Source: Bauldia sp. (GTDB lineage Bacteria > Pseudomonadota > Alphaproteobacteria > Rhizobiales > Kaistiaceae). From it: a stretch of DNA of 64,000 nt. A model generated the notes under the pieces. It searched no databases. It was not told where the DNA came from and saw nothing but the letters and a program-made list of their open reading frames with translations. Position numbers and translations under genes: made by a program. This document shows, in pieces, positions 1 to 64,000 of this stretch (the stretch's first letter is position 1; every line of letters starts with the position of its first letter). The stretch is taken from NCBI GenBank assembly GCA_037200845.1, contig JBBCGQ010000001.1:1054001-1118000 (forward strand), read 5' to 3'.

Positions 1-153
1 GCCGGCGCCCGGCCCGCCGTGGATCATCACCGCCGGCTTGCCGCGCGGGTTGCCGTACTCGGCGACGTATATCTCGTGCAGGTCGGAGACCTTGAGCCGG
101 TGCTCGGCGTAAGGCTCGATGGCGGGGAAGAGAGTGCGGCGCGCGTCGCTCAT
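1..153 (-). CDS. pip: proline iminopeptidase, N-terminal fragment (cut by window edge)
   Basis: Only the first 51 codons are present, starting with ATG at 153 and running off the left edge. The translation contains HGGPGAG, the oxyanion-hole signature of the alpha/beta-hydrolase prolyl iminopeptidase family (S33), preceded by the usual beta-strand AVMIHGG context. Enzymes of this family remove N-terminal proline from peptides in the cytoplasm. The start codon overlaps the stop of the upstream symporter gene in an ATGA arrangement, which suggests translational coupling. The catalytic Ser, Asp and His lie outside the window, so assignment rests on the N-terminus only. Confidence 0.75.
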   Translation of the reverse strand, partial: MSDARRTLFPAIEPYAEHRLKVSDLHEIYVAEYGNPRGKPAVMIHGGPGAG

Positions 154-1952
154 AGGCTTTCGGTTTCCTGCACGAAGGGGGTGCCGCCCGGGCGGCGCAT
201 GGCGTCGATGAACACCAGGCGCTCCTCCGATGGCGGATCGGTGGCGAGAGTGGCGGCAACCGCCGCGAGAAATCCGAACGGCATGCCGATGACGCCGGCG
301 GTGAGATCGTCGAACCCGAGGCGGCCGAACGGCAGGAAGCCGGGGAAGCGATGCTCGGCAATCAGCGTCGCGGTGAGCAGCCCGCCCGCCGCGATGCCGG
401 CGATGGCGCCGGCGACATTCGCCCGGCGCCACCAGATGGCGAGGATCAGTGCCGGGAAAAGTCCACCGGCGGAGAGCGCGATGGCGATCGGCGCGATGCC
501 GAAGGCGGCGCTCCCGGCGCCCGCCGCGCACCACGCCGCGAGCCCGACGCCGACCGCCGCCGATAGCCGCGTCACGATCAACTGCCGCCCGGCGGAGGCA
601 TGCGCGTCGAGCGCGCCGGCGTAGAGGTCGTGCCCGATGGTGGAGGCAAGCGCGAACGCCATCGCCTTCGCCGCCGCGAGGCTCGCCGCCAGCGCCCCGA
701 CCCCGACCAGCGCCGAGGCGACATATGGCAGTCCGAATATCGCCGGCCCCGCGAGCACCACCGCGTCGGTGCTCAGCGCCAGATCGCCGGCGTTGAGGTT
801 GCCGGTGAATCCCGGCCGCGCCGCGCAGGCGCCGAGCACGACGTCGACCGTGGTCGCCGCGACGCCGCAAAGCCGCACCAGCCCGAGATTGCCGAACGTG
901 AACACCCAGTCCGGCAACGTCTCGATCGGCCCATCGACCAGCTCGCGCAGGATCACCAGCCGCGAGAACGCCGCGTACGCCGGCGCCATCAGCGCCACCA
1001 GCAGCACGCCCGCGAGCGCCCACGCTCCCGACCGCCGCGCCCGGTCCGGCCCGCGCACCGCCGCGCTCCGCATCAGCAGGTGGGGCAGGGCGGCGACGCC
1101 GGTCGCCAGCACCACCATCTCGGCAAACACGTTGTCGCCTAAGGGCGCGAAGCCGCCGGCGAACGCCGCCGCGAGGTCGTGCCCGCTGGCGGTCACCAGC
1201 AGCGCCGCCTCCCTGACGGCATTGCCGAAGGCGAGCGGCGGGATCGGCAGCGAATATTCCCGCAGGGAGACCACCGCCACTGGCGCGACGATGCCGATAG
1301 CCAGCACCACGTATTCCACCATCGCCGTCCGCGTCACGGCGCGCAGGCCGCCGAGCGCGGTCGCCACCAGCACGACCGCGACGACAAACGTGAGCGCCGT
1401 GCCGTCGCCGACGCCCAGCATCAGCGCCGCCAGAAACGCCGCCGCGGCAAGCGCTGAGACCAGCCCGATGAACAGCGCCGGCACAACGACCGCGGCGGCA
1501 ACCGCGCGCACTGCGCGCCCGCCGAAACGGAGTCCCAGAAAATCCGCAACCCCGAACGCGGAAGACTTGCGGAAATACGGTGCGATCCCGATCGTGAGGA
1601 TGAGCAGGCCGAGCGCCAGGCCGATGACCAGCGCCGCGGCGTCGGCGCCGCTGGCATAGAACGCGCCGCCAAATCCGAGGAACACGAAGGCCGAGACCGC
1701 GGCGGCCGCGGTCGCCATGCCGTTCTGCCCGGGCGTCAGCGCGCGGCCGGCGAGATAGAATTCCGATGCCTGCATCGTGCTGCCGTTGACGCCGAGCGCG
1801 GCGACCGCGATCAGCACCGCGGCGGCCAGCGTCGTCGACAGCACGCCCGCCGGCAGCCCGAAATGATCGAGCAGCGTCAGCACCACCAGCAGCAGCACGA
1901 ACGCCGCGGCGAAAAGCGCCGCCGGCCGGCCGTAGGACGAGCGGGACGCCAC
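150..1952 (-). CDS. sodium:solute symporter family protein (large subunit)
   Basis: 600 residues, almost entirely hydrophobic with about 13 predicted membrane segments, matching the solute:sodium symporter (SSS) fold. The N-terminal part contains the family-typical stretch ASEFYLAGRALTPGQNGMAT, followed by an alanine-rich helix, as in acetate/ActP-like and VC_2705-subfamily carriers. It would import an organic solute with Na+ across the inner membrane; the substrate is not readable from sequence. The gene directly upstream encodes a short two-helix protein of the matching small-subunit type, 6 nt away, so the two form one transcription unit read leftward into pip. Confidence 0.85.
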   Translation of the reverse strand: MASRSSYGRPAALFAAAFVLLLVVLTLLDHFGLPAGVLSTTLAAAVLIAVAALGVNGSTMQASEFYLAGRALTPGQNGMATAAAAVSAFVFLGFGGAFYASGADAAALVIGLALGLLILTIGIAPYFRKSSAFGVADFLGLRFGGRAVRAVAAAVVVPALFIGLVSALAAAAFLAALMLGVGDGTALTFVVAVVLVATALGGLRAVTRTAMVEYVVLAIGIVAPVAVVSLREYSLPIPPLAFGNAVREAALLVTASGHDLAAAFAGGFAPLGDNVFAEMVVLATGVAALPHLLMRSAAVRGPDRARRSGAWALAGVLLVALMAPAYAAFSRLVILRELVDGPIETLPDWVFTFGNLGLVRLCGVAATTVDVVLGACAARPGFTGNLNAGDLALSTDAVVLAGPAIFGLPYVASALVGVGALAASLAAAKAMAFALASTIGHDLYAGALDAHASAGRQLIVTRLSAAVGVGLAAWCAAGAGSAAFGIAPIAIALSAGGLFPALILAIWWRRANVAGAIAGIAAGGLLTATLIAEHRFPGFLPFGRLGFDDLTAGVIGMPFGFLAAVAATLATDPPSEERLVFIDAMRRPGGTPFVQETESL

Positions 1953-1958
1953 GCGCGC

Positions 1959-2213
1959 CTAGTCCTCCGCCACGTCGAAGCGCCGGTCGAGCGCCCGCTG
2001 CCGGCCGGCGAAGACGAACGCCGCCGCCATCAGGATCAGCGGCACGACGATCAGCCCGAAGAATTCCGCGAGGGGCAGGCCGAAAAATTGCGGACCGGCG
2101 GCATCCGCCTCAAGCGACGTCGCGACGATCGCCAGCACGGCGCCGCCGCCGGTCACGGCCGCCGCCAGCCGCCACGTCAGCCGCCACCACGCCGCCTCGC
2201 TGGAATCGCGCAC
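1959..2213 (-). CDS. solute:sodium symporter small subunit (DUF4212-like)
   Basis: 84 residues with two hydrophobic helices, an N-terminal WWRLTWRL motif and a central FFGLPLAEFFG stretch, which fits the small-subunit family (DUF4212) that accompanies VC_2705-type symporters. It starts with GTG at 2213 and ends 6 nt before the large-subunit gene, so the pair is co-transcribed. The role of the small subunit is thought to be accessory to the carrier; nothing in the sequence defines a substrate. Divergent mscL lies upstream. Confidence 0.7.
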   Translation of the reverse strand: MRDSSEAAWWRLTWRLAAAVTGGGAVLAIVATSLEADAAGPQFFGLPLAEFFGLIVVPLILMAAAFVFAGRQRALDRRFDVAED

Positions 2214-2401
2214 CCTGTCCGTCCCTTATGCCGCCCGCGAATCGCCGGCGCCGCCCGCCTTTTCTTCGTCGGCGAAGGAGGCAGCCGCTTGGCGATTCCC
2301 GCGGAAACCGTGGCGAACCATGCGGTCGGTTTGCCACCGGGTCAACCGGGCGCTAGGACCGGGAGTGGTCCCTGGGGGCGGGGATGCAACTGGAGGAAAC
2401 C

Positions 2402-2818
2402 ATGCTCAAGGAATTCCGCGAATTCGCGCTGAAGGGCAACGTGGTCGATCTCGCCATCGGCGTGATCATCGGCGCGGCCTTCGGCGGCCTCGTGCAGTCG
2501 ATCGTGGCGGACATCATCCTGCCGATCGTCGGCCTGATCACGGGCGGCATCGACTTCTCCAACATGTACATCCAGCTCGCCGGCGCGCCGGCCGCGACGC
2601 TCGCCGAGGCGCAGAAGAACGGCGCCACGCTCGCCTACGGCCACTTCATCACGCTGGCGATCAACTTTATCATCGTCGCCTGGGTGCTGTTCATGGTGGT
2701 GAAGGCGATGAACCGCATGAAGCGCCAGCCGCAGCCGGCCCCGGCCGTCCCGCCGCCGCCGACCAAGGAAGAGGAACTGCTCACCCAGATCCGCGACCTG
2801 CTCGCCAAGCGCGCGTAG
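2402..2818 (+). CDS. mscL: large-conductance mechanosensitive channel MscL
   Basis: 138 residues. The start at 2402 is preferred over an in-frame upstream ATG (2384) because GGAGGAAA lies just before it and [20 protein letters not shown] is the canonical MscL amino terminus. Two transmembrane helices are visible: TM1 around residues 12-40 and TM2 around 75-103, with a periplasmic loop between them and a charged C-terminal helix ([13 protein letters not shown]). The protein assembles as a homopentamer in the inner membrane and opens as an emergency valve during hypo-osmotic shock. It stands alone between a divergent symporter pair and an aminotransferase gene, separated from the latter by a palindromic repeat. 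Confidence 0.95.
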
Positions 2819-2839
2819 CGGGCCGTACGCCGCCCCTTC

Positions 2840-2965
2840 CTCCGCTCGTCTCAGCGAAAGCAGGGACCCAGGACCTAATTGCAATACCGCGCGAGTTGGG
2901 CTGGCCTTGCCGGTGTGCTTATGTGCGCCCGACCTGGGTCCCCGCTTTCGCGGGGATGAGCGGAG
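2840..2965. repeat. palindromic intergenic repeat element
   Basis: Two 33-nt arms (2840-2872 and 2933-2965) are near-perfect inverted complements, both carrying the CGAAAGC..GGGACCCAGG core common in rhizobial intergenic repeats, with about 60 nt of unrelated sequence between. The element fills the mscL-aminotransferase gap. It could fold into a long hairpin in the transcript and may act as a bidirectional terminator, but no T-tract is present. Confidence 0.7.
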
Positions 2966-2992
2966 TTTGTTTTGCCTCGCGAGTGTTAGCGT

Positions 2993-4168
2993 ATGCCCTC
3001 GAACGATCTCCTCGCCGCCCTCCGCCCGGAAGCCCGCGACGCGCCGCATAGCGGCATCGTCGAAGTCTTCAACTACGGCCGCACGCGCGAGGGCCTGATC
3101 GCGCTGTGGGTGGGCGAGGGCGATCTGCCGACGCCCGCCTTCATCGCCGATGCCGCGGCAAAATCGCTGGCCGCCGGCGAAACCTTCTACACCTACCAGC
3201 GCGGCCTGCCGGACTTGCGCGCCGCCATCGCCCACTACCACGGCCGCATTTATGGGCGCCCGTTCGACCCGGAGCGTTTCTTCGTCACCATCGGCGGCAT
3301 GCACGCCATCCAGATCGCCACCCGCATGGCCGCCGGCGTCGGTGACGAGGTGCTGGTGCCGACGCCCGGCTGGCCGAATTTCGACGGCGCCATCGGCATC
3401 AGCGGCGCCCGCGCCGTCGAGGTGCCGATGAGCCTCGGCAACGCCGGCTGGACGCTCGATCTCGACCGCCTGTTCGCCGCCGCCACGCCGCGCACGAAAG
3501 CCATCGTGGTCAACTCGCCGTCGAACCCGACCGGCTGGACCGCGACACTGGACGAGCTCCGCGCCATCCTCGAATTTGCGCGCCAGCGCGGCATCTGGAT
3601 CATCGCCGACGAAGTCTACCACCGCTTCTTCTACGCCGGCCGCCGATCGCCTTCGTTCTACGACATCGCCGATGACGACGACCGCATCTTCTACGTCAAC
3701 ACCTTCTCCAAGAACTGGGCGATGACCGGCTGGCGCGTCGGCTGGCTGTCCGCGCCGAAGGCGCTCGGCGACACCATCGAGGATCTCGTCCAGTACTCGT
3801 CCTCCGGCGTTGCCGCCTTCCTGCAGCGCGCCGCGATCGTCGCGATGAACGACGGCGACGGCTTCGTCGACCGTCAGGTCGAGCGCGCCCGCGCCGGCCG
3901 GGACATCGTCGTCGATGGCCTCCGCTCCACCGGCCGCGTCCGCTTCGCCGATCCGCCGGGCGCCTTTTATCTGTTCGCCGCCATCGACGGCGAACCGGAC
4001 GACCGCAAGGTCGCCTTCCGCCTGGTCGATGAGGCGAACGTCGGCGTCGCGCCGGGCTCCGCCTTCGGCGCCGCCGGCAAGGGCTACTTCCGCCTCTGCT
4101 TCGCGCGCGACGCCGGCCAGGTCCGCACCGCGACCGAGCGCCTGGTCGCCTGGATCGGCAAGCGATGA
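2993..4168 (+). CDS. class I/II PLP-dependent aminotransferase
   Basis: 391 residues, the normal size for fold-type I aminotransferases of the aspartate aminotransferase superfamily. Visible motifs are the NSPSNPTG segment that contacts PLP, the ADEVYHRFFY strand with the conserved Asp and Tyr, and TFSKNWAMTGWRVGW with the Schiff-base lysine. The C-terminal FRLCFA segment carries the substrate-carboxylate arginine. Substrate specificity cannot be read from the sequence. The stop overlaps the next gene's start (ATGA), so it is probably co-transcribed with the DUF1697 gene. Confidence 0.9.
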   Translation: MPSNDLLAALRPEARDAPHSGIVEVFNYGRTREGLIALWVGEGDLPTPAFIADAAAKSLAAGETFYTYQRGLPDLRAAIAHYHGRIYGRPFDPERFFVTIGGMHAIQIATRMAAGVGDEVLVPTPGWPNFDGAIGISGARAVEVPMSLGNAGWTLDLDRLFAAATPRTKAIVVNSPSNPTGWTATLDELRAILEFARQRGIWIIADEVYHRFFYAGRRSPSFYDIADDDDRIFYVNTFSKNWAMTGWRVGWLSAPKALGDTIEDLVQYSSSGVAAFLQRAAIVAMNDGDGFVDRQVERARAGRDIVVDGLRSTGRVRFADPPGAFYLFAAIDGEPDDRKVAFRLVDEANVGVAPGSAFGAAGKGYFRLCFARDAGQVRTATERLVAWIGKR

Positions 4169-4710
4169 ACGGCTACGTCGCGCTGCTCCGCGCCGTCAAC
4201 GTCGGAGGCACCGGCATCATCCGCATGGCGGATTTGAAATCCATCTGCGAGAAGGCCGGCTTCCGCGACGTCACGACGCTGCTCCAGAGCGGCAACGTCG
4301 CCTTCCGCGCCACCGGCGCCGACAAGGCCGTGGCCAAGAAGCTCGCCGATGCCATCGAGAAGAGCCACAAGTTCCGCCCGGCGATCGTGGTGCGCACCGC
4401 CGACGAGATCGCCGCGACCATGCAGCACAACCCGTTCAAGCCGGAAGAAAAGAGCGACCCCAGTCATCTCATCGTCGCCTTCGCCGCCGACGATCCGACG
4501 GAAGGCGCCGCCGAACGTCTGGCGGCGGTCAAGGTCAACAAGGAACGGCTCCATCTCCGCGGCCGCGACCTCTACATCCACTATGCCACCGGGCAGGGCA
4601 CGTCGAAGGTCACCAACGCGGCGCTGGAACGCGCCCTCGGCGTGCCCGCGACGGCACGCAACTGGAACACGGTGGGCAAGCTGCTGGCGCTCGCCCGCGC
4701 CCTCGGTTAG
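4165..4710 (+). CDS. DUF1697 domain-containing protein
   Basis: 181 residues. The N-terminus (YVALLRAVNVGG, then LLQSGNVAFRA) is diagnostic of the DUF1697 family, a small cytoplasmic alpha/beta protein of unknown function. The RNWNTVGKL segment near the C-terminus is also family-typical. It overlaps the aminotransferase gene by 4 nt (ATGA), implying coupled translation. No catalytic residues are established for the family. Confidence 0.85.
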   Translation: MNGYVALLRAVNVGGTGIIRMADLKSICEKAGFRDVTTLLQSGNVAFRATGADKAVAKKLADAIEKSHKFRPAIVVRTADEIAATMQHNPFKPEEKSDPSHLIVAFAADDPTEGAAERLAAVKVNKERLHLRGRDLYIHYATGQGTSKVTNAALERALGVPATARNWNTVGKLLALARALG

Positions 4711-4737
4711 CGGGTGCCACGCGCGGAGCGCCGCACC

Positions 4738-5760
4738 ATGATCCCGCGCGACACCGTCTTTCTTATCCTGCGCACGCTGGCCATCGCGTTCGCCGGCGGC
4801 TTCCTCGCCAACCTCGTCGGCCTGTCCGCCGGGTGGCTGTCCGGCTCGATGATCGCCGTCACCGTCTGCGCCATCGGCCGCCTGCCGGTGCACGTCCCGC
4901 CGCGTGTCGCCGACGCCGTCTTCATCGTGCTGGGCGCGCTGCTCGGCGCCGGCATCACGCCCGAGATCGTGTCGCGCATCGGCGCCTGGCCGCTGAGCCT
5001 CGCCAGCCTGCTGATCAGCGTCCTCGCCATGGTCGTCGCCGTGCAGGTCTATCTCGTGCGCGTCGCCGGCTGGGATCGCAGCACCGCGTTCTACGCTTCG
5101 CTCCCCGGCGCGCTGTCCTACGTCGTGGCGCTCGCCGCCGCCTCCGGCGCGGATCTCCGCCGCGTCGTCGTCGGCCAGAGTATCCGCCTGTTCCTGCTGG
5201 TCGTGGCGATTCCCGCGCTGGTCTCCTCGCTGGAGCCGATCGTGCCGCCGACACCGCCGCCGCTGATGGCGCCGATCCCGCTGGTGCTGCTGCTCGCCGC
5301 CTCCACGGCAGGCGCGCTCGTCTTCGCCGCGCTCCGCGTTCCCGCCGCCTACCTCACCGGCGCGCTGCTCGTCAGCGGCGTCGCCCACGCCGCCGGCATC
5401 GTCTCCGGCACGCTGCCGCCGGCGCTCACCGTCGTCGCCTACATCACCCTCGGCGCCATGATCGGCGGCCGTTTCGTCGGCACCGACCTCGCGTTCCTGC
5501 GCCGCATCGCCGCCGCCTCGATCGGCGCCTTCCTCGTTGCCACCGCGATCGCCGCGCTGTGCGCCTTCGCCGTTGCCGCGGTGGTCGATGTGCCGCTGGT
5601 CCAGATCCTCGTCGCCTTCGCCCCCGGCGGCCTCGACACCATGACGGCGCTGGCGCTCGCCCTCCACATGGATTCGGCGTTCGTGGCGGCGCACCAGTTG
5701 GCGCGCTTCGTCGGCATTGCGGTGGTTGCGCCGTTCGTGGCGCGGCGAATGCCGACCTAG
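4738..5760 (+). CDS. AbrB-family integral membrane protein
   Basis: 340 residues with about ten hydrophobic segments. The repeated pattern [19 protein letters not shown] near the N-terminus and [12 protein letters not shown] in the second half reflects the internal duplication of the AbrB/ammonia-monooxygenase-like membrane family (PF05145), whose members are proposed regulators or transporters. ATG 4738 is chosen over an in-frame GTG at 4714 because a purine-rich GCGGAG lies at suitable distance and MIPRDT begins the conserved region. The stop overlaps the convergent hemA stop by three bases. Confidence 0.8.
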
Positions 5761-7046
5761 CCGCCGGCGGGCGGGAAGAAGCCGGCGCGGGCGTTACCGC
5801 GGGCCGCGACCCGCTGGCCCTCCGGCTCGCCGTCGTCGGCAAAGCGCGGCAGGCCGATCTCGTCCCACACATCGGCAAGCGCCGCGGCGAGTGTCGCGAT
5901 CAGCGCCGCGTCGTGGAACGGCGTCGGCGTGATCCTGAGGCGCTCCTGCCCGCGCGGCACCGTCGGATAGTTGATCGGCTGGATGTAGATCGCGTGCTCG
6001 GCGAGCAGCAGATCGCTCGCCTTCTTGCACAGCTCGGCGTCGCCGACGAACAGCGGCACGATGTGCGTCTCGCTCGCCATCACCGGCAGCCCGGCTTCGG
6101 TCAGCGCCTGCTTCGTCGCCGCGGCGTTGCGCTGTTGCGCATCGCGCTCCGCCGACGACGCCTTGAGATGGCGGATCGAGGTCAGCGCCGCGGCCGCGAT
6201 CCCTGGGGGGAGCGCGGTGGTGAAGATGAAGCCCGGCGCATACGAGCGCACGGTATCGACGATGGCGCGCGAGGCGGCGATGTATCCGCCGAGCGCGCCG
6301 AAAGCCTTGGCGAGCGTCCCCTCGATGATGTCGATGCGGTGCATGACGCCGTCGCGCTCGGCGATGCCGCCGCCGCGCGGGCCGTACATGCCGACCGCGT
6401 GCACCTCGTCGAGATACGTCATCGCGCCGTACTTTTCGGCGAGGTCGGCGATCTCTCCGATCGGCGCGATGTCGCCGTCCATCGAGTAGACCGACTCGAA
6501 CACGATCAGCTTGGCGCGCGACGGCGAGGCCGCTCTCAACAGCTCCTCGAGGTGCGCCATGTCGTTGTGACGGAAGATCACCTTCTGCGCGCCCGAGCGC
6601 CGCACGCCCTCGATCATCGAGGCGTGGTTCAGTTCGTCGGAGAAGATAATGCAGTCGGGCAGCAGCTTGGCGACCGTCGAGATCGTCGCCTCGTTCGAGA
6701 CGAAGCCCGAGGTGAAGACCAGCGCGGCTTCCTTGCCGTGCAGATCGGCCAATTCGTCTTCCAGCATCACCAGCGGATGGTTGGTGCCCGAGATGTTGCG
6801 TGTCCCGCCGGCCCCGGCGCCCATCGTGCGGGCGGCCTCCGTCATCGCCGCGATCACGGCGTCGTTCTGCCCCATGCCGAGATAGTCGTTGGAGCACCAC
6901 ACCGTGATCTCCCGGTCGCCGGCGTCCGAATGCCAGATCGCCTTGGGAAACCGCCCGGCGACCCGCTCGAGATCGGCGAAAACCCGATACCGGCGCTCGG
7001 CGTGGAGCGCGGCAATCGCCTCGGCGAAGATCGACCGGTAATCCAT
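5757..7046 (-). CDS. hemA: 5-aminolevulinate synthase
   Basis: 429 residues, slightly longer than the usual ~405. It condenses glycine with succinyl-CoA to form 5-aminolevulinate, the first step of tetrapyrrole synthesis in alphaproteobacteria. The N-terminus [11 protein letters not shown] is the typical start, so ATG 7046 is preferred to an in-frame start further upstream. Motifs: [22 protein letters not shown] (substrate/PLP loop), the [14 protein letters not shown] segment, and [13 protein letters not shown] with the PLP lysine. Expressed alone, divergent from the lytic transglycosylase gene; the shared 210-nt spacer carries dyad symmetries that might regulate either gene. Confidence 0.95.
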
Positions 7047-7157
7047 GGAGATTCGTCTATTCCTTAGAACGGCGCGAAAGTACGGTGAGGTCCAACCCGA
7101 GTCTACCGACACATTGCCGCGCGCCGGGTTGCCGCTCCTTGCGGTCCGTCAATTCCC

Positions 7158-7173
7158 TGTGACGCGGGTCACG
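7158..7173. promoter_or_regulatory. CRP/FNR-family-like dyad
   Basis: TGTGA-N6-TCACG lies in the hemA/lytic transglycosylase divergent spacer, 112 nt upstream of the hemA start. The half-sites fit the CRP/FNR superfamily layout. Binding is inferred from pattern only. Confidence 0.3.
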
Positions 7174-7217
7174 CGGGCCTTGTGAGGCTGCCAGCCAAGC
7201 GTTGAGAATGGGTTGCG

Positions 7218-7239
7218 GCCTCGGTCAAATGACCGAGGC
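7218..7239. promoter_or_regulatory. perfect inverted repeat before the lytic transglycosylase gene
   Basis: Two 10-nt arms (GCCTCGGTCA and its complement) are separated by AA and end 17 nt before the ATG at 7257. The position suits an operator or a leader hairpin close to the ribosome binding site. No regulator family is recognised. Confidence 0.35.
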
Positions 7240-7256
7240 GTGGGAGAACGTCCGGC

Positions 7257-8066
7257 ATGCGTTTGACTGTCATAATCCTCGCCGGCCTTGCGATCTGGGC
7301 AGCACCCGCCGCCCCGGCGCTCGCCGCCGCCTGCGACACCGACTTCGACACGTGGGTCGCCGACTTCAAGGTCGAGGCGGAGGCCGCCGGCGTGTCCCGT
7401 TCCGCACTGGGCGCGCTCGACGGGCTGAAGCCGGATCCCGCGATCATCAAGCTCGACCGCAACCAGCACTACTTCAAGCAGAGCTTCGAGACCTACCGCG
7501 CCAAGCGTGTCCCGCCCGGCAAGATCGAGTCGGGCATCCAGAAGCTTCGCGCCAACGAGGGCTTCTTCAAGCGCCTGGAACAGAAGTTCGGCGTGCCCGG
7601 CCCGGTCCTTGTCGCCATATGGGGTCTGGAGACCGGCTTCGGCGCCGGCAGCGGCAACGTCGCCACCATCCGCTCGCTGGCGACGCTCGCCCACGATTGC
7701 CGCCGCTCCGACTTCTTCAAGAACGAACTGGTCAGCGCCCTGAAGATCATCCAGCACGGCGACCTCACCGCGCAGTCGATGAAGGGCGGCTGGGCCGGCG
7801 AGCTCGGCCAGACCCAGTTCCTGCCGTCGTCCTACGTCAAGTTCGCGGTCGACGGCGATGGCGACGGTCACCGCGACCTGATCCACTCCTGGCCCGACGC
7901 GCTCGCCTCGACCGCCAACTACCTCAAGGGCTACGGCTGGCAGGCCGGCAAGCCGTGGGACGAGGGCACCGCCAACTTCGGCGTCCTCACCGGCTGGAAC
8001 AAGGCCGAGGTCTACCGCAAGACCATCGCCTGGTTCGCCACGCAGATGAAGGCCGGATTGAACTAG
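7257..8066 (+). CDS. lytic murein transglycosylase (MltB type)
   Basis: 269 residues with an N-terminal signal peptide of about 22 residues ending ALA-A. The SLT2/MltB catalytic domain fills the rest: [13 protein letters not shown] carries the catalytic glutamate, and [13 protein letters not shown] is the family's second signature. The enzyme cleaves the glycan strand of peptidoglycan, producing 1,6-anhydromuramyl ends, in the periplasm. There is no lipobox cysteine at the cleavage site, so it is likely soluble rather than a lipoprotein. The C-terminal peptidoglycan-binding domain found in longer family members is absent. Confidence 0.9.
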
Positions 8067-8122
8067 CCGGCTCGGCTCCGCCTGACTTGACCTCGTCGCC
8101 CTCATGGCCCCATTTCCCGGCC

Positions 8123-9262
<1,140 letters not shown>

Positions 9263-9264
9263 CT

Positions 9265-10188
9265 ATGGCCGGCCCGATCCTCCTGTTCGGCGGCACCGGC
9301 ATGGTCGGCCATAATCTCCGCGACCTCGCCGCCGAGCGGAACGTCGAGATCGTCGCCCCGGCGCATCGCGAAGTCGATCTCCTCGACGGCAGGGCGGTGC
9401 TCGCGGCGGTCCGCAAATACGCGCCCTCGATCGTGGTCCACACCGCCGGCCGCGTCGGCGGCATCGAAGCCAACATGCGCGAGCCGGTCGCCTTCCTCAC
9501 CGACAATTGGGAGATGGGCCGCAACGTAGTGATGGCGGCGAAGGAAGCCGGCGTCACCCGCCTGATCAATCTCGGCTCCTCCTGCATGTACCCGAAAGAT
9601 TCGCCGCGCCCGCTCGTCGAGGGCGACATCCTGTCCGGTCCGCTCGAGCCGACGAACGAGGGCTACGCCATCGCCAAGAGCGCGGTGCAGCGCCTCGCCG
9701 CCTACATCGGCACCGAGGATCCGCTCTACCGGTACAAGACGCTGGTGCCGTGCAATCTCTACGGTCGCTACGACAGCTTCGACCCGAAGCGCTCGCACCT
9801 CGCCGCCGCCGTGATTCACAAGCTGCACGAGGCGAAGGCGAGCGGCGCGACGTCGGTGTCGATCTGGGGCGATGGCACCGCGCGGCGCGAATTCCTTTAC
9901 GCCGGCGATCTCGCCGACGCGATCCTCGCCGCCATCGCCCGCTTCGACGACCTGCCGCCGGTGATGAACGTCGGCCCCGGCATCGACCACGCCGTCAACG
10001 ACTACTACGAGGTCGCCGCCAAGGTGATCGGCTACACCGGTAGCTTCACCCACGACCTGACCAAGCCGGTCGGCATGAAGCGCAAGCTGATGGACGTGGG
10101 CCTCGCCCGAAGCTTCGGCTGGGAAGCGAAGACAAGCCTCGAGCAGGGCCTCGCCTTGAGCTACGCCGGCTACCTCGCGACGCGATAG
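9265..10188 (+). CDS. fcl: GDP-L-fucose synthase
   Basis: 307 residues, normal for the epimerase/reductase that turns GDP-4-keto-6-deoxymannose into GDP-L-fucose using NADPH. Motifs seen: [10 protein letters not shown] (cofactor), LGSSCMYPK with the catalytic Ser/Cys, EGYAIAKSA (YxxxK) and NLYGRYDSF. It follows gmd by two bases, so the two make a complete GDP-fucose branch. Its 3' end overlaps the convergent sugar-epimerase gene by 19 nt. Confidence 0.95.
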
Positions 10189-11171
10189 CCACGGTACCAA
10201 TCGACGAACGCGCGCACGCCGGCGTCCAGCGGTGTCGCCGTCTCGTATCCCGTCAGCAGCTTGAGCAGCGCCGAGCTCGCGTGCGTGTGCGGCACGTCGC
10301 CCGGCTGCATCGGCAGCATGGTGCGGATCGCCGGCCGGCCGACCGCCGCCTCGACCGCCGCCACGAGATCGAGCACGCCCACTGGCCGCCCGCCGCCGAT
10401 GTTAACCGCCCGGAACGGCGCCTGCGGCGACAGCGAATCCCCGGCGACCCGGTTGGCTTCGTCGGGCGCGATCGGGATCAGCCGCACGATCGCCTCGACG
10501 AGGTCGTCGACGTAGGTGAAGTCGCGGGTCATATCGCCGTTGCCGTATATCTCGATCGGCCGCCCGGCGAGTACGGCGTCGACGAACTTGAATAGCGCCA
10601 TGTCCGGCCGCCCCCACGGCCCGTAGACCGTGAAGAAGCGCAGCGCCGTCGTCGGCAGGCGATGCAGGTGCGACTGGCTGTGTGCCATCGCCTCCATCCC
10701 CTTCTTGGTGGCGGCATAGAGCGACAGCGGCTCGTCCGCCCGGTCGCTCTCGCCGAACGGCACCTTGGCGTTGGCGCCGTAGACCGAGCTGGTCGAGGCG
10801 ATCAGCAGATGCTTGACGCCCAATGTCCGCGCCAGGTCGATCACGTTCCACGAGCCGGCGAGATTGGCACTGACGTAGGCGTCCGGATTTTCCATCGCGT
10901 AGCGCACCCCCGCCTGCGCCGCGAGGTGGACGATGACGTCGGGCGTGGCGAGATCGGCGGCCCGCGAGAGCGCCGCCTTGTCCTCGAGCATTCCCGTGAC
11001 GCCGGTGAAGCCGTTGGCGGCGGCAAGGATCGCGTGCCGCGCCTCCTTCAGCCGCACGTCGTAGTAGGGCGTCATGCCGTCAAAGCCGATGACGACATGC
11101 CCGTCGCCGATCAGCCGTCGCGCGAGATGAAATCCGATGAACCCGGCGGTGCCGGTGACGAGCAGCCTCAT
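10170..11171 (-). CDS. NAD-dependent UDP-glucuronate 4-epimerase-like protein
   Basis: 333 residues. The Rossmann start [20 protein letters not shown] fixes the start at 11171. [24 protein letters not shown] and [11 protein letters not shown] (YxxxK) match the UDP-glucuronate 4-epimerase (LspL/Cap1J) clade; [17 protein letters not shown] is especially typical of it. The likely product is UDP-galacturonate for polysaccharide synthesis. ugd, about 6.8 kb upstream on the same strand, would supply UDP-glucuronate. The exact substrate is inferred from family resemblance. Confidence 0.85.
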
Positions 11172-11220
11172 GTGCCGCAGCTTATGTGGCTCGCACCCGC
11201 GCCGGAAGGGGATGTGCCGC

Positions 11221-11365
11221 ACCCCTCCCCAAAACGCCTTCGGCGTTTTGACCCTCCCACAAGGGGAGGGTTCATCCCTGCTAGAACATCGCGTTCCAAC
11301 GAACTCCGCTTAAGCCCTCCCTTGCGGGAGGGCCAAAACCGCATTTAGCGGTTTTGGGGAGGGGT
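11221..11365. repeat. palindromic repeat element, family A copy 1
   Basis: About 145 nt flanked by ACCCCTCCCC and its complement. It contains four hairpins: an AAAACGCC-type stem, two CCCTCCC/GGGAGGG stems and an AAAACCGC-type stem. The middle segment ending in AACTCCGCTTAAG recurs, reverse-complemented, in the copy at 39389-39532. It occupies nearly the whole gap between the epimerase gene and the NTF2-like gene. Confidence 0.8.
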
Positions 11366-11401
11366 GTGCCCGACCGAAATTCAATCTCGAAATGCGGAAC
11401 G

Positions 11402-12553
11402 CTACTGCGCCAGGGCCGTCGCCGGCTGGTCTGCCGGCGCCGTGTCGACGCCGATCGCGAATATCCGCCACTGCCCGTCCTCGAACCGGAAGGCGAGATC
11501 GAAGTTCACGGTCTCCGGCTGGCTCGGAAAGTAGCCGGCGAGCCGCAGGTAGCCGTTGGCGTCGATCGCCGCCGGGCGGAAGAGGCGCGGGTCGATCACC
11601 GCGACCGGCGCGAGGTCGAGGCCGCGCGCCCGGATGTTGGCGAACGCGTCGCTGAGCTTCGCCGGGCTGTTCGCCTGCTGGAAGCCGATCGCCGAGAGAT
11701 CGCGCAGCACCGAGTAGTCGCCCGAGATGTTCGCCTGGTTGAGCCCCAGCACCGCCCCGCGGATCAGCGCCAGCAGCGACGGGTTGTCGGGCAGCGCCGT
11801 CGCCGTCGCCGGCTTCGCGGCCGGTGCCGCCGAGCCGTCGCGCGGCGGGTGGACGCCGAGGCCGAACAGGCGCCAGCGCCCGTTGACCGTCTCGAACGCG
11901 AACTCGAAATCGACCTTGGCTTCGGCGAGCGGCACGAACCCGGAGAGCCGCAGGAAGCCGTCCGCGTCGATCACCGGGTCGGTGTAGAGGCGCGGGTTGA
12001 TGGCCGCGACTGCGGCAAGATCGATGTTGGCGGCGCGCAGGCCCGTAAAGGCCTGGCTGAGCGCCGCCGCATCGTTGCGCGCCTGGAACTCCGGCGCCGC
12101 CAGTGCGCGCAGCACGGCGTAGTCGCCGGTGACGTTGGCTTGGTGCAGCGCCACGATCGCGTTGCGGATGAGCAGCACCAGCCCCTGCACGTTCGGGATC
12201 GGCGCATGCGGCTGCGTGGCGGCGGGCGCCGTCTCCGCCACCTGCGCCCTGGGTTTCGCTGCCGGGGCAGGGGCAGGCGACGGCGTCGCTACTGCCGCCA
12301 CCGGCTCCGAACGAAATAGCGGATCGAGGACCGCGGCAGCGCCCGCGAGGTAGGCGATGGAGCCGACGACGGCGAACCCGGCGCCGAGCCACAGCGAGCG
12401 CGCCACCCTCAGCAACACCGACGGCCGCCGCCAGTGGAAATATCCCGCGCCGCGTTCCTGGCGCGCGCGCTCGTCCTCGTGCTGCGCCCGCCGGCGGGGC
12501 GGCGGCGCCTCGTCTTCCTCGTCTGGTTCGGCCTCATGGACCAACCGCAGCAT
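11402..12553 (-). CDS. membrane-anchored protein with duplicated NTF2-like (DUF4864-like) domain
   Basis: 383 residues, function unknown. Residues 1-45 are charged and basic, a single membrane helix follows at about 48-72, then a Pro/Ala-rich linker. Two tandem domains of about 115 residues come next (roughly 118-235 and 250-370). Each follows the same script: an LIR..A helix, QAN(V/I)(T/S)GDY(A/S)VLR, an (L/I)DLA.VA.I(N/D)PRL strand, D(A)(D/N)G(F/Y)LRL(S/A)G, and a final NGRWRLFGLGV or DGQWRIFAIGV strand. This pattern resembles DUF4864/NTF2-like domains, which are usually exported or membrane-tethered. The topology suggests a periplasmic pair of domains. It lies 30 nt downstream of the giant repeat protein gene on the same strand. 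Confidence 0.7.
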   Translation of the reverse strand: MLRLVHEAEPDEEDEAPPPRRRAQHEDERARQERGAGYFHWRRPSVLLRVARSLWLGAGFAVVGSIAYLAGAAAVLDPLFRSEPVAAVATPSPAPAPAAKPRAQVAETAPAATQPHAPIPNVQGLVLLIRNAIVALHQANVTGDYAVLRALAAPEFQARNDAAALSQAFTGLRAANIDLAAVAAINPRLYTDPVIDADGFLRLSGFVPLAEAKVDFEFAFETVNGRWRLFGLGVHPPRDGSAAPAAKPATATALPDNPSLLALIRGAVLGLNQANISGDYSVLRDLSAIGFQQANSPAKLSDAFANIRARGLDLAPVAVIDPRLFRPAAIDANGYLRLAGYFPSQPETVNFDLAFRFEDGQWRIFAIGVDTAPADQPATALAQ

Positions 12554-12583
12554 TGGTCGCCCTTGTCCGGTTTTGGCGCGCCG

Positions 12584-15500
12584 CTAGCGCGTCCACTGCA
12601 GTCCCAAATGCGCCCCGAACTGGTTTTCGCCGATCCCGTTGGCGAAGCCGAGCCCGGCGCCGCCCGAGACCGCGATCCGGTCGCCCGGCTGCAATACGTC
12701 ATGCCCGATGACGCCCATCGCCGAGACGGCGAAGGCATAGGCGCCGCTGAAGGTGCCGAAGTTGCCGCTGATGCCGAAGAGTTCCGGGCCGGCCAGGTCG
12801 GGGTTCTGCGTCGCCATCGCGAGCGCGATGCCCGAGGCGTGCTCGTCGAGCGTCTTGGTCAGGAAGCCGTTGTCGGTCGCGAGGTTGCCGTTGGCGTCCG
12901 ACGTGACGAGCTCGATCGGCCCGCTCTGGCGGCTGCGGCTGAGGTCGGAGGTGATGCCCGGCGTTGTGTAGGTCTGCTTCACCGTGCCGATGACGACCTG
13001 ATCGAAGGTCGTGGCGTGCGCTCCGATACCCGACGAATCGGTGCCGATGGCGACGCTGCCGATTCCGTCCGCCGTCGCGCCATGACCGATGGCGATGCCG
13101 TAGGTGCTGCCGGCGTTGGCGCCGGTACCGATCGCGATCGTGTCGAATACCGGCGTGGCCAGGCTGCCGACGTCGTTGCCGGCTCCCGTGCCGAACGCGA
13201 GGTTGTTGATGCCGTAGACCCGATTTCCGGAATTCTCGCCCATCGCCACGTTGCTGCTGCCGTAGACGGTGTTGCCGGTGTTGAAGCCCGTCGCGATGTT
13301 GTTGACGCCGCCGGTCACCGGGTTGCCGTGGCTGTCGACGCCGATCCCGAAGATGTCGTTGCCGCTGTGGTATCCGCTCGCCTGGTTGTAGTCGCCGGTC
13401 ACTCGCCCGCCGGAGTCAACGCCACTCGCCTGGTTGCCGTTGCCCTTGACCTTGTAGCCGACGGTGTTGCCGGAGGCGATGTTGTTGCTGCCGGTAACTT
13501 CGTTTCCGCAATCGACGCCGCTCGCCTGGTTGCTGTCGCCCGTGACGGTGTCGCCGCATCGCGCGCCGCTCGCCAGGTTGTTGGCGCCAGTCACCGCGTT
13601 GCCGACCTCCAGGCCGGACGCCTGATTGTGGTCGCCGGTGACGTGATCGCCGGCGTCGGTGCCGCTCGCCTGGTTGTTCCTGCCGAGGACGTAGTTGCCG
13701 GAACGGAAACCGCTAGCCTGGTTGTCCTGCGCGAGGCCCGCCGGATCTCCCAGAGCCGCGTTGCCGAGATGGTTGCCGACGTCCTGGCCGGAGGCCTGGT
13801 TGTTCTTGCCGTAGACATCGCTGCCGGCGAGATAGCCGGACGCCTGGTTGTCGGAGCCGGTCACGCCGATGCCGCTGGTGTCGCCGCTCGCCTGGTTGTT
13901 CGTGCCGGTGACGGTGTTGCCGACATTGTTGCCCAGCGCCAGGTTGCGATCGCCGTTGACCGCGTTGCCGGAACCGTTGCCGACCACGTTGTTGTTCGTC
14001 GCGCCGGTCAGGTAGCCGACGCCGGAACCGTCGCCGAAAACGTGGTTGAACTGGACATTGCTGCCCGCGTCGTTGCCCGAGCCGTTGCCGACGATAAAGT
14101 TGGTGGCGAAGTTCATGCCGTTGTTGCGGCCGGAGGTGTCGCCGAAGATCGCATTGTCCGCGAAGCCCGTAGCGTTGTGATAGCCCGAGTTGTCACCGAC
14201 GATCGTATTGCCGGTAAAGGTGCCGAGGTTCTCGTTGCCCGAGTTCTTGCCGGTGACCGTATTCTTGGAGAAGCCGTCCGCGTTGCCCTTGCCCGAGTCG
14301 TCGCCGAATATGCTGTTGTTGGCGAAGTTCTTGCCGTTCGTCCTGCCCGAAAAATCGCCGACGATCGTGTTGCTGTCGAACCCGCTGCCGTTTTGGTAGC
14401 CCGAGTCGTCGCCGACGATCGTGTTGTTGGTGAAGGTGCCGAGGTTGTAGGTGCCTGAGCTTTTGCCGGTGATGGTGTTGTTCGAGAAGCCGTCCGCGTT
14501 GCTGACACCCGAGTCGTCGCCGAATATCCGGTTCTTGGCGAAATTCTTGCCGTTGGTCCTGCCGGAGCCGTCGCCGACGACCGTGTTGTTGTCGAACCCG
14601 CTGCCGTTCTGGTAGCCCGAGTTATCGCCGACGATCGTGTTGTTGGTGAAGGTGCCGAGGTTGTTGTTGCCCGAGCTCTTGCCGGTGACCGTGTTGTTCG
14701 AGAACCCGGCCACGTTGCTGTTGCCGGAGTCCTCGCCGAATATCCGGTTGTCGGAGAAGTTCGCGCCGTTAAGCCGGCCCGAGCCGTCGCCTACGATGCT
14801 GTTGTCGCTGAACCCGCCGGCGTTCTGGTAGCCCGAGTCGTCGCCGACGATCGTGTTGTCGACGAAGGTGCCGAGGTTGTTGTTGCCGGACCGCTCGCCG
14901 TAGACCGAGTTCTTGGCGAAGCCCGCGGCATTGTCCTTGCCGGAGTTGTCGCCGAAGATCTCGTTGTCGACGAAGCCGTCGGCGTTGTTGTTGCCGGAAT
15001 TGTCGCCCGCGACGTTGTTGCCGCTGTAGCCGCCGTCGTTGTCCTTGCCGGAATTGTCGCCCCAGATCGAGTTATCGACGAAGCCCGCGGCATTGTTGTT
15101 GCCGGAGTTATCGCCGGTCACGTTGTTGCCGGTGTAGGTGCCCTTGTTGTCTTTGCCGGAATTGTCGCCGGTGATGATGTTGTCCTTGAAGTTCGGCGCG
15201 TTGTTGTTGCCCGAATGGTCGCCGGTGATGGTGTTGCCGGTGTAGGTGCCTTTGTTGTCGGTGCCCGAGTTGCTGCCCCAGATCGAATTTTTGGCAAAGC
15301 CCTCGGCATTGTTGTTGCCCGACTCGTCGCCGAAGATGGCATTGTTGGCGAAGCCGTCCTTGTTGCTCTTGCCGGAATTGTCGCCCGCGATGTTGTTGCC
15401 GCTGAAGCTGCCGAGGTTGTCCTTGCCGGAATTGTCGCCCCAGATCGAGTTGTCGACGAAGCCCGAGGCATTGTTGTTGCCGGACTTGTCGCCGATGACG

Positions 15501-16630
15501 CTATTGCCGGTGTAGACGCCCTTGTTGTCGTCGCCGGAGTTGTCGCCGGTTATGACGTTGTCCTTGAAGTTCGCGGCGTTGTTGTTGCCCGAGTGATCGC
15601 CGCTGACGCTGTTGCCGGTGTAGAGGCCCTTGTTGTCGGTGCCCGAGAAGTCGCCCCAGACGTAGTTGTTGGTGAAGTCAGCCGCGTTGTGGGTGCCCGA
15701 ATTGTCGCCGTAGAAGAAATTGCTGCTGAAGTTGTTGCCGTTGTCGTCGCCGGTGTTGTTGCCGTAGATGACGTTGTTGGTCACCGTCCCGGCATTGTGC
15801 TTCGCCGAGTCATGGCCATAGACCGTGTTGCCGGTGAGATTGCCGACGTTTTCGCGGCCGGATTTGTCGCCGTAAATCACGTTGTCGGTGACATCGCCGG
15901 TGTTCTCGCGCGCCGACGAGTCGCCGAACACGAAGTTGCCCGTGACGATTGTCGTTCCCGACGTATTGGAGTTGTTGCTGCCGGAATCGTCGCCGGTGAT
16001 CACGTTGTAGGTGACGGTGGCGTTGCCGTTGCCGTTGCTGACGAGGCCGTTGTTGCTGCCGGAGTTTTTGCCGCTGATCTGGTTGTAGCTGACCGTCGCG
16101 TTTCCGGTCTTGCTGTTGGCGCCGACGCCGTTGCCGCTCGCCGAGCCTTCGCCGTAGACCGCGTTGTAGAAAATGTTCGCCGTCGCCCGCTGGCCGGGAC
16201 CGTTGCCCGACGTCGAGCCGTTGTTCTTGCCGGAATTGTCGCCGTGGAAGTCGTTATGGTCGATCGTCGCGGTCGCGTTGCCCGTGCCGCCGCCGGTGAT
16301 CGTCCCGTTGCCGGAGGCAGCTCCGTTGCCCGTCGCGGAGTTGCCGAGGATGGTGGCCCCTGCGACTCCATTCCCCGTGTCGCCGTTACCGATACCGGCG
16401 CCGGCGCCGAACGTGTTGTCCTTGCAGTTGAGGGCGTCGCTGCCCATCGCGGCGGATTCGCCGTTGTTGGTGCCGCCGGTGCCCAGCAGGAAGTTGTCAG
16501 GGGCGGGCGGGCAATTCAAAGCGAAAGCCGCGCCGCTATAGAGCGACGCGAACGCTCCGATTATCAGCGCCAACGCCAGCCGCGAGGCAGCACGACGACC
16601 CGAAAATTCGCTTTTCTGCGAGGCACGCAT
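12584..16630 (-). CDS. giant YadA-like repeat surface protein (18-residue beta-solenoid)
   Basis: 1348 residues from ATG 16630. A long signal peptide of about 37 residues ends AFA-LN. An irregular Gly/Asn-rich section follows, then about 36 back-to-back 18-residue coils (residues ~236-883) with consensus GDxSGxxNxxGFxxNxIx. Next come 16-residue coils (NQASGxxxGxxVTGxx, to ~1120), which grade into 14-15-residue AIGxGAxA repeats like the YadA adhesin head. The last ~90 residues, from ASGIALAMA through AVSGGAGLGFANG to the terminal LGLQWTR, resemble the YadA outer-membrane anchor. This predicts an exported trimeric adhesin-like fibre. Base composition is lower in GC than the neighbours because of Asn codons. 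It follows the FecR gene and precedes the NTF2-like gene on the same strand. The function is inferred, not shown. Confidence 0.8.
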   Translation of the reverse strand: MRASQKSEFSGRRAASRLALALIIGAFASLYSGAAFALNCPPAPDNFLLGTGGTNNGESAAMGSDALNCKDNTFGAGAGIGNGDTGNGVAGATILGNSATGNGAASGNGTITGGGTGNATATIDHNDFHGDNSGKNNGSTSGNGPGQRATANIFYNAVYGEGSASGNGVGANSKTGNATVSYNQISGKNSGSNNGLVSNGNGNATVTYNVITGDDSGSNNSNTSGTTIVTGNFVFGDSSARENTGDVTDNVIYGDKSGRENVGNLTGNTVYGHDSAKHNAGTVTNNVIYGNNTGDDNGNNFSSNFFYGDNSGTHNAADFTNNYVWGDFSGTDNKGLYTGNSVSGDHSGNNNAANFKDNVITGDNSGDDNKGVYTGNSVIGDKSGNNNASGFVDNSIWGDNSGKDNLGSFSGNNIAGDNSGKSNKDGFANNAIFGDESGNNNAEGFAKNSIWGSNSGTDNKGTYTGNTITGDHSGNNNAPNFKDNIITGDNSGKDNKGTYTGNNVTGDNSGNNNAAGFVDNSIWGDNSGKDNDGGYSGNNVAGDNSGNNNADGFVDNEIFGDNSGKDNAAGFAKNSVYGERSGNNNLGTFVDNTIVGDDSGYQNAGGFSDNSIVGDGSGRLNGANFSDNRIFGEDSGNSNVAGFSNNTVTGKSSGNNNLGTFTNNTIVGDNSGYQNGSGFDNNTVVGDGSGRTNGKNFAKNRIFGDDSGVSNADGFSNNTITGKSSGTYNLGTFTNNTIVGDDSGYQNGSGFDSNTIVGDFSGRTNGKNFANNSIFGDDSGKGNADGFSKNTVTGKNSGNENLGTFTGNTIVGDNSGYHNATGFADNAIFGDTSGRNNGMNFATNFIVGNGSGNDAGSNVQFNHVFGDGSGVGYLTGATNNNVVGNGSGNAVNGDRNLALGNNVGNTVTGTNNQASGDTSGIGVTGSDNQASGYLAGSDVYGKNNQASGQDVGNHLGNAALGDPAGLAQDNQASGFRSGNYVLGRNNQASGTDAGDHVTGDHNQASGLEVGNAVTGANNLASGARCGDTVTGDSNQASGVDCGNEVTGSNNIASGNTVGYKVKGNGNQASGVDSGGRVTGDYNQASGYHSGNDIFGIGVDSHGNPVTGGVNNIATGFNTGNTVYGSSNVAMGENSGNRVYGINNLAFGTGAGNDVGSLATPVFDTIAIGTGANAGSTYGIAIGHGATADGIGSVAIGTDSSGIGAHATTFDQVVIGTVKQTYTTPGITSDLSRSRQSGPIELVTSDANGNLATDNGFLTKTLDEHASGIALAMATQNPDLAGPELFGISGNFGTFSGAYAFAVSAMGVIGHDVLQPGDRIAVSGGAGLGFANGIGENQFGAHLGLQWTR
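13036..13960 (-). repeat. 16-residue (48-bp) coil repeats and YadA-head-like repeats inside the giant protein gene
   Basis: About a dozen units of the form N(Q/L/I)ASGxxxGxxVTGxx follow one another. Two units are expanded by insertions, and the series passes into shorter AIGTGA/AIGHGA units. Two neighbouring coils carry a cysteine in the same phase (codons at 13556-13558 and 13508-13510, exactly 16 codons apart). Confidence 0.85.
13982..15925 (-). repeat. 36 tandem 54-bp coding units (18-residue coils)
   Basis: Thirty-six units of exactly 54 bp without indels encode 18-residue coils starting GD/GN/GK/GE..SG. Units are arranged in higher-order blocks: a 7-unit block repeated twice (15278-15655 and 14900-15277) and a 4-unit block repeated three times (14630-14845, 14414-14629, 14198-14413). 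Confidence 0.9.
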
Positions 16631-16946
16631 GGCACAACACCCGGCTCGCTCGAAAACATCGAGCTCCGACACCGTGCCGCGGGCGGCGCCAACTCCACAT
16701 TCAACGAACCTCGGGCCTCACGAGATCCGCTACGCGTGGTAGCTGAATTCGTAGCGTTCCCCGGGGGATCGGTCTAGTTGGAGCAATTTGGTTAAGGCGC
16801 TGGTTACGCTGGTAAACGGGCCGAAAGACCGCAGAAACAATGGCTTTCGGAGTATTTCGGCCCGCTGCCTATAGTTTTCGCAGCGCAAGATTCGCACAAC
16901 ACTGTTGCAGTCAGGCAACGCAGGCGGCTGCGGCCGCTCCGTCCCG
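16631..16946. other. intergenic spacer between the FecR gene and the giant repeat protein gene
   Basis: 316 nt with no convincing gene. It probably holds the 5' leader of the giant protein gene on the minus strand. A TATAGG-like -10 candidate is visible at 16868-16873 on that strand, but no good -35 goes with it. The Shine-Dalgarno before ATG 16630 is weak. Confidence 0.4.
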
Positions 16947-17834
16947 CTAGGGGCGAATGAGCGGCCGGGTGTCGCCCTGCACCGGGAAAGTGGTGTTGTT
17001 GTTCGGCGGCGTCGGCGACCCCGGGAGCGACGGCGTCAAGGGCGTCGGCAGGCCGGGCGGCGACGGCGGGGTGATAATCGGCGGCGTGCCGATGGTGCCC
17101 GGCGGGGCCACACGCTGCTCGAGCGGGACGATCACGTCCGCCAGCTTGCACTGTGTCAGGTCGACCTGAAAGTCGCGGCGCAGGCTCGACTGGTCGCGGA
17201 CATAGTTGAAGTAATACTTGAGCTGACGGTTGCGGAACTCGAGGTCCTTGTTGTCGTAGGTCACCACGCGATCGGTCGGCCGGATGACCGACAACGTGCA
17301 CGGATCCTTGGATTCCGTGCAGTCCGCGCGGTTGGCGCTGCCGCGCGGGCAGATGCGCGTCATGCCTTCGAAATTCGCGACGCGCGTCGTGCCCTGGCCC
17401 TCGATCGAGATATCGAACTGGGTGCCGCGGACACCGATCGTCGCGGTCGGCGTGTTGATCTGGTAGGCGTCCTTGCGGCTGATGCCGGTGAAGAAGCGGA
17501 ACACGCCCTTGGTCGCGTCGAGCGTGATCGCGCGGGCGGTGTTGCTGTCGTTGAAGACGAAGGCATCGACGACCATCGAGGAATTCGGCCCGACGACCAG
17601 CTTGGTCTTGTCGCGGAATTCGATCTGGGCTTCGCCTACGGGCCCGGTCTCGATCCGGTCGCCGGCATAGATGGGCGACTGGATATTGAGGACCGCGCTG
17701 CCTTCCGCGCCGACCGCGCTGGCCGACTGGATGACGCCGAGAACCGTGCCGCTGGGCGTTGCGGCGAGTGCGCTTCCCGCCCACCCAGCCAGAACTACAG
17801 CGGCGCCAACGCAAAACATCTTCCACGCCGTCAT
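16947..17834 (-). CDS. secreted FecR-domain protein
   Basis: 295 residues with a signal peptide of about 24 residues (cleavage after SALA). A FecR domain (PF04773-like) covers roughly residues 45-155: GDRIETGPVGEAQIEFRDKT, GPNSSMVVDAF and INTPTATIGVRGTQFDI are all typical. The C-terminal quarter is a proline-rich low-complexity tail. Unlike true FecR anti-sigma regulators it has no cytoplasmic helix and no sigma factor gene beside it, so it is probably a periplasmic or secreted structural/sensor protein. GGAGACC precedes the ATG. It sits upstream of the giant YadA-like gene on the same strand. Confidence 0.8.
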   Translation of the reverse strand: MTAWKMFCVGAAVVLAGWAGSALAATPSGTVLGVIQSASAVGAEGSAVLNIQSPIYAGDRIETGPVGEAQIEFRDKTKLVVGPNSSMVVDAFVFNDSNTARAITLDATKGVFRFFTGISRKDAYQINTPTATIGVRGTQFDISIEGQGTTRVANFEGMTRICPRGSANRADCTESKDPCTLSVIRPTDRVVTYDNKDLEFRNRQLKYYFNYVRDQSSLRRDFQVDLTQCKLADVIVPLEQRVAPPGTIGTPPIITPPSPPGLPTPLTPSLPGSPTPPNNNTTFPVQGDTRPLIRP

Positions 17835-17939
17835 GGGCGCAGGTCTCCACGGTGCCGCATCAATTATCTTAATCCTATCGCAGCTTTAGCAGCTTTGGCG
17901 ACCCGTTTTTGCAACGCCGCGAAATATTAAGCAGGAGCG

Positions 17940-19283
17940 TTACTCCGCTGCCGCAGCGATGGCCCCGAGGCCGGCGTCGGCCGGCCGGCCGACCCCGACA
18001 TAGCGGAAGCCGTGCCGCATCACGTCGCGCGGGTCGTAAACATTGCGGAGATCGACCAGCACCGGCTCGGCCATGACTGTCTTCAGCCGCTCGAAATCGA
18101 GGGCGCGGAACGCGTTCCACTCGGTGACCAGCACGACCGCCGCGGCGCCTGACGCCACGGCATAGGGATCATCGCCGAACCCGACCCCGGCCGTCATCGT
18201 CCGCGCCGCCGGCATCCCTTCCGGGTCGTACGCCTGCACGTTGGCGCCGGCGTCCTGCAACGCCTGGATGATCGCCAGCGACGAGGCGTCGCGCATGTCG
18301 TCGGTGTTCGGCTTGAAGGTGAGGCCGAGCAGCCCGATCGTCTTACCGCGCACGCTGCCGCCGCACGCCGCGATCACCTTGCGCGCCATGCCGCGTTTGC
18401 GCTGGTCGTTGATCGCGACCGTCGTCTCGACCAGCCGGAGCGGCGCGCCGGCGTCGTGTCCGGTCTTGACCAGCGCCACCGTGTCCTTCGGAAAGCACGA
18501 GCCGCCGTAGCCCGGACCCGCGTGCAGGAACTTCGCGCCGATGCGCTTGTCGAGGCCGATCGCGTGCGCCACGCCCTGCACGTCGGCGTTGACCGCCTCG
18601 CAGAGGTCGGCGATCTCGTTGATGAAGGTGATCTTCATCGCCAGGAACGCGTTGGCCGCGTACTTCGCCAGTTCCGCCGTCCGCCGCGTGGTGAACAGGA
18701 GAGGGGCCTGGTTGAGGTAGAGCGGGCGGTAGACTTCCGTCATCACGTCGCGCGCCCGCTCGTCGTCGAGCCCGATGACGATGCGGTCCGGCCGTTTGAA
18801 GTCCTCGATCGCGGCGCCCTCGCGCAGGAACTCGGGATTGGAGACGACCGCGATGTCGGCGTGGGGATTTGCCTCGCGGATGATCCGCTCGATCTCGTCG
18901 CCGGTCCCGACCGGCACCGTCGATTTGGTGGCGACCACCGTGAAGCCGCGCAGCGACCCGGCGAGTTCGGTCGCCGCCGCGTAGACGTAGCCGAGGTCGG
19001 CGTGCCCGTCGCCGCGCCGCGACGGCGTGCCGACCGCGATGAAGACGACGTCGGCCTCTGCCACCGCCGGCCCCATGTCGGTAGTGAACGACAGGCGCCG
19101 GGCCTTCCGGTTCGCGCCGACGAGGTCGGCGAGCCCCGGCTCGAAGATCGGCACGGCGCCGCCCTTCAGTGCCTCGATCTTGGCGCTGTCCTTGTCGATG
19201 CACACGACCTCGTGGCCGAAATCGGCGAAACAGGCGCCGGAGACCAGCCCGACATAGCCCGATCCGATCATTGCGATACGCAT
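17940..19283 (-). CDS. ugd: UDP-glucose 6-dehydrogenase
   Basis: 447 residues. NAD site GSGYVGLVSGACFADFGHEV at the N-terminus; the catalytic cysteine lies in GGSCFPKDT; FKPNTDDMRDASS and LVTEWNAFR mark the C-terminal UDP-binding domain. It oxidises UDP-glucose twice to UDP-glucuronate in the cytoplasm, feeding acidic exopolysaccharide or capsule. Its product is the substrate for the 4-epimerase encoded downstream at 10170-11171. The gene is divergent from the GDP-mannose 3,5-epimerase gene, with a 213-nt spacer. Confidence 0.95.
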   Translation of the reverse strand: MRIAMIGSGYVGLVSGACFADFGHEVVCIDKDSAKIEALKGGAVPIFEPGLADLVGANRKARRLSFTTDMGPAVAEADVVFIAVGTPSRRGDGHADLGYVYAAATELAGSLRGFTVVATKSTVPVGTGDEIERIIREANPHADIAVVSNPEFLREGAAIEDFKRPDRIVIGLDDERARDVMTEVYRPLYLNQAPLLFTTRRTAELAKYAANAFLAMKITFINEIADLCEAVNADVQGVAHAIGLDKRIGAKFLHAGPGYGGSCFPKDTVALVKTGHDAGAPLRLVETTVAINDQRKRGMARKVIAACGGSVRGKTIGLLGLTFKPNTDDMRDASSLAIIQALQDAGANVQAYDPEGMPAARTMTAGVGFGDDPYAVASGAAAVVLVTEWNAFRALDFERLKTVMAEPVLVDLRNVYDPRDVMRHGFRYVGVGRPADAGLGAIAAAAE

Positions 19284-19496
19284 GGCACCTCCTGCCCTGA
19301 AAGTGCTCTAGCACCGAGCCCCAGCCCTCGGCAAAGGCGCCCTGGCATAATGGCTAAGCGGTGCGGCGCATCGCCCCGGCGGATATCCCCGTTCTTTCCC
19401 TTGCCGGCCCGTCAATCGCATGGCGTCGTGGCGCCGACGGCATTAACCTGAGCCTTCGCAGGGTGGATTCGTCAGAGTCCCCGAGGAGGCGGAATC

Positions 19497-20477
19497 TTGG
19501 CAAAGTCAGCGCTCGTCTGCGGCGCCGGTGGGTTCATCGGCAGCCATCTCGTCAAGCGTCTGAAACGCGAGGGCTTCTGGGTCCGCGGCGTTGACCTCAA
19601 GTTTCCCGAATTCACGGAAACCGAGGCCGACGACTTCGTCATCGGCGACCTCCGCGACCAGTCGGTCGTCGACCGCGTCATCGACCGCCCGTTCACCGAG
19701 GTCTTCCAGCTCGCCGCCGACATGGGCGGCGCCGGCTACCTGTTCACCGGCGATCATGACGCCGACATCATGCACAATTCGGCGACCATCAACCTCAACG
19801 TCGCGGACCGCTCGCAGAAGCGCAACATCAAGCGCATTTTCTATTCCTCCTCCGCCTGCATCTACCCGGCCTACAATCAGGAAGACCCGGACAACCCGGA
19901 TTGCTCGGAGGCGCACGTCTATCCTGCTGCCCCTGACAGCGAATACGGCTGGGAGAAGCTGTTCTCCGAGCGCCTGTTCCTCGCCTACAACCGCAACCAC
20001 GGCATGGCCAACCGCGTCGCCCGCTACCATAACGTCTTCGGTCCCGAGGGCACGTGGTCCGGCGGCAAGGAGAAGGTGCCCGCCGCGATCTGCCGCAAGG
20101 TGGCGATGGCCAAGAACGGCGGCGAGATCGAGATCTGGGGCGACGGCCACCAGACGCGCTCGTTCCTTTATATCGACGAATGCCTCGAAGGCACCGTGCG
20201 GCTGACGCGCTCCGATTTCGAGGGGCCGGTAAACGTCGGCTCGGACGAGATGGTGTCGATCAACCAGCTCGTCGACATGGTCTCCGACATCGCCGGCAAG
20301 CGCCTCGCCAAGCGCCACGTTCCCGGCCCGCAGGGCGTGCGCGGGCGCAACTCGGACAATCGCCTGATCAACGAGAAGCTGGGCTGGCGCCCGAGCCAGC
20401 CCCTCGTCGTCGGGCTGGAGAAAACCTACGGCTGGATCGAGCAGCAGGTACACCGCAACCACCGCAGCGCCGCCTGA
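19497..20477 (+). CDS. GDP-mannose 3,5-epimerase-like NAD-dependent epimerase
   Basis: 326 residues, starting with TTG at 19497 behind a strong GAGGAGG (19483-19489). The sequence follows the GDP-mannose 3,5-epimerase family: CGAGGFIGSHL cofactor loop, LAADMGGAGY, SSSACIYP with the catalytic cysteine, EYGWEKLFSERL (YxxxK), then RYHNVFGPEGTW and GGKEKVPAAICRK. The best-studied members are plant enzymes that make GDP-L-galactose; bacterial homologues exist. The probable role here is supplying an unusual GDP-hexose for surface polysaccharide. tRNA-Thr follows 56 nt downstream. Confidence 0.8.
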   Translation: MAKSALVCGAGGFIGSHLVKRLKREGFWVRGVDLKFPEFTETEADDFVIGDLRDQSVVDRVIDRPFTEVFQLAADMGGAGYLFTGDHDADIMHNSATINLNVADRSQKRNIKRIFYSSSACIYPAYNQEDPDNPDCSEAHVYPAAPDSEYGWEKLFSERLFLAYNRNHGMANRVARYHNVFGPEGTWSGGKEKVPAAICRKVAMAKNGGEIEIWGDGHQTRSFLYIDECLEGTVRLTRSDFEGPVNVGSDEMVSINQLVDMVSDIAGKRLAKRHVPGPQGVRGRNSDNRLINEKLGWRPSQPLVVGLEKTYGWIEQQVHRNHRSAA

Positions 20478-20533
20478 TCTTCTTGAACCGGGCCGGCCCC
20501 TGTGGCAGGTAACGCCCGCTTGGTCGAAGCAAG

Positions 20534-20608
<75 letters not shown>

Positions 20609-20725
20609 GTTACTCGCAAAGCTCTTCTGTCATGCGTTCGTGTAAAGTGCCGATCGCCCGGCGACGCCAGGACGTGCGCCTATTCGGGATTTCCTTCCGC
20701 CGTAATTGAGTGAGCGTTGCAGGCC

Positions 20726-21289
20726 ATGCAGTTCACAGTGATGCCGCTCACGATTCCGGACGTGGTTGTCATCTCAACACGGCCGATCGCCGACGCGAGA
20801 GGCCACTTTGTCGTGGTTTACGAATTGAACGCGTTCCGGGAATTCGGCCTGCCGGTCTTCGTCCAGGATAATCAGGCCCTTTCGCACCGCCGCGGGACCA
20901 TTCGCGGCCTGCACTACCAGACAGAGCCACACGCCCAGGCCAAGCTTATCCGGGTTTTGAGGGGCGCCATCTTCGACGTCGCGGTTGACCTGCGCCGCAG
21001 TTCGCCGACTTTCGGCAAATGGGTAAGCGCTACGCTGACGGCCGAGTCCGGCGACCAGTTGTTCGTGCCAAAGGGTTTTGCCCACGGCTACTGCACGCTC
21101 GAAGATGCCACCGAGGTCGCCTACCGATGCGATGACTTCTACGCGCCGCGCGCTGAAGCCGGCGTCCACTTCGCCGATCCCGCACTGGCCATTCCCTGGC
21201 CGGTATCGCTGGAGGCGGCAATCCTCGCCGACAAGGATCGCGCTCTGCCGAAGTTCGCGGATGCGGCGACCTTCGGGGTTGCTGCGTGA
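20726..21289 (+). CDS. rfbC: dTDP-4-dehydrorhamnose 3,5-epimerase
   Basis: 187 residues of the RmlC cupin family. Signature segments are [21 protein letters not shown] with the catalytic histidine, [13 protein letters not shown] and VPKGFAHGY. It epimerises C3 and C5 of dTDP-4-keto-6-deoxyglucose. ATG 20726 is preferred to a TTG nine bases upstream, since [13 protein letters not shown] matches the usual length before the barrel. Its TGA stop lies inside the GTGA that starts rfbB, giving tight translational coupling. Confidence 0.93.
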
Positions 21290-22353
21290 AGCCCCGGCGC
21301 TTCCTCGTCACCGGCGGCGCGGGCTTCATCGGCTCGGCGCTTGTCCGTCACCTCATCGCGGAGACCCCGCACGAAGTCGCGGTGATCGACATATTGACCT
21401 ACGCCGGCAGCCGCTCGTCGCTGGAGCAGGCGGCAGTCAGTTCGCGCTTCCGTTTCTTCCACGACGACATCGGCAACGCCGCACGCATGCAGCAGGTCTT
21501 CGCCGCCGTCGAGCCCGACGTGGTCATCCACCTCGCCGCCGAAACCCATGTCGATCGCTCCATCGGTGACGCGGGCAAATTCATTTCCACCAACATCGTC
21601 GGCACGTTCCATTTGCTGGAGGTCGCGCTCGCCTATTGGCGCAAGCTGTCACCGGCGCGGCGGTCGGAGTTCCGCTTCCACCATGTTTCGACCGATGAAG
21701 TCTTCGGAGCCCTTGGGACTGACGGCAGCTTCAACGAAGCGTCGCCTTACCAGCCGAATTCGCCCTATTCCGCGTCCAAGGCGGCGTCCGATCATCTGGT
21801 CCGCGCTTGGCACCGCACCCACGGACTGCCAGTGGTCGTCAGTAACAGCAGCAACACGTTCGGCCCGTACCAGCACCCTGAGAAGCTGATCCCGCTCAGT
21901 ATCCTGAACGCGCTTGAGGGGCGGCCGTTGCCGGTTTACGGCGACGGCAGGCAGGTGCGCGACTGGCTCTACGTCGAGGATCACGTCCGCGCGCTGACCG
22001 CGATTGCGGAGCAGGGTGAAGTCGGCGAGACGTATCTCGTTGGTGGTACCGGCGGCACAACAAATCTCGATGTCGTCAAGGCGATCTGCGGTCTCGTCGA
22101 TCGCAGGGCGCCGGACTCCTCGATCGGGCGGCGCGACAGGCTGATCGCCTTCGTCGCGGATCGCCCTGGACACGATTTCCGCTACAGCGTCGATGCCGCC
22201 AAGCTGCGCCGCGATCTCGGCTGGGAACCTCGCGAGAGCTTTGCGGCCGGCCTCGCCAAGACCGTCGACTGGTACATCGCCAATCGCGCGTGGTGGGAGC
22301 GGCTTCGCCCGCGCCTCGAGCCGGACCGCCGTGTCGCGGCTGCCGAACGGTGA
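21286..22353 (+). CDS. rfbB: dTDP-glucose 4,6-dehydratase
   Basis: 355 residues, starting with GTG at 21286 that overlaps the rfbC stop. [14 protein letters not shown] binds [22 protein letters not shown] (with the catalytic Thr-Asp-Glu) and [11 protein letters not shown] (YxxxK) are family-diagnostic, as is [15 protein letters not shown]. It dehydrates dTDP-glucose to dTDP-4-keto-6-deoxyglucose. Second gene of the rfbCBA set; rfbA follows with an identical GTGA overlap. Confidence 0.95.
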
Positions 22354-23228
22354 CGCGCAAGGGCATCATCTTGGCGGGCGGCGCCGGTACGCGCCTGCAC
22401 CCGCTTACGCTTGTCGTCTCCAAGCAACTGCTGCCGGTCTACGACAAGCCCCTGATCTATTATCCGCTGACCGCGTTGATGCTCGCCGGAATCCGCGACG
22501 TGCTGGTCATCGCGACGCCCGATGACGCGCCGCATTTTCATCGCCTGCTCGGCGATGGCGCTCGTTGGGGCATCAGCATCGCCTACGCCGTGCAGCCGAA
22601 GCCCGAAGGCCTCGCGCAGGCGCTCGTCATCGCTGCTCCGTTTCTCGGCGGCGAACCTTCCTGCCTGGCACTTGGCGACAACCTCATCTACGGCAACGGC
22701 CTGTCGCAGCTTTTGCAGGGAGCCAATAGCACCGACGGCGCCACTGTCTTCGCGTATCACGTTGACGATCCCTCGCGTTATGGCGTTGTCGATCTCGACG
22801 GCGCCGGGCGTCCGCTTGCGATCGAGGAGAAGCCGCTCGCACCACGGTCCCCGTGGGCCGTCATCGGCCTTTACTTCTACGACGGCAGCGCGCCCGACCG
22901 CGCCCGAGCGCTGAAGCCGTCGGCGCGCGGCGAGTACGAGATCACCGACCTCCACAAAAGCTACCTGGCCGATGCGGCATTGCATGTGGTCAGGCTTGGC
23001 CGCGGCTTCGCGTGGTTCGACGCCGGTACCCACGCTTCACTGCTGGACGCGGGCGAGTTCATTCGCGTAGTGCAGCGCCGCCAGCGCTATCTCGTCGGTT
23101 CGCCGGAGGAAGTCGCTCACGCCGCCGGGTGGATCACCACCGAGGATCTGGCGCGCCAGGCCGACGCTCTCGGCAACACCGAATACGCGGCGACGTTGAA
23201 GTCCATCACGCTCGAAGCGGCTCGCTAG
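22350..23228 (+). CDS. rfbA: glucose-1-phosphate thymidylyltransferase
   Basis: 292 residues. GTG 22350 gives [20 protein letters not shown], the canonical nucleotide-binding start, and overlaps the rfbB stop by four bases. Further signatures: [28 protein letters not shown], the [17 protein letters not shown] segment and [12 protein letters not shown]. It forms dTDP-glucose from dTTP and glucose 1-phosphate. No rfbD (dTDP-4-dehydrorhamnose reductase) is found in the window, so either it lies elsewhere or the end sugar is not rhamnose. Confidence 0.95.
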
Positions 23229-23232
23229 CGTT

Positions 23233-24186
23233 ATGGCCATGCCGATCCAGCTGCTGACTGGCCCACGACGGGCGCGAAGCTGGCATAGCGGGGCTCGCCT
23301 CGATTTGCTCGATGTCACCGTCTGTGCAGCGGACACGCGGACGCCCGGATTGGCCGCGCGCGCCCTTGAGATATGTATGGATCAATGCAACTTCGGCGAC
23401 GCGATCCTCTTCTCGAATACGCCCGTTGAAGGTCGCTTCCGCAATATCGCGATACCGGACTTTACGTCGATCCACGACTACTCGCTCTTTTGCCTGCGCG
23501 GCATGTCAGGCCACATCGCCACCGACTTTGCCCTCGTCGTTCAGTGGGATGGCTACATCGTCGATCGATCCGCTTGGACCAACCGCTTCCGCAGATACGA
23601 TTATATTGGCGCTCTGCTACCCCGGCCGCCCGGCTCGCCCATCGTAGGCAACGGCGGGTTTTCATGGCGAAGCCGAAGGCTTTTGCAGGCGCTTCTTGAG
23701 CTGCCGCTGGTTCCCGATCAGAACGAGGACGTGGTCATCTCAGGCTTGCTGCGCCCCGCTCTCGAAACGGACTTCGACGTCCGGTTCGCGCCGCCGGCGC
23801 TTGCCCAGCGTTTTTCCCACGAAAGCGAGGGGCCGGCCCGTTCGACATTCGGGTTCCATGGTATGTACAACCTGCTTCGCTACGAAGACGACGACACAAT
23901 CGCCGCGATGATCACCGCCCTTCCGGGAGCATCGCGCGTTGCGCGGGCGTTCTTCAGCCTTCTTGTAAGCAGCGTTCGGAACGGACGCACCGAATTGGCG
24001 AACAGCCTCTACACGGCGGTCCGCGGCGACCACGAGCCCGAGTGGCTAGCTACGCAAATGGCGCGCTGGCGCAGCGCGGAAATCGCGCACGCGACCATTG
24101 CGGCGCTCGAGGCGGCGCACCTCTCACGTGCGGGGCGCCGTGGTGGCGTGGCCGACAAGCCTGCCTCCCTTGGGAGCCGCCGCTGA
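23233..24186 (+). CDS. DUF5672 domain-containing protein
   Basis: 317 residues. The central part reads VVQWDGYIVD..W..RF..YDYIGA, followed by VGNGGFSWRSRRLLQ and a later NEDVVISGLLRP. This is the pattern of DUF5672, a family found in polysaccharide loci and likely glycosyltransferase-like. The protein is cytoplasmic by composition. It lies 4 nt after rfbA, so it is part of the same operon. The C-terminal ~70 residues show no recognisable features. Whether it transfers the dTDP-sugar made upstream is conjecture. Confidence 0.75.
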   Translation: MAMPIQLLTGPRRARSWHSGARLDLLDVTVCAADTRTPGLAARALEICMDQCNFGDAILFSNTPVEGRFRNIAIPDFTSIHDYSLFCLRGMSGHIATDFALVVQWDGYIVDRSAWTNRFRRYDYIGALLPRPPGSPIVGNGGFSWRSRRLLQALLELPLVPDQNEDVVISGLLRPALETDFDVRFAPPALAQRFSHESEGPARSTFGFHGMYNLLRYEDDDTIAAMITALPGASRVARAFFSLLVSSVRNGRTELANSLYTAVRGDHEPEWLATQMARWRSAEIAHATIAALEAAHLSRAGRRGGVADKPASLGSRR

Positions 24187-24365
24187 TGGCCTCGCCGCAG
24201 GCTGGCGCGCGGCCGCGGGGCTCCGGCTCAGGCGCGTCACCCTCCGCCGATCACGGTGCACGGACGCTGCCGCCCGGTTTCGCGACCGCGCCCCGTCGTA
24301 TAGAATCGGGCCCACTCCGCGGAAAAGACCGATGATCCCGGCATTCAACCAAGCCCTTCTGGACT

Positions 24366-26129
24366 ATGCCGGCGATGGCGACACGGAGATCGCCGGGTCC
24401 GGTTACATCACCGCGGGAGGTCAACGCCGCCGGCACGCTCAATTTGCAGCGGGCCAAGCTGCGGCTGGCGATTGGGGCGGGCAAGCGCCCCGCTCGCATA
24501 CCCAAGGTCTCGTGCTTGATGCCGACCAAGGGGCGGCTGGAGCAGGCCAAGCTCGCGATCGGGGCCTACCGCCGTCAGACATGGCCGAATAGGGAACTGA
24601 TCGTCATCGACCAGAACCTCGACGGCAATCTCGCCTCCTGGGTGGCGGGCCTGAACGACCCGACGATCCACGTCCATTCCATGCCCGGGCTGCAAGAGCC
24701 GCTGGGTACCATCCGCAACCGGTCGATCGCGCTTTCCTCGGGCGAGCTCATCTGCGTCTGGGACGACGATGATCTGCAGCATCCGGCGCGCCTCGAGATC
24801 GCGATCCTAGCGATGATCGCTGCCGGCGCCGACGCCTGCGTGCTCGTCCGCGAGACCATCTGGATGCCGGAAGCACGACGCATCGGGCTGCTCGAGCCGC
24901 GCTATTGTGCCAACACCTTCCTCGCCAAGCGCGAGACCGGGCTGAACTATCCGTCGCTTTCGGTGGGTGAGGACCGCCCCGCCGTCGAAAGGGTGATGGC
25001 CCGGCACCGGACCGTGCTGCTCGATCTGCCGGAACTCTACCTCTACGTCGTGCACGGCAAGAATACGTGCAGCGAACGGTATTTCGACGGGCGATGGCAA
25101 AACGCGACGGACCGGAGCGAGGGCGAGGCCACACAATCGACATTGGCGCAATTGGCGCGCGCTTATCCCCTCTCCGAATATATCGCCGCACTGAATGCGC
25201 GCGCTCCGGCCCCCACCGCTGCGCCCGCTCACTCTCTTCTCGCCTATGACGGCGGCGACGTCGTAGTTTCCGCGCGCGCGCTGGTCAGCCACGGACGAAA
25301 CCCGGACGGCGCGCTCGCGACGACTCCGGTGACGGTGAACCTGGCGATCGGCCGGTCGCAGCACAGCACCACGCTTCCGCTGGTCTCGTGTCTGATGCCG
25401 ACCAAGAACCGGTTCGACCAGGCGCGTCTTGCGGTCGAATGTTACCGCCGCCAGACCTGGCCGAACCGCGAACTAGTGGTCCTCGACCAGAACACCGACG
25501 ATCGCCTCGCGTCCTGGGTGGCGACGTTGAATGATCCGACGATCCGGGTTTTGGCAATGCCCGGCCTCGCCGAGCCCTTGGGCGCCGTCCGCAATCGCTC
25601 CATCGATCTGGCGCGCGGCGACCTCGTCTGCGTGTGGGACGACGACGACCTGCACCACCCCGCGCGCATCGAAATTTCCGTGGCGGCGATTGCAGCGACG
25701 AAGGCGGCCGCCTGCATGCTGATAAGCGAGACCATGTGGACGGTCGAACCCAGCCGGGTCGCCATACTGCAGCGCGCGAACGAGAACACCCTGATCATGG
25801 CGCGAGACCCCGCATTTCGCTATCCGGCGTTGCCGCGGGGCGAGGACAAGATTGCGGTGCAGCAGTTGCTCGGCCGGCAGAAGGTGGTCCTCCTCGACCT
25901 GCCGGATCTCTACCTATACGTCCGGCACGGGCGGAACACGTGGGACAACCAGCATACCGATAGACTATGGCACTTCGCCGCTGCCAAGAAGGAGGGCGCG
26001 GCGGCCGCGGAGGCTCTCCGGCGACTGGCACGGGCCTATCCCATCGCAGAATACACCGCGGCGCTTATGCGGCGGGAAAGTCCTCCGCCATTGACCGGCG
26101 ATGACGTTCGGCTGGCGGCGCAGCGATAG
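24366..26129 (+). CDS. tandem family-2 glycosyltransferase (two GT-A domains); true 5' end probably 24332 with a frame break
   Basis: The open frame gives 587 residues with two homologous GT2 domains, at about 48-285 and 338-570. Both repeat VSCLMPTK, YRRQTWPNREL, LNDPTI, VRNRS or IRNRS, then VWDDDDL with the metal-binding aspartates, HPAR(L/I)EI, LLDLP(E/D)LYLYV and LARAYP. The first ~18 residues in this frame look non-native. ATG 24332, with GGAAAAG before it, opens another frame (MIPAFNQALLDYAGDGD...) that resembles the inter-domain linker (LLAYDGGDVVV). Removing one G from the GGG at 24415-24417 joins the two frames. So the native start is probably 24332 and the gene is frameshifted here or the base is a sequence error. 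Acceptor and donor sugars are unknown. Confidence 0.8.
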   Translation: MPAMATRRSPGPVTSPREVNAAGTLNLQRAKLRLAIGAGKRPARIPKVSCLMPTKGRLEQAKLAIGAYRRQTWPNRELIVIDQNLDGNLASWVAGLNDPTIHVHSMPGLQEPLGTIRNRSIALSSGELICVWDDDDLQHPARLEIAILAMIAAGADACVLVRETIWMPEARRIGLLEPRYCANTFLAKRETGLNYPSLSVGEDRPAVERVMARHRTVLLDLPELYLYVVHGKNTCSERYFDGRWQNATDRSEGEATQSTLAQLARAYPLSEYIAALNARAPAPTAAPAHSLLAYDGGDVVVSARALVSHGRNPDGALATTPVTVNLAIGRSQHSTTLPLVSCLMPTKNRFDQARLAVECYRRQTWPNRELVVLDQNTDDRLASWVATLNDPTIRVLAMPGLAEPLGAVRNRSIDLARGDLVCVWDDDDLHHPARIEISVAAIAATKAAACMLISETMWTVEPSRVAILQRANENTLIMARDPAFRYPALPRGEDKIAVQQLLGRQKVVLLDLPDLYLYVRHGRNTWDNQHTDRLWHFAAAKKEGAAAAEALRRLARAYPIAEYTAALMRRESPPPLTGDDVRLAAQR

Positions 26130-26141
26130 GACGAGCCGAGC

Positions 26142-26279
26142 GTGCCGAAGACCCCCGACCCTAAAGCCGCGGCAAAGGCCGCCCGCGAGGCCCGCCTTGC
26201 CGCGGCGCTGCGGGTGAACCTGCGCAAGCGCAAGGCCGCCGCCCAGCCTGCGCCCAGGCCGAAACCCGGCAGCCCATGA
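26142..26279 (+). CDS. small basic conserved protein upstream of murA
   Basis: 45 residues from GTG 26142, rich in Ala, Arg and Lys: DPKAAAKAAREARLAAALR then VNLRKRKAAA. Short proteins with the LAAALRxNLRxRK motif are recurrently seen just before murA in alphaproteobacteria; their function is unknown. An AGGACGAG-like purine stretch precedes the start. The length and the low-complexity composition keep this tentative. Confidence 0.55.
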   Translation: MPKTPDPKAAAKAAREARLAAALRVNLRKRKAAAQPAPRPKPGSP

Positions 26280-26384
26280 TCCCGCCACGCCCGATCCTTG
26301 AGGTTGCCCCAATCCTGCGTTAGACCGCCCGTCAGTGGGTGACCGCCGTCCCGGCGGCCGGCCTTGAGGGCAGGGGCGACAATC

Positions 26385-27674
<1,290 letters not shown>

Positions 27675-28514
27675 GTGGACGCGCTCGCCGGCTACCTCGA
27701 GCGCTGGCAACTGACGCGCGAGGGCGCCGACGAGATCGCCTCGCGCACTTCGCACATCTACTACGTGCGCCACGGCCGCGAGCCCGCCGTCCTGAAAATC
27801 CTCACCGACGCCAGCGACGAGGCGACCGCGCCCCGCTGGCTGCGCCACTTCGCCGGCCGCGGCGCCGCCCGCGTCATCCGCGAAGATCGCGGCGCGGTCC
27901 TGCTCCGGCGCGCCACGCCGGGCACGCCGCTCAGCGAGCTGGTCGCCGACGGCCGCGACGAACAGGCGACGCACATCCTCGCCGACACGATGCTCAAGCT
28001 GCACCACGGCCGCAAGCCGCCGGCCGGCTGGCCGACCCTGCTCGACTGGGCGGACGGTTTTGCCCGCCAGCGCGCGCGGCCGCTCCATCGTCGCTTGCCG
28101 CGGCGGCTGCTCGAGCGCGGCGAGGCCATCTTCCGCGAGTTGGCCGGCTCGCAGGGGAAGCAGTTTCTGCTCCATGGCGACCTCCACCACGGCAATATCC
28201 TCGCCGACAACGCAGAGGGCTGGCTGGTCGTCGATCCGAAAGGCGTGGTCGGCGAGAGCGCCCACGAGACCGCGGCGTCGATCCGCAATCCGGCCGAGTT
28301 CTATCCCTTCCAGCTCGACTCGGTTTTCATGGCGCGCCGCGTCGCGATCTTCGCCGAGCGGCTCGCCGTCGAGCGCGAGCGCGTGCTGGGCTGGTTCGTC
28401 GGCCAGACGGTACTGTCCATTTGCTGGCAGATCGAGGACGGCGAGAGCGAGGAGGCCGTCGCCCGCGGCGTCCGCCTGGCGGAGGCCGGCGTCGACCTGA
28501 TGGCCGCCCGCTAG
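27675..28514 (+). CDS. APH(6)/hydroxyurea-resistance-type kinase
   Basis: 279 residues. GTG 27675 follows the murA stop with no gap. The sequence fits the aminoglycoside/hydroxyurea antibiotic-resistance kinase family (PF04655, includes streptomycin 6-kinases): an N-terminal AVLKI lysine strand, LHGDLHHGNIL as the catalytic Brenner-type motif, and VVDPKGVVGESAHE as the metal-binding DPKG segment. The family phosphorylates small-molecule hydroxyls with ATP. Whether this chromosomal copy confers resistance or has a metabolic substrate cannot be told. Its insertion between murA and DUF2948 is not part of the usual gene order. Confidence 0.8.
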   Translation: MDALAGYLERWQLTREGADEIASRTSHIYYVRHGREPAVLKILTDASDEATAPRWLRHFAGRGAARVIREDRGAVLLRRATPGTPLSELVADGRDEQATHILADTMLKLHHGRKPPAGWPTLLDWADGFARQRARPLHRRLPRRLLERGEAIFRELAGSQGKQFLLHGDLHHGNILADNAEGWLVVDPKGVVGESAHETAASIRNPAEFYPFQLDSVFMARRVAIFAERLAVERERVLGWFVGQTVLSICWQIEDGESEEAVARGVRLAEAGVDLMAAR

Positions 28515-28575
28515 AGGGTTGCGCCCGCTCGCCGCCCACACTACCTCTGGCGGCAACAACCGGAGCGAAACAGCC

Positions 28576-29031
28576 ATGGCCGATCCCGACCAGTTGCGTG
28601 TCGCGGCAATCGACGAGGAAGACCTCGCCGTCATGTCCGCCTATGTGCAGGATTCGGTACTGAAGGTCGGCGACATGGTCTACCTGCCGGCCGAGCACCG
28701 CTTCGCCGTCGCGATGAATCGCTTCATCTGGGAGAAGGCCATCGACGGCAAGCGGCCGGACTACGAGCGGCGCCGCGCCGCGCTGACCTTCGACCGCGTG
28801 CTGAAGGTGCAGACCGCCGGCATCGACCGCGACCGGCCGGACGCCGTACTGGAACTGCTCGCCGTCAGCTTCGCCTTCACGGACAATCCCGCCGGCATCG
28901 TGGAGCTGATATTCGCCGGCGGCGGGGCTGTCCGCCTGTCCGTCGAGGTCATCGAGGCACGCCTTGCCGATCTCGGCGCCGCTTGGGCGACGCATGCCAA
29001 GCCGAACCACGAGACGAACGCCGGCTTCTGA
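28576..29031 (+). CDS. DUF2948 family protein
   Basis: 151 residues, soluble. The AIDEEDLAVMSAYVQDSVLK opening and the RFAVAMNRFIWE and RRAALTFDRVLKV segments are typical of DUF2948, an alphaproteobacterial family almost always encoded just before hisD. GGAG lies at a proper distance from ATG 28576. Function unknown; the conserved neighbourhood is the main clue. Confidence 0.85.
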   Translation: MADPDQLRVAAIDEEDLAVMSAYVQDSVLKVGDMVYLPAEHRFAVAMNRFIWEKAIDGKRPDYERRRAALTFDRVLKVQTAGIDRDRPDAVLELLAVSFAFTDNPAGIVELIFAGGGAVRLSVEVIEARLADLGAAWATHAKPNHETNAGF

Positions 29032-29064
29032 GGTATAGGGGGCCCGGCAACCCGGGGACCACGC

Positions 29065-30360
29065 TTGGCTATCCGCCTCAACCAGTCCGATCCCGATTTC
29101 GAGACGCGCTTCGCCGCGCTGCTGGCGATGAAGCGCGAGGTTGCGGAAGACGTCGCCCAGACCGTGCGCACGATCGTCGCCGACGTGCGCACGCGCGGCG
29201 ACGACGCGCTGATCGAGCATACGGAAAAATTCGACCGCCTCGCGCTGGAGCCCGACCAGATCCGCGTCAGCGACGTCGATATCCAGTCCGCCGCGGCAAG
29301 CGTCACGCCGGCGCAGCGCGATGCGCTGAAGCTGGCGCACGACCGCATCACCTCGTTCCACCAGCGCCAGATGCCGGCCGACGACCGCTACACCGACGCG
29401 ATCGGCGTCGAGCTCGGCACGCGCTGGACCGCGATCGAGGCCGTCGGCCTCTACGTCCCCGGCGGCACGGCGGCGTACCCGAGTTCGGTGCTGATGAATG
29501 CGGTGCCGGCGCGCGTTGCCGGTGTCGAGCGCATCGTCATGGTTACGCCGACGCCCGGCGGCAAGATCAATCCGCTGGTGCTGTACGCCGCCTCGCTCGC
29601 CGGCGTCGACGAGATCTACCGCGTCGGCGGCGCCCAGGCGATCGCCGCGCTCGCTTACGGCACGGCGAGCATCGCGCCGGTCGCCAAGATCATGGGCCCG
29701 GGCAACGCCTACGTCGCCGCCGCCAAGCGCCAGGTGTTCGGCACGGTCGGCATCGACCTTATCGCTGGCCCGTCCGAAGTCTGTGTCGTCGCCGATGCCG
29801 ACAACGACCCGGACTGGATCGCGTCCGACCTGCTGGCGCAGGCCGAGCACGACGCCGCCTGCCAGGCGATCCTCGTCACCGATTCGGCGGCACTCGCCGA
29901 TGGCGTTGCCGCTGCCGTCGAGCATCAGTTGAAGACGCTGCCGCGCGGCGAAACCGCCAGCCTGAGCTGGCGCGATGTCGGCGCCATCATCGTGGTGAAG
30001 TCGCTGAGCGGCGCCATGGAACTGGCAAACCGCATCGCGCCCGAGCATCTGGAACTCGCCGTCGCCGACCCCGAGATGCTGCTGCCCCGCGTCCGCAACG
30101 CCGGTGCTGTCTTCCTCGGCAAGTACACCCCGGAGGTCATCGGCGACTACGTCGGCGGCCCCAACCACGTCCTGCCGACCGCCCGTTCGGCGCGATTCTC
30201 GTCGGGCCTCGGCGTGCTCGATTTCCTCAAGCGGACGACGCTGCTGAAGCTCGGCCCCGACCAGCTTCGCGCGCTCGCCCCGGCGGCAATAACGCTGGCC
30301 GAGGCCGAGGGGCTGGACGCTCACGCCCGCTCGGTTTCCATTCGCCTCAACCGCTCCTGA
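29065..30360 (+). CDS. hisD: histidinol dehydrogenase
   Basis: 431 residues starting with TTG at 29065 (MAIRLNQSDPDFE, the usual start in this order). Family signatures: GLYVPGGTAAYPSS, the NAD-loop VGGAQAIAALAYGT, the IMGPGNAYVAAAK segment, DLIAGPSEV, LLAQAEHD with zinc-ligand residues, and IAPEHLEL. It oxidises L-histidinol to L-histidine in two NAD-dependent steps. In related genomes UPF0262 and a low-molecular-weight phosphatase gene often follow; both are missing here and infA comes next. Confidence 0.96.
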   Translation: MAIRLNQSDPDFETRFAALLAMKREVAEDVAQTVRTIVADVRTRGDDALIEHTEKFDRLALEPDQIRVSDVDIQSAAASVTPAQRDALKLAHDRITSFHQRQMPADDRYTDAIGVELGTRWTAIEAVGLYVPGGTAAYPSSVLMNAVPARVAGVERIVMVTPTPGGKINPLVLYAASLAGVDEIYRVGGAQAIAALAYGTASIAPVAKIMGPGNAYVAAAKRQVFGTVGIDLIAGPSEVCVVADADNDPDWIASDLLAQAEHDAACQAILVTDSAALADGVAAAVEHQLKTLPRGETASLSWRDVGAIIVVKSLSGAMELANRIAPEHLELAVADPEMLLPRVRNAGAVFLGKYTPEVIGDYVGGPNHVLPTARSARFSSGLGVLDFLKRTTLLKLGPDQLRALAPAAITLAEAEGLDAHARSVSIRLNRS

Positions 30361-30444
30361 GGCGCGGTTCCCTTTCCGGGCATAATCCGCTAGGTTCCCG
30401 CGCGTTTTCGCCGGGGGCGCCCTGCGATCCAATCAAGGACCAGA

Positions 30445-30663
30445 ATGGCTAAGGAAGAAATCATTGAACTGCCGGGAGTCGTATCCGAACTTCTCCCCAA
30501 CGCGACCTTCCGGGTAAAGCTGGAAAACGGCCACGAGATCATCGCCCACACCGCCGGCCGCATGCGCAAGAACCGTATCCGGGTGCTCGCCGGCGACAAG
30601 GTGCTGGTCGAGATGACGCCTTACGACCTGACCAAGGGTCGCGTCACCTACCGCTTCAAGTAG
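30445..30663 (+). CDS. infA: translation initiation factor IF-1
   Basis: 72 residues, exactly the family length, forming a single S1-type OB fold. [30 protein letters not shown] and [16 protein letters not shown] are near-invariant in IF-1. It binds the ribosomal A site on the 30S subunit during initiation. ATG 30445 is the only sensible start. Its place between hisD and maf matches the conserved alphaproteobacterial order. Confidence 0.98.
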
Positions 30664-30710
30664 CGAGGCCGCCGGTTCTCGCCGGCCTGAGGTAGCGAAG
30701 AAACTCAAAG

Positions 30711-31334
30711 ATGGCCGGACGCCTCAAGTTCGTACTCGCTTCGGGCTCGCCGCGCCGCCTCGCGCTGCTTAACCAGCTTGGCGTCGAGCCCGACCGCATC
30801 ATGCCGGCCGCCATCGACGAGACGCCCAACCGCAACGAGGTGCCGCGCAATCTTGCCCGCCGCCTGGCGCAGGAGAAGCTCGCCGCCGCGATGGATCTGG
30901 CGAAGGACGATCCCGACCTCGCCAATGCATTGTTCCTCGCCGCCGACACGGTGGTCGCCGTCGGCCGCCGCATCATGCCCAAGGCCGAGCTGATCGAGGA
31001 GGCCGCCGCGTGCCTGCGCCAGCTCTCCGGCCGCTCGCACCGCGTCTACACCGGCCTCGCCTTCGCCAACGCCAAGGGCCACATCCGCCGCCGTCTCGTC
31101 GAGACGCGCGTCCGCTTCAAGCGCCTGTCGCGTGAGGACATCGAATCGTACCTCGCCTCGGGCGAATGGCGCGGCAAGGCCGGCGGCTACGCCATCCAGG
31201 GCTACGCCGGCGGCTTCGTGGTGAAACTCAGCGGCTCGTACTCCAACATCGTTGGCCTGCCGCTCTACGAGACGATGGCGCTGCTCACCGGCGACGGCTA
31301 CCCGGTCCACTTCAACTGGCTGAGTCCGGGTTAG
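30711..31334 (+). CDS. maf: Maf-like nucleotide pyrophosphatase
   Basis: 207 residues. The N-terminal [16 protein letters not shown] is the nucleotide/phosphate-binding signature, [12 protein letters not shown] carries the catalytic aspartate, and [11 protein letters not shown] with [14 protein letters not shown] is the C-terminal signature. The family hydrolyses non-canonical or excess nucleoside triphosphates and is linked to septum control. It lies 47 nt after infA and 4 nt before yacG. Confidence 0.92.
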
Positions 31335-31338
31335 GCCC

Positions 31339-31560
31339 GTGCCGCGCGCCAAGGATAAATCGGGGGCGAAGGTCATCCCGCTCTATCGCCCGCGCAAATG
31401 CCCGATCTGCGGCAAGCCCAGCGTGCGCGCCTTCCATCCTTTCGACTCCAAGCGCTGCGCCGACCTCGACCTCAGCAAATGGCTGACCGGCAGCTACGCC
31501 ATCCCCTCCGCCGACCCGGTGCCCGAAACCGATAGCGAGAACGACGATGGCGAAACCTGA
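31339..31560 (+). CDS. yacG: YacG-type zinc-binding DNA gyrase inhibitor, one zinc ligand changed
   Basis: 73 residues from GTG 31339. YacG proteins bind one zinc through CxxC and CxxxC pairs and inhibit DNA gyrase. Here Cys21-x2-Cys24 and Cys40 are present, but the third ligand position reads Asp36 (PFDSKRC where PFCSxRC is usual). The ADLDLSKWL and SYAIP segments are as expected. Aspartate can ligate zinc, so the site may be retained in altered form. Overlaps the next gene by 14 nt. Confidence 0.8.
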   Translation: MPRAKDKSGAKVIPLYRPRKCPICGKPSVRAFHPFDSKRCADLDLSKWLTGSYAIPSADPVPETDSENDDGET

Positions 31561-32221
31561 CGCCACGCCGGTCACCATCGAAATCGACGACGAGCCCAAG
31601 GTCTCCGGCCTGCTGATCGCGCCCAAAGCCGCCCGCGCCATATACGTCCTTGCCCATGGCGCCGGCGCGGGCATGACGCATCCGTTCCTCGCCAAATTTG
31701 CGGCGCTGCTTGCCGACCGCGGCATCGCCACGTTGCGCTACCAGTTTCCGTACATGGAGGTGGGCAGCCGCCGCCCCGATTCTCCCAGGGTCGCCGAGGC
31801 GACGGTCCGCGCGGCCGTCGCGGAGGCAAGGAAGCGGAAGCTGCCGGTCTTCGCCGGCGGCAAGTCCTTCGGCGGCCGCATGACCTCCGGTGCGGAGGGC
31901 CACAGCGCCATGGGCGTCCTCGGTCTCGCCTTCCTCGGCTTCCCGCTCCACCCGCCCGGCGCACCGGCGACGACCCGTGCCGATCACCTCGCCGACGTCA
32001 CCGTGCCGATGCTGTTCCTGCAGGGGACGAACGACGAATTCGCCCAACTCGACCTGCTGAAGCCGGTGGTGAAGAAGCTCGGCAAGACCGCCACGCTCCA
32101 CCTGATCGAGGCCGGCAACCACTCGTTCCGCGTGCCGGCCAAGACGGGCCGCAAGGAGCCCGAAGTCATGGCCGAACTGGCCGATACCCTGGTCGCCTGG
32201 ATGGACGGCCTGATCGGCTAG
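31547..32221 (+). CDS. alpha/beta-hydrolase family protein (KANL3/Tex30-like)
   Basis: 224 residues, a compact alpha/beta-hydrolase fold without lid insert. [13 protein letters not shown] is the oxyanion region, GGKSFGGRM holds the nucleophile serine, LQGTNDEF the acid, and EAGNHSF the histidine. This residue pattern belongs to the small hydrolase family that includes KANL3/Tex30. Substrate unknown. It begins within the end of yacG, so it is translated from the same message. Confidence 0.8.
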
Positions 32222-32280
32222 ACACCCCGGAGCCCATTCAATATAACCCCGCGACGTTTTCCGGCCGGATCGGCCGGCGG

Positions 32281-32356
32281 GCCCGGGTAGCTCAGTTGGT
32301 AGAGCAGCGGATTGAAAATCCGCGTGTCGCTGGTTCGATTCCGGCCCCGGGCACCA
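32281..32356 (+). tRNA. tRNA-Phe (anticodon GAA)
   Basis: 76 nt with encoded CCA. Acceptor GCCCGGG pairs with CCCGGGC; the D-arm includes GCTCAGTTGGTAGAGC; the anticodon stem CGGAT is followed by loop TTGAAAA and the complementary strand; the T-loop is GTTCGATTC. It lies 59 nt after the hydrolase gene. A TATAAC hexamer about 35 nt upstream may be its -10 element. Confidence 0.97.
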
Positions 32357-32361
32357 TTGCC

Positions 32362-32856
32362 CTATCCCTGCCTGTTCCTTTTCAGCGCCGCGAGCGCCGC
32401 CTCCGATTCGAACGCCAGCGCCCCCATCACCAGCCGTGTCTCGATCACCAGCGCGAACGCGCCGATGACGAAGGCGGCGAAGCCGATGCCGCCGAGGAAC
32501 ACCGCGAACCCGACGATCACCTCCAGCGTCGCCCCGCCGAGATATTCGGCGAGCACGGCGCCGAGGATCGACATGACAGTGGCCAGCGCGAACATCGCCG
32601 CGGCGAGGTAGAAGGCCGCGATCGACTGGGCGATCAGCTTGATCCGCCGCCCGACGATCGGCACCTCGTACTGTTCGACGCTGAGGTCGCGGCCGGGCGG
32701 CGGCTTGGCGATGAGGTCGGTCAGGTGGCGCGACCGGTCGATGGCGCGCGCGAACCGGTTGGTCGTGGAAAGCAGGAGCAGCGAGGTGGCGTTGGTCAGC
32801 AGCGCCGGCCCGCTGACGTAGGACAGGACGACGAACGGGTTGGTGTCGATGGCCAT
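32362..32856 (-). CDS. DUF2721 family membrane protein
   Basis: 164 residues. Start at 32856 is supported by GGGGGAG upstream and MAIDTNPFVVLSYVSGPALL at the N-terminus. The order is one hydrophobic helix, a charged cytoplasmic stretch with NRFARAIDRSRHL, then two long membrane helices (about 75-100 and 108-135), as in DUF2721 proteins. Function unknown. It lies convergent to tRNA-Phe and divergent from glpD. Confidence 0.8.
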   Translation of the reverse strand: MAIDTNPFVVLSYVSGPALLTNATSLLLLSTTNRFARAIDRSRHLTDLIAKPPPGRDLSVEQYEVPIVGRRIKLIAQSIAAFYLAAAMFALATVMSILGAVLAEYLGGATLEVIVGFAVFLGGIGFAAFVIGAFALVIETRLVMGALAFESEAALAALKRNRQG

Positions 32857-32979
32857 GCGTAACGTCTCCCCCAGAATCGCTACCAATCGCCGTGGCATAT
32901 TGCCAGCGCGGGGGCCGGGCGGCCAATCTTCCGCCGCGCGCCCGATTGGGCTATCGCTGGTGCCTGAACGGGGAAGGGC

Positions 32980-34475
32980 ATGCCGGGCCAGATTTTCGAT
33001 CTCGCCATCATCGGCGGTGGCGTCAATGGCTGCGGCATCGCCCGCGATGCGGCCGGCCGCGGCCTGTCGGTGTTCCTGTGCGAGGAGCGCGACCTGGCGT
33101 CGGGGACGTCGTCGGCCTCAACCAAGCTGATTCACGGCGGCCTGCGCTACCTCGAGTTCTACGATTTCCGGCTGGTGCACGAATCGCTCGTGGAGCGCGA
33201 GCGGCTGCTGAAAATCGCGCCGCACCTCATCCGCCCGATGCGGTTCGTCCTGCCGCATCACGGCGGCCTGCGTCCCTGGCCGATCATCCGCCTCGGGCTG
33301 CTGCTCTACGACAACCTCGCCCCCGGCCGCACGCTGCCCGCCACGCGCACCATCGACCTGCGCACCGACGTGGCGGGAAAAAATCTGAAGCCGACGTACC
33401 GCCGCGCCTTCGAGTACTCCGACTGCGCCGTCGATGACGCCCGCCTCGTCGTGCTCAACGCCCGCGACGCCGCCGACCGCGGCGCCGAAATCCGCACCCG
33501 CACCCGCTGCCTGACGGCGAAGCGCGACGGCGACCTCTGGCGGCTGACGCTGCACGACGCTCGCGATCCCGCCCACTACGAAACGGTGACCGCGCGTGCC
33601 CTCGTCAACGCCGGCGGCCCGTGGGTGTCGGACGTCATCGACGGCGTCACGCATACGCAGTCGCCGACCAGGATCCGCCTGGTCAAAGGCAGCCACATCG
33701 TGGTCGACCGCATCTTCGACCACGACCGCGCCTATCTGTTCCAGAACGCCGACGGCCGCGTCTGCTTCGCCATTCCCTACCAGCAGGACTACACGCTGAT
33801 CGGCACCACCGACGAGGACTACACCGGCGATCCGGCGTCGGCGTCGATCAGCGACGCCGAGCGCGACTACCTGCTCGCCGCCGTCGGCGAATACCTGCAG
33901 ACGCCGATCGATCCGGCGACGATCCGCTGGACCTACGCCGGCGTTCGCCCGCTCGACGATCATGGCAATGGCGCCGCGCAGAAGGCGTCGCGCGACTACA
34001 CGCTGGAGCTCGACACCGCCGGCGCGCCGCTGCTCAACGTCTTCGGCGGCAAGCTCACGACGTACCGCCGCCTCTCCGAGCAGGCGATGGGCAAGTTCGC
34101 GCGCTTCTTCCCCGACATGCGCGGCGACTGGACGGCGTCGAAGCCGCTACCGGGCGGCGAGATCGCCGGCGCCTTCGACGCGTGGTCCGCCGACATGGCC
34201 AGGCGCTACGACATACTCGATCCGCAACTCGTGTCGCGCCTCTGCCGCGCCTACGGCACGCGCATCGACGCGCTGCTCGACGGCGTCAAAAGCACCGCCG
34301 ACCTCGGCCGCGATTTTGGCGCAGGGCTTACGGAGCGCGAGGTTGCCTACCTCATCGCCAACGAATGGGCGACCACCGCCGACGACATCCTCTGGCGGCG
34401 GACCAAGCTCGGCCTCCGCCTCAGCCCCGACCAGGCGGCGACGCTCGCCGCCCACGTCGAGAAACCGCGCGCCGC

Positions 34476-34479
<4 letters not shown>
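32980..34479 (+). CDS. glpD: aerobic glycerol-3-phosphate dehydrogenase
   Basis: 499 residues. The FAD-binding start [19 protein letters not shown] is unmistakable, followed by [16 protein letters not shown] and [27 protein letters not shown] and FGGKLTTYR are conserved in GlpD. It oxidises glycerol 3-phosphate to dihydroxyacetone phosphate at the inner membrane and passes electrons to quinone. GGGGAAGG gives a good ribosome site. glpK overlaps the stop (ATGA), so the two catabolic steps are coupled. No glpR or glycerol porin gene is present nearby. Confidence 0.96.
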
Positions 34480-35972
<1,493 letters not shown>

Positions 35973-35975
35973 ATA

Positions 35976-36136
35976 CCCTCACCCTTCGCCTCTAGCTCGC
36001 TTCGCTCTCAAGAGGCGAAGCCCTCTCCCCCTTGGGGAGAGGGGACATGGCTTGCTGCGGGCGTCCCCTCTCTCCAAGGGGAGAGGGCCCTTTGTCTTGG
36101 CGAGCGGAGCGAGCCTGGAGAAAGAAGGTGAGGGGG
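35976..36136. repeat. palindromic repeat element after glpK
   Basis: Ends are CCCTCACCCTT and the complementary AAGGTGAGGG. Inside are paired arms with CTCGCTTCGCTCT/GAGCGGAGCGAG and CCTCTCCCCTTGG-type stems, so the whole 160 nt can fold as one long hairpin. It fills the convergent gap between glpK and the VOC gene and may serve both as terminator. Confidence 0.7.
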
Positions 36137-36146
36137 CAGCCGCCGC

Positions 36147-36593
36147 CTACCGCCGCGCCGCCGCCAGCCGCTTGATCGCCGCCACCTGCATCGAGTTCGG
36201 CCCAAGCTGCATCAGCTCGATCCGGTGCCCGTCGGGATCCGCGATCCACGCTTGCACATTGTCGTCCGCGCCGACCTTGCGCGCCTGCGTCAGCGGCACG
36301 CCGTGGGCGGCAAGGTCCGCGATCGCCGCGTCGATGTCGCTGCATTCCAGGCACAGGTGATCGTAGCCGACGGTCCAGCGCTCCGGCACGCCGTCGCCGG
36401 CAGCGCCCGGGAAGAGCTCGACGAACTGCGTATCGGTGATCCGCAGGTACACGATCCACAGGCGCCTGGCGTCGTCGGGATGATACAGTCGGAACATCTC
36501 CTCGAAGCCGAGCTTGCCGACGTAGAAGGCGAGCGAACGGTCGATTTCCTTAACGGAGAGCGCGACGTGGCCGATCCCGGCAAGTCCCTTCAT
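36147..36593 (-). CDS. VOC-superfamily (glyoxalase-like) protein
   Basis: 148 residues with two beta-alpha-beta-beta-beta modules. Candidate metal ligands occur at the expected places: GHVALSV (His), FVELFP (Glu), YDHLCLE (His) and HRIELMQ (Glu), the same set as in lactoylglutathione lyase. The ADPDGHRIEL phrase is typical. It could be a glyoxalase I or another small-molecule lyase or isomerase. ATG 36593 begins MKGLAGIGHVALS; the in-frame extension upstream has no conserved features. Confidence 0.8.
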   Translation of the reverse strand: MKGLAGIGHVALSVKEIDRSLAFYVGKLGFEEMFRLYHPDDARRLWIVYLRITDTQFVELFPGAAGDGVPERWTVGYDHLCLECSDIDAAIADLAAHGVPLTQARKVGADDNVQAWIADPDGHRIELMQLGPNSMQVAAIKRLAAARR

Positions 36594-36670
36594 GGGGCGT
36601 GTTGTCCTCTTGTTGCAGGCGGGCGCCAAACTAGCCCACATGCCGCTGCCGCCCTAGATGAAAGCCCACG

Positions 36671-37255
36671 ATGGCCGACGAAAATCCGCTTGCCCTCACC
36701 ACCCGCACCGGCTGGCCGCAGGAACTGCGGTTCATACTTGAACGCTATCCGCGCGAGACCTGGCCCGATCACATCAACATCCAGGGCATGGCGCGCTTCT
36801 GGCTCGACATCCACGCCAGCTTCCGCCGCGCCGGCGCTGCGCTCCGCGGTTCGACCGACGATTTCCGCGAGGGGCTGGTGACGCCGGACAAGTTTCGCTC
36901 GCGGTACGCGCCGCGCCTGGAAACCTTCCTCAATCATCTCACCGGCCACCACCAGATCGAGGACTACCAGATGTTCCCGATCTTCAACGCCGCCGAGCCG
37001 CGGCTGATGGCCGGCTTCGACACGCTGGAGAAGGACCACGGCGTGATCCACGCCGCCATGGACCGCATGGCCGACGCCGCCAACGCCTTCATGCAGATCG
37101 AGGCGGGAGACAAGGATGCCATGCGCCGCGGCGCCGACGCGTACGCGGCGACTGGCGACTGGCTGATGAACCTGCTCGCCCGCCACCTCGACGACGAGGA
37201 AGATCTGGTCATCCCGCTGATCCTCGACCGCGGCGAGGAGGAACTCGGCCTGTAG
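36671..37255 (+). CDS. hemerythrin-like domain protein
   Basis: 194 residues. Histidine and acidic residues occur in the four-helix pattern of hemerythrin-like proteins: WLDIHASF, HLTGHHQIEDYQMFP, LEKDHGVIHAAM and LLARHLDDEEDLVIP. Such domains bind a di-iron centre and sense or carry O2, NO or iron. No extra regulatory domain is fused. Divergent from the VOC gene; the BrnT/BrnA locus follows. Confidence 0.8.
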   Translation: MADENPLALTTRTGWPQELRFILERYPRETWPDHINIQGMARFWLDIHASFRRAGAALRGSTDDFREGLVTPDKFRSRYAPRLETFLNHLTGHHQIEDYQMFPIFNAAEPRLMAGFDTLEKDHGVIHAAMDRMADAANAFMQIEAGDKDAMRRGADAYAATGDWLMNLLARHLDDEEDLVIPLILDRGEEELGL

Positions 37256-37282
37256 CCCGGCGCGGGCGCACTACGATAAATC

Positions 37283-37311
37283 TTGACGTGAAAAGAATAA
37301 TTGTATATACA
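37283..37311 (+). promoter_or_regulatory. sigma-70-type promoter with palindromic operator for brnTA
   Basis: TTGACG (37283-37288), a 17-nt AT-rich spacer, then TATACA (37306-37311). A perfect 10-bp palindrome TGTATATACA (37302-37311) overlaps the -10 box, the right place for autorepression by the BrnT/BrnA complex. Ten bases downstream the toxin frame begins. Confidence 0.6.
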
Positions 37312-37320
37312 TAAAAGGTC

Positions 37321-37591
37321 GTGAAGATTACTTCGATCCGGCCAGGCGCGATAGGACGCTGCGCGAGCGCGGTATTGATTTCGCCGATGTCGCGGAAGTC
37401 CTCGCTGGCCGCCATACGGTCGCCGTCGATGACCGGAAGGACCATGGCGAGGTGCGCAATATCTCGGCCGGTTTTTGAACGGCCGGATGGTGGTCGTGGT
37501 TTGGACGCCGAGCGCTGCTGCGCGGCACATCATTTCGATGAGGCACTGTCATGCTGAAGAGGAAGCGCTCTGGCGCGCGGAGCTGGGTTGA
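37321..37591 (+). pseudogene. brnT: BrnT toxin gene with two frame breaks
   Basis: No single frame encodes the toxin, yet the parts are clear. From GTG 37321 the reading MKI shifts after ATT (37327-37329) into FDPARRDRTLRERG, DFADVAEVLAGRH and DDRKDHGEVR, which stops at a TGA (37476-37478). A further shift gives LNGRMVVVVWTP and ARHIISMR, the conserved BrnT end, stopping at 37591. Restoring one T in each of two T runs (37328-37329 and 37472-37476) yields an intact BrnT-like ribonuclease toxin of about 90 residues. The brnA start lies inside the 3' end, as in intact loci. It is either a decayed toxin or an assembly artefact. Confidence 0.75.
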
Positions 37592-37820
37592 TCCGGATGA
37601 TGCGCCGCCGCTTACCGAGGAGCATTTCCGCAAGGCCGATGTGTATGAAGGCGATAAACTCGTGCGCCGCGGCCGGCCGAAGTCTGAACACCCGAAGGAA
37701 GCGGTGAGCCTTCGTCTGTCGCAGGATGTATTGGCCCACTTCCGCTCGAAAGGGCCGGGCTGGCAGACTCGCATAAATGCGACCTTGGAGAAGGCGGTAG
37801 CCCGCGCGAAGCGGACCTGA
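37551..37820 (+). CDS. brnA: BrnA antitoxin
   Basis: 89 residues. SWVDPDDAPPLTEEHFRKAD, then VRRGRPKS, a VSLRLSQDVLAHFR ribbon-helix-helix segment and GPGWQTRINATLEKAV are all characteristic of BrnA. It binds and neutralises BrnT and represses its own promoter. It is intact although the toxin frame is broken, the configuration expected when a toxin has been lost or when the toxin gene contains sequence errors. Confidence 0.88.
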   Translation: MLKRKRSGARSWVDPDDAPPLTEEHFRKADVYEGDKLVRRGRPKSEHPKEAVSLRLSQDVLAHFRSKGPGWQTRINATLEKAVARAKRT

Positions 37821-37938
37821 CGGGCGTCCCCGAATCCAATTGTTTGTCGGGCGCATCTTCCCTAGTGTCTGCCGCGTTTTGAAAGGCGAGGGCGCCGTCA
37901 ACGCCCCGCCGCACAAGGAAATGCCTGGAGGAAGTGGG

Positions 37939-39363
37939 ATGGCCGATATCGGGTTGGTGGGGCTTGGCGTCATGGGCGCGAACCTCGCGCTCAACATGGC
38001 CGAGAAGGGCCACAACGTCGCGGTCTATAACCGCACCGCCGCCAAGACCGACGCCTATATCGCCGAAGCCGGCAACCTCCGCCCGCGCCTCACCGCCTGC
38101 TATACGATGAAGGAACTCGCCGCCGCGATCACGCCGCCGCGCCCCGTCATCATTCTCGTGCAGGCCGGCGCGCCGGTCGACGAGGTCGCGGGCGAGCTCG
38201 CCGCCGAACTCGCCACCGGCGACATGATCATCGACGCCGGCAATGCCAACTTCCGCGACACCCGCCGCCGCGTCGGCGAATACATGGCCAAGGGCTTCGA
38301 CTTCCTCGGCGTCGGCGTGTCCGGCGGCGAGGAGGGCGCGCGCCACGGTCCCTCGATCATGGCCGGCGGCACGCCGAAGGCCTGGGGCCGCATCGAGAAA
38401 ATCCTGCTCGACATCTCGGCCAAGTTCGAGGGCGAGCCGTGCGCCGCGCTGGTCGGCCCGGAAGGCGCCGGCCACTTCGTCAAGACCATCCACAACGGCA
38501 TCGAATACGCCGACATGCAGATGATCGCCGAAGTCTACGGCGTGATGCGCGACGGCCTCGGCATGAAGCCGGACGAGATGGCCGACGTCTTCAACAAGTG
38601 GAACGAGGGTGCGCTGAAGTCGTACCTCATCGAGATCACCGCCAAGGTGCTCGCCGCCAAGGACGCGAAGTCCGGCGGCCCGCTGGTCGAGGTCATCCTC
38701 GACACCGCCGGCCAGAAGGGCACCGGCCGCTGGTCGGCGATGGAAGCGCAGGATCTCGGCGTTCCGGCGACGGTGATCGAGGCCGCCGTCTCGGCGCGCG
38801 GCCTCTCCGCCGATCGCACCGGCCGCCTCGCCGCCGAAAAAATCTTCGGCGCCGCGCCGATGAAGATCGGCGACGCGCTGGGCGACCGCAAGGCGGCGTT
38901 GACCGCGCTCGAGCAGGCGCTGCTCGCCGGCAAGATCGCCGCCTACGCGCAGGGTTTCGCCGTCATGACCCGCGCCTCGGAAGCGTGGAGCTGGAGCCTG
39001 CCGCTCGCCACCATCGCCAAGATCTGGCGCGCCGGCTGCATCATTCGCTCCGTCTTCCTCGACGACATCGCCAAGGCCTACACCTCGGCCGGCAGCGTCG
39101 CCAACCTGATGATGATCGAGCCGTTCACCTCGAACCTGAAGCGTAGCGAAGGCGCCCTCCGCCGCGTGGTGTCCACCGCCGCGCTCCGCGGCATTCCGGT
39201 CCCGGCGCTGTCGTCGGCGCTCGCCTATTTCGACCTGTCGCGCACCGGCCGCACGACGGCGAACCTGATCCAGGGCCAGCGCGACTTCTTCGGCGCCCAC
39301 GGCTTCGAGCGCACCGACTCCACTGCCAAGGGCTTTCACGGGCCCTGGTCGACAGCGGGGTAG
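37939..39363 (+). CDS. gnd: 6-phosphogluconate dehydrogenase (decarboxylating)
   Basis: 474 residues from ATG 37939, which has GGAGGAAG before it. NADP site GLGVMGANLALNMAEKGHNV; the second signature is GVSGGEEGARHGPSIMAGG; substrate residues lie in GAGHFVKTIHNGIEYADMQ; the C-terminal tail GFERTDSTAKGFHGPW closes the neighbouring active site in the dimer. It oxidatively decarboxylates 6-phosphogluconate to ribulose 5-phosphate in the pentose phosphate pathway. It appears monocistronic, with a family A repeat right after its stop. Confidence 0.97.
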   Translation: MADIGLVGLGVMGANLALNMAEKGHNVAVYNRTAAKTDAYIAEAGNLRPRLTACYTMKELAAAITPPRPVIILVQAGAPVDEVAGELAAELATGDMIIDAGNANFRDTRRRVGEYMAKGFDFLGVGVSGGEEGARHGPSIMAGGTPKAWGRIEKILLDISAKFEGEPCAALVGPEGAGHFVKTIHNGIEYADMQMIAEVYGVMRDGLGMKPDEMADVFNKWNEGALKSYLIEITAKVLAAKDAKSGGPLVEVILDTAGQKGTGRWSAMEAQDLGVPATVIEAAVSARGLSADRTGRLAAEKIFGAAPMKIGDALGDRKAALTALEQALLAGKIAAYAQGFAVMTRASEAWSWSLPLATIAKIWRAGCIIRSVFLDDIAKAYTSAGSVANLMMIEPFTSNLKRSEGALRRVVSTAALRGIPVPALSSALAYFDLSRTGRTTANLIQGQRDFFGAHGFERTDSTAKGFHGPWSTAG

Positions 39364-39388
39364 GCCGCAGGACGACGCAGAGCGCCGG

Positions 39389-39532
39389 ACCCCTCCCCAA
39401 AACCGCAAGTGCGGTTTTGGCCCTCCCGCAAGGGGAGGGCTCAAGCGGAGTTTGTTGGGGCGAGATGTTTCAACACGACGAACCCTCCCCTTGCGGGAGG
39501 GTCAAAACGCCGAAGGCGTTTTGGGGAGGGGT
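39389..39532. repeat. palindromic repeat element, family A copy 2
   Basis: 144 nt bounded by ACCCCTCCCC and its complement. It has the same four-stem organisation as 11221-11365 but in opposite orientation, including a shared middle segment (TCAAGCGGAGTTTGTTGG here). It separates the convergent gnd and pbpC genes. Confidence 0.8.
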
Positions 39533-39543
39533 AACGGTCTCGC

Positions 39544-41754
39544 CTACTCGACGAACACCGTAACCCGATCCGATTTCCCGTCCTTGTCGACGACGGAAAG
39601 TGTCACGAACCCCGGCCCGTCCGGCTGCCACGATTCCTCGCGGCCGAACGGCACCCGCGCGATCGGCGCGCCGTTGACGAAGAAGGTGAACGGCGGCGCC
39701 CCGTTGCGCACCTTGATCACCAGCGGCGTCGGGTCGCCTTCCTTGATGCCGAGATCGACCATCACGCCGTCGAGCGGATACGAAATCTCGGGCAGGTCGC
39801 GATCGATCATCGTCGGCTCGCCCGGCATGCGGAAATGGCGGAGCGGCGCCGGCAGCGCCGAGGTCGTGTCGGCGACGATGGTATCCGGCGGCCGGCCGGG
39901 GAGCGGCGCCCGCTTCGGGCCCAGCCGGTCGAATGCCTCGAACAGGATCGGCGCCGCCGAGACGATGCCCGACAGGCCGACCACCGGCGTGCCGTCCGGC
40001 CGCCCGATCCACACGCCGATGACGTGCGCGCCGTCGAAGCCGATCGCCCACGCGTCGCGGTAGCCGTACGACGTGCCGGTCTTGTAGGCGACGCGCCCCG
40101 GCGATCCGTTGATCGGCGGCGGCACGTCCTTGAGGATATCGGTGACGTACCAGGCCGCAGCCGGCGACAGCACCGGCGCCCCTGACTCGATCGGCGCCGC
40201 GTCGGAGATGCCGTCGCGCAGCGTCACCGCCGTGCCGCCGCGCGCGATCGCGGCGTAGAGCGCGACCAGGTCGCGGAGCGTCACGCCTAGCCCGCCGAGG
40301 CCGACCGCGAGGCCCGGCGCCGAGGCGTCCGGCATCACGGCGTTGACCGTCGCCCGCTTCAGCCGCGCGATCAGCCGCGCCGGCCCCACCGCGTTCAGCG
40401 CGATCACCGCCGGCACATTGAGCGACTGCTCCAGCGCCTCGCGCACCGTCACGGTGCCGCGGTGGAAGCCGTCGAAGTTTTCGGGCGCGTAGCCGCCGAA
40501 GCCGGTCGGCCGGTCCTCAATCAGGGATTCCGGATGTGCCAGCCCCGCCTCGAAGGCGAGACCGTAGATCAGCGGCTTCAGCGTCGAGCCCGGCGAGCGC
40601 ACCGCCCGCGTCATGTCGACATGCCCGTCGCGCTGCTCATCGAACAGCCCGCCAGAGCCGACGGAAGCGAGGATCGCGCCCGACATGACGTCGGCAACCA
40701 CGATGGCGACCGACAGCTTCGGCCCCATCGCCTTGATGCGGTCGGACGCCAGCGACTGCAGCGACGCCTGCAGGTCGCGCGAGATGGTCAGCTTGTCGAC
40801 CGCCTGTCCGGGCCGCGCCTCCACCGCCTGTTGCGCCAGATGCGGCGCCAGCATCGGGAACGGCCGCCGCGCATCCGGCACGCGCTCGGTCTTGGCCGCA
40901 TCGGCCGTGTCGGCGTCGATGGCGCCGGCCGACGCCAGCCGGTCGAGCACGCGGTCGCGCGCCGCTTGCGCCGCCGCGGCATCCCGGTCCGGCCGCCGCG
41001 CCTCGGGCGACTGGGGCAGGGCGACCAGCAGCGCCGCCTCGGCCGTCGTCAGCCGCCCCGGCTCCTTGCCGAAATAGGCGAGGCTGGCCGCGCGGATGCC
41101 CTCGATGTTGCCGCCGTAAGGCGCCAGCGTCAGGTAGAGGTCGAGGATCTCGCCCTTGGAGAATTGCGTCTCGAGCTTCCGCGCGATCGCTATCTGTCTG
41201 AGCTTGCCGGTGACACTGCGCGTGCCGCTGTCGTCGATCAGCCGCGCCACCTGCATGGTCAGCGTCGAGCCGCCCGAGACGATGTGCCCGCCGGCGAGCA
41301 CGAACTGCCCGGCGGCCCGCACCAGCGCCCAGGCATCGACGCCGTCATGGGTCGAGAAGCGCCGGTCCTCGTAGGCGACCAGCATGTCGAGATAGCGCTT
41401 GTCGACCTCCGCCCGCTTCACCGGCAGCCGCCACCGCCCGTCGACGATGGTGAACGGCCGCAGAAGCTTGCCGTCGCGGTCGACGACGATGGTCGAGGTC
41501 GGCACGGCGGAAGCCGCAGGAAAATCCGGCAGCGACGCTTCGATTTCGCCGACCGTCTGCCAGGCGGCGAACCCGACGACGCCGACCGCCGCAAGAAGGA
41601 ATGCCGCGCTGGCGACCGCGAACTTGATCCTCCCCCGCAAAGCGGGGGAGGGGGACCGGCGAAGCCGGTGGAGGGGGCCGCCCCCTCCGTCGCTACGCGC
41701 CACCTCCCCCGCGCCGCGGGGGAGGATCACTGCCGGCCGCGGACCGTCACTCAT
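39544..41754 (-). CDS. pbpC: penicillin-binding protein 1C
   Basis: 736 residues from ATG 41754, 4 nt after the alpha-2-macroglobulin gene stop. A short cytoplasmic tail and one membrane helix (about 45-67) precede a GT51 transglycosylase domain (YEDRRFSTHDGVD, GGSTLTMQ) and a transpeptidase domain with SPGSTLKPLIYG (SxxK), EQSLNVP (SxN) and YKTGTSYGY (KTG). A C-terminal BiPBP_C-like beta domain ends the protein. It polymerises and crosslinks peptidoglycan at the outer face of the inner membrane. Residues ~10-43 are encoded by a palindromic repeat element and are probably not ancestral. Confidence 0.93.
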   Translation of the reverse strand: MSDGPRPAVILPRGAGEVARSDGGGGPLHRLRRSPSPALRGRIKFAVASAAFLLAAVGVVGFAAWQTVGEIEASLPDFPAASAVPTSTIVVDRDGKLLRPFTIVDGRWRLPVKRAEVDKRYLDMLVAYEDRRFSTHDGVDAWALVRAAGQFVLAGGHIVSGGSTLTMQVARLIDDSGTRSVTGKLRQIAIARKLETQFSKGEILDLYLTLAPYGGNIEGIRAASLAYFGKEPGRLTTAEAALLVALPQSPEARRPDRDAAAAQAARDRVLDRLASAGAIDADTADAAKTERVPDARRPFPMLAPHLAQQAVEARPGQAVDKLTISRDLQASLQSLASDRIKAMGPKLSVAIVVADVMSGAILASVGSGGLFDEQRDGHVDMTRAVRSPGSTLKPLIYGLAFEAGLAHPESLIEDRPTGFGGYAPENFDGFHRGTVTVREALEQSLNVPAVIALNAVGPARLIARLKRATVNAVMPDASAPGLAVGLGGLGVTLRDLVALYAAIARGGTAVTLRDGISDAAPIESGAPVLSPAAAWYVTDILKDVPPPINGSPGRVAYKTGTSYGYRDAWAIGFDGAHVIGVWIGRPDGTPVVGLSGIVSAAPILFEAFDRLGPKRAPLPGRPPDTIVADTTSALPAPLRHFRMPGEPTMIDRDLPEISYPLDGVMVDLGIKEGDPTPLVIKVRNGAPPFTFFVNGAPIARVPFGREESWQPDGPGFVTLSVVDKDGKSDRVTVFVE
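41626..41728. repeat. palindromic repeat element inside the pbpC coding region
   Basis: Bounded by GATCCTCCCCCGC and its complement, 103 nt. It resembles the intergenic element before cysI (63235-63373): both contain CTCCCCCGCAA, GCGGGGGAGGGGG, a small GCGAAGC hairpin and TGGAGGGGGC. Here it is read in frame as pbpC residues about 10-43. Confidence 0.75.
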
Positions 41755-41758
41755 CCAG

Positions 41759-44700
41759 CTACCGCGTCGGCCCGACCACCTCGACCGTGCCGGTGCCTGT
41801 GCGGGCGAAGAGTTCCGGCCGGTACATGTCCTCGACCGTCGCCGCCGGCTGGGCGAAGACGCCCGGCGAGACGGCGCGCACCGAGTAGGCGACCGTGATG
41901 TCGGTCGACGAGCCGTCATCGCGGTCGACCGCGGCGATGAAGCGGTCGGTGCGTGCTTCGGTATGGGTCGCCGTCGAGGTCGACAGCCAGTCGTAGGATT
42001 GCACCGAGCCGCCCGTCGAGATGTCGGGATTCTCGATCTCGAACCCGGCCGGGATCGGGTCGGTGATCATCAGGTGGCCGCCGTAGTCGTGGTCGGAGGT
42101 CACGTTGATCTCGACCACGAAGCGGTCGTTCTGCTTCACCGTGGCGATGTCGGCTTCCTCGCCGTCGGGCGTGTAGTACGTCCGCTCGATCTTGAAGCCG
42201 TTGCCGCCGGCGGGATCCGGCGTCGTCGGCACGCCGGTCGCCGCCACGATCGCGTCGAGCTTGTCGGCGCCGAGATTTTCGATCTCGACCGGCGTCTGCT
42301 CGACGCGGTCGCCGGAGAAGCGGCGGAAAAGCGGCGCCGCGATGCGCTGCCCGTCGATCGAGAAATCGGTCTTCGCCGAATCCTTGATGAGGGCCGCCGC
42401 GGCGAGCAGCATCCACGAATTCTCCTGCGTGCTCGTGTAGGTCTTCTTCATCTCGTTCGCGGCGATGCGCGAAGCGAGGGTGCGGATATCGACGCTGTCC
42501 TCGTTGGTCTCCGCCGCAAGCGTCAGCACTGCCGCCTGGTCGCGCAGGATGGTGCCGTAGTCGCGCCGCCAGAAGGGCTTCGCCTCCTGCTTGTAGACGT
42601 CGGCCATCGCCGCGTTGAAGGCGCGCCCGGCCCGTTGCCGGTCGCCATAGAGCGCCATCGCCGCGCCGATCTGGGCCTTGGCGAGCGGGGTGGAGAACGC
42701 GGTCAGCTTCGAGTCCGTGTAGTAGCGCAGGTCGCCGATCGCCGCCCGGCCCGTGCGGGCGAGCACGTAGAGCGAATAGGCGATGTCCTCGCCGCCCGAC
42801 TCGAAGTCGTTGGCATAGGCGATGCGGTTGGCGAGGTTGTCGAGCGCCAGCGTCTTGGCGAGGTCGGGCACCTGGTAGCCCTTCTCCGAGGCGCGCGTCA
42901 GGAAGTCGGTGACGTACGCATCGAGCCACAGGTCGTTGCCGGCGCCCTCCGGCCCCCAGAGGCCGAAGCTGCCGGACGCCGCCTGGTCGGCGAGCACGCC
43001 CTGGATCGCCTTCTGCACCCGCGCCCGCACGTCCGCGTCGGCCGCAAGCCCGATGGAAGCCGCGACGTCGTCGAGATAGACGAGCGGCATCGCGCGCGAC
43101 GTGAGTTGCTCGACACAGCCGTACGGGTAGCGGTCGAGCGCATCGAGGATGCCCGACACGTCGAGCGGCCCGGCGCCGCCGAGCGACACCGCCACCGACG
43201 TCGTGCCCGGCACGAAATCGGTGAGCAGCTCGCCGTCGATGGTGAGCGAACCGCCGCCCGCCACCGAGACGACGTTACGCCGCGTCACCGGCGTTCCCGG
43301 CGGACGGATTCCGAGCATCAGGTTCGCCGGGAAGGTCTCGCCGTTGGGCGCGGTCAGCGTCACGTTGATGTCGAAGTCGCCGGCCCTGTCGCCGCTTATC
43401 GGAATGTTGAAGGCGACGCGCTGCTTCTCGGCGAGCGTCACGTTGCGCGTGGCGTCCTCGTCCTTGAAGCCGATGCCTTCGCCGGTCGCGACCGCCAGCG
43501 TGTAGTCGCCGGCCGGTCCCGAAAGATTGTTGAGCTCGACCAGCAGACGTGAGGAGTCGCCGACGGCCAGGAAGCGCGGCACGCTCGCGGTCACCACGAC
43601 CGGGTCGCGCACCAGCACGTCCTTGGCAACATGGCCGACGCCGCCCGCCGACCACGCCATCGCCATGATGCGGACGCTGCCGTTGAAGTCGGGCACGTCG
43701 AAGGTCACCGACGCCTTACCCTGATCGTCGACGGCGAGGATGCCGGAGTAGAACGCCAGGAGCTTCTGCGTCGGCGGCGGCGATTTCAGCCGCACCGCCT
43801 CGCTGTCGCCGCCCGAGCGCACCGCGCCCGGCACGCCCTGCATGCGGTCGATCAGCAGCCCGTAGAGGTCGCGGATCTCCATGCCGAGCTTGCGCTGGCC
43901 GAAGTACCAGTCGTCCGGCGCCGGCGTCTTGAAGTTGGTGAGGTTGAGGATGCCGACGTCGACCGCGGCGATGGTGACGAACGCATTCTCGCCCGGCTTG
44001 AGGTTGGTGATCGTGAACGGGATCGTCATCGGCCCGCGCGGACGCAATTCGTCCGGCACGTCGAGCGACACGTTGAGTAGCCGGTCTCCGGGCGAGACCT
44101 TCGCCCACGTCAGGCCGACGGCGCGCGCCGGCATGCGCTTCGCCTCCACGTCCATCGGACGGTAGAGCGTCGCGGTGACGTAGGCGCCCGGGCCCCAATC
44201 CTCGGTGATCTGCAGATCGACCGTGGTGCCGCCCTCCGGCACGTCCACCGTCTTCATCGCGATCAGCCGGTCGTCCATCACCTGGATGAGCGCCGTGCCC
44301 GCGAAGCGCGGGTCGAGGCGAAGCTTCGCCGTATCACCGATCTGGTAAGCCGGCTTGTCGAGCGCTACCTGCAGCGTGTCCGGGGTGTCGGACGACGCCA
44401 CGGCGCGGTACCAGCCGGCGTAGAACTCGACGCTCGACGCGGTGCTGTCGCCGTCGCTGACGGTCAGGCGGTAGTCGCCCCATTTCACCGACGAATTGAT
44501 GCGCGCCGGCCCGTCCGCCTTGAAGTCGACGGTGCCGCCATCGACCTTGGAGGCGGTCGTGATCAGCTCGTAGTTCCACGTGCCGTTGGTGCGGTACCAC
44601 TGGTAGTCCGACTCGATGCGCTCGAGCTTCCACGTGGCGCCGGCCTTGCCGATGCGGTTGCCGTCGGGGCCGACCAGGATCGTGTCGAACCCGGCGGAGG

Positions 44701-47248
44701 CGCCTTCCTCGACGTCGCCGTCGAAGGCCGTCTTGATGCCGATCATCGGACCCGCCGCGGAAACCGGGCGGGCGAGGGTGCGCTCCACCGCGCGGCCGTT
44801 GGTGTCGGCGACGCGCAGGATGAGGTTGGCGCTGAACGGCCGCGTCGAGGAGGGCAGCGTCGGCAGCGTCACGTCGAACGTCGCCTTGCCGTCCTCGTCG
44901 GTGGTCGCGTCGATGTCCAGCGTGTCGCGGGTCGGGTCGATGCTTTCCTCCGCCAGGCCGAACTTGTAGCCGGGGAAGGCGTCGATCGTGTCGGTCGGCA
45001 TCAGTACGGCCTCGCCCTCGACGGTGAGGTCGGGCGCGGCGGCGCCGTAGAGGTAGCGCGCCTCGAGGTTGATCGAGGTCGCCCCGGTGCGGTCATAGAC
45101 CTTGGCGTCGGTGTCGACGGTCAGCGCCAGCCTTTCCGGCTCGAAATCCTCGACCAGCACCGTCGTCTCGGCGATCGGCGAATCCTTCGGGTCGGCATAG
45201 AGGCTGATCTGCCACGAGCCGCGCATCGTGTTGTCCTGCAGCACGATGTCGTCGCTGTAGCCGCCGAGGCCGGCGTCGCTGAGGGTGTCGCGCTTGTACT
45301 CGACGCCGTCCGGCCGCTCGACGATCAGCGTCATCGCCAGATCGTCGACCGCCTTGGCGTGCGTGTCGCGCACCAGCCCGGTCAGGTGGATCGTCTCGCC
45401 GGGGCGATAGATGCCGCGCTCGGGCGTCAGGAACGCATCGAGCTTCTGCGGGGCAGGGCGCCCGTCGACGCCGCGGTCGGTGAGATCGAAGGCGGCGCGG
45501 GTGAGATCGAGGAAGGCGAAGTCCGTGCCTGTCGGCGTGCCGGCGAGCACCAGTTGCGGGGCGTTGCCGCCGGTGCCGCGGGCGAGCCCCGGCTCGAAGA
45601 CGGCCGAGCCGTCGCCATCGGTCTGCGCGGTGCCCAGAATCTCGTTGTTCACCGCCAGAAGCTGCAGGCCGACGCCGGCAACCGCCTGCGCGTTCGACAG
45701 CGAGCGCACGACGACGTGGATGCCGTCGTCGCCCGAGAGCGCCGTCAGCCCGAGATCGGAAACGATGAACCACTGCGTCGCCACCGGGCCGTAGTCGTCG
45801 CCGTTGCCGGTCGCCGGCGCCGCGGTGATGACGTAGACCCCCGGCCGCATGGCCGGCACGGCGTCCGAGATCGGGATGCCGGTGACCTGGTTCTGGTTCA
45901 GCTCCGACTTGATGTCGACGGTGCCTTCCCAGACCTGCTCGCCGCTGCTGTTGGCGATGTCCTCGGCGCTGTACTGGCTGAGCTGCGACAGGAAATTGCC
46001 GCCGCGCACGACGTCCACCAGCCCGCGGTCCGGGATGCGGTAGATCGTGGCCTTGGCCTTGTCGGTGTTGACCGAGGTGAGCGGGATCGAGGCGCCCGGG
46101 CCCGCCGGCAGCACGTAGGCATTGCCGGCAAAGCCGACCCACGGCGCGCGGTCGCGCACGTAGACCGACAGCTCGACCGGATGGCCGAGCGTCTCGCCGT
46201 CCTTCGCCGGCAGCTCGCCGCGCAGCCGCACCGTGTAGCGGCCACCATGCTTCACGCCGTTGATGCAGATCTGCTGGTCCTGCGGCTCGACGGCGAGGCC
46301 CTCGCCGCCGTCGACGGTGACGAAATTGGCGAGATCGGGCCGGTCGACCGGCAGCGAATCGGAAAACTTTACGCAGATCTGCGGGCTGGCGCTGTCCGCC
46401 TCGACCGTGTTGTCGACGACGCGGAAGCCGTGCTCGGCGACCACCTTGTCGTAGGAGTCCTGCACCCGCTGGACCTTGTTGATCGCCAGGCTGGCGCGAT
46501 AGGCGCGGATCGAGGGCAGCCAGATTTCGCGCTTGGCGAGTGCGTCGCCGAGCAGGCCCAGCGCCTCGGCGCGGTCGGATTTGGTCTCGGCGCGGAGGTA
46601 CGCGTTGGTGGCCGCGGCGGATGCATCGATGTTGGCGCGGTCCTTGTCGGAATAGCTGTCCGGGTTGCGGGCAAGCGAGGCGACCGCATAGTCGAGCCAT
46701 GCGCCCGGATCTTCCGGCGCCAGCGCCAGCGCCTCGCCGAAGGCGGCCGCCGCGGCGTCATACGATTGCGTGCGGAACGCGACGCCGCCCGCCTTGCGCT
46801 GGTCGGCGTAGCTGTCGCCGCTCACCGAGTAGCGCGTCTTGAGGTCGCCGACCTGGGTGCGCGCCTCGTCGATCATGCTCTGCTCGAGGAAGGTGAGTTC
46901 GCCGAGCCGCTGCTTCTCGATGCTGGGCGTCAGGTCGGCCACCTCGACGACGCGGCCGGCAATGGCGCTGGAGGAGGCGGCGAGTTCGCCGAAGTCCGAC
47001 TTCAGGAAGCACCAGCCCGCCTTGGTGTTGAAGGTGAAGGCGCGGCAGGTGTTGTCCGAGAGGCAGGCCGCCTGGCAGGCCGGCAAGTCGACATTCTTCA
47101 CCGTCTTTGTATCGAAGCCGGAGTAGTCGGCATCGTTGGTGACGATCACGCGTCGCTCCGCGGCGGTGGCGTTGCCGGCGGCGACCGCAGCCACCGCGAG
47201 AAGAACGACAGTCAGGAGATGCCGGTGAAGGGCGTGAAGGACGCGCAT
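41759..47248 (-). CDS. bacterial alpha-2-macroglobulin family lipoprotein-like protein
   Basis: 1829 residues. A signal peptide (about 1-29) precedes a PAN/apple-like domain (DLPACQAACLSDNTCRAF, WCFLKSDFG). A tetratricopeptide-like stretch, several macroglobulin-like domains (e.g. GIYRPGETIHLTGLVRD), and an A2M thioester domain follow. The thioester motif GCVEQ is present with Cys1378. Bacterial alpha-2-macroglobulins trap proteases in the periplasm and are typically encoded with pbpC, as here: pbpC starts 4 nt downstream, presumably repairing the wall after protease attack. The start at 47248 is chosen for the signal peptide. The protein ends TGTVEVVGPTR. It has no lipobox, so it is likely soluble and periplasmic rather than lipid-anchored. 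Confidence 0.92.
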   Translation of the reverse strand: MRVLHALHRHLLTVVLLAVAAVAAGNATAAERRVIVTNDADYSGFDTKTVKNVDLPACQAACLSDNTCRAFTFNTKAGWCFLKSDFGELAASSSAIAGRVVEVADLTPSIEKQRLGELTFLEQSMIDEARTQVGDLKTRYSVSGDSYADQRKAGGVAFRTQSYDAAAAAFGEALALAPEDPGAWLDYAVASLARNPDSYSDKDRANIDASAAATNAYLRAETKSDRAEALGLLGDALAKREIWLPSIRAYRASLAINKVQRVQDSYDKVVAEHGFRVVDNTVEADSASPQICVKFSDSLPVDRPDLANFVTVDGGEGLAVEPQDQQICINGVKHGGRYTVRLRGELPAKDGETLGHPVELSVYVRDRAPWVGFAGNAYVLPAGPGASIPLTSVNTDKAKATIYRIPDRGLVDVVRGGNFLSQLSQYSAEDIANSSGEQVWEGTVDIKSELNQNQVTGIPISDAVPAMRPGVYVITAAPATGNGDDYGPVATQWFIVSDLGLTALSGDDGIHVVVRSLSNAQAVAGVGLQLLAVNNEILGTAQTDGDGSAVFEPGLARGTGGNAPQLVLAGTPTGTDFAFLDLTRAAFDLTDRGVDGRPAPQKLDAFLTPERGIYRPGETIHLTGLVRDTHAKAVDDLAMTLIVERPDGVEYKRDTLSDAGLGGYSDDIVLQDNTMRGSWQISLYADPKDSPIAETTVLVEDFEPERLALTVDTDAKVYDRTGATSINLEARYLYGAAAPDLTVEGEAVLMPTDTIDAFPGYKFGLAEESIDPTRDTLDIDATTDEDGKATFDVTLPTLPSSTRPFSANLILRVADTNGRAVERTLARPVSAAGPMIGIKTAFDGDVEEGASAGFDTILVGPDGNRIGKAGATWKLERIESDYQWYRTNGTWNYELITTASKVDGGTVDFKADGPARINSSVKWGDYRLTVSDGDSTASSVEFYAGWYRAVASSDTPDTLQVALDKPAYQIGDTAKLRLDPRFAGTALIQVMDDRLIAMKTVDVPEGGTTVDLQITEDWGPGAYVTATLYRPMDVEAKRMPARAVGLTWAKVSPGDRLLNVSLDVPDELRPRGPMTIPFTITNLKPGENAFVTIAAVDVGILNLTNFKTPAPDDWYFGQRKLGMEIRDLYGLLIDRMQGVPGAVRSGGDSEAVRLKSPPPTQKLLAFYSGILAVDDQGKASVTFDVPDFNGSVRIMAMAWSAGGVGHVAKDVLVRDPVVVTASVPRFLAVGDSSRLLVELNNLSGPAGDYTLAVATGEGIGFKDEDATRNVTLAEKQRVAFNIPISGDRAGDFDINVTLTAPNGETFPANLMLGIRPPGTPVTRRNVVSVAGGGSLTIDGELLTDFVPGTTSVAVSLGGAGPLDVSGILDALDRYPYGCVEQLTSRAMPLVYLDDVAASIGLAADADVRARVQKAIQGVLADQAASGSFGLWGPEGAGNDLWLDAYVTDFLTRASEKGYQVPDLAKTLALDNLANRIAYANDFESGGEDIAYSLYVLARTGRAAIGDLRYYTDSKLTAFSTPLAKAQIGAAMALYGDRQRAGRAFNAAMADVYKQEAKPFWRRDYGTILRDQAAVLTLAAETNEDSVDIRTLASRIAANEMKKTYTSTQENSWMLLAAAALIKDSAKTDFSIDGQRIAAPLFRRFSGDRVEQTPVEIENLGADKLDAIVAATGVPTTPDPAGGNGFKIERTYYTPDGEEADIATVKQNDRFVVEINVTSDHDYGGHLMITDPIPAGFEIENPDISTGGSVQSYDWLSTSTATHTEARTDRFIAAVDRDDGSSTDITVAYSVRAVSPGVFAQPAATVEDMYRPELFARTGTGTVEVVGPTR

Positions 47249-47309
47249 GGGACCTCTGCGTGGCTGCCGCCCTGCCGATGGGCGGTGGCTGACATTATGA
47301 AAGGGCCGC

Positions 47310-47326
47310 TGCACGGTAAAGGTGAC
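47310..47326 (+). promoter_or_regulatory. candidate NtrC-type enhancer site
   Basis: TGCACG-N5-GGTGAC matches 9 of 12 positions of the NtrC dyad TGCACC-N5-GGTGCA and lies about 180 nt upstream of the sigma-54 promoter, a normal enhancer distance. A neighbouring dyad CGGTGT-GAG-ACACCG (47334-47348) may be a second site. Confidence 0.4.
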
Positions 47327-47506
47327 ACGCAACCGGTGTGAGACACCGATCACACGCCTGCGGGCCGCCGCCGCTAATACAGGCTGCCACTGCTCATTCC
47401 CTGGGCGCGATCAATCCGTGAGCATCGCGCTCTGCTGCGCTGCCGAAAGAAGCAGCATCGCAGCGCGAAGAGGCCGCGCGGAATCTGGATTCCGTCTTCG
47501 CATATC

Positions 47507-47521
47507 TGGCACACCGTTTGC
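47507..47521 (+). promoter_or_regulatory. sigma-54 (RpoN) promoter of the urt operon
   Basis: TGGCAC-N5-TTGC matches the -24/-12 consensus with correct spacing (GG at 47508-47509, GC at 47520-47521). It lies 55 nt upstream of the urtA ATG and points into it. The rest of the 328-nt spacer holds no gene. Confidence 0.7.
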
Positions 47522-47576
47522 GAAACCCTGGCGCGGCGTCCTCCCAATGACGTCCAGTTTCAACAGGGGGAATACA

Positions 47577-48872
47577 ATGCGTACACTGCTCAAGGTCGCC
47601 GGTGCGGCCGCAGTGGCGGCCGTACTTTCGGCCCCGCTGGCACTTCCGGCATATGCCGCCGACGACACGATCAAGGTCGGCATTCTGCATTCGCTGTCTG
47701 GCACGATGGCGATCTCCGAGACCACCCTCAAGGACACGATGCTCTTCCTGATCGATGAGCAGAACAAGAAGGGCGGTCTGCTCGGCAAGAAACTCGAGGG
47801 CGTGGTCGTCGACCCGGCCTCCGACTGGCCGCTCTTCGCCGAAAAGGCGCGCGAGCTGATCAGCCAGGACAAGGTCGTCGCGGTGTTCGGCTGCTGGACG
47901 TCGTCGTCCCGCAAGTCCGTCCTGCCGGTCTTCAAGGAACTGAACTCGATCCTCTTCTATCCCGTGCAGTACGAGGGCGAAGAGTCCGAGCGCAACGTGT
48001 TCTACACCGGTGCCGCTCCGAACCAGCAGGCCATTCCCGCCGTCGACTACCTGATGAGCGACGAAGGCGGCGCGGTGAAGCGCTGGGTGCTGGAAGGCAC
48101 CGACTACGTCTACCCGCGCACCACCAACAAGATTCTCGAGGCCTACCTCCTGGCCAAGGGCGTCGCGCCGGAAGACATCAAGATCAACTACACGCCGTTC
48201 GGCTTCTCCGATTGGCAGACTGAAGTCGCCGCCATCAAGGAGTTCGGCTCGGCCGGCAAGAAGACCGCCGTCGTGTCGACCATCAACGGCGACGCCAACG
48301 TTCCCTTCTACAAGGAACTCGGCAACGCCGGCGTGAAGGCGACCGACATCCCGGTCGTGGCGTTCTCGGTCGGTGAGGAAGAGCTCGCCGGCCTCGACGC
48401 CAAGCCGCTCGTCGGCCATCTCGCTGCCTGGAACTACTTCGAGTCGATCGATACGCCCGAGAACAAGGCGTTCATCGATGGCTGGCACAAGTTCATCGGC
48501 AACGACAAGCGCACCACCAACGACCCGATGGAAGCCCACTACATCGGCTTCAACGCCTGGGTTAAGGCGGTCGAGAAGGCCGGCACCACCGACGCCGACG
48601 CGGTCATTGCCGCGCTCCCCGGCATCGAGGTTCCGAACCTGACCGGAGGCACTGCCAAGGTGCTGCCGAACCACCACATCACCAAGCCCGTCTACATCGG
48701 CGAAATCCGCGAGGACGGCCAGTTCAACGTCGTGTGGAAGTCCGACGGTCTCGTGCCGGGCGACGCCTGGTCCGACTACCTGCCGGGCTCCAAGGACCTC
48801 GACGCCGACTGGGTCACGCTCAAGTGCGGCAACTACAACACCGTCACCAAGACGTGTGGCGGCGCGAGTTAG
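47577..48872 (+). CDS. urtA: urea ABC transporter substrate-binding protein
   Basis: 431 residues with a signal peptide of about 27 residues (AYA-ADD). The mature start IKVGILHSLSGTMAISE is typical of UrtA in the branched-chain amino acid binding-protein superfamily; VFGCWTSSSRKSVLPVFKE, YPVQYEGEESERN and LEGTDYVYPRTTNKIL are UrtA-specific. It captures urea in the periplasm for UrtBC. CAGGGGG precedes ATG 47577. A hairpin between urtA and urtB probably sets an excess of binding protein over permease. Confidence 0.96.
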   Translation: MRTLLKVAGAAAVAAVLSAPLALPAYAADDTIKVGILHSLSGTMAISETTLKDTMLFLIDEQNKKGGLLGKKLEGVVVDPASDWPLFAEKARELISQDKVVAVFGCWTSSSRKSVLPVFKELNSILFYPVQYEGEESERNVFYTGAAPNQQAIPAVDYLMSDEGGAVKRWVLEGTDYVYPRTTNKILEAYLLAKGVAPEDIKINYTPFGFSDWQTEVAAIKEFGSAGKKTAVVSTINGDANVPFYKELGNAGVKATDIPVVAFSVGEEELAGLDAKPLVGHLAAWNYFESIDTPENKAFIDGWHKFIGNDKRTTNDPMEAHYIGFNAWVKAVEKAGTTDADAVIAALPGIEVPNLTGGTAKVLPNHHITKPVYIGEIREDGQFNVVWKSDGLVPGDAWSDYLPGSKDLDADWVTLKCGNYNTVTKTCGGAS

Positions 48873-48893
48873 CGCGTAGCTGATCGAAGACAG

Positions 48894-48924
48894 GGGAGGC
48901 GGCACGTTGCCGTCTCCCGCTTTT
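48894..48924 (+). terminator. intercistronic hairpin, probable partial terminator/attenuator
   Basis: An 11-bp stem (48894-48904 with 48908-48918, one G-T pair) with a 3-nt loop, followed by GCTTTT. It lies between urtA and urtB, where partial termination would favour the binding protein. Confidence 0.55.
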
Positions 48925-48941
48925 CGCGGACCGGAGTGATG

Positions 48942-50552
48942 ATGCGCGCCTTTCGTGACCTGACGCAGGCCCTGGTCTTCGCGTTCCTGCTTATCGCCAC
49001 CCTTACCGTCGGTGCCCACGCGGCGACCTTCGCCGATGCGCTGGCGCCCTTTGCCGAAGATTCTTTCCCGAAGACCGAAGCCGCCCTGAGTGCGGTCGCC
49101 GCCAGCGGCGATCCCCAGGCTTCCGCCGTCATCCAGGCGATGAAGAGCGGCAAGCTTCTCTTCGACCCCGCCGACAAGCACGTCTACATCAAGACCGACG
49201 CCGGCAGCCTGGTCGACGCCGCTACCGGCGCGCCTGTCGCGACGGAGCCGGCCGGCCTGAAGCCGGTTCGCCTCAACAACAAGATTCGCGGCGCCGTTGA
49301 CGCAGCGATCGGCACGCTGACCCTGCTTGCGGCCGATCCTGCCGCCCGCCTGCGCGCCGCGCAGGCGGTGTTCAAGTCGCACGATGCGACCGCGCTGCCG
49401 GCGCTCGAGACGGCGCTCGCCAAGGAAACGAATCCCGCCATCAAGCGCACGCTCACCCAGGCGCGCGCCGCGGTCATCCTCAGCCAGCCGGGCGCCAGCG
49501 AGGCCGACATCATCGACGCCATCGCCGTCATCCGCGATCGCGCCGACGGCGACGCTCTCGCGCTGCTGACGTCGCTGCCCGCGAGCGCCTCGCCGGCGGT
49601 TCATGCCGCCGCAGACAGCGCCATCTCCGTCATCAAGGGCGAGCTCGCCGTCTGGACCACGATCCAGAACCTCTGGTACGGCCTGTCGCTCGGCTCCGTC
49701 CTGCTGCTCGCCGCCATCGGCCTTGCCATCACCTTCGGCGTGATGGGCGTCATCAACATGGCGCACGGCGAGATGGTCATGCTCGGCGCCTACACGACCT
49801 TCGTCGTCCAGGATCTGATCCGCAATCAGGCGCCGTGGCTGTTCGACTGGTCGCTGGCCATCGCGCTGCCGCTTGCCTTCCTGGTGTCCGGCCTGGTCGG
49901 CATCGTCATCGAGCGCGGTGTCATCCGCTTCCTCTACGGCCGGCCGCTCGAGACGCTGCTCGCCACCTGGGGCGTGTCGCTCATCCTTCAGCAGGCGGTG
50001 CGCACGATCTTCGGCGCCAACAACCGCCAGGTCGGCAGCCCGTCATGGATGTCGGGCGCGTTTGACCTCGGCGGCCTGACGATCACCTTCAACCGCATGT
50101 GGATCATCGTATTCGCCATCGGCGTGTTTGCGCTGCTGCAGGTCGTCCTGCGCTTCACCTCCTTCGGCCTGCAGATGCGCGCCGTCACCCAGAACCGCCC
50201 GATGGCGAGCGCCATGGGCATCCGCACGCCGTGGGTCGACGCGCTTACGTTCGGCCTCGGCTCCGGCATTGCCGGCATCGCCGGCGTGGCACTGTCGCAG
50301 ATCGACAACGTCAGCCCCAACCTCGGGCAGGGCTACATCATCGATAGTTTCATGGTCGTGGTCTTCGGCGGCGTCGGCAACTTGTGGGGCACGCTTGTCG
50401 GCGCGCTGTCGCTGGGCATCGCCAACAAGTTTCTCGAGCCGGTCGCGGGCGCCGTGCTCGGCAAGATCGCCATTCTCGTCTTCATCATCCTGTTCATCCA
50501 GCGCCGTCCGCGCGGCCTCTTCGCCCTCAAGGGCCGGGCGGTGGAAGCATGA
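48942..50552 (+). CDS. urtB: urea ABC transporter permease UrtB
   Basis: 536 residues. A signal-like helix and a periplasmic helical region of about 220 residues (DPQASAVIQAMKSGKL, LLFDPADKHVYIKTDAG) precede the LivH-like permease domain, the hallmark of UrtB. In the permease, GVMGVINMAHGEMVMLGAY, GRPLETLLATWGVSLILQQ and GIAGVALSQIDNVSPNLG are conserved. CGGAG best fits the ATG at 48942; ATG 48939 is possible. urtC overlaps the stop by 4 nt. Confidence 0.94.
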   Translation: MRAFRDLTQALVFAFLLIATLTVGAHAATFADALAPFAEDSFPKTEAALSAVAASGDPQASAVIQAMKSGKLLFDPADKHVYIKTDAGSLVDAATGAPVATEPAGLKPVRLNNKIRGAVDAAIGTLTLLAADPAARLRAAQAVFKSHDATALPALETALAKETNPAIKRTLTQARAAVILSQPGASEADIIDAIAVIRDRADGDALALLTSLPASASPAVHAAADSAISVIKGELAVWTTIQNLWYGLSLGSVLLLAAIGLAITFGVMGVINMAHGEMVMLGAYTTFVVQDLIRNQAPWLFDWSLAIALPLAFLVSGLVGIVIERGVIRFLYGRPLETLLATWGVSLILQQAVRTIFGANNRQVGSPSWMSGAFDLGGLTITFNRMWIIVFAIGVFALLQVVLRFTSFGLQMRAVTQNRPMASAMGIRTPWVDALTFGLGSGIAGIAGVALSQIDNVSPNLGQGYIIDSFMVVVFGGVGNLWGTLVGALSLGIANKFLEPVAGAVLGKIAILVFIILFIQRRPRGLFALKGRAVEA

Positions 50553-51742
50553 TCGGGCGTTTCTTCGGCCGCGGGCTCGACGCCAACACGCTCGTCGTGG
50601 TGGCGATCATACTCGCCGTCGGCGTGATCGTGCCGGTGCTGAATCTCTATACGTCGCCCTCCTTCGCGCTGCACATTCCGAGCTACCTGGTGCCGCTGCT
50701 CGGCAAATACGTCGCCTTCGCCCTTCTCGCATTGTCGGTGGGCCTCATCTGGGGCTTCGCCGGCATCCTGTCGCTCGGCCACGGCGCCTTCTTTGCCCTC
50801 GGCGGCTACGCCATGGGCATGTACCTGATGCGCCAGATCGGCACGCGCGGCGTCTACGCCGATCCTGTCCTGCCCGACTTCATGGTGTTCCTGAACTGGA
50901 AGGCGCTGCCCTGGTACTGGCACGGCTTCGACCACTTCTGGTTCGCCGCCATCATGGTCGTCCTGGTCCCCGGCCTGCTCGCCTTTGCCTTCGGCTGGTT
51001 CGCCTTCCGCAGCCGCGTCACCGGCGTTTATCTGTCGATCATCACCCAGGCGATGACCTACGCGCTCATGCTGGCGTTCTTCCGTAACGACATGGGGTTC
51101 GGCGGCAACAACGGCCTCACCGATTTCAAGGACATCATCGGCTTCAACGTGCAGGCAGACTCGACCCGCGGCGTCCTCTTCTTCACGACGACGCTGGCGC
51201 TCGCCGCCGCCTTCCTGCTCGCCCGCGCGCTGACCGCCTCGAAGTTCGGCAAGGTGCTTGTCGCCGTCCGCGACGCCGAGAGCCGCACGCGGTTCATCGG
51301 GTACCGTGTCGAGAACTACAAGCTCGTGGTGTGGACTCTGTCGGCGTGCATCGCGGGCGTCGCCGGCGCGCTCTATGTCCCGCAGGTCGGCATCATCAAC
51401 CCATCCGAATTCGAGCCGGCGAATTCCATCGAGGTCGTGATCTGGGCGGCGGTGGGCGGGCGCCTGACCCTGATCGGACCGATCGTCGGCGCGGTGCTCG
51501 TCAACTACGCCAAAAGTTACTTCACTACTGGCGCCCTTGCCCAATATTGGCTGTTTGCACTCGGCGGACTGTTCATCGCCGTCACGCTGTTCTTGCCAAA
51601 GGGCATTGTCGGCACGCTTGGCGGGTTCTTCACCGCCAGGCGCCGCGCACCACCGTCGGCTGCCGAGGAGCCGACGCCCAATTCGCCCGGCCTCAGCGTC
51701 GCCGCCCGGGAAGAGACCGTTAATCCCCAGGCGGCGGAGTAG
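50549..51742 (+). CDS. urtC: urea ABC transporter permease UrtC
   Basis: 397 residues of the LivM-like permease type with about ten membrane segments. GLIWGFAGILSLGHGAFFALG, FGGNNGLTDFKDIIGF and VRDAESRTRFIGYRVENYKL (the coupling loop to the ATPases) are diagnostic. It pairs with UrtB to form the urea channel. The C-terminal ~35 residues are polar and variable. ATGA overlap with urtB; urtD starts 5 nt after its stop. Confidence 0.95.
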   Translation: MIGRFFGRGLDANTLVVVAIILAVGVIVPVLNLYTSPSFALHIPSYLVPLLGKYVAFALLALSVGLIWGFAGILSLGHGAFFALGGYAMGMYLMRQIGTRGVYADPVLPDFMVFLNWKALPWYWHGFDHFWFAAIMVVLVPGLLAFAFGWFAFRSRVTGVYLSIITQAMTYALMLAFFRNDMGFGGNNGLTDFKDIIGFNVQADSTRGVLFFTTTLALAAAFLLARALTASKFGKVLVAVRDAESRTRFIGYRVENYKLVVWTLSACIAGVAGALYVPQVGIINPSEFEPANSIEVVIWAAVGGRLTLIGPIVGAVLVNYAKSYFTTGALAQYWLFALGGLFIAVTLFLPKGIVGTLGGFFTARRRAPPSAAEEPTPNSPGLSVAAREETVNPQAAE

Positions 51743-51747
51743 CGGCG

Positions 51748-52500
51748 ATGCCCGACAAAGCGAAAAACTCGCTGCTCTACCTCGACGGCGTCAGCGTTTC
51801 CTTCGACGGCTTCAAGGCGCTCAACGATCTCTCGATGGTCATCGAGAAGGGCGAGATGCGCGCCATCATCGGCCCGAACGGCGCCGGCAAGACGACGATG
51901 ATGGACGTCATCACCGGCAAGACGCGCGCCGACACCGGCGACGTCTACTTCGACGGCACCGTCGACCTCACCCGCCTCGACGAGGCGGCGATCGCGACGC
52001 TCGGCATCGGCCGCAAATTCCAGAAGCCGACGGTCTTCGAAAGCCACACCGTCGAGGATAATCTCGAGCTGGCGCTCGCCGGCGGCCGCAGCCCGTTCCA
52101 GGCGCTGTTCTCGACGCTCTCGCCGGCCGCCAAGGCCCGCATCGACGAACTACTCGGCATCATCCGCCTCACCGACAAGCGCTACGTCCAGGCGAAGAAC
52201 CTCAGCCACGGCCAGAAGCAGTGGCTGGAGATCGGTATGCTGCTGGCGCAGGAACCCAAGCTGCTGCTGGTCGACGAGCCCGCCGCCGGCATGACCGATG
52301 CCGAGACCGAGGCGACGGCCGAGCTGCTCAAGGAAATCGCCAAGGAAAAATCGGTCGTCGTCGTCGAGCACGACATGGCCTTCGTTCGCGCGCTGGGCGT
52401 CAAGGTCACCGTGCTGCACGAGGGCAGCGTCCTCTCCGAGGGCACGATCGACCACGTCTCCGCCGATCCGCGCGTCATCGAAGTCTATCTGGGGCGCTGA
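51748..52500 (+). CDS. urtD: urea ABC transporter ATP-binding protein UrtD
   Basis: 250 residues, LivG-like. Walker A GPNGAGKTTMMD, signature LSHGQKQWLEIGMLL, Walker B KLLLVDEPAAGM and the switch histidine in VVEHDMAF are intact. VSFDGFKALNDLS is the UrtD-typical beginning. With UrtE it powers urea import. The gap to urtE is 2 nt. Confidence 0.95.
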   Translation: MPDKAKNSLLYLDGVSVSFDGFKALNDLSMVIEKGEMRAIIGPNGAGKTTMMDVITGKTRADTGDVYFDGTVDLTRLDEAAIATLGIGRKFQKPTVFESHTVEDNLELALAGGRSPFQALFSTLSPAAKARIDELLGIIRLTDKRYVQAKNLSHGQKQWLEIGMLLAQEPKLLLVDEPAAGMTDAETEATAELLKEIAKEKSVVVVEHDMAFVRALGVKVTVLHEGSVLSEGTIDHVSADPRVIEVYLGR

Positions 52501-52502
52501 AG

Positions 52503-53201
52503 ATGCTAGTCGCCGAAAACGTCGACCTCTACTACGGCGCCGCGCAGGCGCTGCGTCACGTCTCGATCTCCGCCGAGGTCGGCAAGGTCACCGCCCTGAT
52601 GGGCCGCAACGGCGTCGGCAAGACCAGCTTCCTGCGCGCCGTCGTCGGCGAGCAGCCGATCGCCAAGGGCATCATCAGCTTCGACGGCAAGCCGCTCGGC
52701 ACCATGGCGCCGCACCAGCGCGCCCGCCTCGGCATCGCCTACGTGCCGCAGGGCCGCGATATCTTCCCGCTGCTGACGGTGAAGGAGAATCTCGAGACCG
52801 GCTACGCGCCACTGAAGCGCGCCGACAAGTCGATCCCCTCCGACGTCTTCGATCTTTTCCCGGTGCTGCACGACATGCTCCGCCGCCGCGGCGGCGATCT
52901 CTCCGGCGGCCAGCAGCAACAGCTGGCCATCGCCCGCGCACTGGTCACGCGGCCGAAGCTGCTGGTGCTCGACGAGCCGACCGAAGGCATCCAGCCCTCG
53001 ATCATCAAGGACATCGGCCGCGCCATCGAGTGGCTGCGCCAGAAGGGCGGCATGGCGATCCTGCTGGTCGAGCAGTACTTCGATTTCGTCAAGCAGCTCG
53101 CCGACAATTTTGCGGTGATGGACCGCGGCGAGATCGTGCTCGCCGGCACCCGCGCCGACCTTGAAGACACCGAGCGCGTCCGCCGGCATCTGACGGTCTA
53201 G
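52503..53201 (+). CDS. urtE: urea ABC transporter ATP-binding protein UrtE
   Basis: 232 residues, LivF-like. Walker A GRNGVGKTSFLRA, signature LSGGQQQQLAIARALV, Walker B LLVLDEPTEGIQPSI and switch LLVEQYFDF are all intact. The IQPSIIKDI phrase distinguishes UrtE from amino acid LivF proteins. It completes urtABCDE. No urease or urea-amidolyase gene follows within the window. Confidence 0.95.
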   Translation: MLVAENVDLYYGAAQALRHVSISAEVGKVTALMGRNGVGKTSFLRAVVGEQPIAKGIISFDGKPLGTMAPHQRARLGIAYVPQGRDIFPLLTVKENLETGYAPLKRADKSIPSDVFDLFPVLHDMLRRRGGDLSGGQQQQLAIARALVTRPKLLVLDEPTEGIQPSIIKDIGRAIEWLRQKGGMAILLVEQYFDFVKQLADNFAVMDRGEIVLAGTRADLEDTERVRRHLTV

Positions 53202-53334
53202 CCTCGCCGTCATAGCGCCGCCGCCCGGGTCTGGCCTACGGCCGGCCCGAGGGGTGAAACCCGGCGGGAACCGGTAAACGCCGGCGCTCGGGGTGTACCG
53301 ACCGGCGCCCCCGCGACAGGCATCTTTCTCCGCG

Positions 53335-53372
53335 CTATCGTCCGCGCCCAACAAAGGGGGAGGGGACGATAG
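53335..53372 (+). promoter_or_regulatory. hairpin enclosing the ribosome site of the VOC gene
   Basis: CTATCGTCC (53335-53343) pairs perfectly with GGACGATAG (53364-53372). The loop carries the GGGGGAGG Shine-Dalgarno and the 3' arm ends on the first base of the GTG start. It could limit translation initiation. Confidence 0.35.
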
Positions 53373-53776
53373 TGCCGCTGGTTGCGCTCCATCACGTTTC
53401 GCTGCTTTCGACGAACCTCGAACGGTCCGTCTCGTTTTACGAACGCGTCTTCGGCCTGAAGCGGATCGCGCGGCCGGATTTCCAGACCGCCGGCGCGTGG
53501 TTCGCCTGCGGCCACCTGCAAGTGCACGTCATCGTCTATCCGCCGGGCAATTTCCGCCGCCGCGGCATCGACCGCGACGACATGCACTTCGCCTTCCGCA
53601 CCGACGACTTCGAGGGATTCGTCGCGCACCTGACGGCGGAAGGCTTCCGCGAGGACACCGCCGAGGACGACCTGCAGCGCATGGTGATAAACCGGAGCGG
53701 CCGCGCCGGCTTCCCGCAGGTCTACCTGACCGATCCCGATCGCAACATCATCGAGATCAACGGCGCGCCGCCGTAG
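53372..53776 (+). CDS. VOC-superfamily protein
   Basis: 134 residues from GTG 53372, with a purine-rich GGGGGAGGGG upstream. It is a single VOC unit: LHHVSLLSTNLERSVSFYERVFGL opens the fold (split here as LHHVSLLS and RSVSFYERVFGL), DMHFAFRTDDF supplies a His and VYLTDPDRNIIEIN ends with the Glu ligand. This arrangement resembles small glyoxalase/fosfomycin-resistance-like proteins, but no specific substrate can be named. It stands alone between the urt operon and the convergent dgoK. Confidence 0.75.
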   Translation: MPLVALHHVSLLSTNLERSVSFYERVFGLKRIARPDFQTAGAWFACGHLQVHVIVYPPGNFRRRGIDRDDMHFAFRTDDFEGFVAHLTAEGFREDTAEDDLQRMVINRSGRAGFPQVYLTDPDRNIIEINGAPP

Positions 53777-53786
53777 CCGTTGCCGC

Positions 53787-53879
53787 GTCACCATCCGCGC
53801 ACTCCCCGCGCAGGCGGGGACGGAGTAAACGCCGCCCGTTCAGTGAATACCGGGATCCCCGCCTGCGTGGGGACGACAC
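53787..53879. repeat. palindromic repeat element between convergent genes
   Basis: Two arms with CCCCGCGCAGGCGGGGA and TCCCCGCCTGCGTGGGGA are near complementary, separated by about 35 nt. The core is the widespread GTC..CCCCGC..GCGGGG type. It sits between the convergent VOC and dgoK genes. Confidence 0.65.
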
Positions 53880-53894
53880 CGCAAGGATGCGCCG

Positions 53895-54806
53895 TCAGAG
53901 CATCCCCGCCGCCCGCGCCAGCCGCATCAACCCGGCCAGCGCCGTCGCATCGCCGTCGCGCACCTCCGCCTCGATGCCGAACACCGCGAGCGCCGCGCGA
54001 TATGCCCGCGCCAGTGCCGGCGCCGCGACGATCCGCACCGGCGACCGTGCGAGACCGAGCGAAACCGCGGCGGCAATCTCGCCGCCGATCACCAGCCCGG
54101 AGAGATAGGCAAGATTGTCCGCCGGCTTGGCATCGGCGAGCAGATACCGCACGCGCACCGAAAACAGCGTCGCCGCAAACGGCACATCGCGCGCCCGCTC
54201 TGCGCCTGCGCGAAAATCGGCGGACGCCGAGACATCGCCCGTATCATTAGGGTCGGCCACCGAGTGCCGCAGGAACGACTGCCGCGCCAGCAGCGCAAAC
54301 AGCTCGCCGGAAATGAACGACGCAAAATCGGCGATCGTCCCGCGCTCGACCTTCGCCCATTTGGAATGCGTGCCCGGCAGCACGACGCTGCCGGCGAACG
54401 CGGTTTCGGCGTCGATCAGCCCGACAATCTGCGTTTCCTCGCCGCGCATCACGTCGCGCTCGCCGGCGCGCAGGCCCGGCACGATGGCAACCGGCCGCCG
54501 GCGCTGAGTTTCAAATCGCGTCATCGCCGCGGCAATTGCCGCCGCGTCGGCCGGGCAGGGGACGTACGCCGCCTCGCGCCACCCCTGCCGGCTGCCGACC
54601 ATGCCGGCCATGATCGCCGGCACCGCGGGCCAAGCCGCGACCAGCGCCTCGAACGCCGCTTCGTGCCCGCTGCCGTTCAGCGCGCCGATGCCGTCGTCGC
54701 TCGCCGCTTCGGCCAGGACCGCGCCGGCAGCATCGACGAGCCGCGCGCGCAGCCGCGTCGTGCCCCAGTCGACGGCGATAAGTTTTGCGGAAGAGAGATC
54801 GGCCAT
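53895..54806 (-). CDS. dgoK: 2-dehydro-3-deoxygalactonokinase
   Basis: 303 residues. LIAVDWGTTRLRARLVD is the ATPase-type phosphate loop, AGMVGSRQGW and VMRGEETQIVG are DgoK signatures, and LPGTHSKWAKV contacts the substrate. It phosphorylates 2-keto-3-deoxygalactonate in the De Ley-Doudoroff galactose pathway. The usual partner aldolase gene (dgoA) is not in the window. It lies 31 nt downstream of the LacI-type regulator gene on the same strand. ATG 54806 is chosen since MADLSSAKLIAVDWG is the family start. Confidence 0.88.
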   Translation of the reverse strand: MADLSSAKLIAVDWGTTRLRARLVDAAGAVLAEAASDDGIGALNGSGHEAAFEALVAAWPAVPAIMAGMVGSRQGWREAAYVPCPADAAAIAAAMTRFETQRRRPVAIVPGLRAGERDVMRGEETQIVGLIDAETAFAGSVVLPGTHSKWAKVERGTIADFASFISGELFALLARQSFLRHSVADPNDTGDVSASADFRAGAERARDVPFAATLFSVRVRYLLADAKPADNLAYLSGLVIGGEIAAAVSLGLARSPVRIVAAPALARAYRAALAVFGIEAEVRDGDATALAGLMRLARAAGML

Positions 54807-54837
54807 GCCGCCTTGTCGGGCGGACGGCACGGTCAGG

Positions 54838-55860
54838 TCAAGCCGGCACCGGTCCGGTGGAGCCGCGGATGATCAGATCGACGGGCCACAGTTCGTGGAT
54901 CGTCTCGCAGGCGCGCCCGTTGAGCAGCTCGAGCACCAGCTCCGCCGAGCGCGTGCCAGCGGCCCGGATCGACGAGCGCGTCGTCGACATCGGCGGATAC
55001 ATGCGATCGGCATTGAGGAAGGGGAACACGTCGTCGTGCGCGATCATCGAGACGTCGCGCCCGAGCTCAAGGCCGGCGGCGCGTACAGCGCGGAAGGCGC
55101 CCAGCGCCATCATCATCGAGGAGACCAGCACCGCCGTCGGCCGCGGCCGCTCGGTCAGGAATCGCTCCATCAGGCGATAGCCGTTGTCGTCGGTCATTAC
55201 GGCCTCGGCGGCGAGCCGCTCGTCGAGCTTGATGCCGCGCGCCCTGAGCTCGGTGCGGTAGCCGCGCTCGCGGTCGGCCGCGTAGGTGTAGGTCTTGAAG
55301 CCGTTGATCAGCGCGATCCGCGTATGGCCGAGGTCGAGCAGATATTTCGTCGCCTGCCGGAACGCGCTTTCGTTGTCGATGTCGAGCCAGGCGTGCGGCG
55401 GCTGGTTGATCGTGCGCCCGTGCAGGATGAACGGCAGGCCGAGGCCGGTGAGCAGCTTGACGCGCTCGTCCTCGATCGGCGGCGAGGAAAGGATCAGCGC
55501 ATCGACGCGCTTGCCGGTGGCGATGCGGCGATAGCTCGGCGTCTCCTCGCCTTCGACTTTCGTCGGGCTGAGCACGATGTCGATCTCGTCTTCCGCCAGC
55601 CGCTCGCCGACGCCGGCGAGAAACTCGACGTAGTGCGGATCGATGAGCTGGCTGCGGTGGGTGTGCAGTACCGCGCCGATGGCGCCGACCCGGCCGGTGG
55701 CCAGCCGCCGTGCCGAGGCGTTGGGGCGATAGTGCAACCGCCGCGCTGCCTCGACCACACGCCAGCGCGTTTTTTCGTTCACCTCGGGATAACCGTTCAG
55801 CGCACGGCTCACTGTCGTCTGCGACAGCCCGAGCGTATCGGCGAGGTCCTTGAGCTTCAT
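54838..55860 (-). CDS. LacI-family transcriptional regulator (AglR-like)
   Basis: 340 residues. The N-terminal helix-turn-helix MKLKDLADTLGLSQTTVSRA and the hinge YRPNASARRLATG are classic LacI. The sugar-binding core follows (DALILSSPPIEDERV, DNESAFRQATKYLLDLGH). It is divergent from aglE, with two palindromic AAAGCGCTTT-type operators in the spacer, so it probably represses aglEFGK and its own operon until an alpha-glucoside binds. In sinorhizobia aglR occupies the same place, hence the inferred role. Confidence 0.9.
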   Translation of the reverse strand: MKLKDLADTLGLSQTTVSRALNGYPEVNEKTRWRVVEAARRLHYRPNASARRLATGRVGAIGAVLHTHRSQLIDPHYVEFLAGVGERLAEDEIDIVLSPTKVEGEETPSYRRIATGKRVDALILSSPPIEDERVKLLTGLGLPFILHGRTINQPPHAWLDIDNESAFRQATKYLLDLGHTRIALINGFKTYTYAADRERGYRTELRARGIKLDERLAAEAVMTDDNGYRLMERFLTERPRPTAVLVSSMMMALGAFRAVRAAGLELGRDVSMIAHDDVFPFLNADRMYPPMSTTRSSIRAAGTRSAELVLELLNGRACETIHELWPVDLIIRGSTGPVPA

Positions 55861-55893
55861 TCCACCCAACGAATTGTTGCTTTGCCGCTATTC

Positions 55894-55903
55894 AAAGCGC
55901 TTT
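55894..55903. promoter_or_regulatory. LacI-type operator, site 1
   Basis: The perfect 10-bp palindrome AAAGCGCTTT lies 34 nt upstream of the regulator start, a position suited to autoregulation. Its centre is exactly 100 bp from site 2. Confidence 0.55.
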
Positions 55904-55991
55904 CAATGCCGTTTCGCAAGGCCGCGTGCGATCCCGGCGCAAACACGCGCCGCGCATATTGACTCTCGACCTCCTTCAGCAAAGGATATGC

Positions 55992-56005
55992 CCAAAGCGC
56001 TTTGG
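55992..56005. promoter_or_regulatory. LacI-type operator, site 2, in the aglE promoter region
   Basis: The perfect 14-bp palindrome CCAAAGCGCTTTGG lies just downstream of a possible aglE promoter (TTGACT at 55959-55964, weak AT-rich -10 near 55984-55989). A further half-site GCGCTTTG occurs at 56023-56030. Repression by blocking RNA polymerase is the natural reading. Confidence 0.6.
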
Positions 56006-56145
56006 AAGATGCCGTACGCCGGGCGCTTTGTGGGAGGAAACACTAACGGCACAGGGTTCCGAACCGGCGCGTCAAGACGCCGGAGAGGGCCGCTGCATCG
56101 GATCCTCCCGCGATTTCGTCAAACGCCCCTAAGGGAGGTTTTCGC

Positions 56146-57519
56146 ATGAAACTTCGTCACTTGCTTCTGGCGACGGCGGCGGTCGCCGGCATGTATGCCG
56201 GCTCCGCTTACGCAGCCGCCGACCTGTTCCCGGTCGGTCAGGACGCCAGGTTTTCGTGGAAGTCGCTGGAAGATTTCAAGGCGGCCCATCCGGGCCTCGC
56301 CGGCCAGAAGCTGACCATCTGGGACGCCTGGTCAAGCGAAGGCGACAAGTCGCAGTGGGAGGCGGTGCTTTCTTACTTCAAGGATGCCACCGGCATCGAC
56401 GCCCAGGACAATTCGTCCAAGAACTACGAAGAGCAGGCCCGCATCGATCTGCAGGCCGGCAGCCCGTCTGACATCACCATACTGCCGCAGCCCGGCCTGC
56501 TCGCCGACTTCGCCAAGCAGGGCTACCTGACCGACCTCGGCGCCGACACGACCAAGTGGCTCGGCGACAACTACGCCGCCGGCGCCTCGTGGGCCGCGCT
56601 CGGCCAGTTCGAGGGCAAGGACGGCGCCGTGCACCAGTACGGCTTCCCGTACAAGCAGGAGTTCAAGTCGCTCGTCTGGTACTCGCCGGATAACTTCAAG
56701 GAGAAGGGCTACACGGTCCCCAAGACCATGGAAGAACTCCTCGCCTTGACCGACAAGATCGTCGCCGACGGCGGCACACCGTGGTGCATCGGCATCGAGT
56801 CGGGCGGTGCCACCGGCTGGACCGCCACCGACTGGATCGAAGACATCATGCTGCGCACGCAGCCGCCGGATGTCTACGACGGCTGGGTCAAGAACACGGT
56901 CAAATTCAACGATCCGCGCGTCATCGCGGCGCTCGACATCTTCGGGTCGATCGTCAAGGACGACAAGAAGGTCGCCGGCGGCACGAAGGCCGTTGCCACC
57001 ACCGCGTTCGGCGACAGCCCGAAGGGCCTCTTCACGGTGCCGCCGCAGTGCTACCTGCACCGCCAGGCGTCGTTCATCGCCTCGTTCTTCCCGGAAGGTT
57101 CGGTTTCCGGCCAGGACTACGACTTCTTCTACATGCCGCCGTACGCCTCGCATCCGGAACTCGGTAACCCGGTTCTCGGCGCCGGCAACATCGCCACCAT
57201 CACCAAGGACTCGCCGGCCGCTCGCGCCTTCATCGACTTCCTGAAGACGCCGATCGCCAACGAGATCTGGATGGCCCAGACCAACAGCTCGTTCCTGAGC
57301 GCGCTGAAGTCGGTCAACACCGCGGCCTACTCGAGCGACGCGCTGCGCAAGCAGGGCGAAATCTTGCTGAACGCCACGACGTTCCGCTTTGACGGTTCCG
57401 ACCTCATGCCCGGCCCGATCGGCGCCGGCGCGTTCTGGACCGGCATGACGGATTTCGTGAACGGCAAGTCCTCGAAGGACGTCGCCGACCAGATCCAATC
57501 GGCTTGGGATAAGCTCTAA
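56146..57519 (+). CDS. aglE: alpha-glucoside ABC transporter substrate-binding protein
   Basis: 457 residues with a signal peptide of about 23 residues (AYA-AAD). It belongs to the type I sugar-binding cluster (MalE-like): LTIWDAWSSEGDKSQWEAVL, the PSDITILPQPGLLADFA segment, YGFPYKQEFKSLVWYSP and GWTATDWIEDIMLR match AglE-type proteins. It binds alpha-glucosides such as sucrose, maltose or trehalose in the periplasm. GGGAGG precedes the start. A very stable hairpin separates it from aglF. Confidence 0.9.
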   Translation: MKLRHLLLATAAVAGMYAGSAYAAADLFPVGQDARFSWKSLEDFKAAHPGLAGQKLTIWDAWSSEGDKSQWEAVLSYFKDATGIDAQDNSSKNYEEQARIDLQAGSPSDITILPQPGLLADFAKQGYLTDLGADTTKWLGDNYAAGASWAALGQFEGKDGAVHQYGFPYKQEFKSLVWYSPDNFKEKGYTVPKTMEELLALTDKIVADGGTPWCIGIESGGATGWTATDWIEDIMLRTQPPDVYDGWVKNTVKFNDPRVIAALDIFGSIVKDDKKVAGGTKAVATTAFGDSPKGLFTVPPQCYLHRQASFIASFFPEGSVSGQDYDFFYMPPYASHPELGNPVLGAGNIATITKDSPAARAFIDFLKTPIANEIWMAQTNSSFLSALKSVNTAAYSSDALRKQGEILLNATTFRFDGSDLMPGPIGAGAFWTGMTDFVNGKSSKDVADQIQSAWDKL

Positions 57520-57541
57520 GCCGGCTTAGGCTGACGACTCA

Positions 57542-57567
57542 GGGATCCGGCGTTCGCGCCGGATCCC
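57542..57567 (+). promoter_or_regulatory. stable UUCG-capped hairpin between aglE and aglF
   Basis: A perfect 11-bp stem (57542-57552 with 57557-57567) is closed by the tetraloop TTCG. There is no T-tract, so it more likely protects the aglE message from 3' decay than terminates transcription. Confidence 0.6.
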
Positions 57568-57639
57568 ATCTTCCCGGCAAGGGCGCGAGCCGGAACCTGC
57601 GAATTCAACGACGGGGATCGCGCTTAGGGGTGGGAGCGG

Positions 57640-58653
57640 ATGTTCCAGCAGATACTCGCCGCCGTCATCGCGGTGGTGGTCGCACTGGCGGTGTGCTTCG
57701 CTTACTTCTGGGGCACCAACTGGGTGCTCGACAAGCTGCTGACGCCGCGCCCCGGCATGTCCGACGACGCGCTCACCCGCCGCGACACGCTGCGCTCGCA
57801 GATCCGCCCGTGGCTGTTCATCGGCCCGGCGCTGCTCTTCCTCACGGTCTACCTGATCTACCCGGTGTTCGAGACGCTGCGCCTGTCGTTCTTCGACAAG
57901 TACGGCACCAAGTTCGTCGGCGTCAGCAACTACGTCTGGGCGCTCACCGACGAGACCTTCTGGCGCTCGGCGCTGAACAACGCCGGCTGGCTGCTGATCG
58001 TGCCGGCCTTCTCCACCGCCATGGGCCTGATCATCGCGACGCTCGCCGATCGCCTGTGGTGGGGCAACATCGCCAAGTCGCTGATCTTCGCGCCGATGGC
58101 CATCTCCTTCGTCGGCGCCTCGATCATCTGGAAATTCATCTACACCTATAAGGGCCCGGGCATCGAGCAGATCGGCGTCCTCAACGCCGTCGTCACCGGC
58201 CTCGGCTTCCCGCCGCAGGCGTGGATCACGGTGCCCTACCTCAACTCGCTGCTCCTGATGATCATCCTGATCTGGATCCAGACCGGCTTCGCCATGGTCA
58301 TCCTGTCGGCGGCGCTACGCGGCATTCCCGAGGAGACGCTGGAGGCGGCGCGCATCGACGGCGCCAACGAGTTCCGCATGTTCTTCGACATCATGATCCC
58401 CCAGATCTGGGGCACGATCATCGTCGTGTGGACGACCATCACCATCACGGTGCTGAAGGTGTTCGACATCGTCTACGCCATGACCAACGGCGAGTTCCAG
58501 ACGCAGGTGCTCGCCAACCTCATGTACCGCTGGATGTTCATCTCGGGCGACTTCGGCCGCGGCTCTACCATCGCCGTCATCATCATGCTCGCCGTGCTCC
58601 CGGTCATGGTGTGGAACATCCGCCGCGTCCGTTCCGAACTGGGGACCGCCTGA
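57640..58653 (+). CDS. aglF: alpha-glucoside ABC transporter permease AglF
   Basis: 337 residues. An unusually long N-terminal region carries one extra membrane helix (about 5-32) before the six-helix MalF-like core. The EAA loop that docks the ATPase reads EAARIDGANEFRMFFDIMIP. GPALLFLTVYLIYP begins the core. GGGAGCGG precedes ATG 57640. The stop overlaps the aglG start (TGATG). Confidence 0.9.
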   Translation: MFQQILAAVIAVVVALAVCFAYFWGTNWVLDKLLTPRPGMSDDALTRRDTLRSQIRPWLFIGPALLFLTVYLIYPVFETLRLSFFDKYGTKFVGVSNYVWALTDETFWRSALNNAGWLLIVPAFSTAMGLIIATLADRLWWGNIAKSLIFAPMAISFVGASIIWKFIYTYKGPGIEQIGVLNAVVTGLGFPPQAWITVPYLNSLLLMIILIWIQTGFAMVILSAALRGIPEETLEAARIDGANEFRMFFDIMIPQIWGTIIVVWTTITITVLKVFDIVYAMTNGEFQTQVLANLMYRWMFISGDFGRGSTIAVIIMLAVLPVMVWNIRRVRSELGTA

Positions 58654-59849
58654 TGAGCTCGATCGCGACCGATCTCCCCGTCGCCGGCCAGCAGGCGGCA
58701 CCGGCCCGCCAGCCGCGGATCAAGCTCGGCCGCATCGCGGCGCATCTCGCCCTGCTTTTCCTGGTCGCGCTGTGGACGTTCCCGACCGTCGGCCTGCTCG
58801 TCTCCTCGATCCGCGACCGCGACCAGCTCGCCATCTCCGGCTGGTGGACGGCGCTGACGCCCTCAATCCGCCTCAACGCCGCCCGCGTCGGTCCGGCGAG
58901 CGCCCAGACCCAGGAAGGCGGCAACTACGTCGTCAAGGGCAACCTGTTCGGCGCCGACGCGCGCGGCCTCTCGATCGAAGGCTTCGGCGCAACCAACGCC
59001 GATGTGCGCGCCCACGCCGCCGGCAGCACGATCGACAACTTCAACGGCGGCAGCCTGACGGTCCAATCCAGCGGCGAGTACACGCTGTCCTCGCCGGCGC
59101 CGTTGTCCTACAGCGGCCAGCCGCGCGTTTATTTCGGCGTCGGCAGTCCGCCGCGCTTCACGCTCGAAAATTATCGCGACGTGCTGGCGGCGGAGGGCAT
59201 CGGCCAGTCGTTCATCAATTCGCTCACCGTCGCGATTCCATCGACGGTCATCCCGATCATGATCGCCGCCTTCGCCGCCTACGCGCTGGCGTGGATGCGC
59301 TTCCCCGGCCGCGGCTTCGTCGTGGCACTCGTCGTCGGCCTGCTCGTCGTGCCGCTGCAGATGTCGCTGATCCCGCTGCTCACGCTCTACAACCAGATCG
59401 CCCACCTCTTTGGAGGTGAGGCCAAAGGGTATGTCGGCGTCTGGCTGGCGCACACCGCCTTCGGCCTGCCGCTCGCGATCTATCTGCTGCGCAACTACAT
59501 GGCCGGCCTGCCGCGCGAGATCATGGAGTCGGCGCGCATCGACGGCGCCTCGCACTTCAAGACTTTCACGACCATGGTGCTGCCGCTGAGCTTCCCGGCG
59601 CTCGCCTCGTTCGCGATCTTCCAGTTCCTGTGGATCTGGAACGATCTGCTCGTCGCGCTGGTCTTCCTCGGCGCCCAGAACGACCGCGTCGTCCTGACCG
59701 GCCGCCTGGTCAACCTGCTCGGCACGCGTGGCGACCACTGGGAGCTGCTCACCGCCGGCGCCTTCGTCTCGATCATCGTTCCGCTGACCGTGTTCTTCGC
59801 GCTCCAGCGGTATTTCGTTCGCGGCCTCTTGGCCGGCTCGGTCAAGTAG
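58653..59849 (+). CDS. aglG: alpha-glucoside ABC transporter permease AglG
   Basis: 398 residues, a MalG-type permease. Between the first membrane helix (about 30-55) and the core is a periplasmic insert of about 110 residues (from NAARVGPASAQTQEGG to YFGVGSPPRF), a feature of AglG. The EAA loop reads ESARIDGASHFKTFTTMVLP. The core pairs with AglF. aglK follows after 12 nt; the alpha-glucosidase gene aglA, found here in sinorhizobia, is absent. Confidence 0.9.
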   Translation: MSSIATDLPVAGQQAAPARQPRIKLGRIAAHLALLFLVALWTFPTVGLLVSSIRDRDQLAISGWWTALTPSIRLNAARVGPASAQTQEGGNYVVKGNLFGADARGLSIEGFGATNADVRAHAAGSTIDNFNGGSLTVQSSGEYTLSSPAPLSYSGQPRVYFGVGSPPRFTLENYRDVLAAEGIGQSFINSLTVAIPSTVIPIMIAAFAAYALAWMRFPGRGFVVALVVGLLVVPLQMSLIPLLTLYNQIAHLFGGEAKGYVGVWLAHTAFGLPLAIYLLRNYMAGLPREIMESARIDGASHFKTFTTMVLPLSFPALASFAIFQFLWIWNDLLVALVFLGAQNDRVVLTGRLVNLLGTRGDHWELLTAGAFVSIIVPLTVFFALQRYFVRGLLAGSVK

Positions 59850-59861
59850 GGAGGAGGGGGC

Positions 59862-60956
<1,095 letters not shown>

Positions 60957-60985
60957 GGCGTCCCCCACCCGCCTCGTTCATCCTC

Positions 60986-61120
60986 TCACTGTCATCCTTC
61001 GGCGGCGCGAAGCGCCGACCGGAGGACCAGAATCAACGCACGCTGACAATCCAGAGTTAGCGCGTTGCCGCTGGTCCTCCGGTCGAGGCCTTCGGCCTCG
61101 CCGAAGGATGACAGCGAGTG
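60986..61120. repeat. palindromic repeat element after aglK
   Basis: Ends TCACTGTCATCCTTCGG and CCGAAGGATGACAGCGAGTGA are complementary. Inner arms with CGGAGGACCAG and CTGGTCCTCCG also pair. This is the CATCCTTCGG...CCGAAGGATG type frequent in Hyphomicrobiales. It occupies the first third of the 478-nt aglK-cysG spacer. Confidence 0.7.
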
Positions 61121-61245
61121 ATGTGGCCGACCCCATGCCACCCGCGGCAAATTTCTCCGCGATGACGGGAGTCGCGTGACTCCAAAACGCAAATCCCTAC
61201 CAACTTTGCCGTGATTTTCCGCGGACCGGTTCCGGCGTCTATTTC

Positions 61246-61330
61246 ATTTCGTGGGCATTCGCCGAAATCTTTTTCCTCGTCATCGAACCAGAATGAAACG
61301 GCCGCTATAGCTTCGAAGTCGACGACTTCT
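61246..61330 (+). promoter_or_regulatory. cysG leader with two dyad symmetries
   Basis: ATTTCG-N12-CGAAAT (61246-61251/61264-61269) and a perfect 15-bp palindrome GAAGTCG-A-CGACTTC (61316-61330) lie 104-190 nt before cysG. The first has the loose layout of LysR-type sites, which would suit a CysB-like activator; the second lies just after a TATAGC hexamer. No regulator can be named from sequence. Confidence 0.3.
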
Positions 61331-61434
61331 TAAATGTTTGCCGCAAGAAAGGCACCGCCGCCTTTCCCTCCGAATCAACGCCGCCGACCCCGTCCGGTCC
61401 AACCGTCCGAGCCTGCGACCGGAAAGCACGATCG

Positions 61435-62853
61435 ATGTCCGACGCCTCGCGCAAGCTGTCCGTCTTCCCCGCCTTCCACAAGGTCGCCGGCCGCCGCGTC
61501 GTGGTCGTCGGCGGTGGCCCCGAGGCCGCGGCCAAGATCCGCCTGCTCGCCGAGACCAAGGCCGAGATCGTCGTCTTCGCCCCCTCGCTCGACAAGGAAA
61601 CCGGCGCCGACCTGATCGCCGCCCTCGGCGACTGGCGCGGCGCCCATCCGACCCGCGCCGATATCTCCGGAGCCGCGCTCGTCTTCGCCGCCACCGGCAG
61701 CGAGGAAGGCGACCGCGAGATCGCGACTCTCGCCCGCGAGGCCGGCGTGCCGATCAACGTCGTCGACCGCCCCGAGATGTGCGATTTCTACGCGCCGGCG
61801 CTGGTCAACCGCGCCCCGCTCGCCGTCGCCATCGGCAGCGAGGGCGTCGCCCCGGTCCTGACCCGCCATGTCCGCGCGAAGATCGAGACGATGCTGTCGC
61901 CCGCCTTCGGCGATCTCGCCGGCCTCGCCGATCGGCTGCGCGAGCGCGTGTCGCGCACGCTGGGCACGGCCTCCGACCGCCGCCGTTTCTGGGCGCGCTT
62001 CTTCTCCGGCGCCGTTGCCGAGAAGGTATTCGCCGGTGACGTCGATGCCGCCGAGCAGGAGGCGCTGCGATCGCTGGAGATTGACCCGGTTCGTTCCGGC
62101 CATGTCTCGCTGGTCGGCGCCGGCCCCGGCGCCGAGGATCTCCTGACGCTCCGCGCCCAGCGCGCCCTGCAGGAAGCCGACGTCATCGTCTACGACCGCC
62201 TCGTGCCCGACGCCGTGGTGGCGCAAGGCCGCCGCGACGCCCGCCGCATCTACGTCGGCAAGGCCAAGGGCGCCCACGCGGTGACTCAGGGAGAGATCAA
62301 CGCGCTGATCGTCAACGAGGCCCGCGCCGGCCACCGCGTCGTCCGCCTCAAGTCGGGCGACCCGCTGATCTACGGCCGGGCAGGGGAGGAGATGGCCGCG
62401 CTCCGCGCCGCCGGCATCTCGTTCGACATCGTCCCCGGCATCACCGCCGCCTTCGCCGCCGCCGCCGAAGCCGAGATCCCGCTGACGCTGCGCGATTCGT
62501 CTTCCTCGCTGGTCTTCGCCACCGGCCACGACGCCGACGGCAACACACTGCCCGACTGGGCCGGCCTCGCGCTCGGCGGCGCCACCGTCGCCGTCTACAT
62601 GGGCCGCACGGTTGCCGCCTCGGTTGCCGCGCGCCTGATCGAAGCCGGCATGAAGCCATCGACCCCGGTCGCCGTGATCGAAAACGCATCCCGCAAGGAT
62701 CGCCGCGCCTATGCCGGCATCCTCTCCGAGCTGGCGCAAATCGCCGAGCGGCCGGAACTCACCGGCCCCGTGCTGATCCTCGTCGGCGACGTCGTCGCGC
62801 AAGGCAACATCGCCGAGGCGCCCGCGCCACTCGCCGAGCTGGTGGCCGCATGA
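61435..62853 (+). CDS. cysG: siroheme synthase (CysG: dehydrogenase/ferrochelatase plus uroporphyrinogen methyltransferase)
   Basis: 472 residues in two parts. Residues 1-~205 form the NAD-dependent precorrin-2 dehydrogenase/ferrochelatase (VVVVGGGPEAAAKIRLL, FAATGSEEGDREI). Residues ~220-460 form the SAM-dependent uroporphyrinogen III methyltransferase (SLVGAGPGAEDLLTLRA, VRLKSGDPLIYGRAGEE, VPGITAAFAAAA). Together they make siroheme, the cofactor of sulfite reductase, whose gene begins 0.5 kb downstream. DUF2849 lies between, in one operon. Confidence 0.95.
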   Translation: MSDASRKLSVFPAFHKVAGRRVVVVGGGPEAAAKIRLLAETKAEIVVFAPSLDKETGADLIAALGDWRGAHPTRADISGAALVFAATGSEEGDREIATLAREAGVPINVVDRPEMCDFYAPALVNRAPLAVAIGSEGVAPVLTRHVRAKIETMLSPAFGDLAGLADRLRERVSRTLGTASDRRRFWARFFSGAVAEKVFAGDVDAAEQEALRSLEIDPVRSGHVSLVGAGPGAEDLLTLRAQRALQEADVIVYDRLVPDAVVAQGRRDARRIYVGKAKGAHAVTQGEINALIVNEARAGHRVVRLKSGDPLIYGRAGEEMAALRAAGISFDIVPGITAAFAAAAEAEIPLTLRDSSSSLVFATGHDADGNTLPDWAGLALGGATVAVYMGRTVAASVAARLIEAGMKPSTPVAVIENASRKDRRAYAGILSELAQIAERPELTGPVLILVGDVVAQGNIAEAPAPLAELVAA

Positions 62854-62896
62854 CCCAAGAGGCGAGGAGCGCCGAAGGCGCGACCGGGACGAAATA

Positions 62897-63232
62897 ATGT
62901 TCAAAGCCGCCAAAGAAGGTCCGGCAAAAGTCATCACCGCGAACGATCTCCGCGACGGCCTGGTCGTGTTCCTCGATCACGACGGCGGCTGGACCCACGA
63001 CATCGCGCTCGCCCGCGTCGTCGAGGACGGTCCCGATCTGGATTCCGCGAACGCCTACGCCAAGGCCCAGCACGACGCCCGCATCGTCGTCGAGCCATAC
63101 CCCATCGACGTTGAGGTGAAGGCCGGCATCCCGGTCCCGACGCGGTTGCGCGAAAAGATCCGCGCCGACCGCGGCCCGACCATCGTCTATGGCGAGGCCG
63201 AGGTCGCCAAGATCAGCGGAGCGCGGCAATGA
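62897..63232 (+). CDS. DUF2849 family protein
   Basis: 111 residues, soluble. KVITANDLRDGLVVFLDHDGG (here VITANDLRDG and VVFLDHDGGW) and RLREKIRADRGPTI are typical of DUF2849, a short family found almost only between cysG and cysI in alphaproteobacteria. It is probably an accessory factor for sulfite reduction; the role has not been established. A palindromic repeat follows its stop. Confidence 0.85.
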   Translation: MFKAAKEGPAKVITANDLRDGLVVFLDHDGGWTHDIALARVVEDGPDLDSANAYAKAQHDARIVVEPYPIDVEVKAGIPVPTRLREKIRADRGPTIVYGEAEVAKISGARQ

Positions 63233-63234
63233 CC

Positions 63235-63373
63235 GCTGCCCCCTCAGTCGGCTACGCCGACAGCTCCGCCATAAACGGGGGAGCACCGTGCTGCGCCGGT
63301 TCATCCGGATTCTCCCCCGCAAGGCGGGGGAGGGGGGACCATGCGAAGCATGGTGGAGGGGGCGCGCGCCCTC
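63235..63373. repeat. palindromic repeat element before cysI
   Basis: Core CTCCCCCGCAAGGCGGGGGA (63312-63331), then GACCATGCGAAGCATGGT and a GGAGGGGGC tail. It shares this core with the element inside pbpC. It lies between DUF2849 and cysI, ending 14 nt before the cysI start. Confidence 0.7.
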
Positions 63374-63386
63374 GGAGTGGCGGCAA

Positions 63387-64000
63387 ATGTATAGATACGA
63401 CGAATTCGACACCGCCTTCGTCCACGAGCGCGTCGCGCAGTTCCGCGGCCAGGTCGAGCGGCGCCTGTCCGGCGAGATCAGCGAAGACCAGTTCAAGCCG
63501 CTCCGCCTGCAGAACGGCGTCTACCTGCAGCTCCACGCCTACATGCTGCGCATCGCCATTCCATATGGCACGCTGAACCCGCAGCAGATGCGCATGCTGG
63601 CCTTCATCGCGCGCAAGTACGACCGCGGCTACGGCCACTTCACCACGCGCCAGAATCTCCAGTTCCACTGGCCGGCGCTGAAGGACATCCCCGACATCCT
63701 CGAGCATCTGGCGAACGTCGAGATGCACGCCATCCAGACGTCGGGCAACTGCATCCGCAACGTCACCGCCGATCACTTCGCCGGCGCCGCCGCCGACGAG
63801 GTCGTCGACCCGCGCCCGTACGCGGAGATTCTCCGCCAGTGGTCGTCGCTCCACCCGGAGTTCCTGTTCCTGCCGCGCAAGTTCAAGATCGCGGTCACCG
63901 GCTCGGAGCGCGACCGCGCCGCGATCCAGGTCCACGACATCGGCCTGCACGCGAAGCGCAACGACAAGGGCGAGCTGGGCTTCGCCTACTACATCGGCGG
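63387..64000 (+). CDS. cysI: nitrite/sulfite reductase hemoprotein, N-terminal fragment (cut by window edge)
   Basis: 204 codons are present, starting with ATG 63387 (MYRYDEFDTAFVHERVAQFR). FKPLRLQNGVYLQLHAYMLR is the ferredoxin-like half-domain of sulfite/nitrite reductases, and YGHFTTRQNLQFHWP is the substrate-side TRQ(N) signature; TSGNCIRNVTADHFAG follows. The siroheme/4Fe-4S cysteines lie beyond the window. Context (cysG, DUF2849) supports sulfite reductase over nitrite reductase. Confidence 0.88.
   Translation, partial: MYRYDEFDTAFVHERVAQFRGQVERRLSGEISEDQFKPLRLQNGVYLQLHAYMLRIAIPYGTLNPQQMRMLAFIARKYDRGYGHFTTRQNLQFHWPALKDIPDILEHLANVEMHAIQTSGNCIRNVTADHFAGAAADEVVDPRPYAEILRQWSSLHPEFLFLPRKFKIAVTGSERDRAAIQVHDIGLHAKRNDKGELGFAYYIG

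Follow-up and report, generated by a model that had tools for sequence, protein, structure and literature searches.

The locus described here raises two questions: what kind of surface protein is built from repeats whose length falls from 18 to 16 to 14 residues along one chain, and whether the gene that follows it belongs with it. The window (the whole stretch of DNA that was analysed, 64,000 nucleotides from Bauldia sp.) encodes on its minus strand a YadA-like protein and, just downstream, a protein of unnamed family. The reading that we favour, with a probability of nearly 0.8, is that the former is a type Vc trimeric adhesin whose fibre is a widening and mostly stalkless roll, and that the latter is a membrane or periplasmic partner which helps it. 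The repeat anatomy, the conservation of the coil-size order, the adaptor module between coil sizes, the fold of the anchor and the linkage with the partner gene were computed directly.

Repeat anatomy of the adhesin and of its relatives

The adhesin gene comprises the following parts (residues are counted from the GTG codon).

12584..16672, minus strand: trimeric autotransporter adhesin, 1362 amino acids from the GTG at 16672, a single open frame
16520..16630, minus strand: putative signal peptide, residues 15-51 (MRASQ...GAAFA, followed by LNC), read from the sequence
16244..16519, minus strand: N-terminal cap region, residues 52-143, with Cys54 and Cys83
15926..16243, minus strand: longer irregular coils, residues 144-249; homologues have coils of 22-35 residues in this position
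13982..15925, minus strand: 36 uninterrupted coils of 18 residues (GDxSGxxNxxGFxxNxIx), residues 250-897
13982..14089, minus strand: two-coil 18-to-16 transition module, residues 862-897, conserved in an alignment of eight sequences
13214..13981, minus strand: about 15 coils of 16 residues, residues 898-1153, with two irregular places
13001..13213, minus strand: YadA-head-type coils of 14-15 residues, residues 1154-1224, matching PF05658
12866..13000, minus strand: connector YTTPGITSxxSRxRQSGPIELVTSDANGNLATDNG, residues 1225-1269, conserved in alphaproteobacterial relatives
12587..12865, minus strand: C-terminal membrane anchor, residues 1270-1362, one helix and four strands

An alternative start, the ATG at codon 15 (position 16630), gives a protein of 1348 residues. 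The signal peptide, judged by eye, has a typical hydrophobic stretch and an A-x-A site, and the passenger is acidic (pI of 4.3 for the mature protein). The protein had been called giant, which overstates its size: 1362 residues is ordinary for this class, in which AtaA reaches 3,630 residues (PMC4910087). Two antisense ORFs on the plus strand (12434-14458 and 15215-16777) were discounted as mirror images of the repeat frame, because homologues conserve the minus-strand frame. Profile searches of the genome of origin found only one adhesin of this kind.

About 36 uninterrupted units of 54 bp had been predicted, and there are exactly 36; Tandem Repeats Finder independently returns the 54-bp unit. 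Across the 18-residue coils, G1 and N15 are found in all 36, S4 and I/V17 in 35, G5 and N8 in 34, and F/Y12 in 31. Chance does not account for the 18-residue period: residues 18 positions apart are identical with a frequency of 0.43, whereas 1000 shuffled sequences give 0.11 (maximum 0.16). The 16-residue region has its own identity peak, of 0.40, at lag 16, and the YadA-head coils follow it; the gradation from 18 to 16 to 14 proposed from the sequence alone is thus borne out. It begins above 18, in fact, since coils of 22, 27, 26 and 23 residues precede the 18-residue array. Tandem Repeats Finder also detects higher-order units of 216 and 378 bp, and these duplications of four and seven coils indicate that the array grew by block duplication. 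The 18-residue coils are nevertheless divergent, with a mean pairwise identity of 0.45 and no two of them identical, and the ratio pN/pS in the coding frame ranges from 0.29 to 0.84 across the duplicated blocks, synonymous changes being favoured. The composition is rich in Asn (20%) and Gly (19%).

By a rough pattern test, 20 of 42 related adhesins have a pair of cysteines shortly behind the signal peptide, and Cys54 and Cys83 of the cap may form a disulfide. Two further cysteines, Cys1039 and Cys1055 (about 13508-13558), occupy the same position in two adjacent 16-residue coils, which suggests an inter-coil disulfide, as far as can be judged from the sequence.

Relatives, mainly of the C-terminal part, occur in 19 of 151 related genomes (that of Bauldia included). 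A scan with each species represented by a single genome yielded 42 named loci, most of them from Hyphomicrobium, Filomicrobium, Rhodomicrobium and their kin. Many of these relatives have 14-15-residue coils only, and a subset has the same tapering design: the order of irregular coils of 22-35 residues, then 18, 16 and, where resolvable, 14 residues is common to 11 distinct full-length proteins (that of the window and those of loci L054, L065, L047, L074, L060, L033, L053, L204, L205 and L207), among which the reversed order was never seen. Several of the 11 resolve the last step poorly, and the very N-terminus of L074 may be absent from the frame used. At L053 (2754-7465, Hyphomicrobium sp. 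D-2), the coding sequence of the adhesin passes from one frame to another within the 16-residue coils, owing either to a frameshift or to a sequencing error.

The 18-to-16 adaptor consists of the last two 18-residue coils, GxxSGNxxGxxVxxNxVx GxxSGNxYxxGAxxNxVx, with invariant G, S, N and V in the eight-sequence alignment. Among 397 genomes of the order, its profile finds the genome of origin and nine others, none of them among the other genomes of the same family that were listed; a looser count, which adds weaker matches to 16-residue coils alone, gives 15 genomes and 8 of 142 genera. In 385 genomes drawn from the class, the profile has one other, weak match (E=5e-7; L206 in genome G691), which was rejected as a tapering relative: it is a different protein, a frame of 1271 amino acids made of 17-residue Hep_Hag-like repeats. 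To go by these sequences, the taper is a conserved family trait within the order, and not a peculiarity of the window adhesin. The original prediction did not extend to this trait, nor to the conservation of the adjacent gene as a partner.

Class, fold and assembly

Searches of the whole adhesin against Pfam, NCBIfam and PDB sequences returned nothing useful. The YadA-type C-terminus that had been predicted is nonetheless supported by its homologues and by its fold. The profile check proposed for it gave a divided answer: the C-terminus of the adhesin itself matches no Pfam family (PF03895, YadA_anchor, included) and no NCBIfam family, but PF03895 is matched by 6 of 11 homologous C-termini, the best at 2.4e-9. 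The C-terminus is predicted to form a helix (residues 1270-1287) and four strands, with a pLDDT of about 90, and the top Foldseek matches of this model are the Hia translocator (3emo, 2gr7, 2gr8) and the transmembrane domain of AtaA (9vnj), with probabilities of 0.94-1.00 and weak E-values of 0.05-0.2, which probably reflect the small share of the model that the anchor takes up. From the fold of the anchor and the PF03895 matches of the homologues, we take the protein to be a trimeric autotransporter of type Vc; the single-chain fibre that the original prediction had kept as an option is unlikely, given this anchor. The YadA-head-like repeats are also confirmed: residues 1154-1224 match YadA_head (PF05658) above the Pfam cut-off in the search of the genome of origin, and just below it (E=3.6e-5) in another search.

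As to the wide coils, structure prediction had been proposed as a check on disorder, and the AlphaFold2 model of residues 201-483, computed as a monomer, is an ordered and regular beta-solenoid, with a pLDDT of about 94 over the 18-residue coils and short strands near positions 11-12 and 16-18 of each coil. In the model of the C-terminus, the part made of 14- and 16-residue coils has low confidence (pLDDT 33-75). Compared with solved structures, the solenoid has no significant match (best E 0.023, TM below 0.33), and a left-handed roll of the YadA type is therefore not established for the 18-residue coils.

This leaves room for two other readings of the array. The 18-residue region could be a monomeric beta-solenoid in each chain (three rods, or a roll like those of RTX or antifreeze proteins) carried by a trimeric anchor, only the 14-16-residue part being trimeric. 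The turn of the RTX roll is also 18 residues long, the half-repeat xGFxxNxIx resembles GGxGxDxUx, and the monomer model is confident and without match to YadA heads. However, Asn replaces Asp at the metal position of RTX repeats and no RTX family of Pfam is matched, which led us to reject a calcium-binding RTX roll, and the 18-residue coils pass unbroken into the 16- and 14-residue coils through a conserved adaptor. We regard this reading as unlikely, if the most serious of the competitors. It is much less probable still that the 18-residue coils serve as a spacer, rich in Asn, Gly and Ser and either flexible or disordered, the taper being a mere by-product of repeat expansion. The complexity of the sequence is indeed low, the four- and seven-coil duplications point to recent expansion, and AlphaFold2 is known to draw confident beta-solenoids for perfect repeats of random sequence, a bias which the authors of that study suggest is relevant only for near-perfect repeats (PMC11795689). 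The present coils, which average 45% identity, are not of that kind, and a pLDDT above 90 for them should count, at the level of a model, against disorder. Moreover, these divergent coils keep invariant Gly, Ser, Asn and hydrophobic positions, and ten other proteins have the identical order of coil sizes.

In the trimeric roll that we favour, each of three chains would contribute one helix and four strands to an outer-membrane barrel that exports the passenger. The trimerisation of the wide coils, the widening and length of the fibre, the direction of folding, the disulfide, the adhesive function and the role of the partner are what we infer from the computed features. The passenger would emerge membrane-proximal end first, so that the 14-15-residue coils would fold first and template those that follow. 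From the membrane outward, the stack would comprise the 14-15-residue coils, the 16-residue coils, the two-coil adaptor, the 36 coils of 18 residues, the looped coils and the Cys-paired cap; the adaptor coils would switch the coil size once, at the 18/16 step. The tip, with its loops and Cys-paired cap, would be the widest part and the adhesive one. About 65 coils, at the rise of about 4.3 Å seen in BpaC, would give a fibre of about 25-30 nm. The partner, located in the membrane or the periplasm, would probably aid folding, trimerisation or bracing, in a role like that of SadB or TpgA although it is from an unrelated family.

The downstream gene

The partner gene starts 30 bp past the stop codon of the adhesin.

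11402..12553, minus strand: partner gene, 383 amino acids

Its product, labelled "hypothetical protein" in RefSeq, has an apparent membrane helix at the N-terminus, a linker rich in Pro and Ala, and an unnamed domain of about 115 residues that occurs twice. Ten copies of this domain match no Pfam family at E up to 10. A search of PDB chains with the partner profile, also at E up to 10, retrieves no chain of TpgA or SadB; the weak matches are mostly to designed proteins, among them one NTF2 design, so that an NTF2-like fold can be no more than guessed at.

Homologues of the partner adjoin the adhesin in most of the collected loci, on either side of the adhesin gene. The C-terminus of an adhesin lies within 3.6 kb of 62 of 86 partner places, on the same strand in 59 of the 62, and the partner is adjacent at 45 of the 50 strongest adhesin matches. 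Among the 397 genomes of the order, the partner is found in 58, the adhesin C-terminus in 64 and both in 47 (Fisher p=6e-36); counted by genus, the figures are 31, 34 and 27 (p=2e-18), and these p-values ignore shared ancestry, so that related genomes make the co-occurrences look more independent than they are. The linkage is also found on a Rhodobacterales plasmid, and in Sulfitobacter the partner gene begins within the end of a gene that RefSeq calls "YadA-like family protein". At one locus (L034, genome G115), partner genes at 5627-6313 and 10249-10890 flank a single adhesin gene on both sides.

It could be argued that the gene next to the adhesin is only carried along by gene order, as a passenger, and is no functional partner. 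About a quarter of the partner places have no adhesin match nearby, the partner can precede or follow the adhesin gene and, as noted above, the p-values overstate independence. Among 16 partner loci that lack an adhesin match in the vicinity, only two have a large adhesin-like ORF with head-type motifs, which shows that the partner is not strictly tied to the adhesin type of the window. Against a mere passenger stand the linkage across 27 genera and on the plasmid, mostly on the same strand and often with overlapping genes, and the fact that other neighbours in the window are not retained. A gene for a FecR-domain protein with a Pro-rich C-terminus (16947-17834, minus strand) immediately precedes the adhesin gene in the same orientation, and nucleotide-sugar genes at 9127-11222 and 17940-22353 encode a UDP-glucose dehydrogenase, several NAD-dependent epimerases and a GDP-mannose-dehydratase-like protein; neither the FecR gene nor the nucleotide-sugar genes are kept as neighbours at the other adhesin loci. 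We consider the passenger explanation improbable, and a functional partner remains our preferred reading. Further away, the window encodes a bacterial alpha-2-macroglobulin of 1864 amino acids with a PAN domain near its N-terminus (41759-47353, minus strand).

Comparison with known systems

The adhesin is best described as a variant within a known class, to which it adds two conserved features, a programme of coil sizes and a partner family; no description of either was found in the open-access literature that was searched. Whether they define an alphaproteobacterial subclass of trimeric autotransporters, with a size-programmed roll (above 22, 18, 16 and 14 residues, with adaptors), no stalk, a tip that widens and a dedicated, previously undescribed accessory family, is in our opinion an even bet. 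With several coil sizes and conserved adaptor coils combined in a single natural chain, it becomes possible to ask how a trimeric roll alters its diameter, and whether extracellular folding requires a set order.

Regarding the partner, a 2021 review discusses SadB and TpgA as accessory proteins of such adhesins (PMC8151025). SadB is thought to assist the trimerisation of SadA at the inner membrane, while TpgA binds both the anchor of AtaA and peptidoglycan (PMC8151025, PMC13082670). Like them, the partner is encoded with the adhesin gene and is apparently membrane-associated or periplasmic; the differences are that no Pfam family matches it and that its profile retrieves neither of them among PDB chains at E up to 10. 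By analogy, a comparable role would be the likeliest, and the partner is a candidate for a third type of accessory protein for such adhesins, apparently one not yet described; its family would be common in Alphaproteobacteria from the environment, whose attachment to surfaces has received little study.

Solved heads of the class have 14-residue layers, the 15 residues of UspA1 being the only other regular length noted (PMC9543794). UspA1, from Moraxella, thus resembles the window adhesin in having a beta-roll head whose coils depart from 14 residues. The BpaC protein of Burkholderia pseudomallei also stacks many beta-roll layers without a break: there are 42 of them, acidic and rich in Asn, and the stack was enlarged by expansion of a multi-layer motif, but every layer of BpaC has 14 residues and there is no gradation (PMC9543794). 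Hep_Hag-like and tail-fibre proteins, such as that of L206, have coils of similar style and of about 17 residues, longer than 14, with no conserved gradation of size seen in them. YadA itself, the type Vc prototype from Yersinia, shares with the window adhesin the four-strand C-terminal anchor and a head of stacked beta-roll coils. YadA-type heads have 14-residue coils, whereas most coils of the window adhesin have 18 or 16; the non-standard layout suspected from the sequence holds in that the tapering roll makes up the fibre and the coiled-coil stalk is nearly absent, and the standard neck of YadA appears to be replaced by a different, conserved connector.
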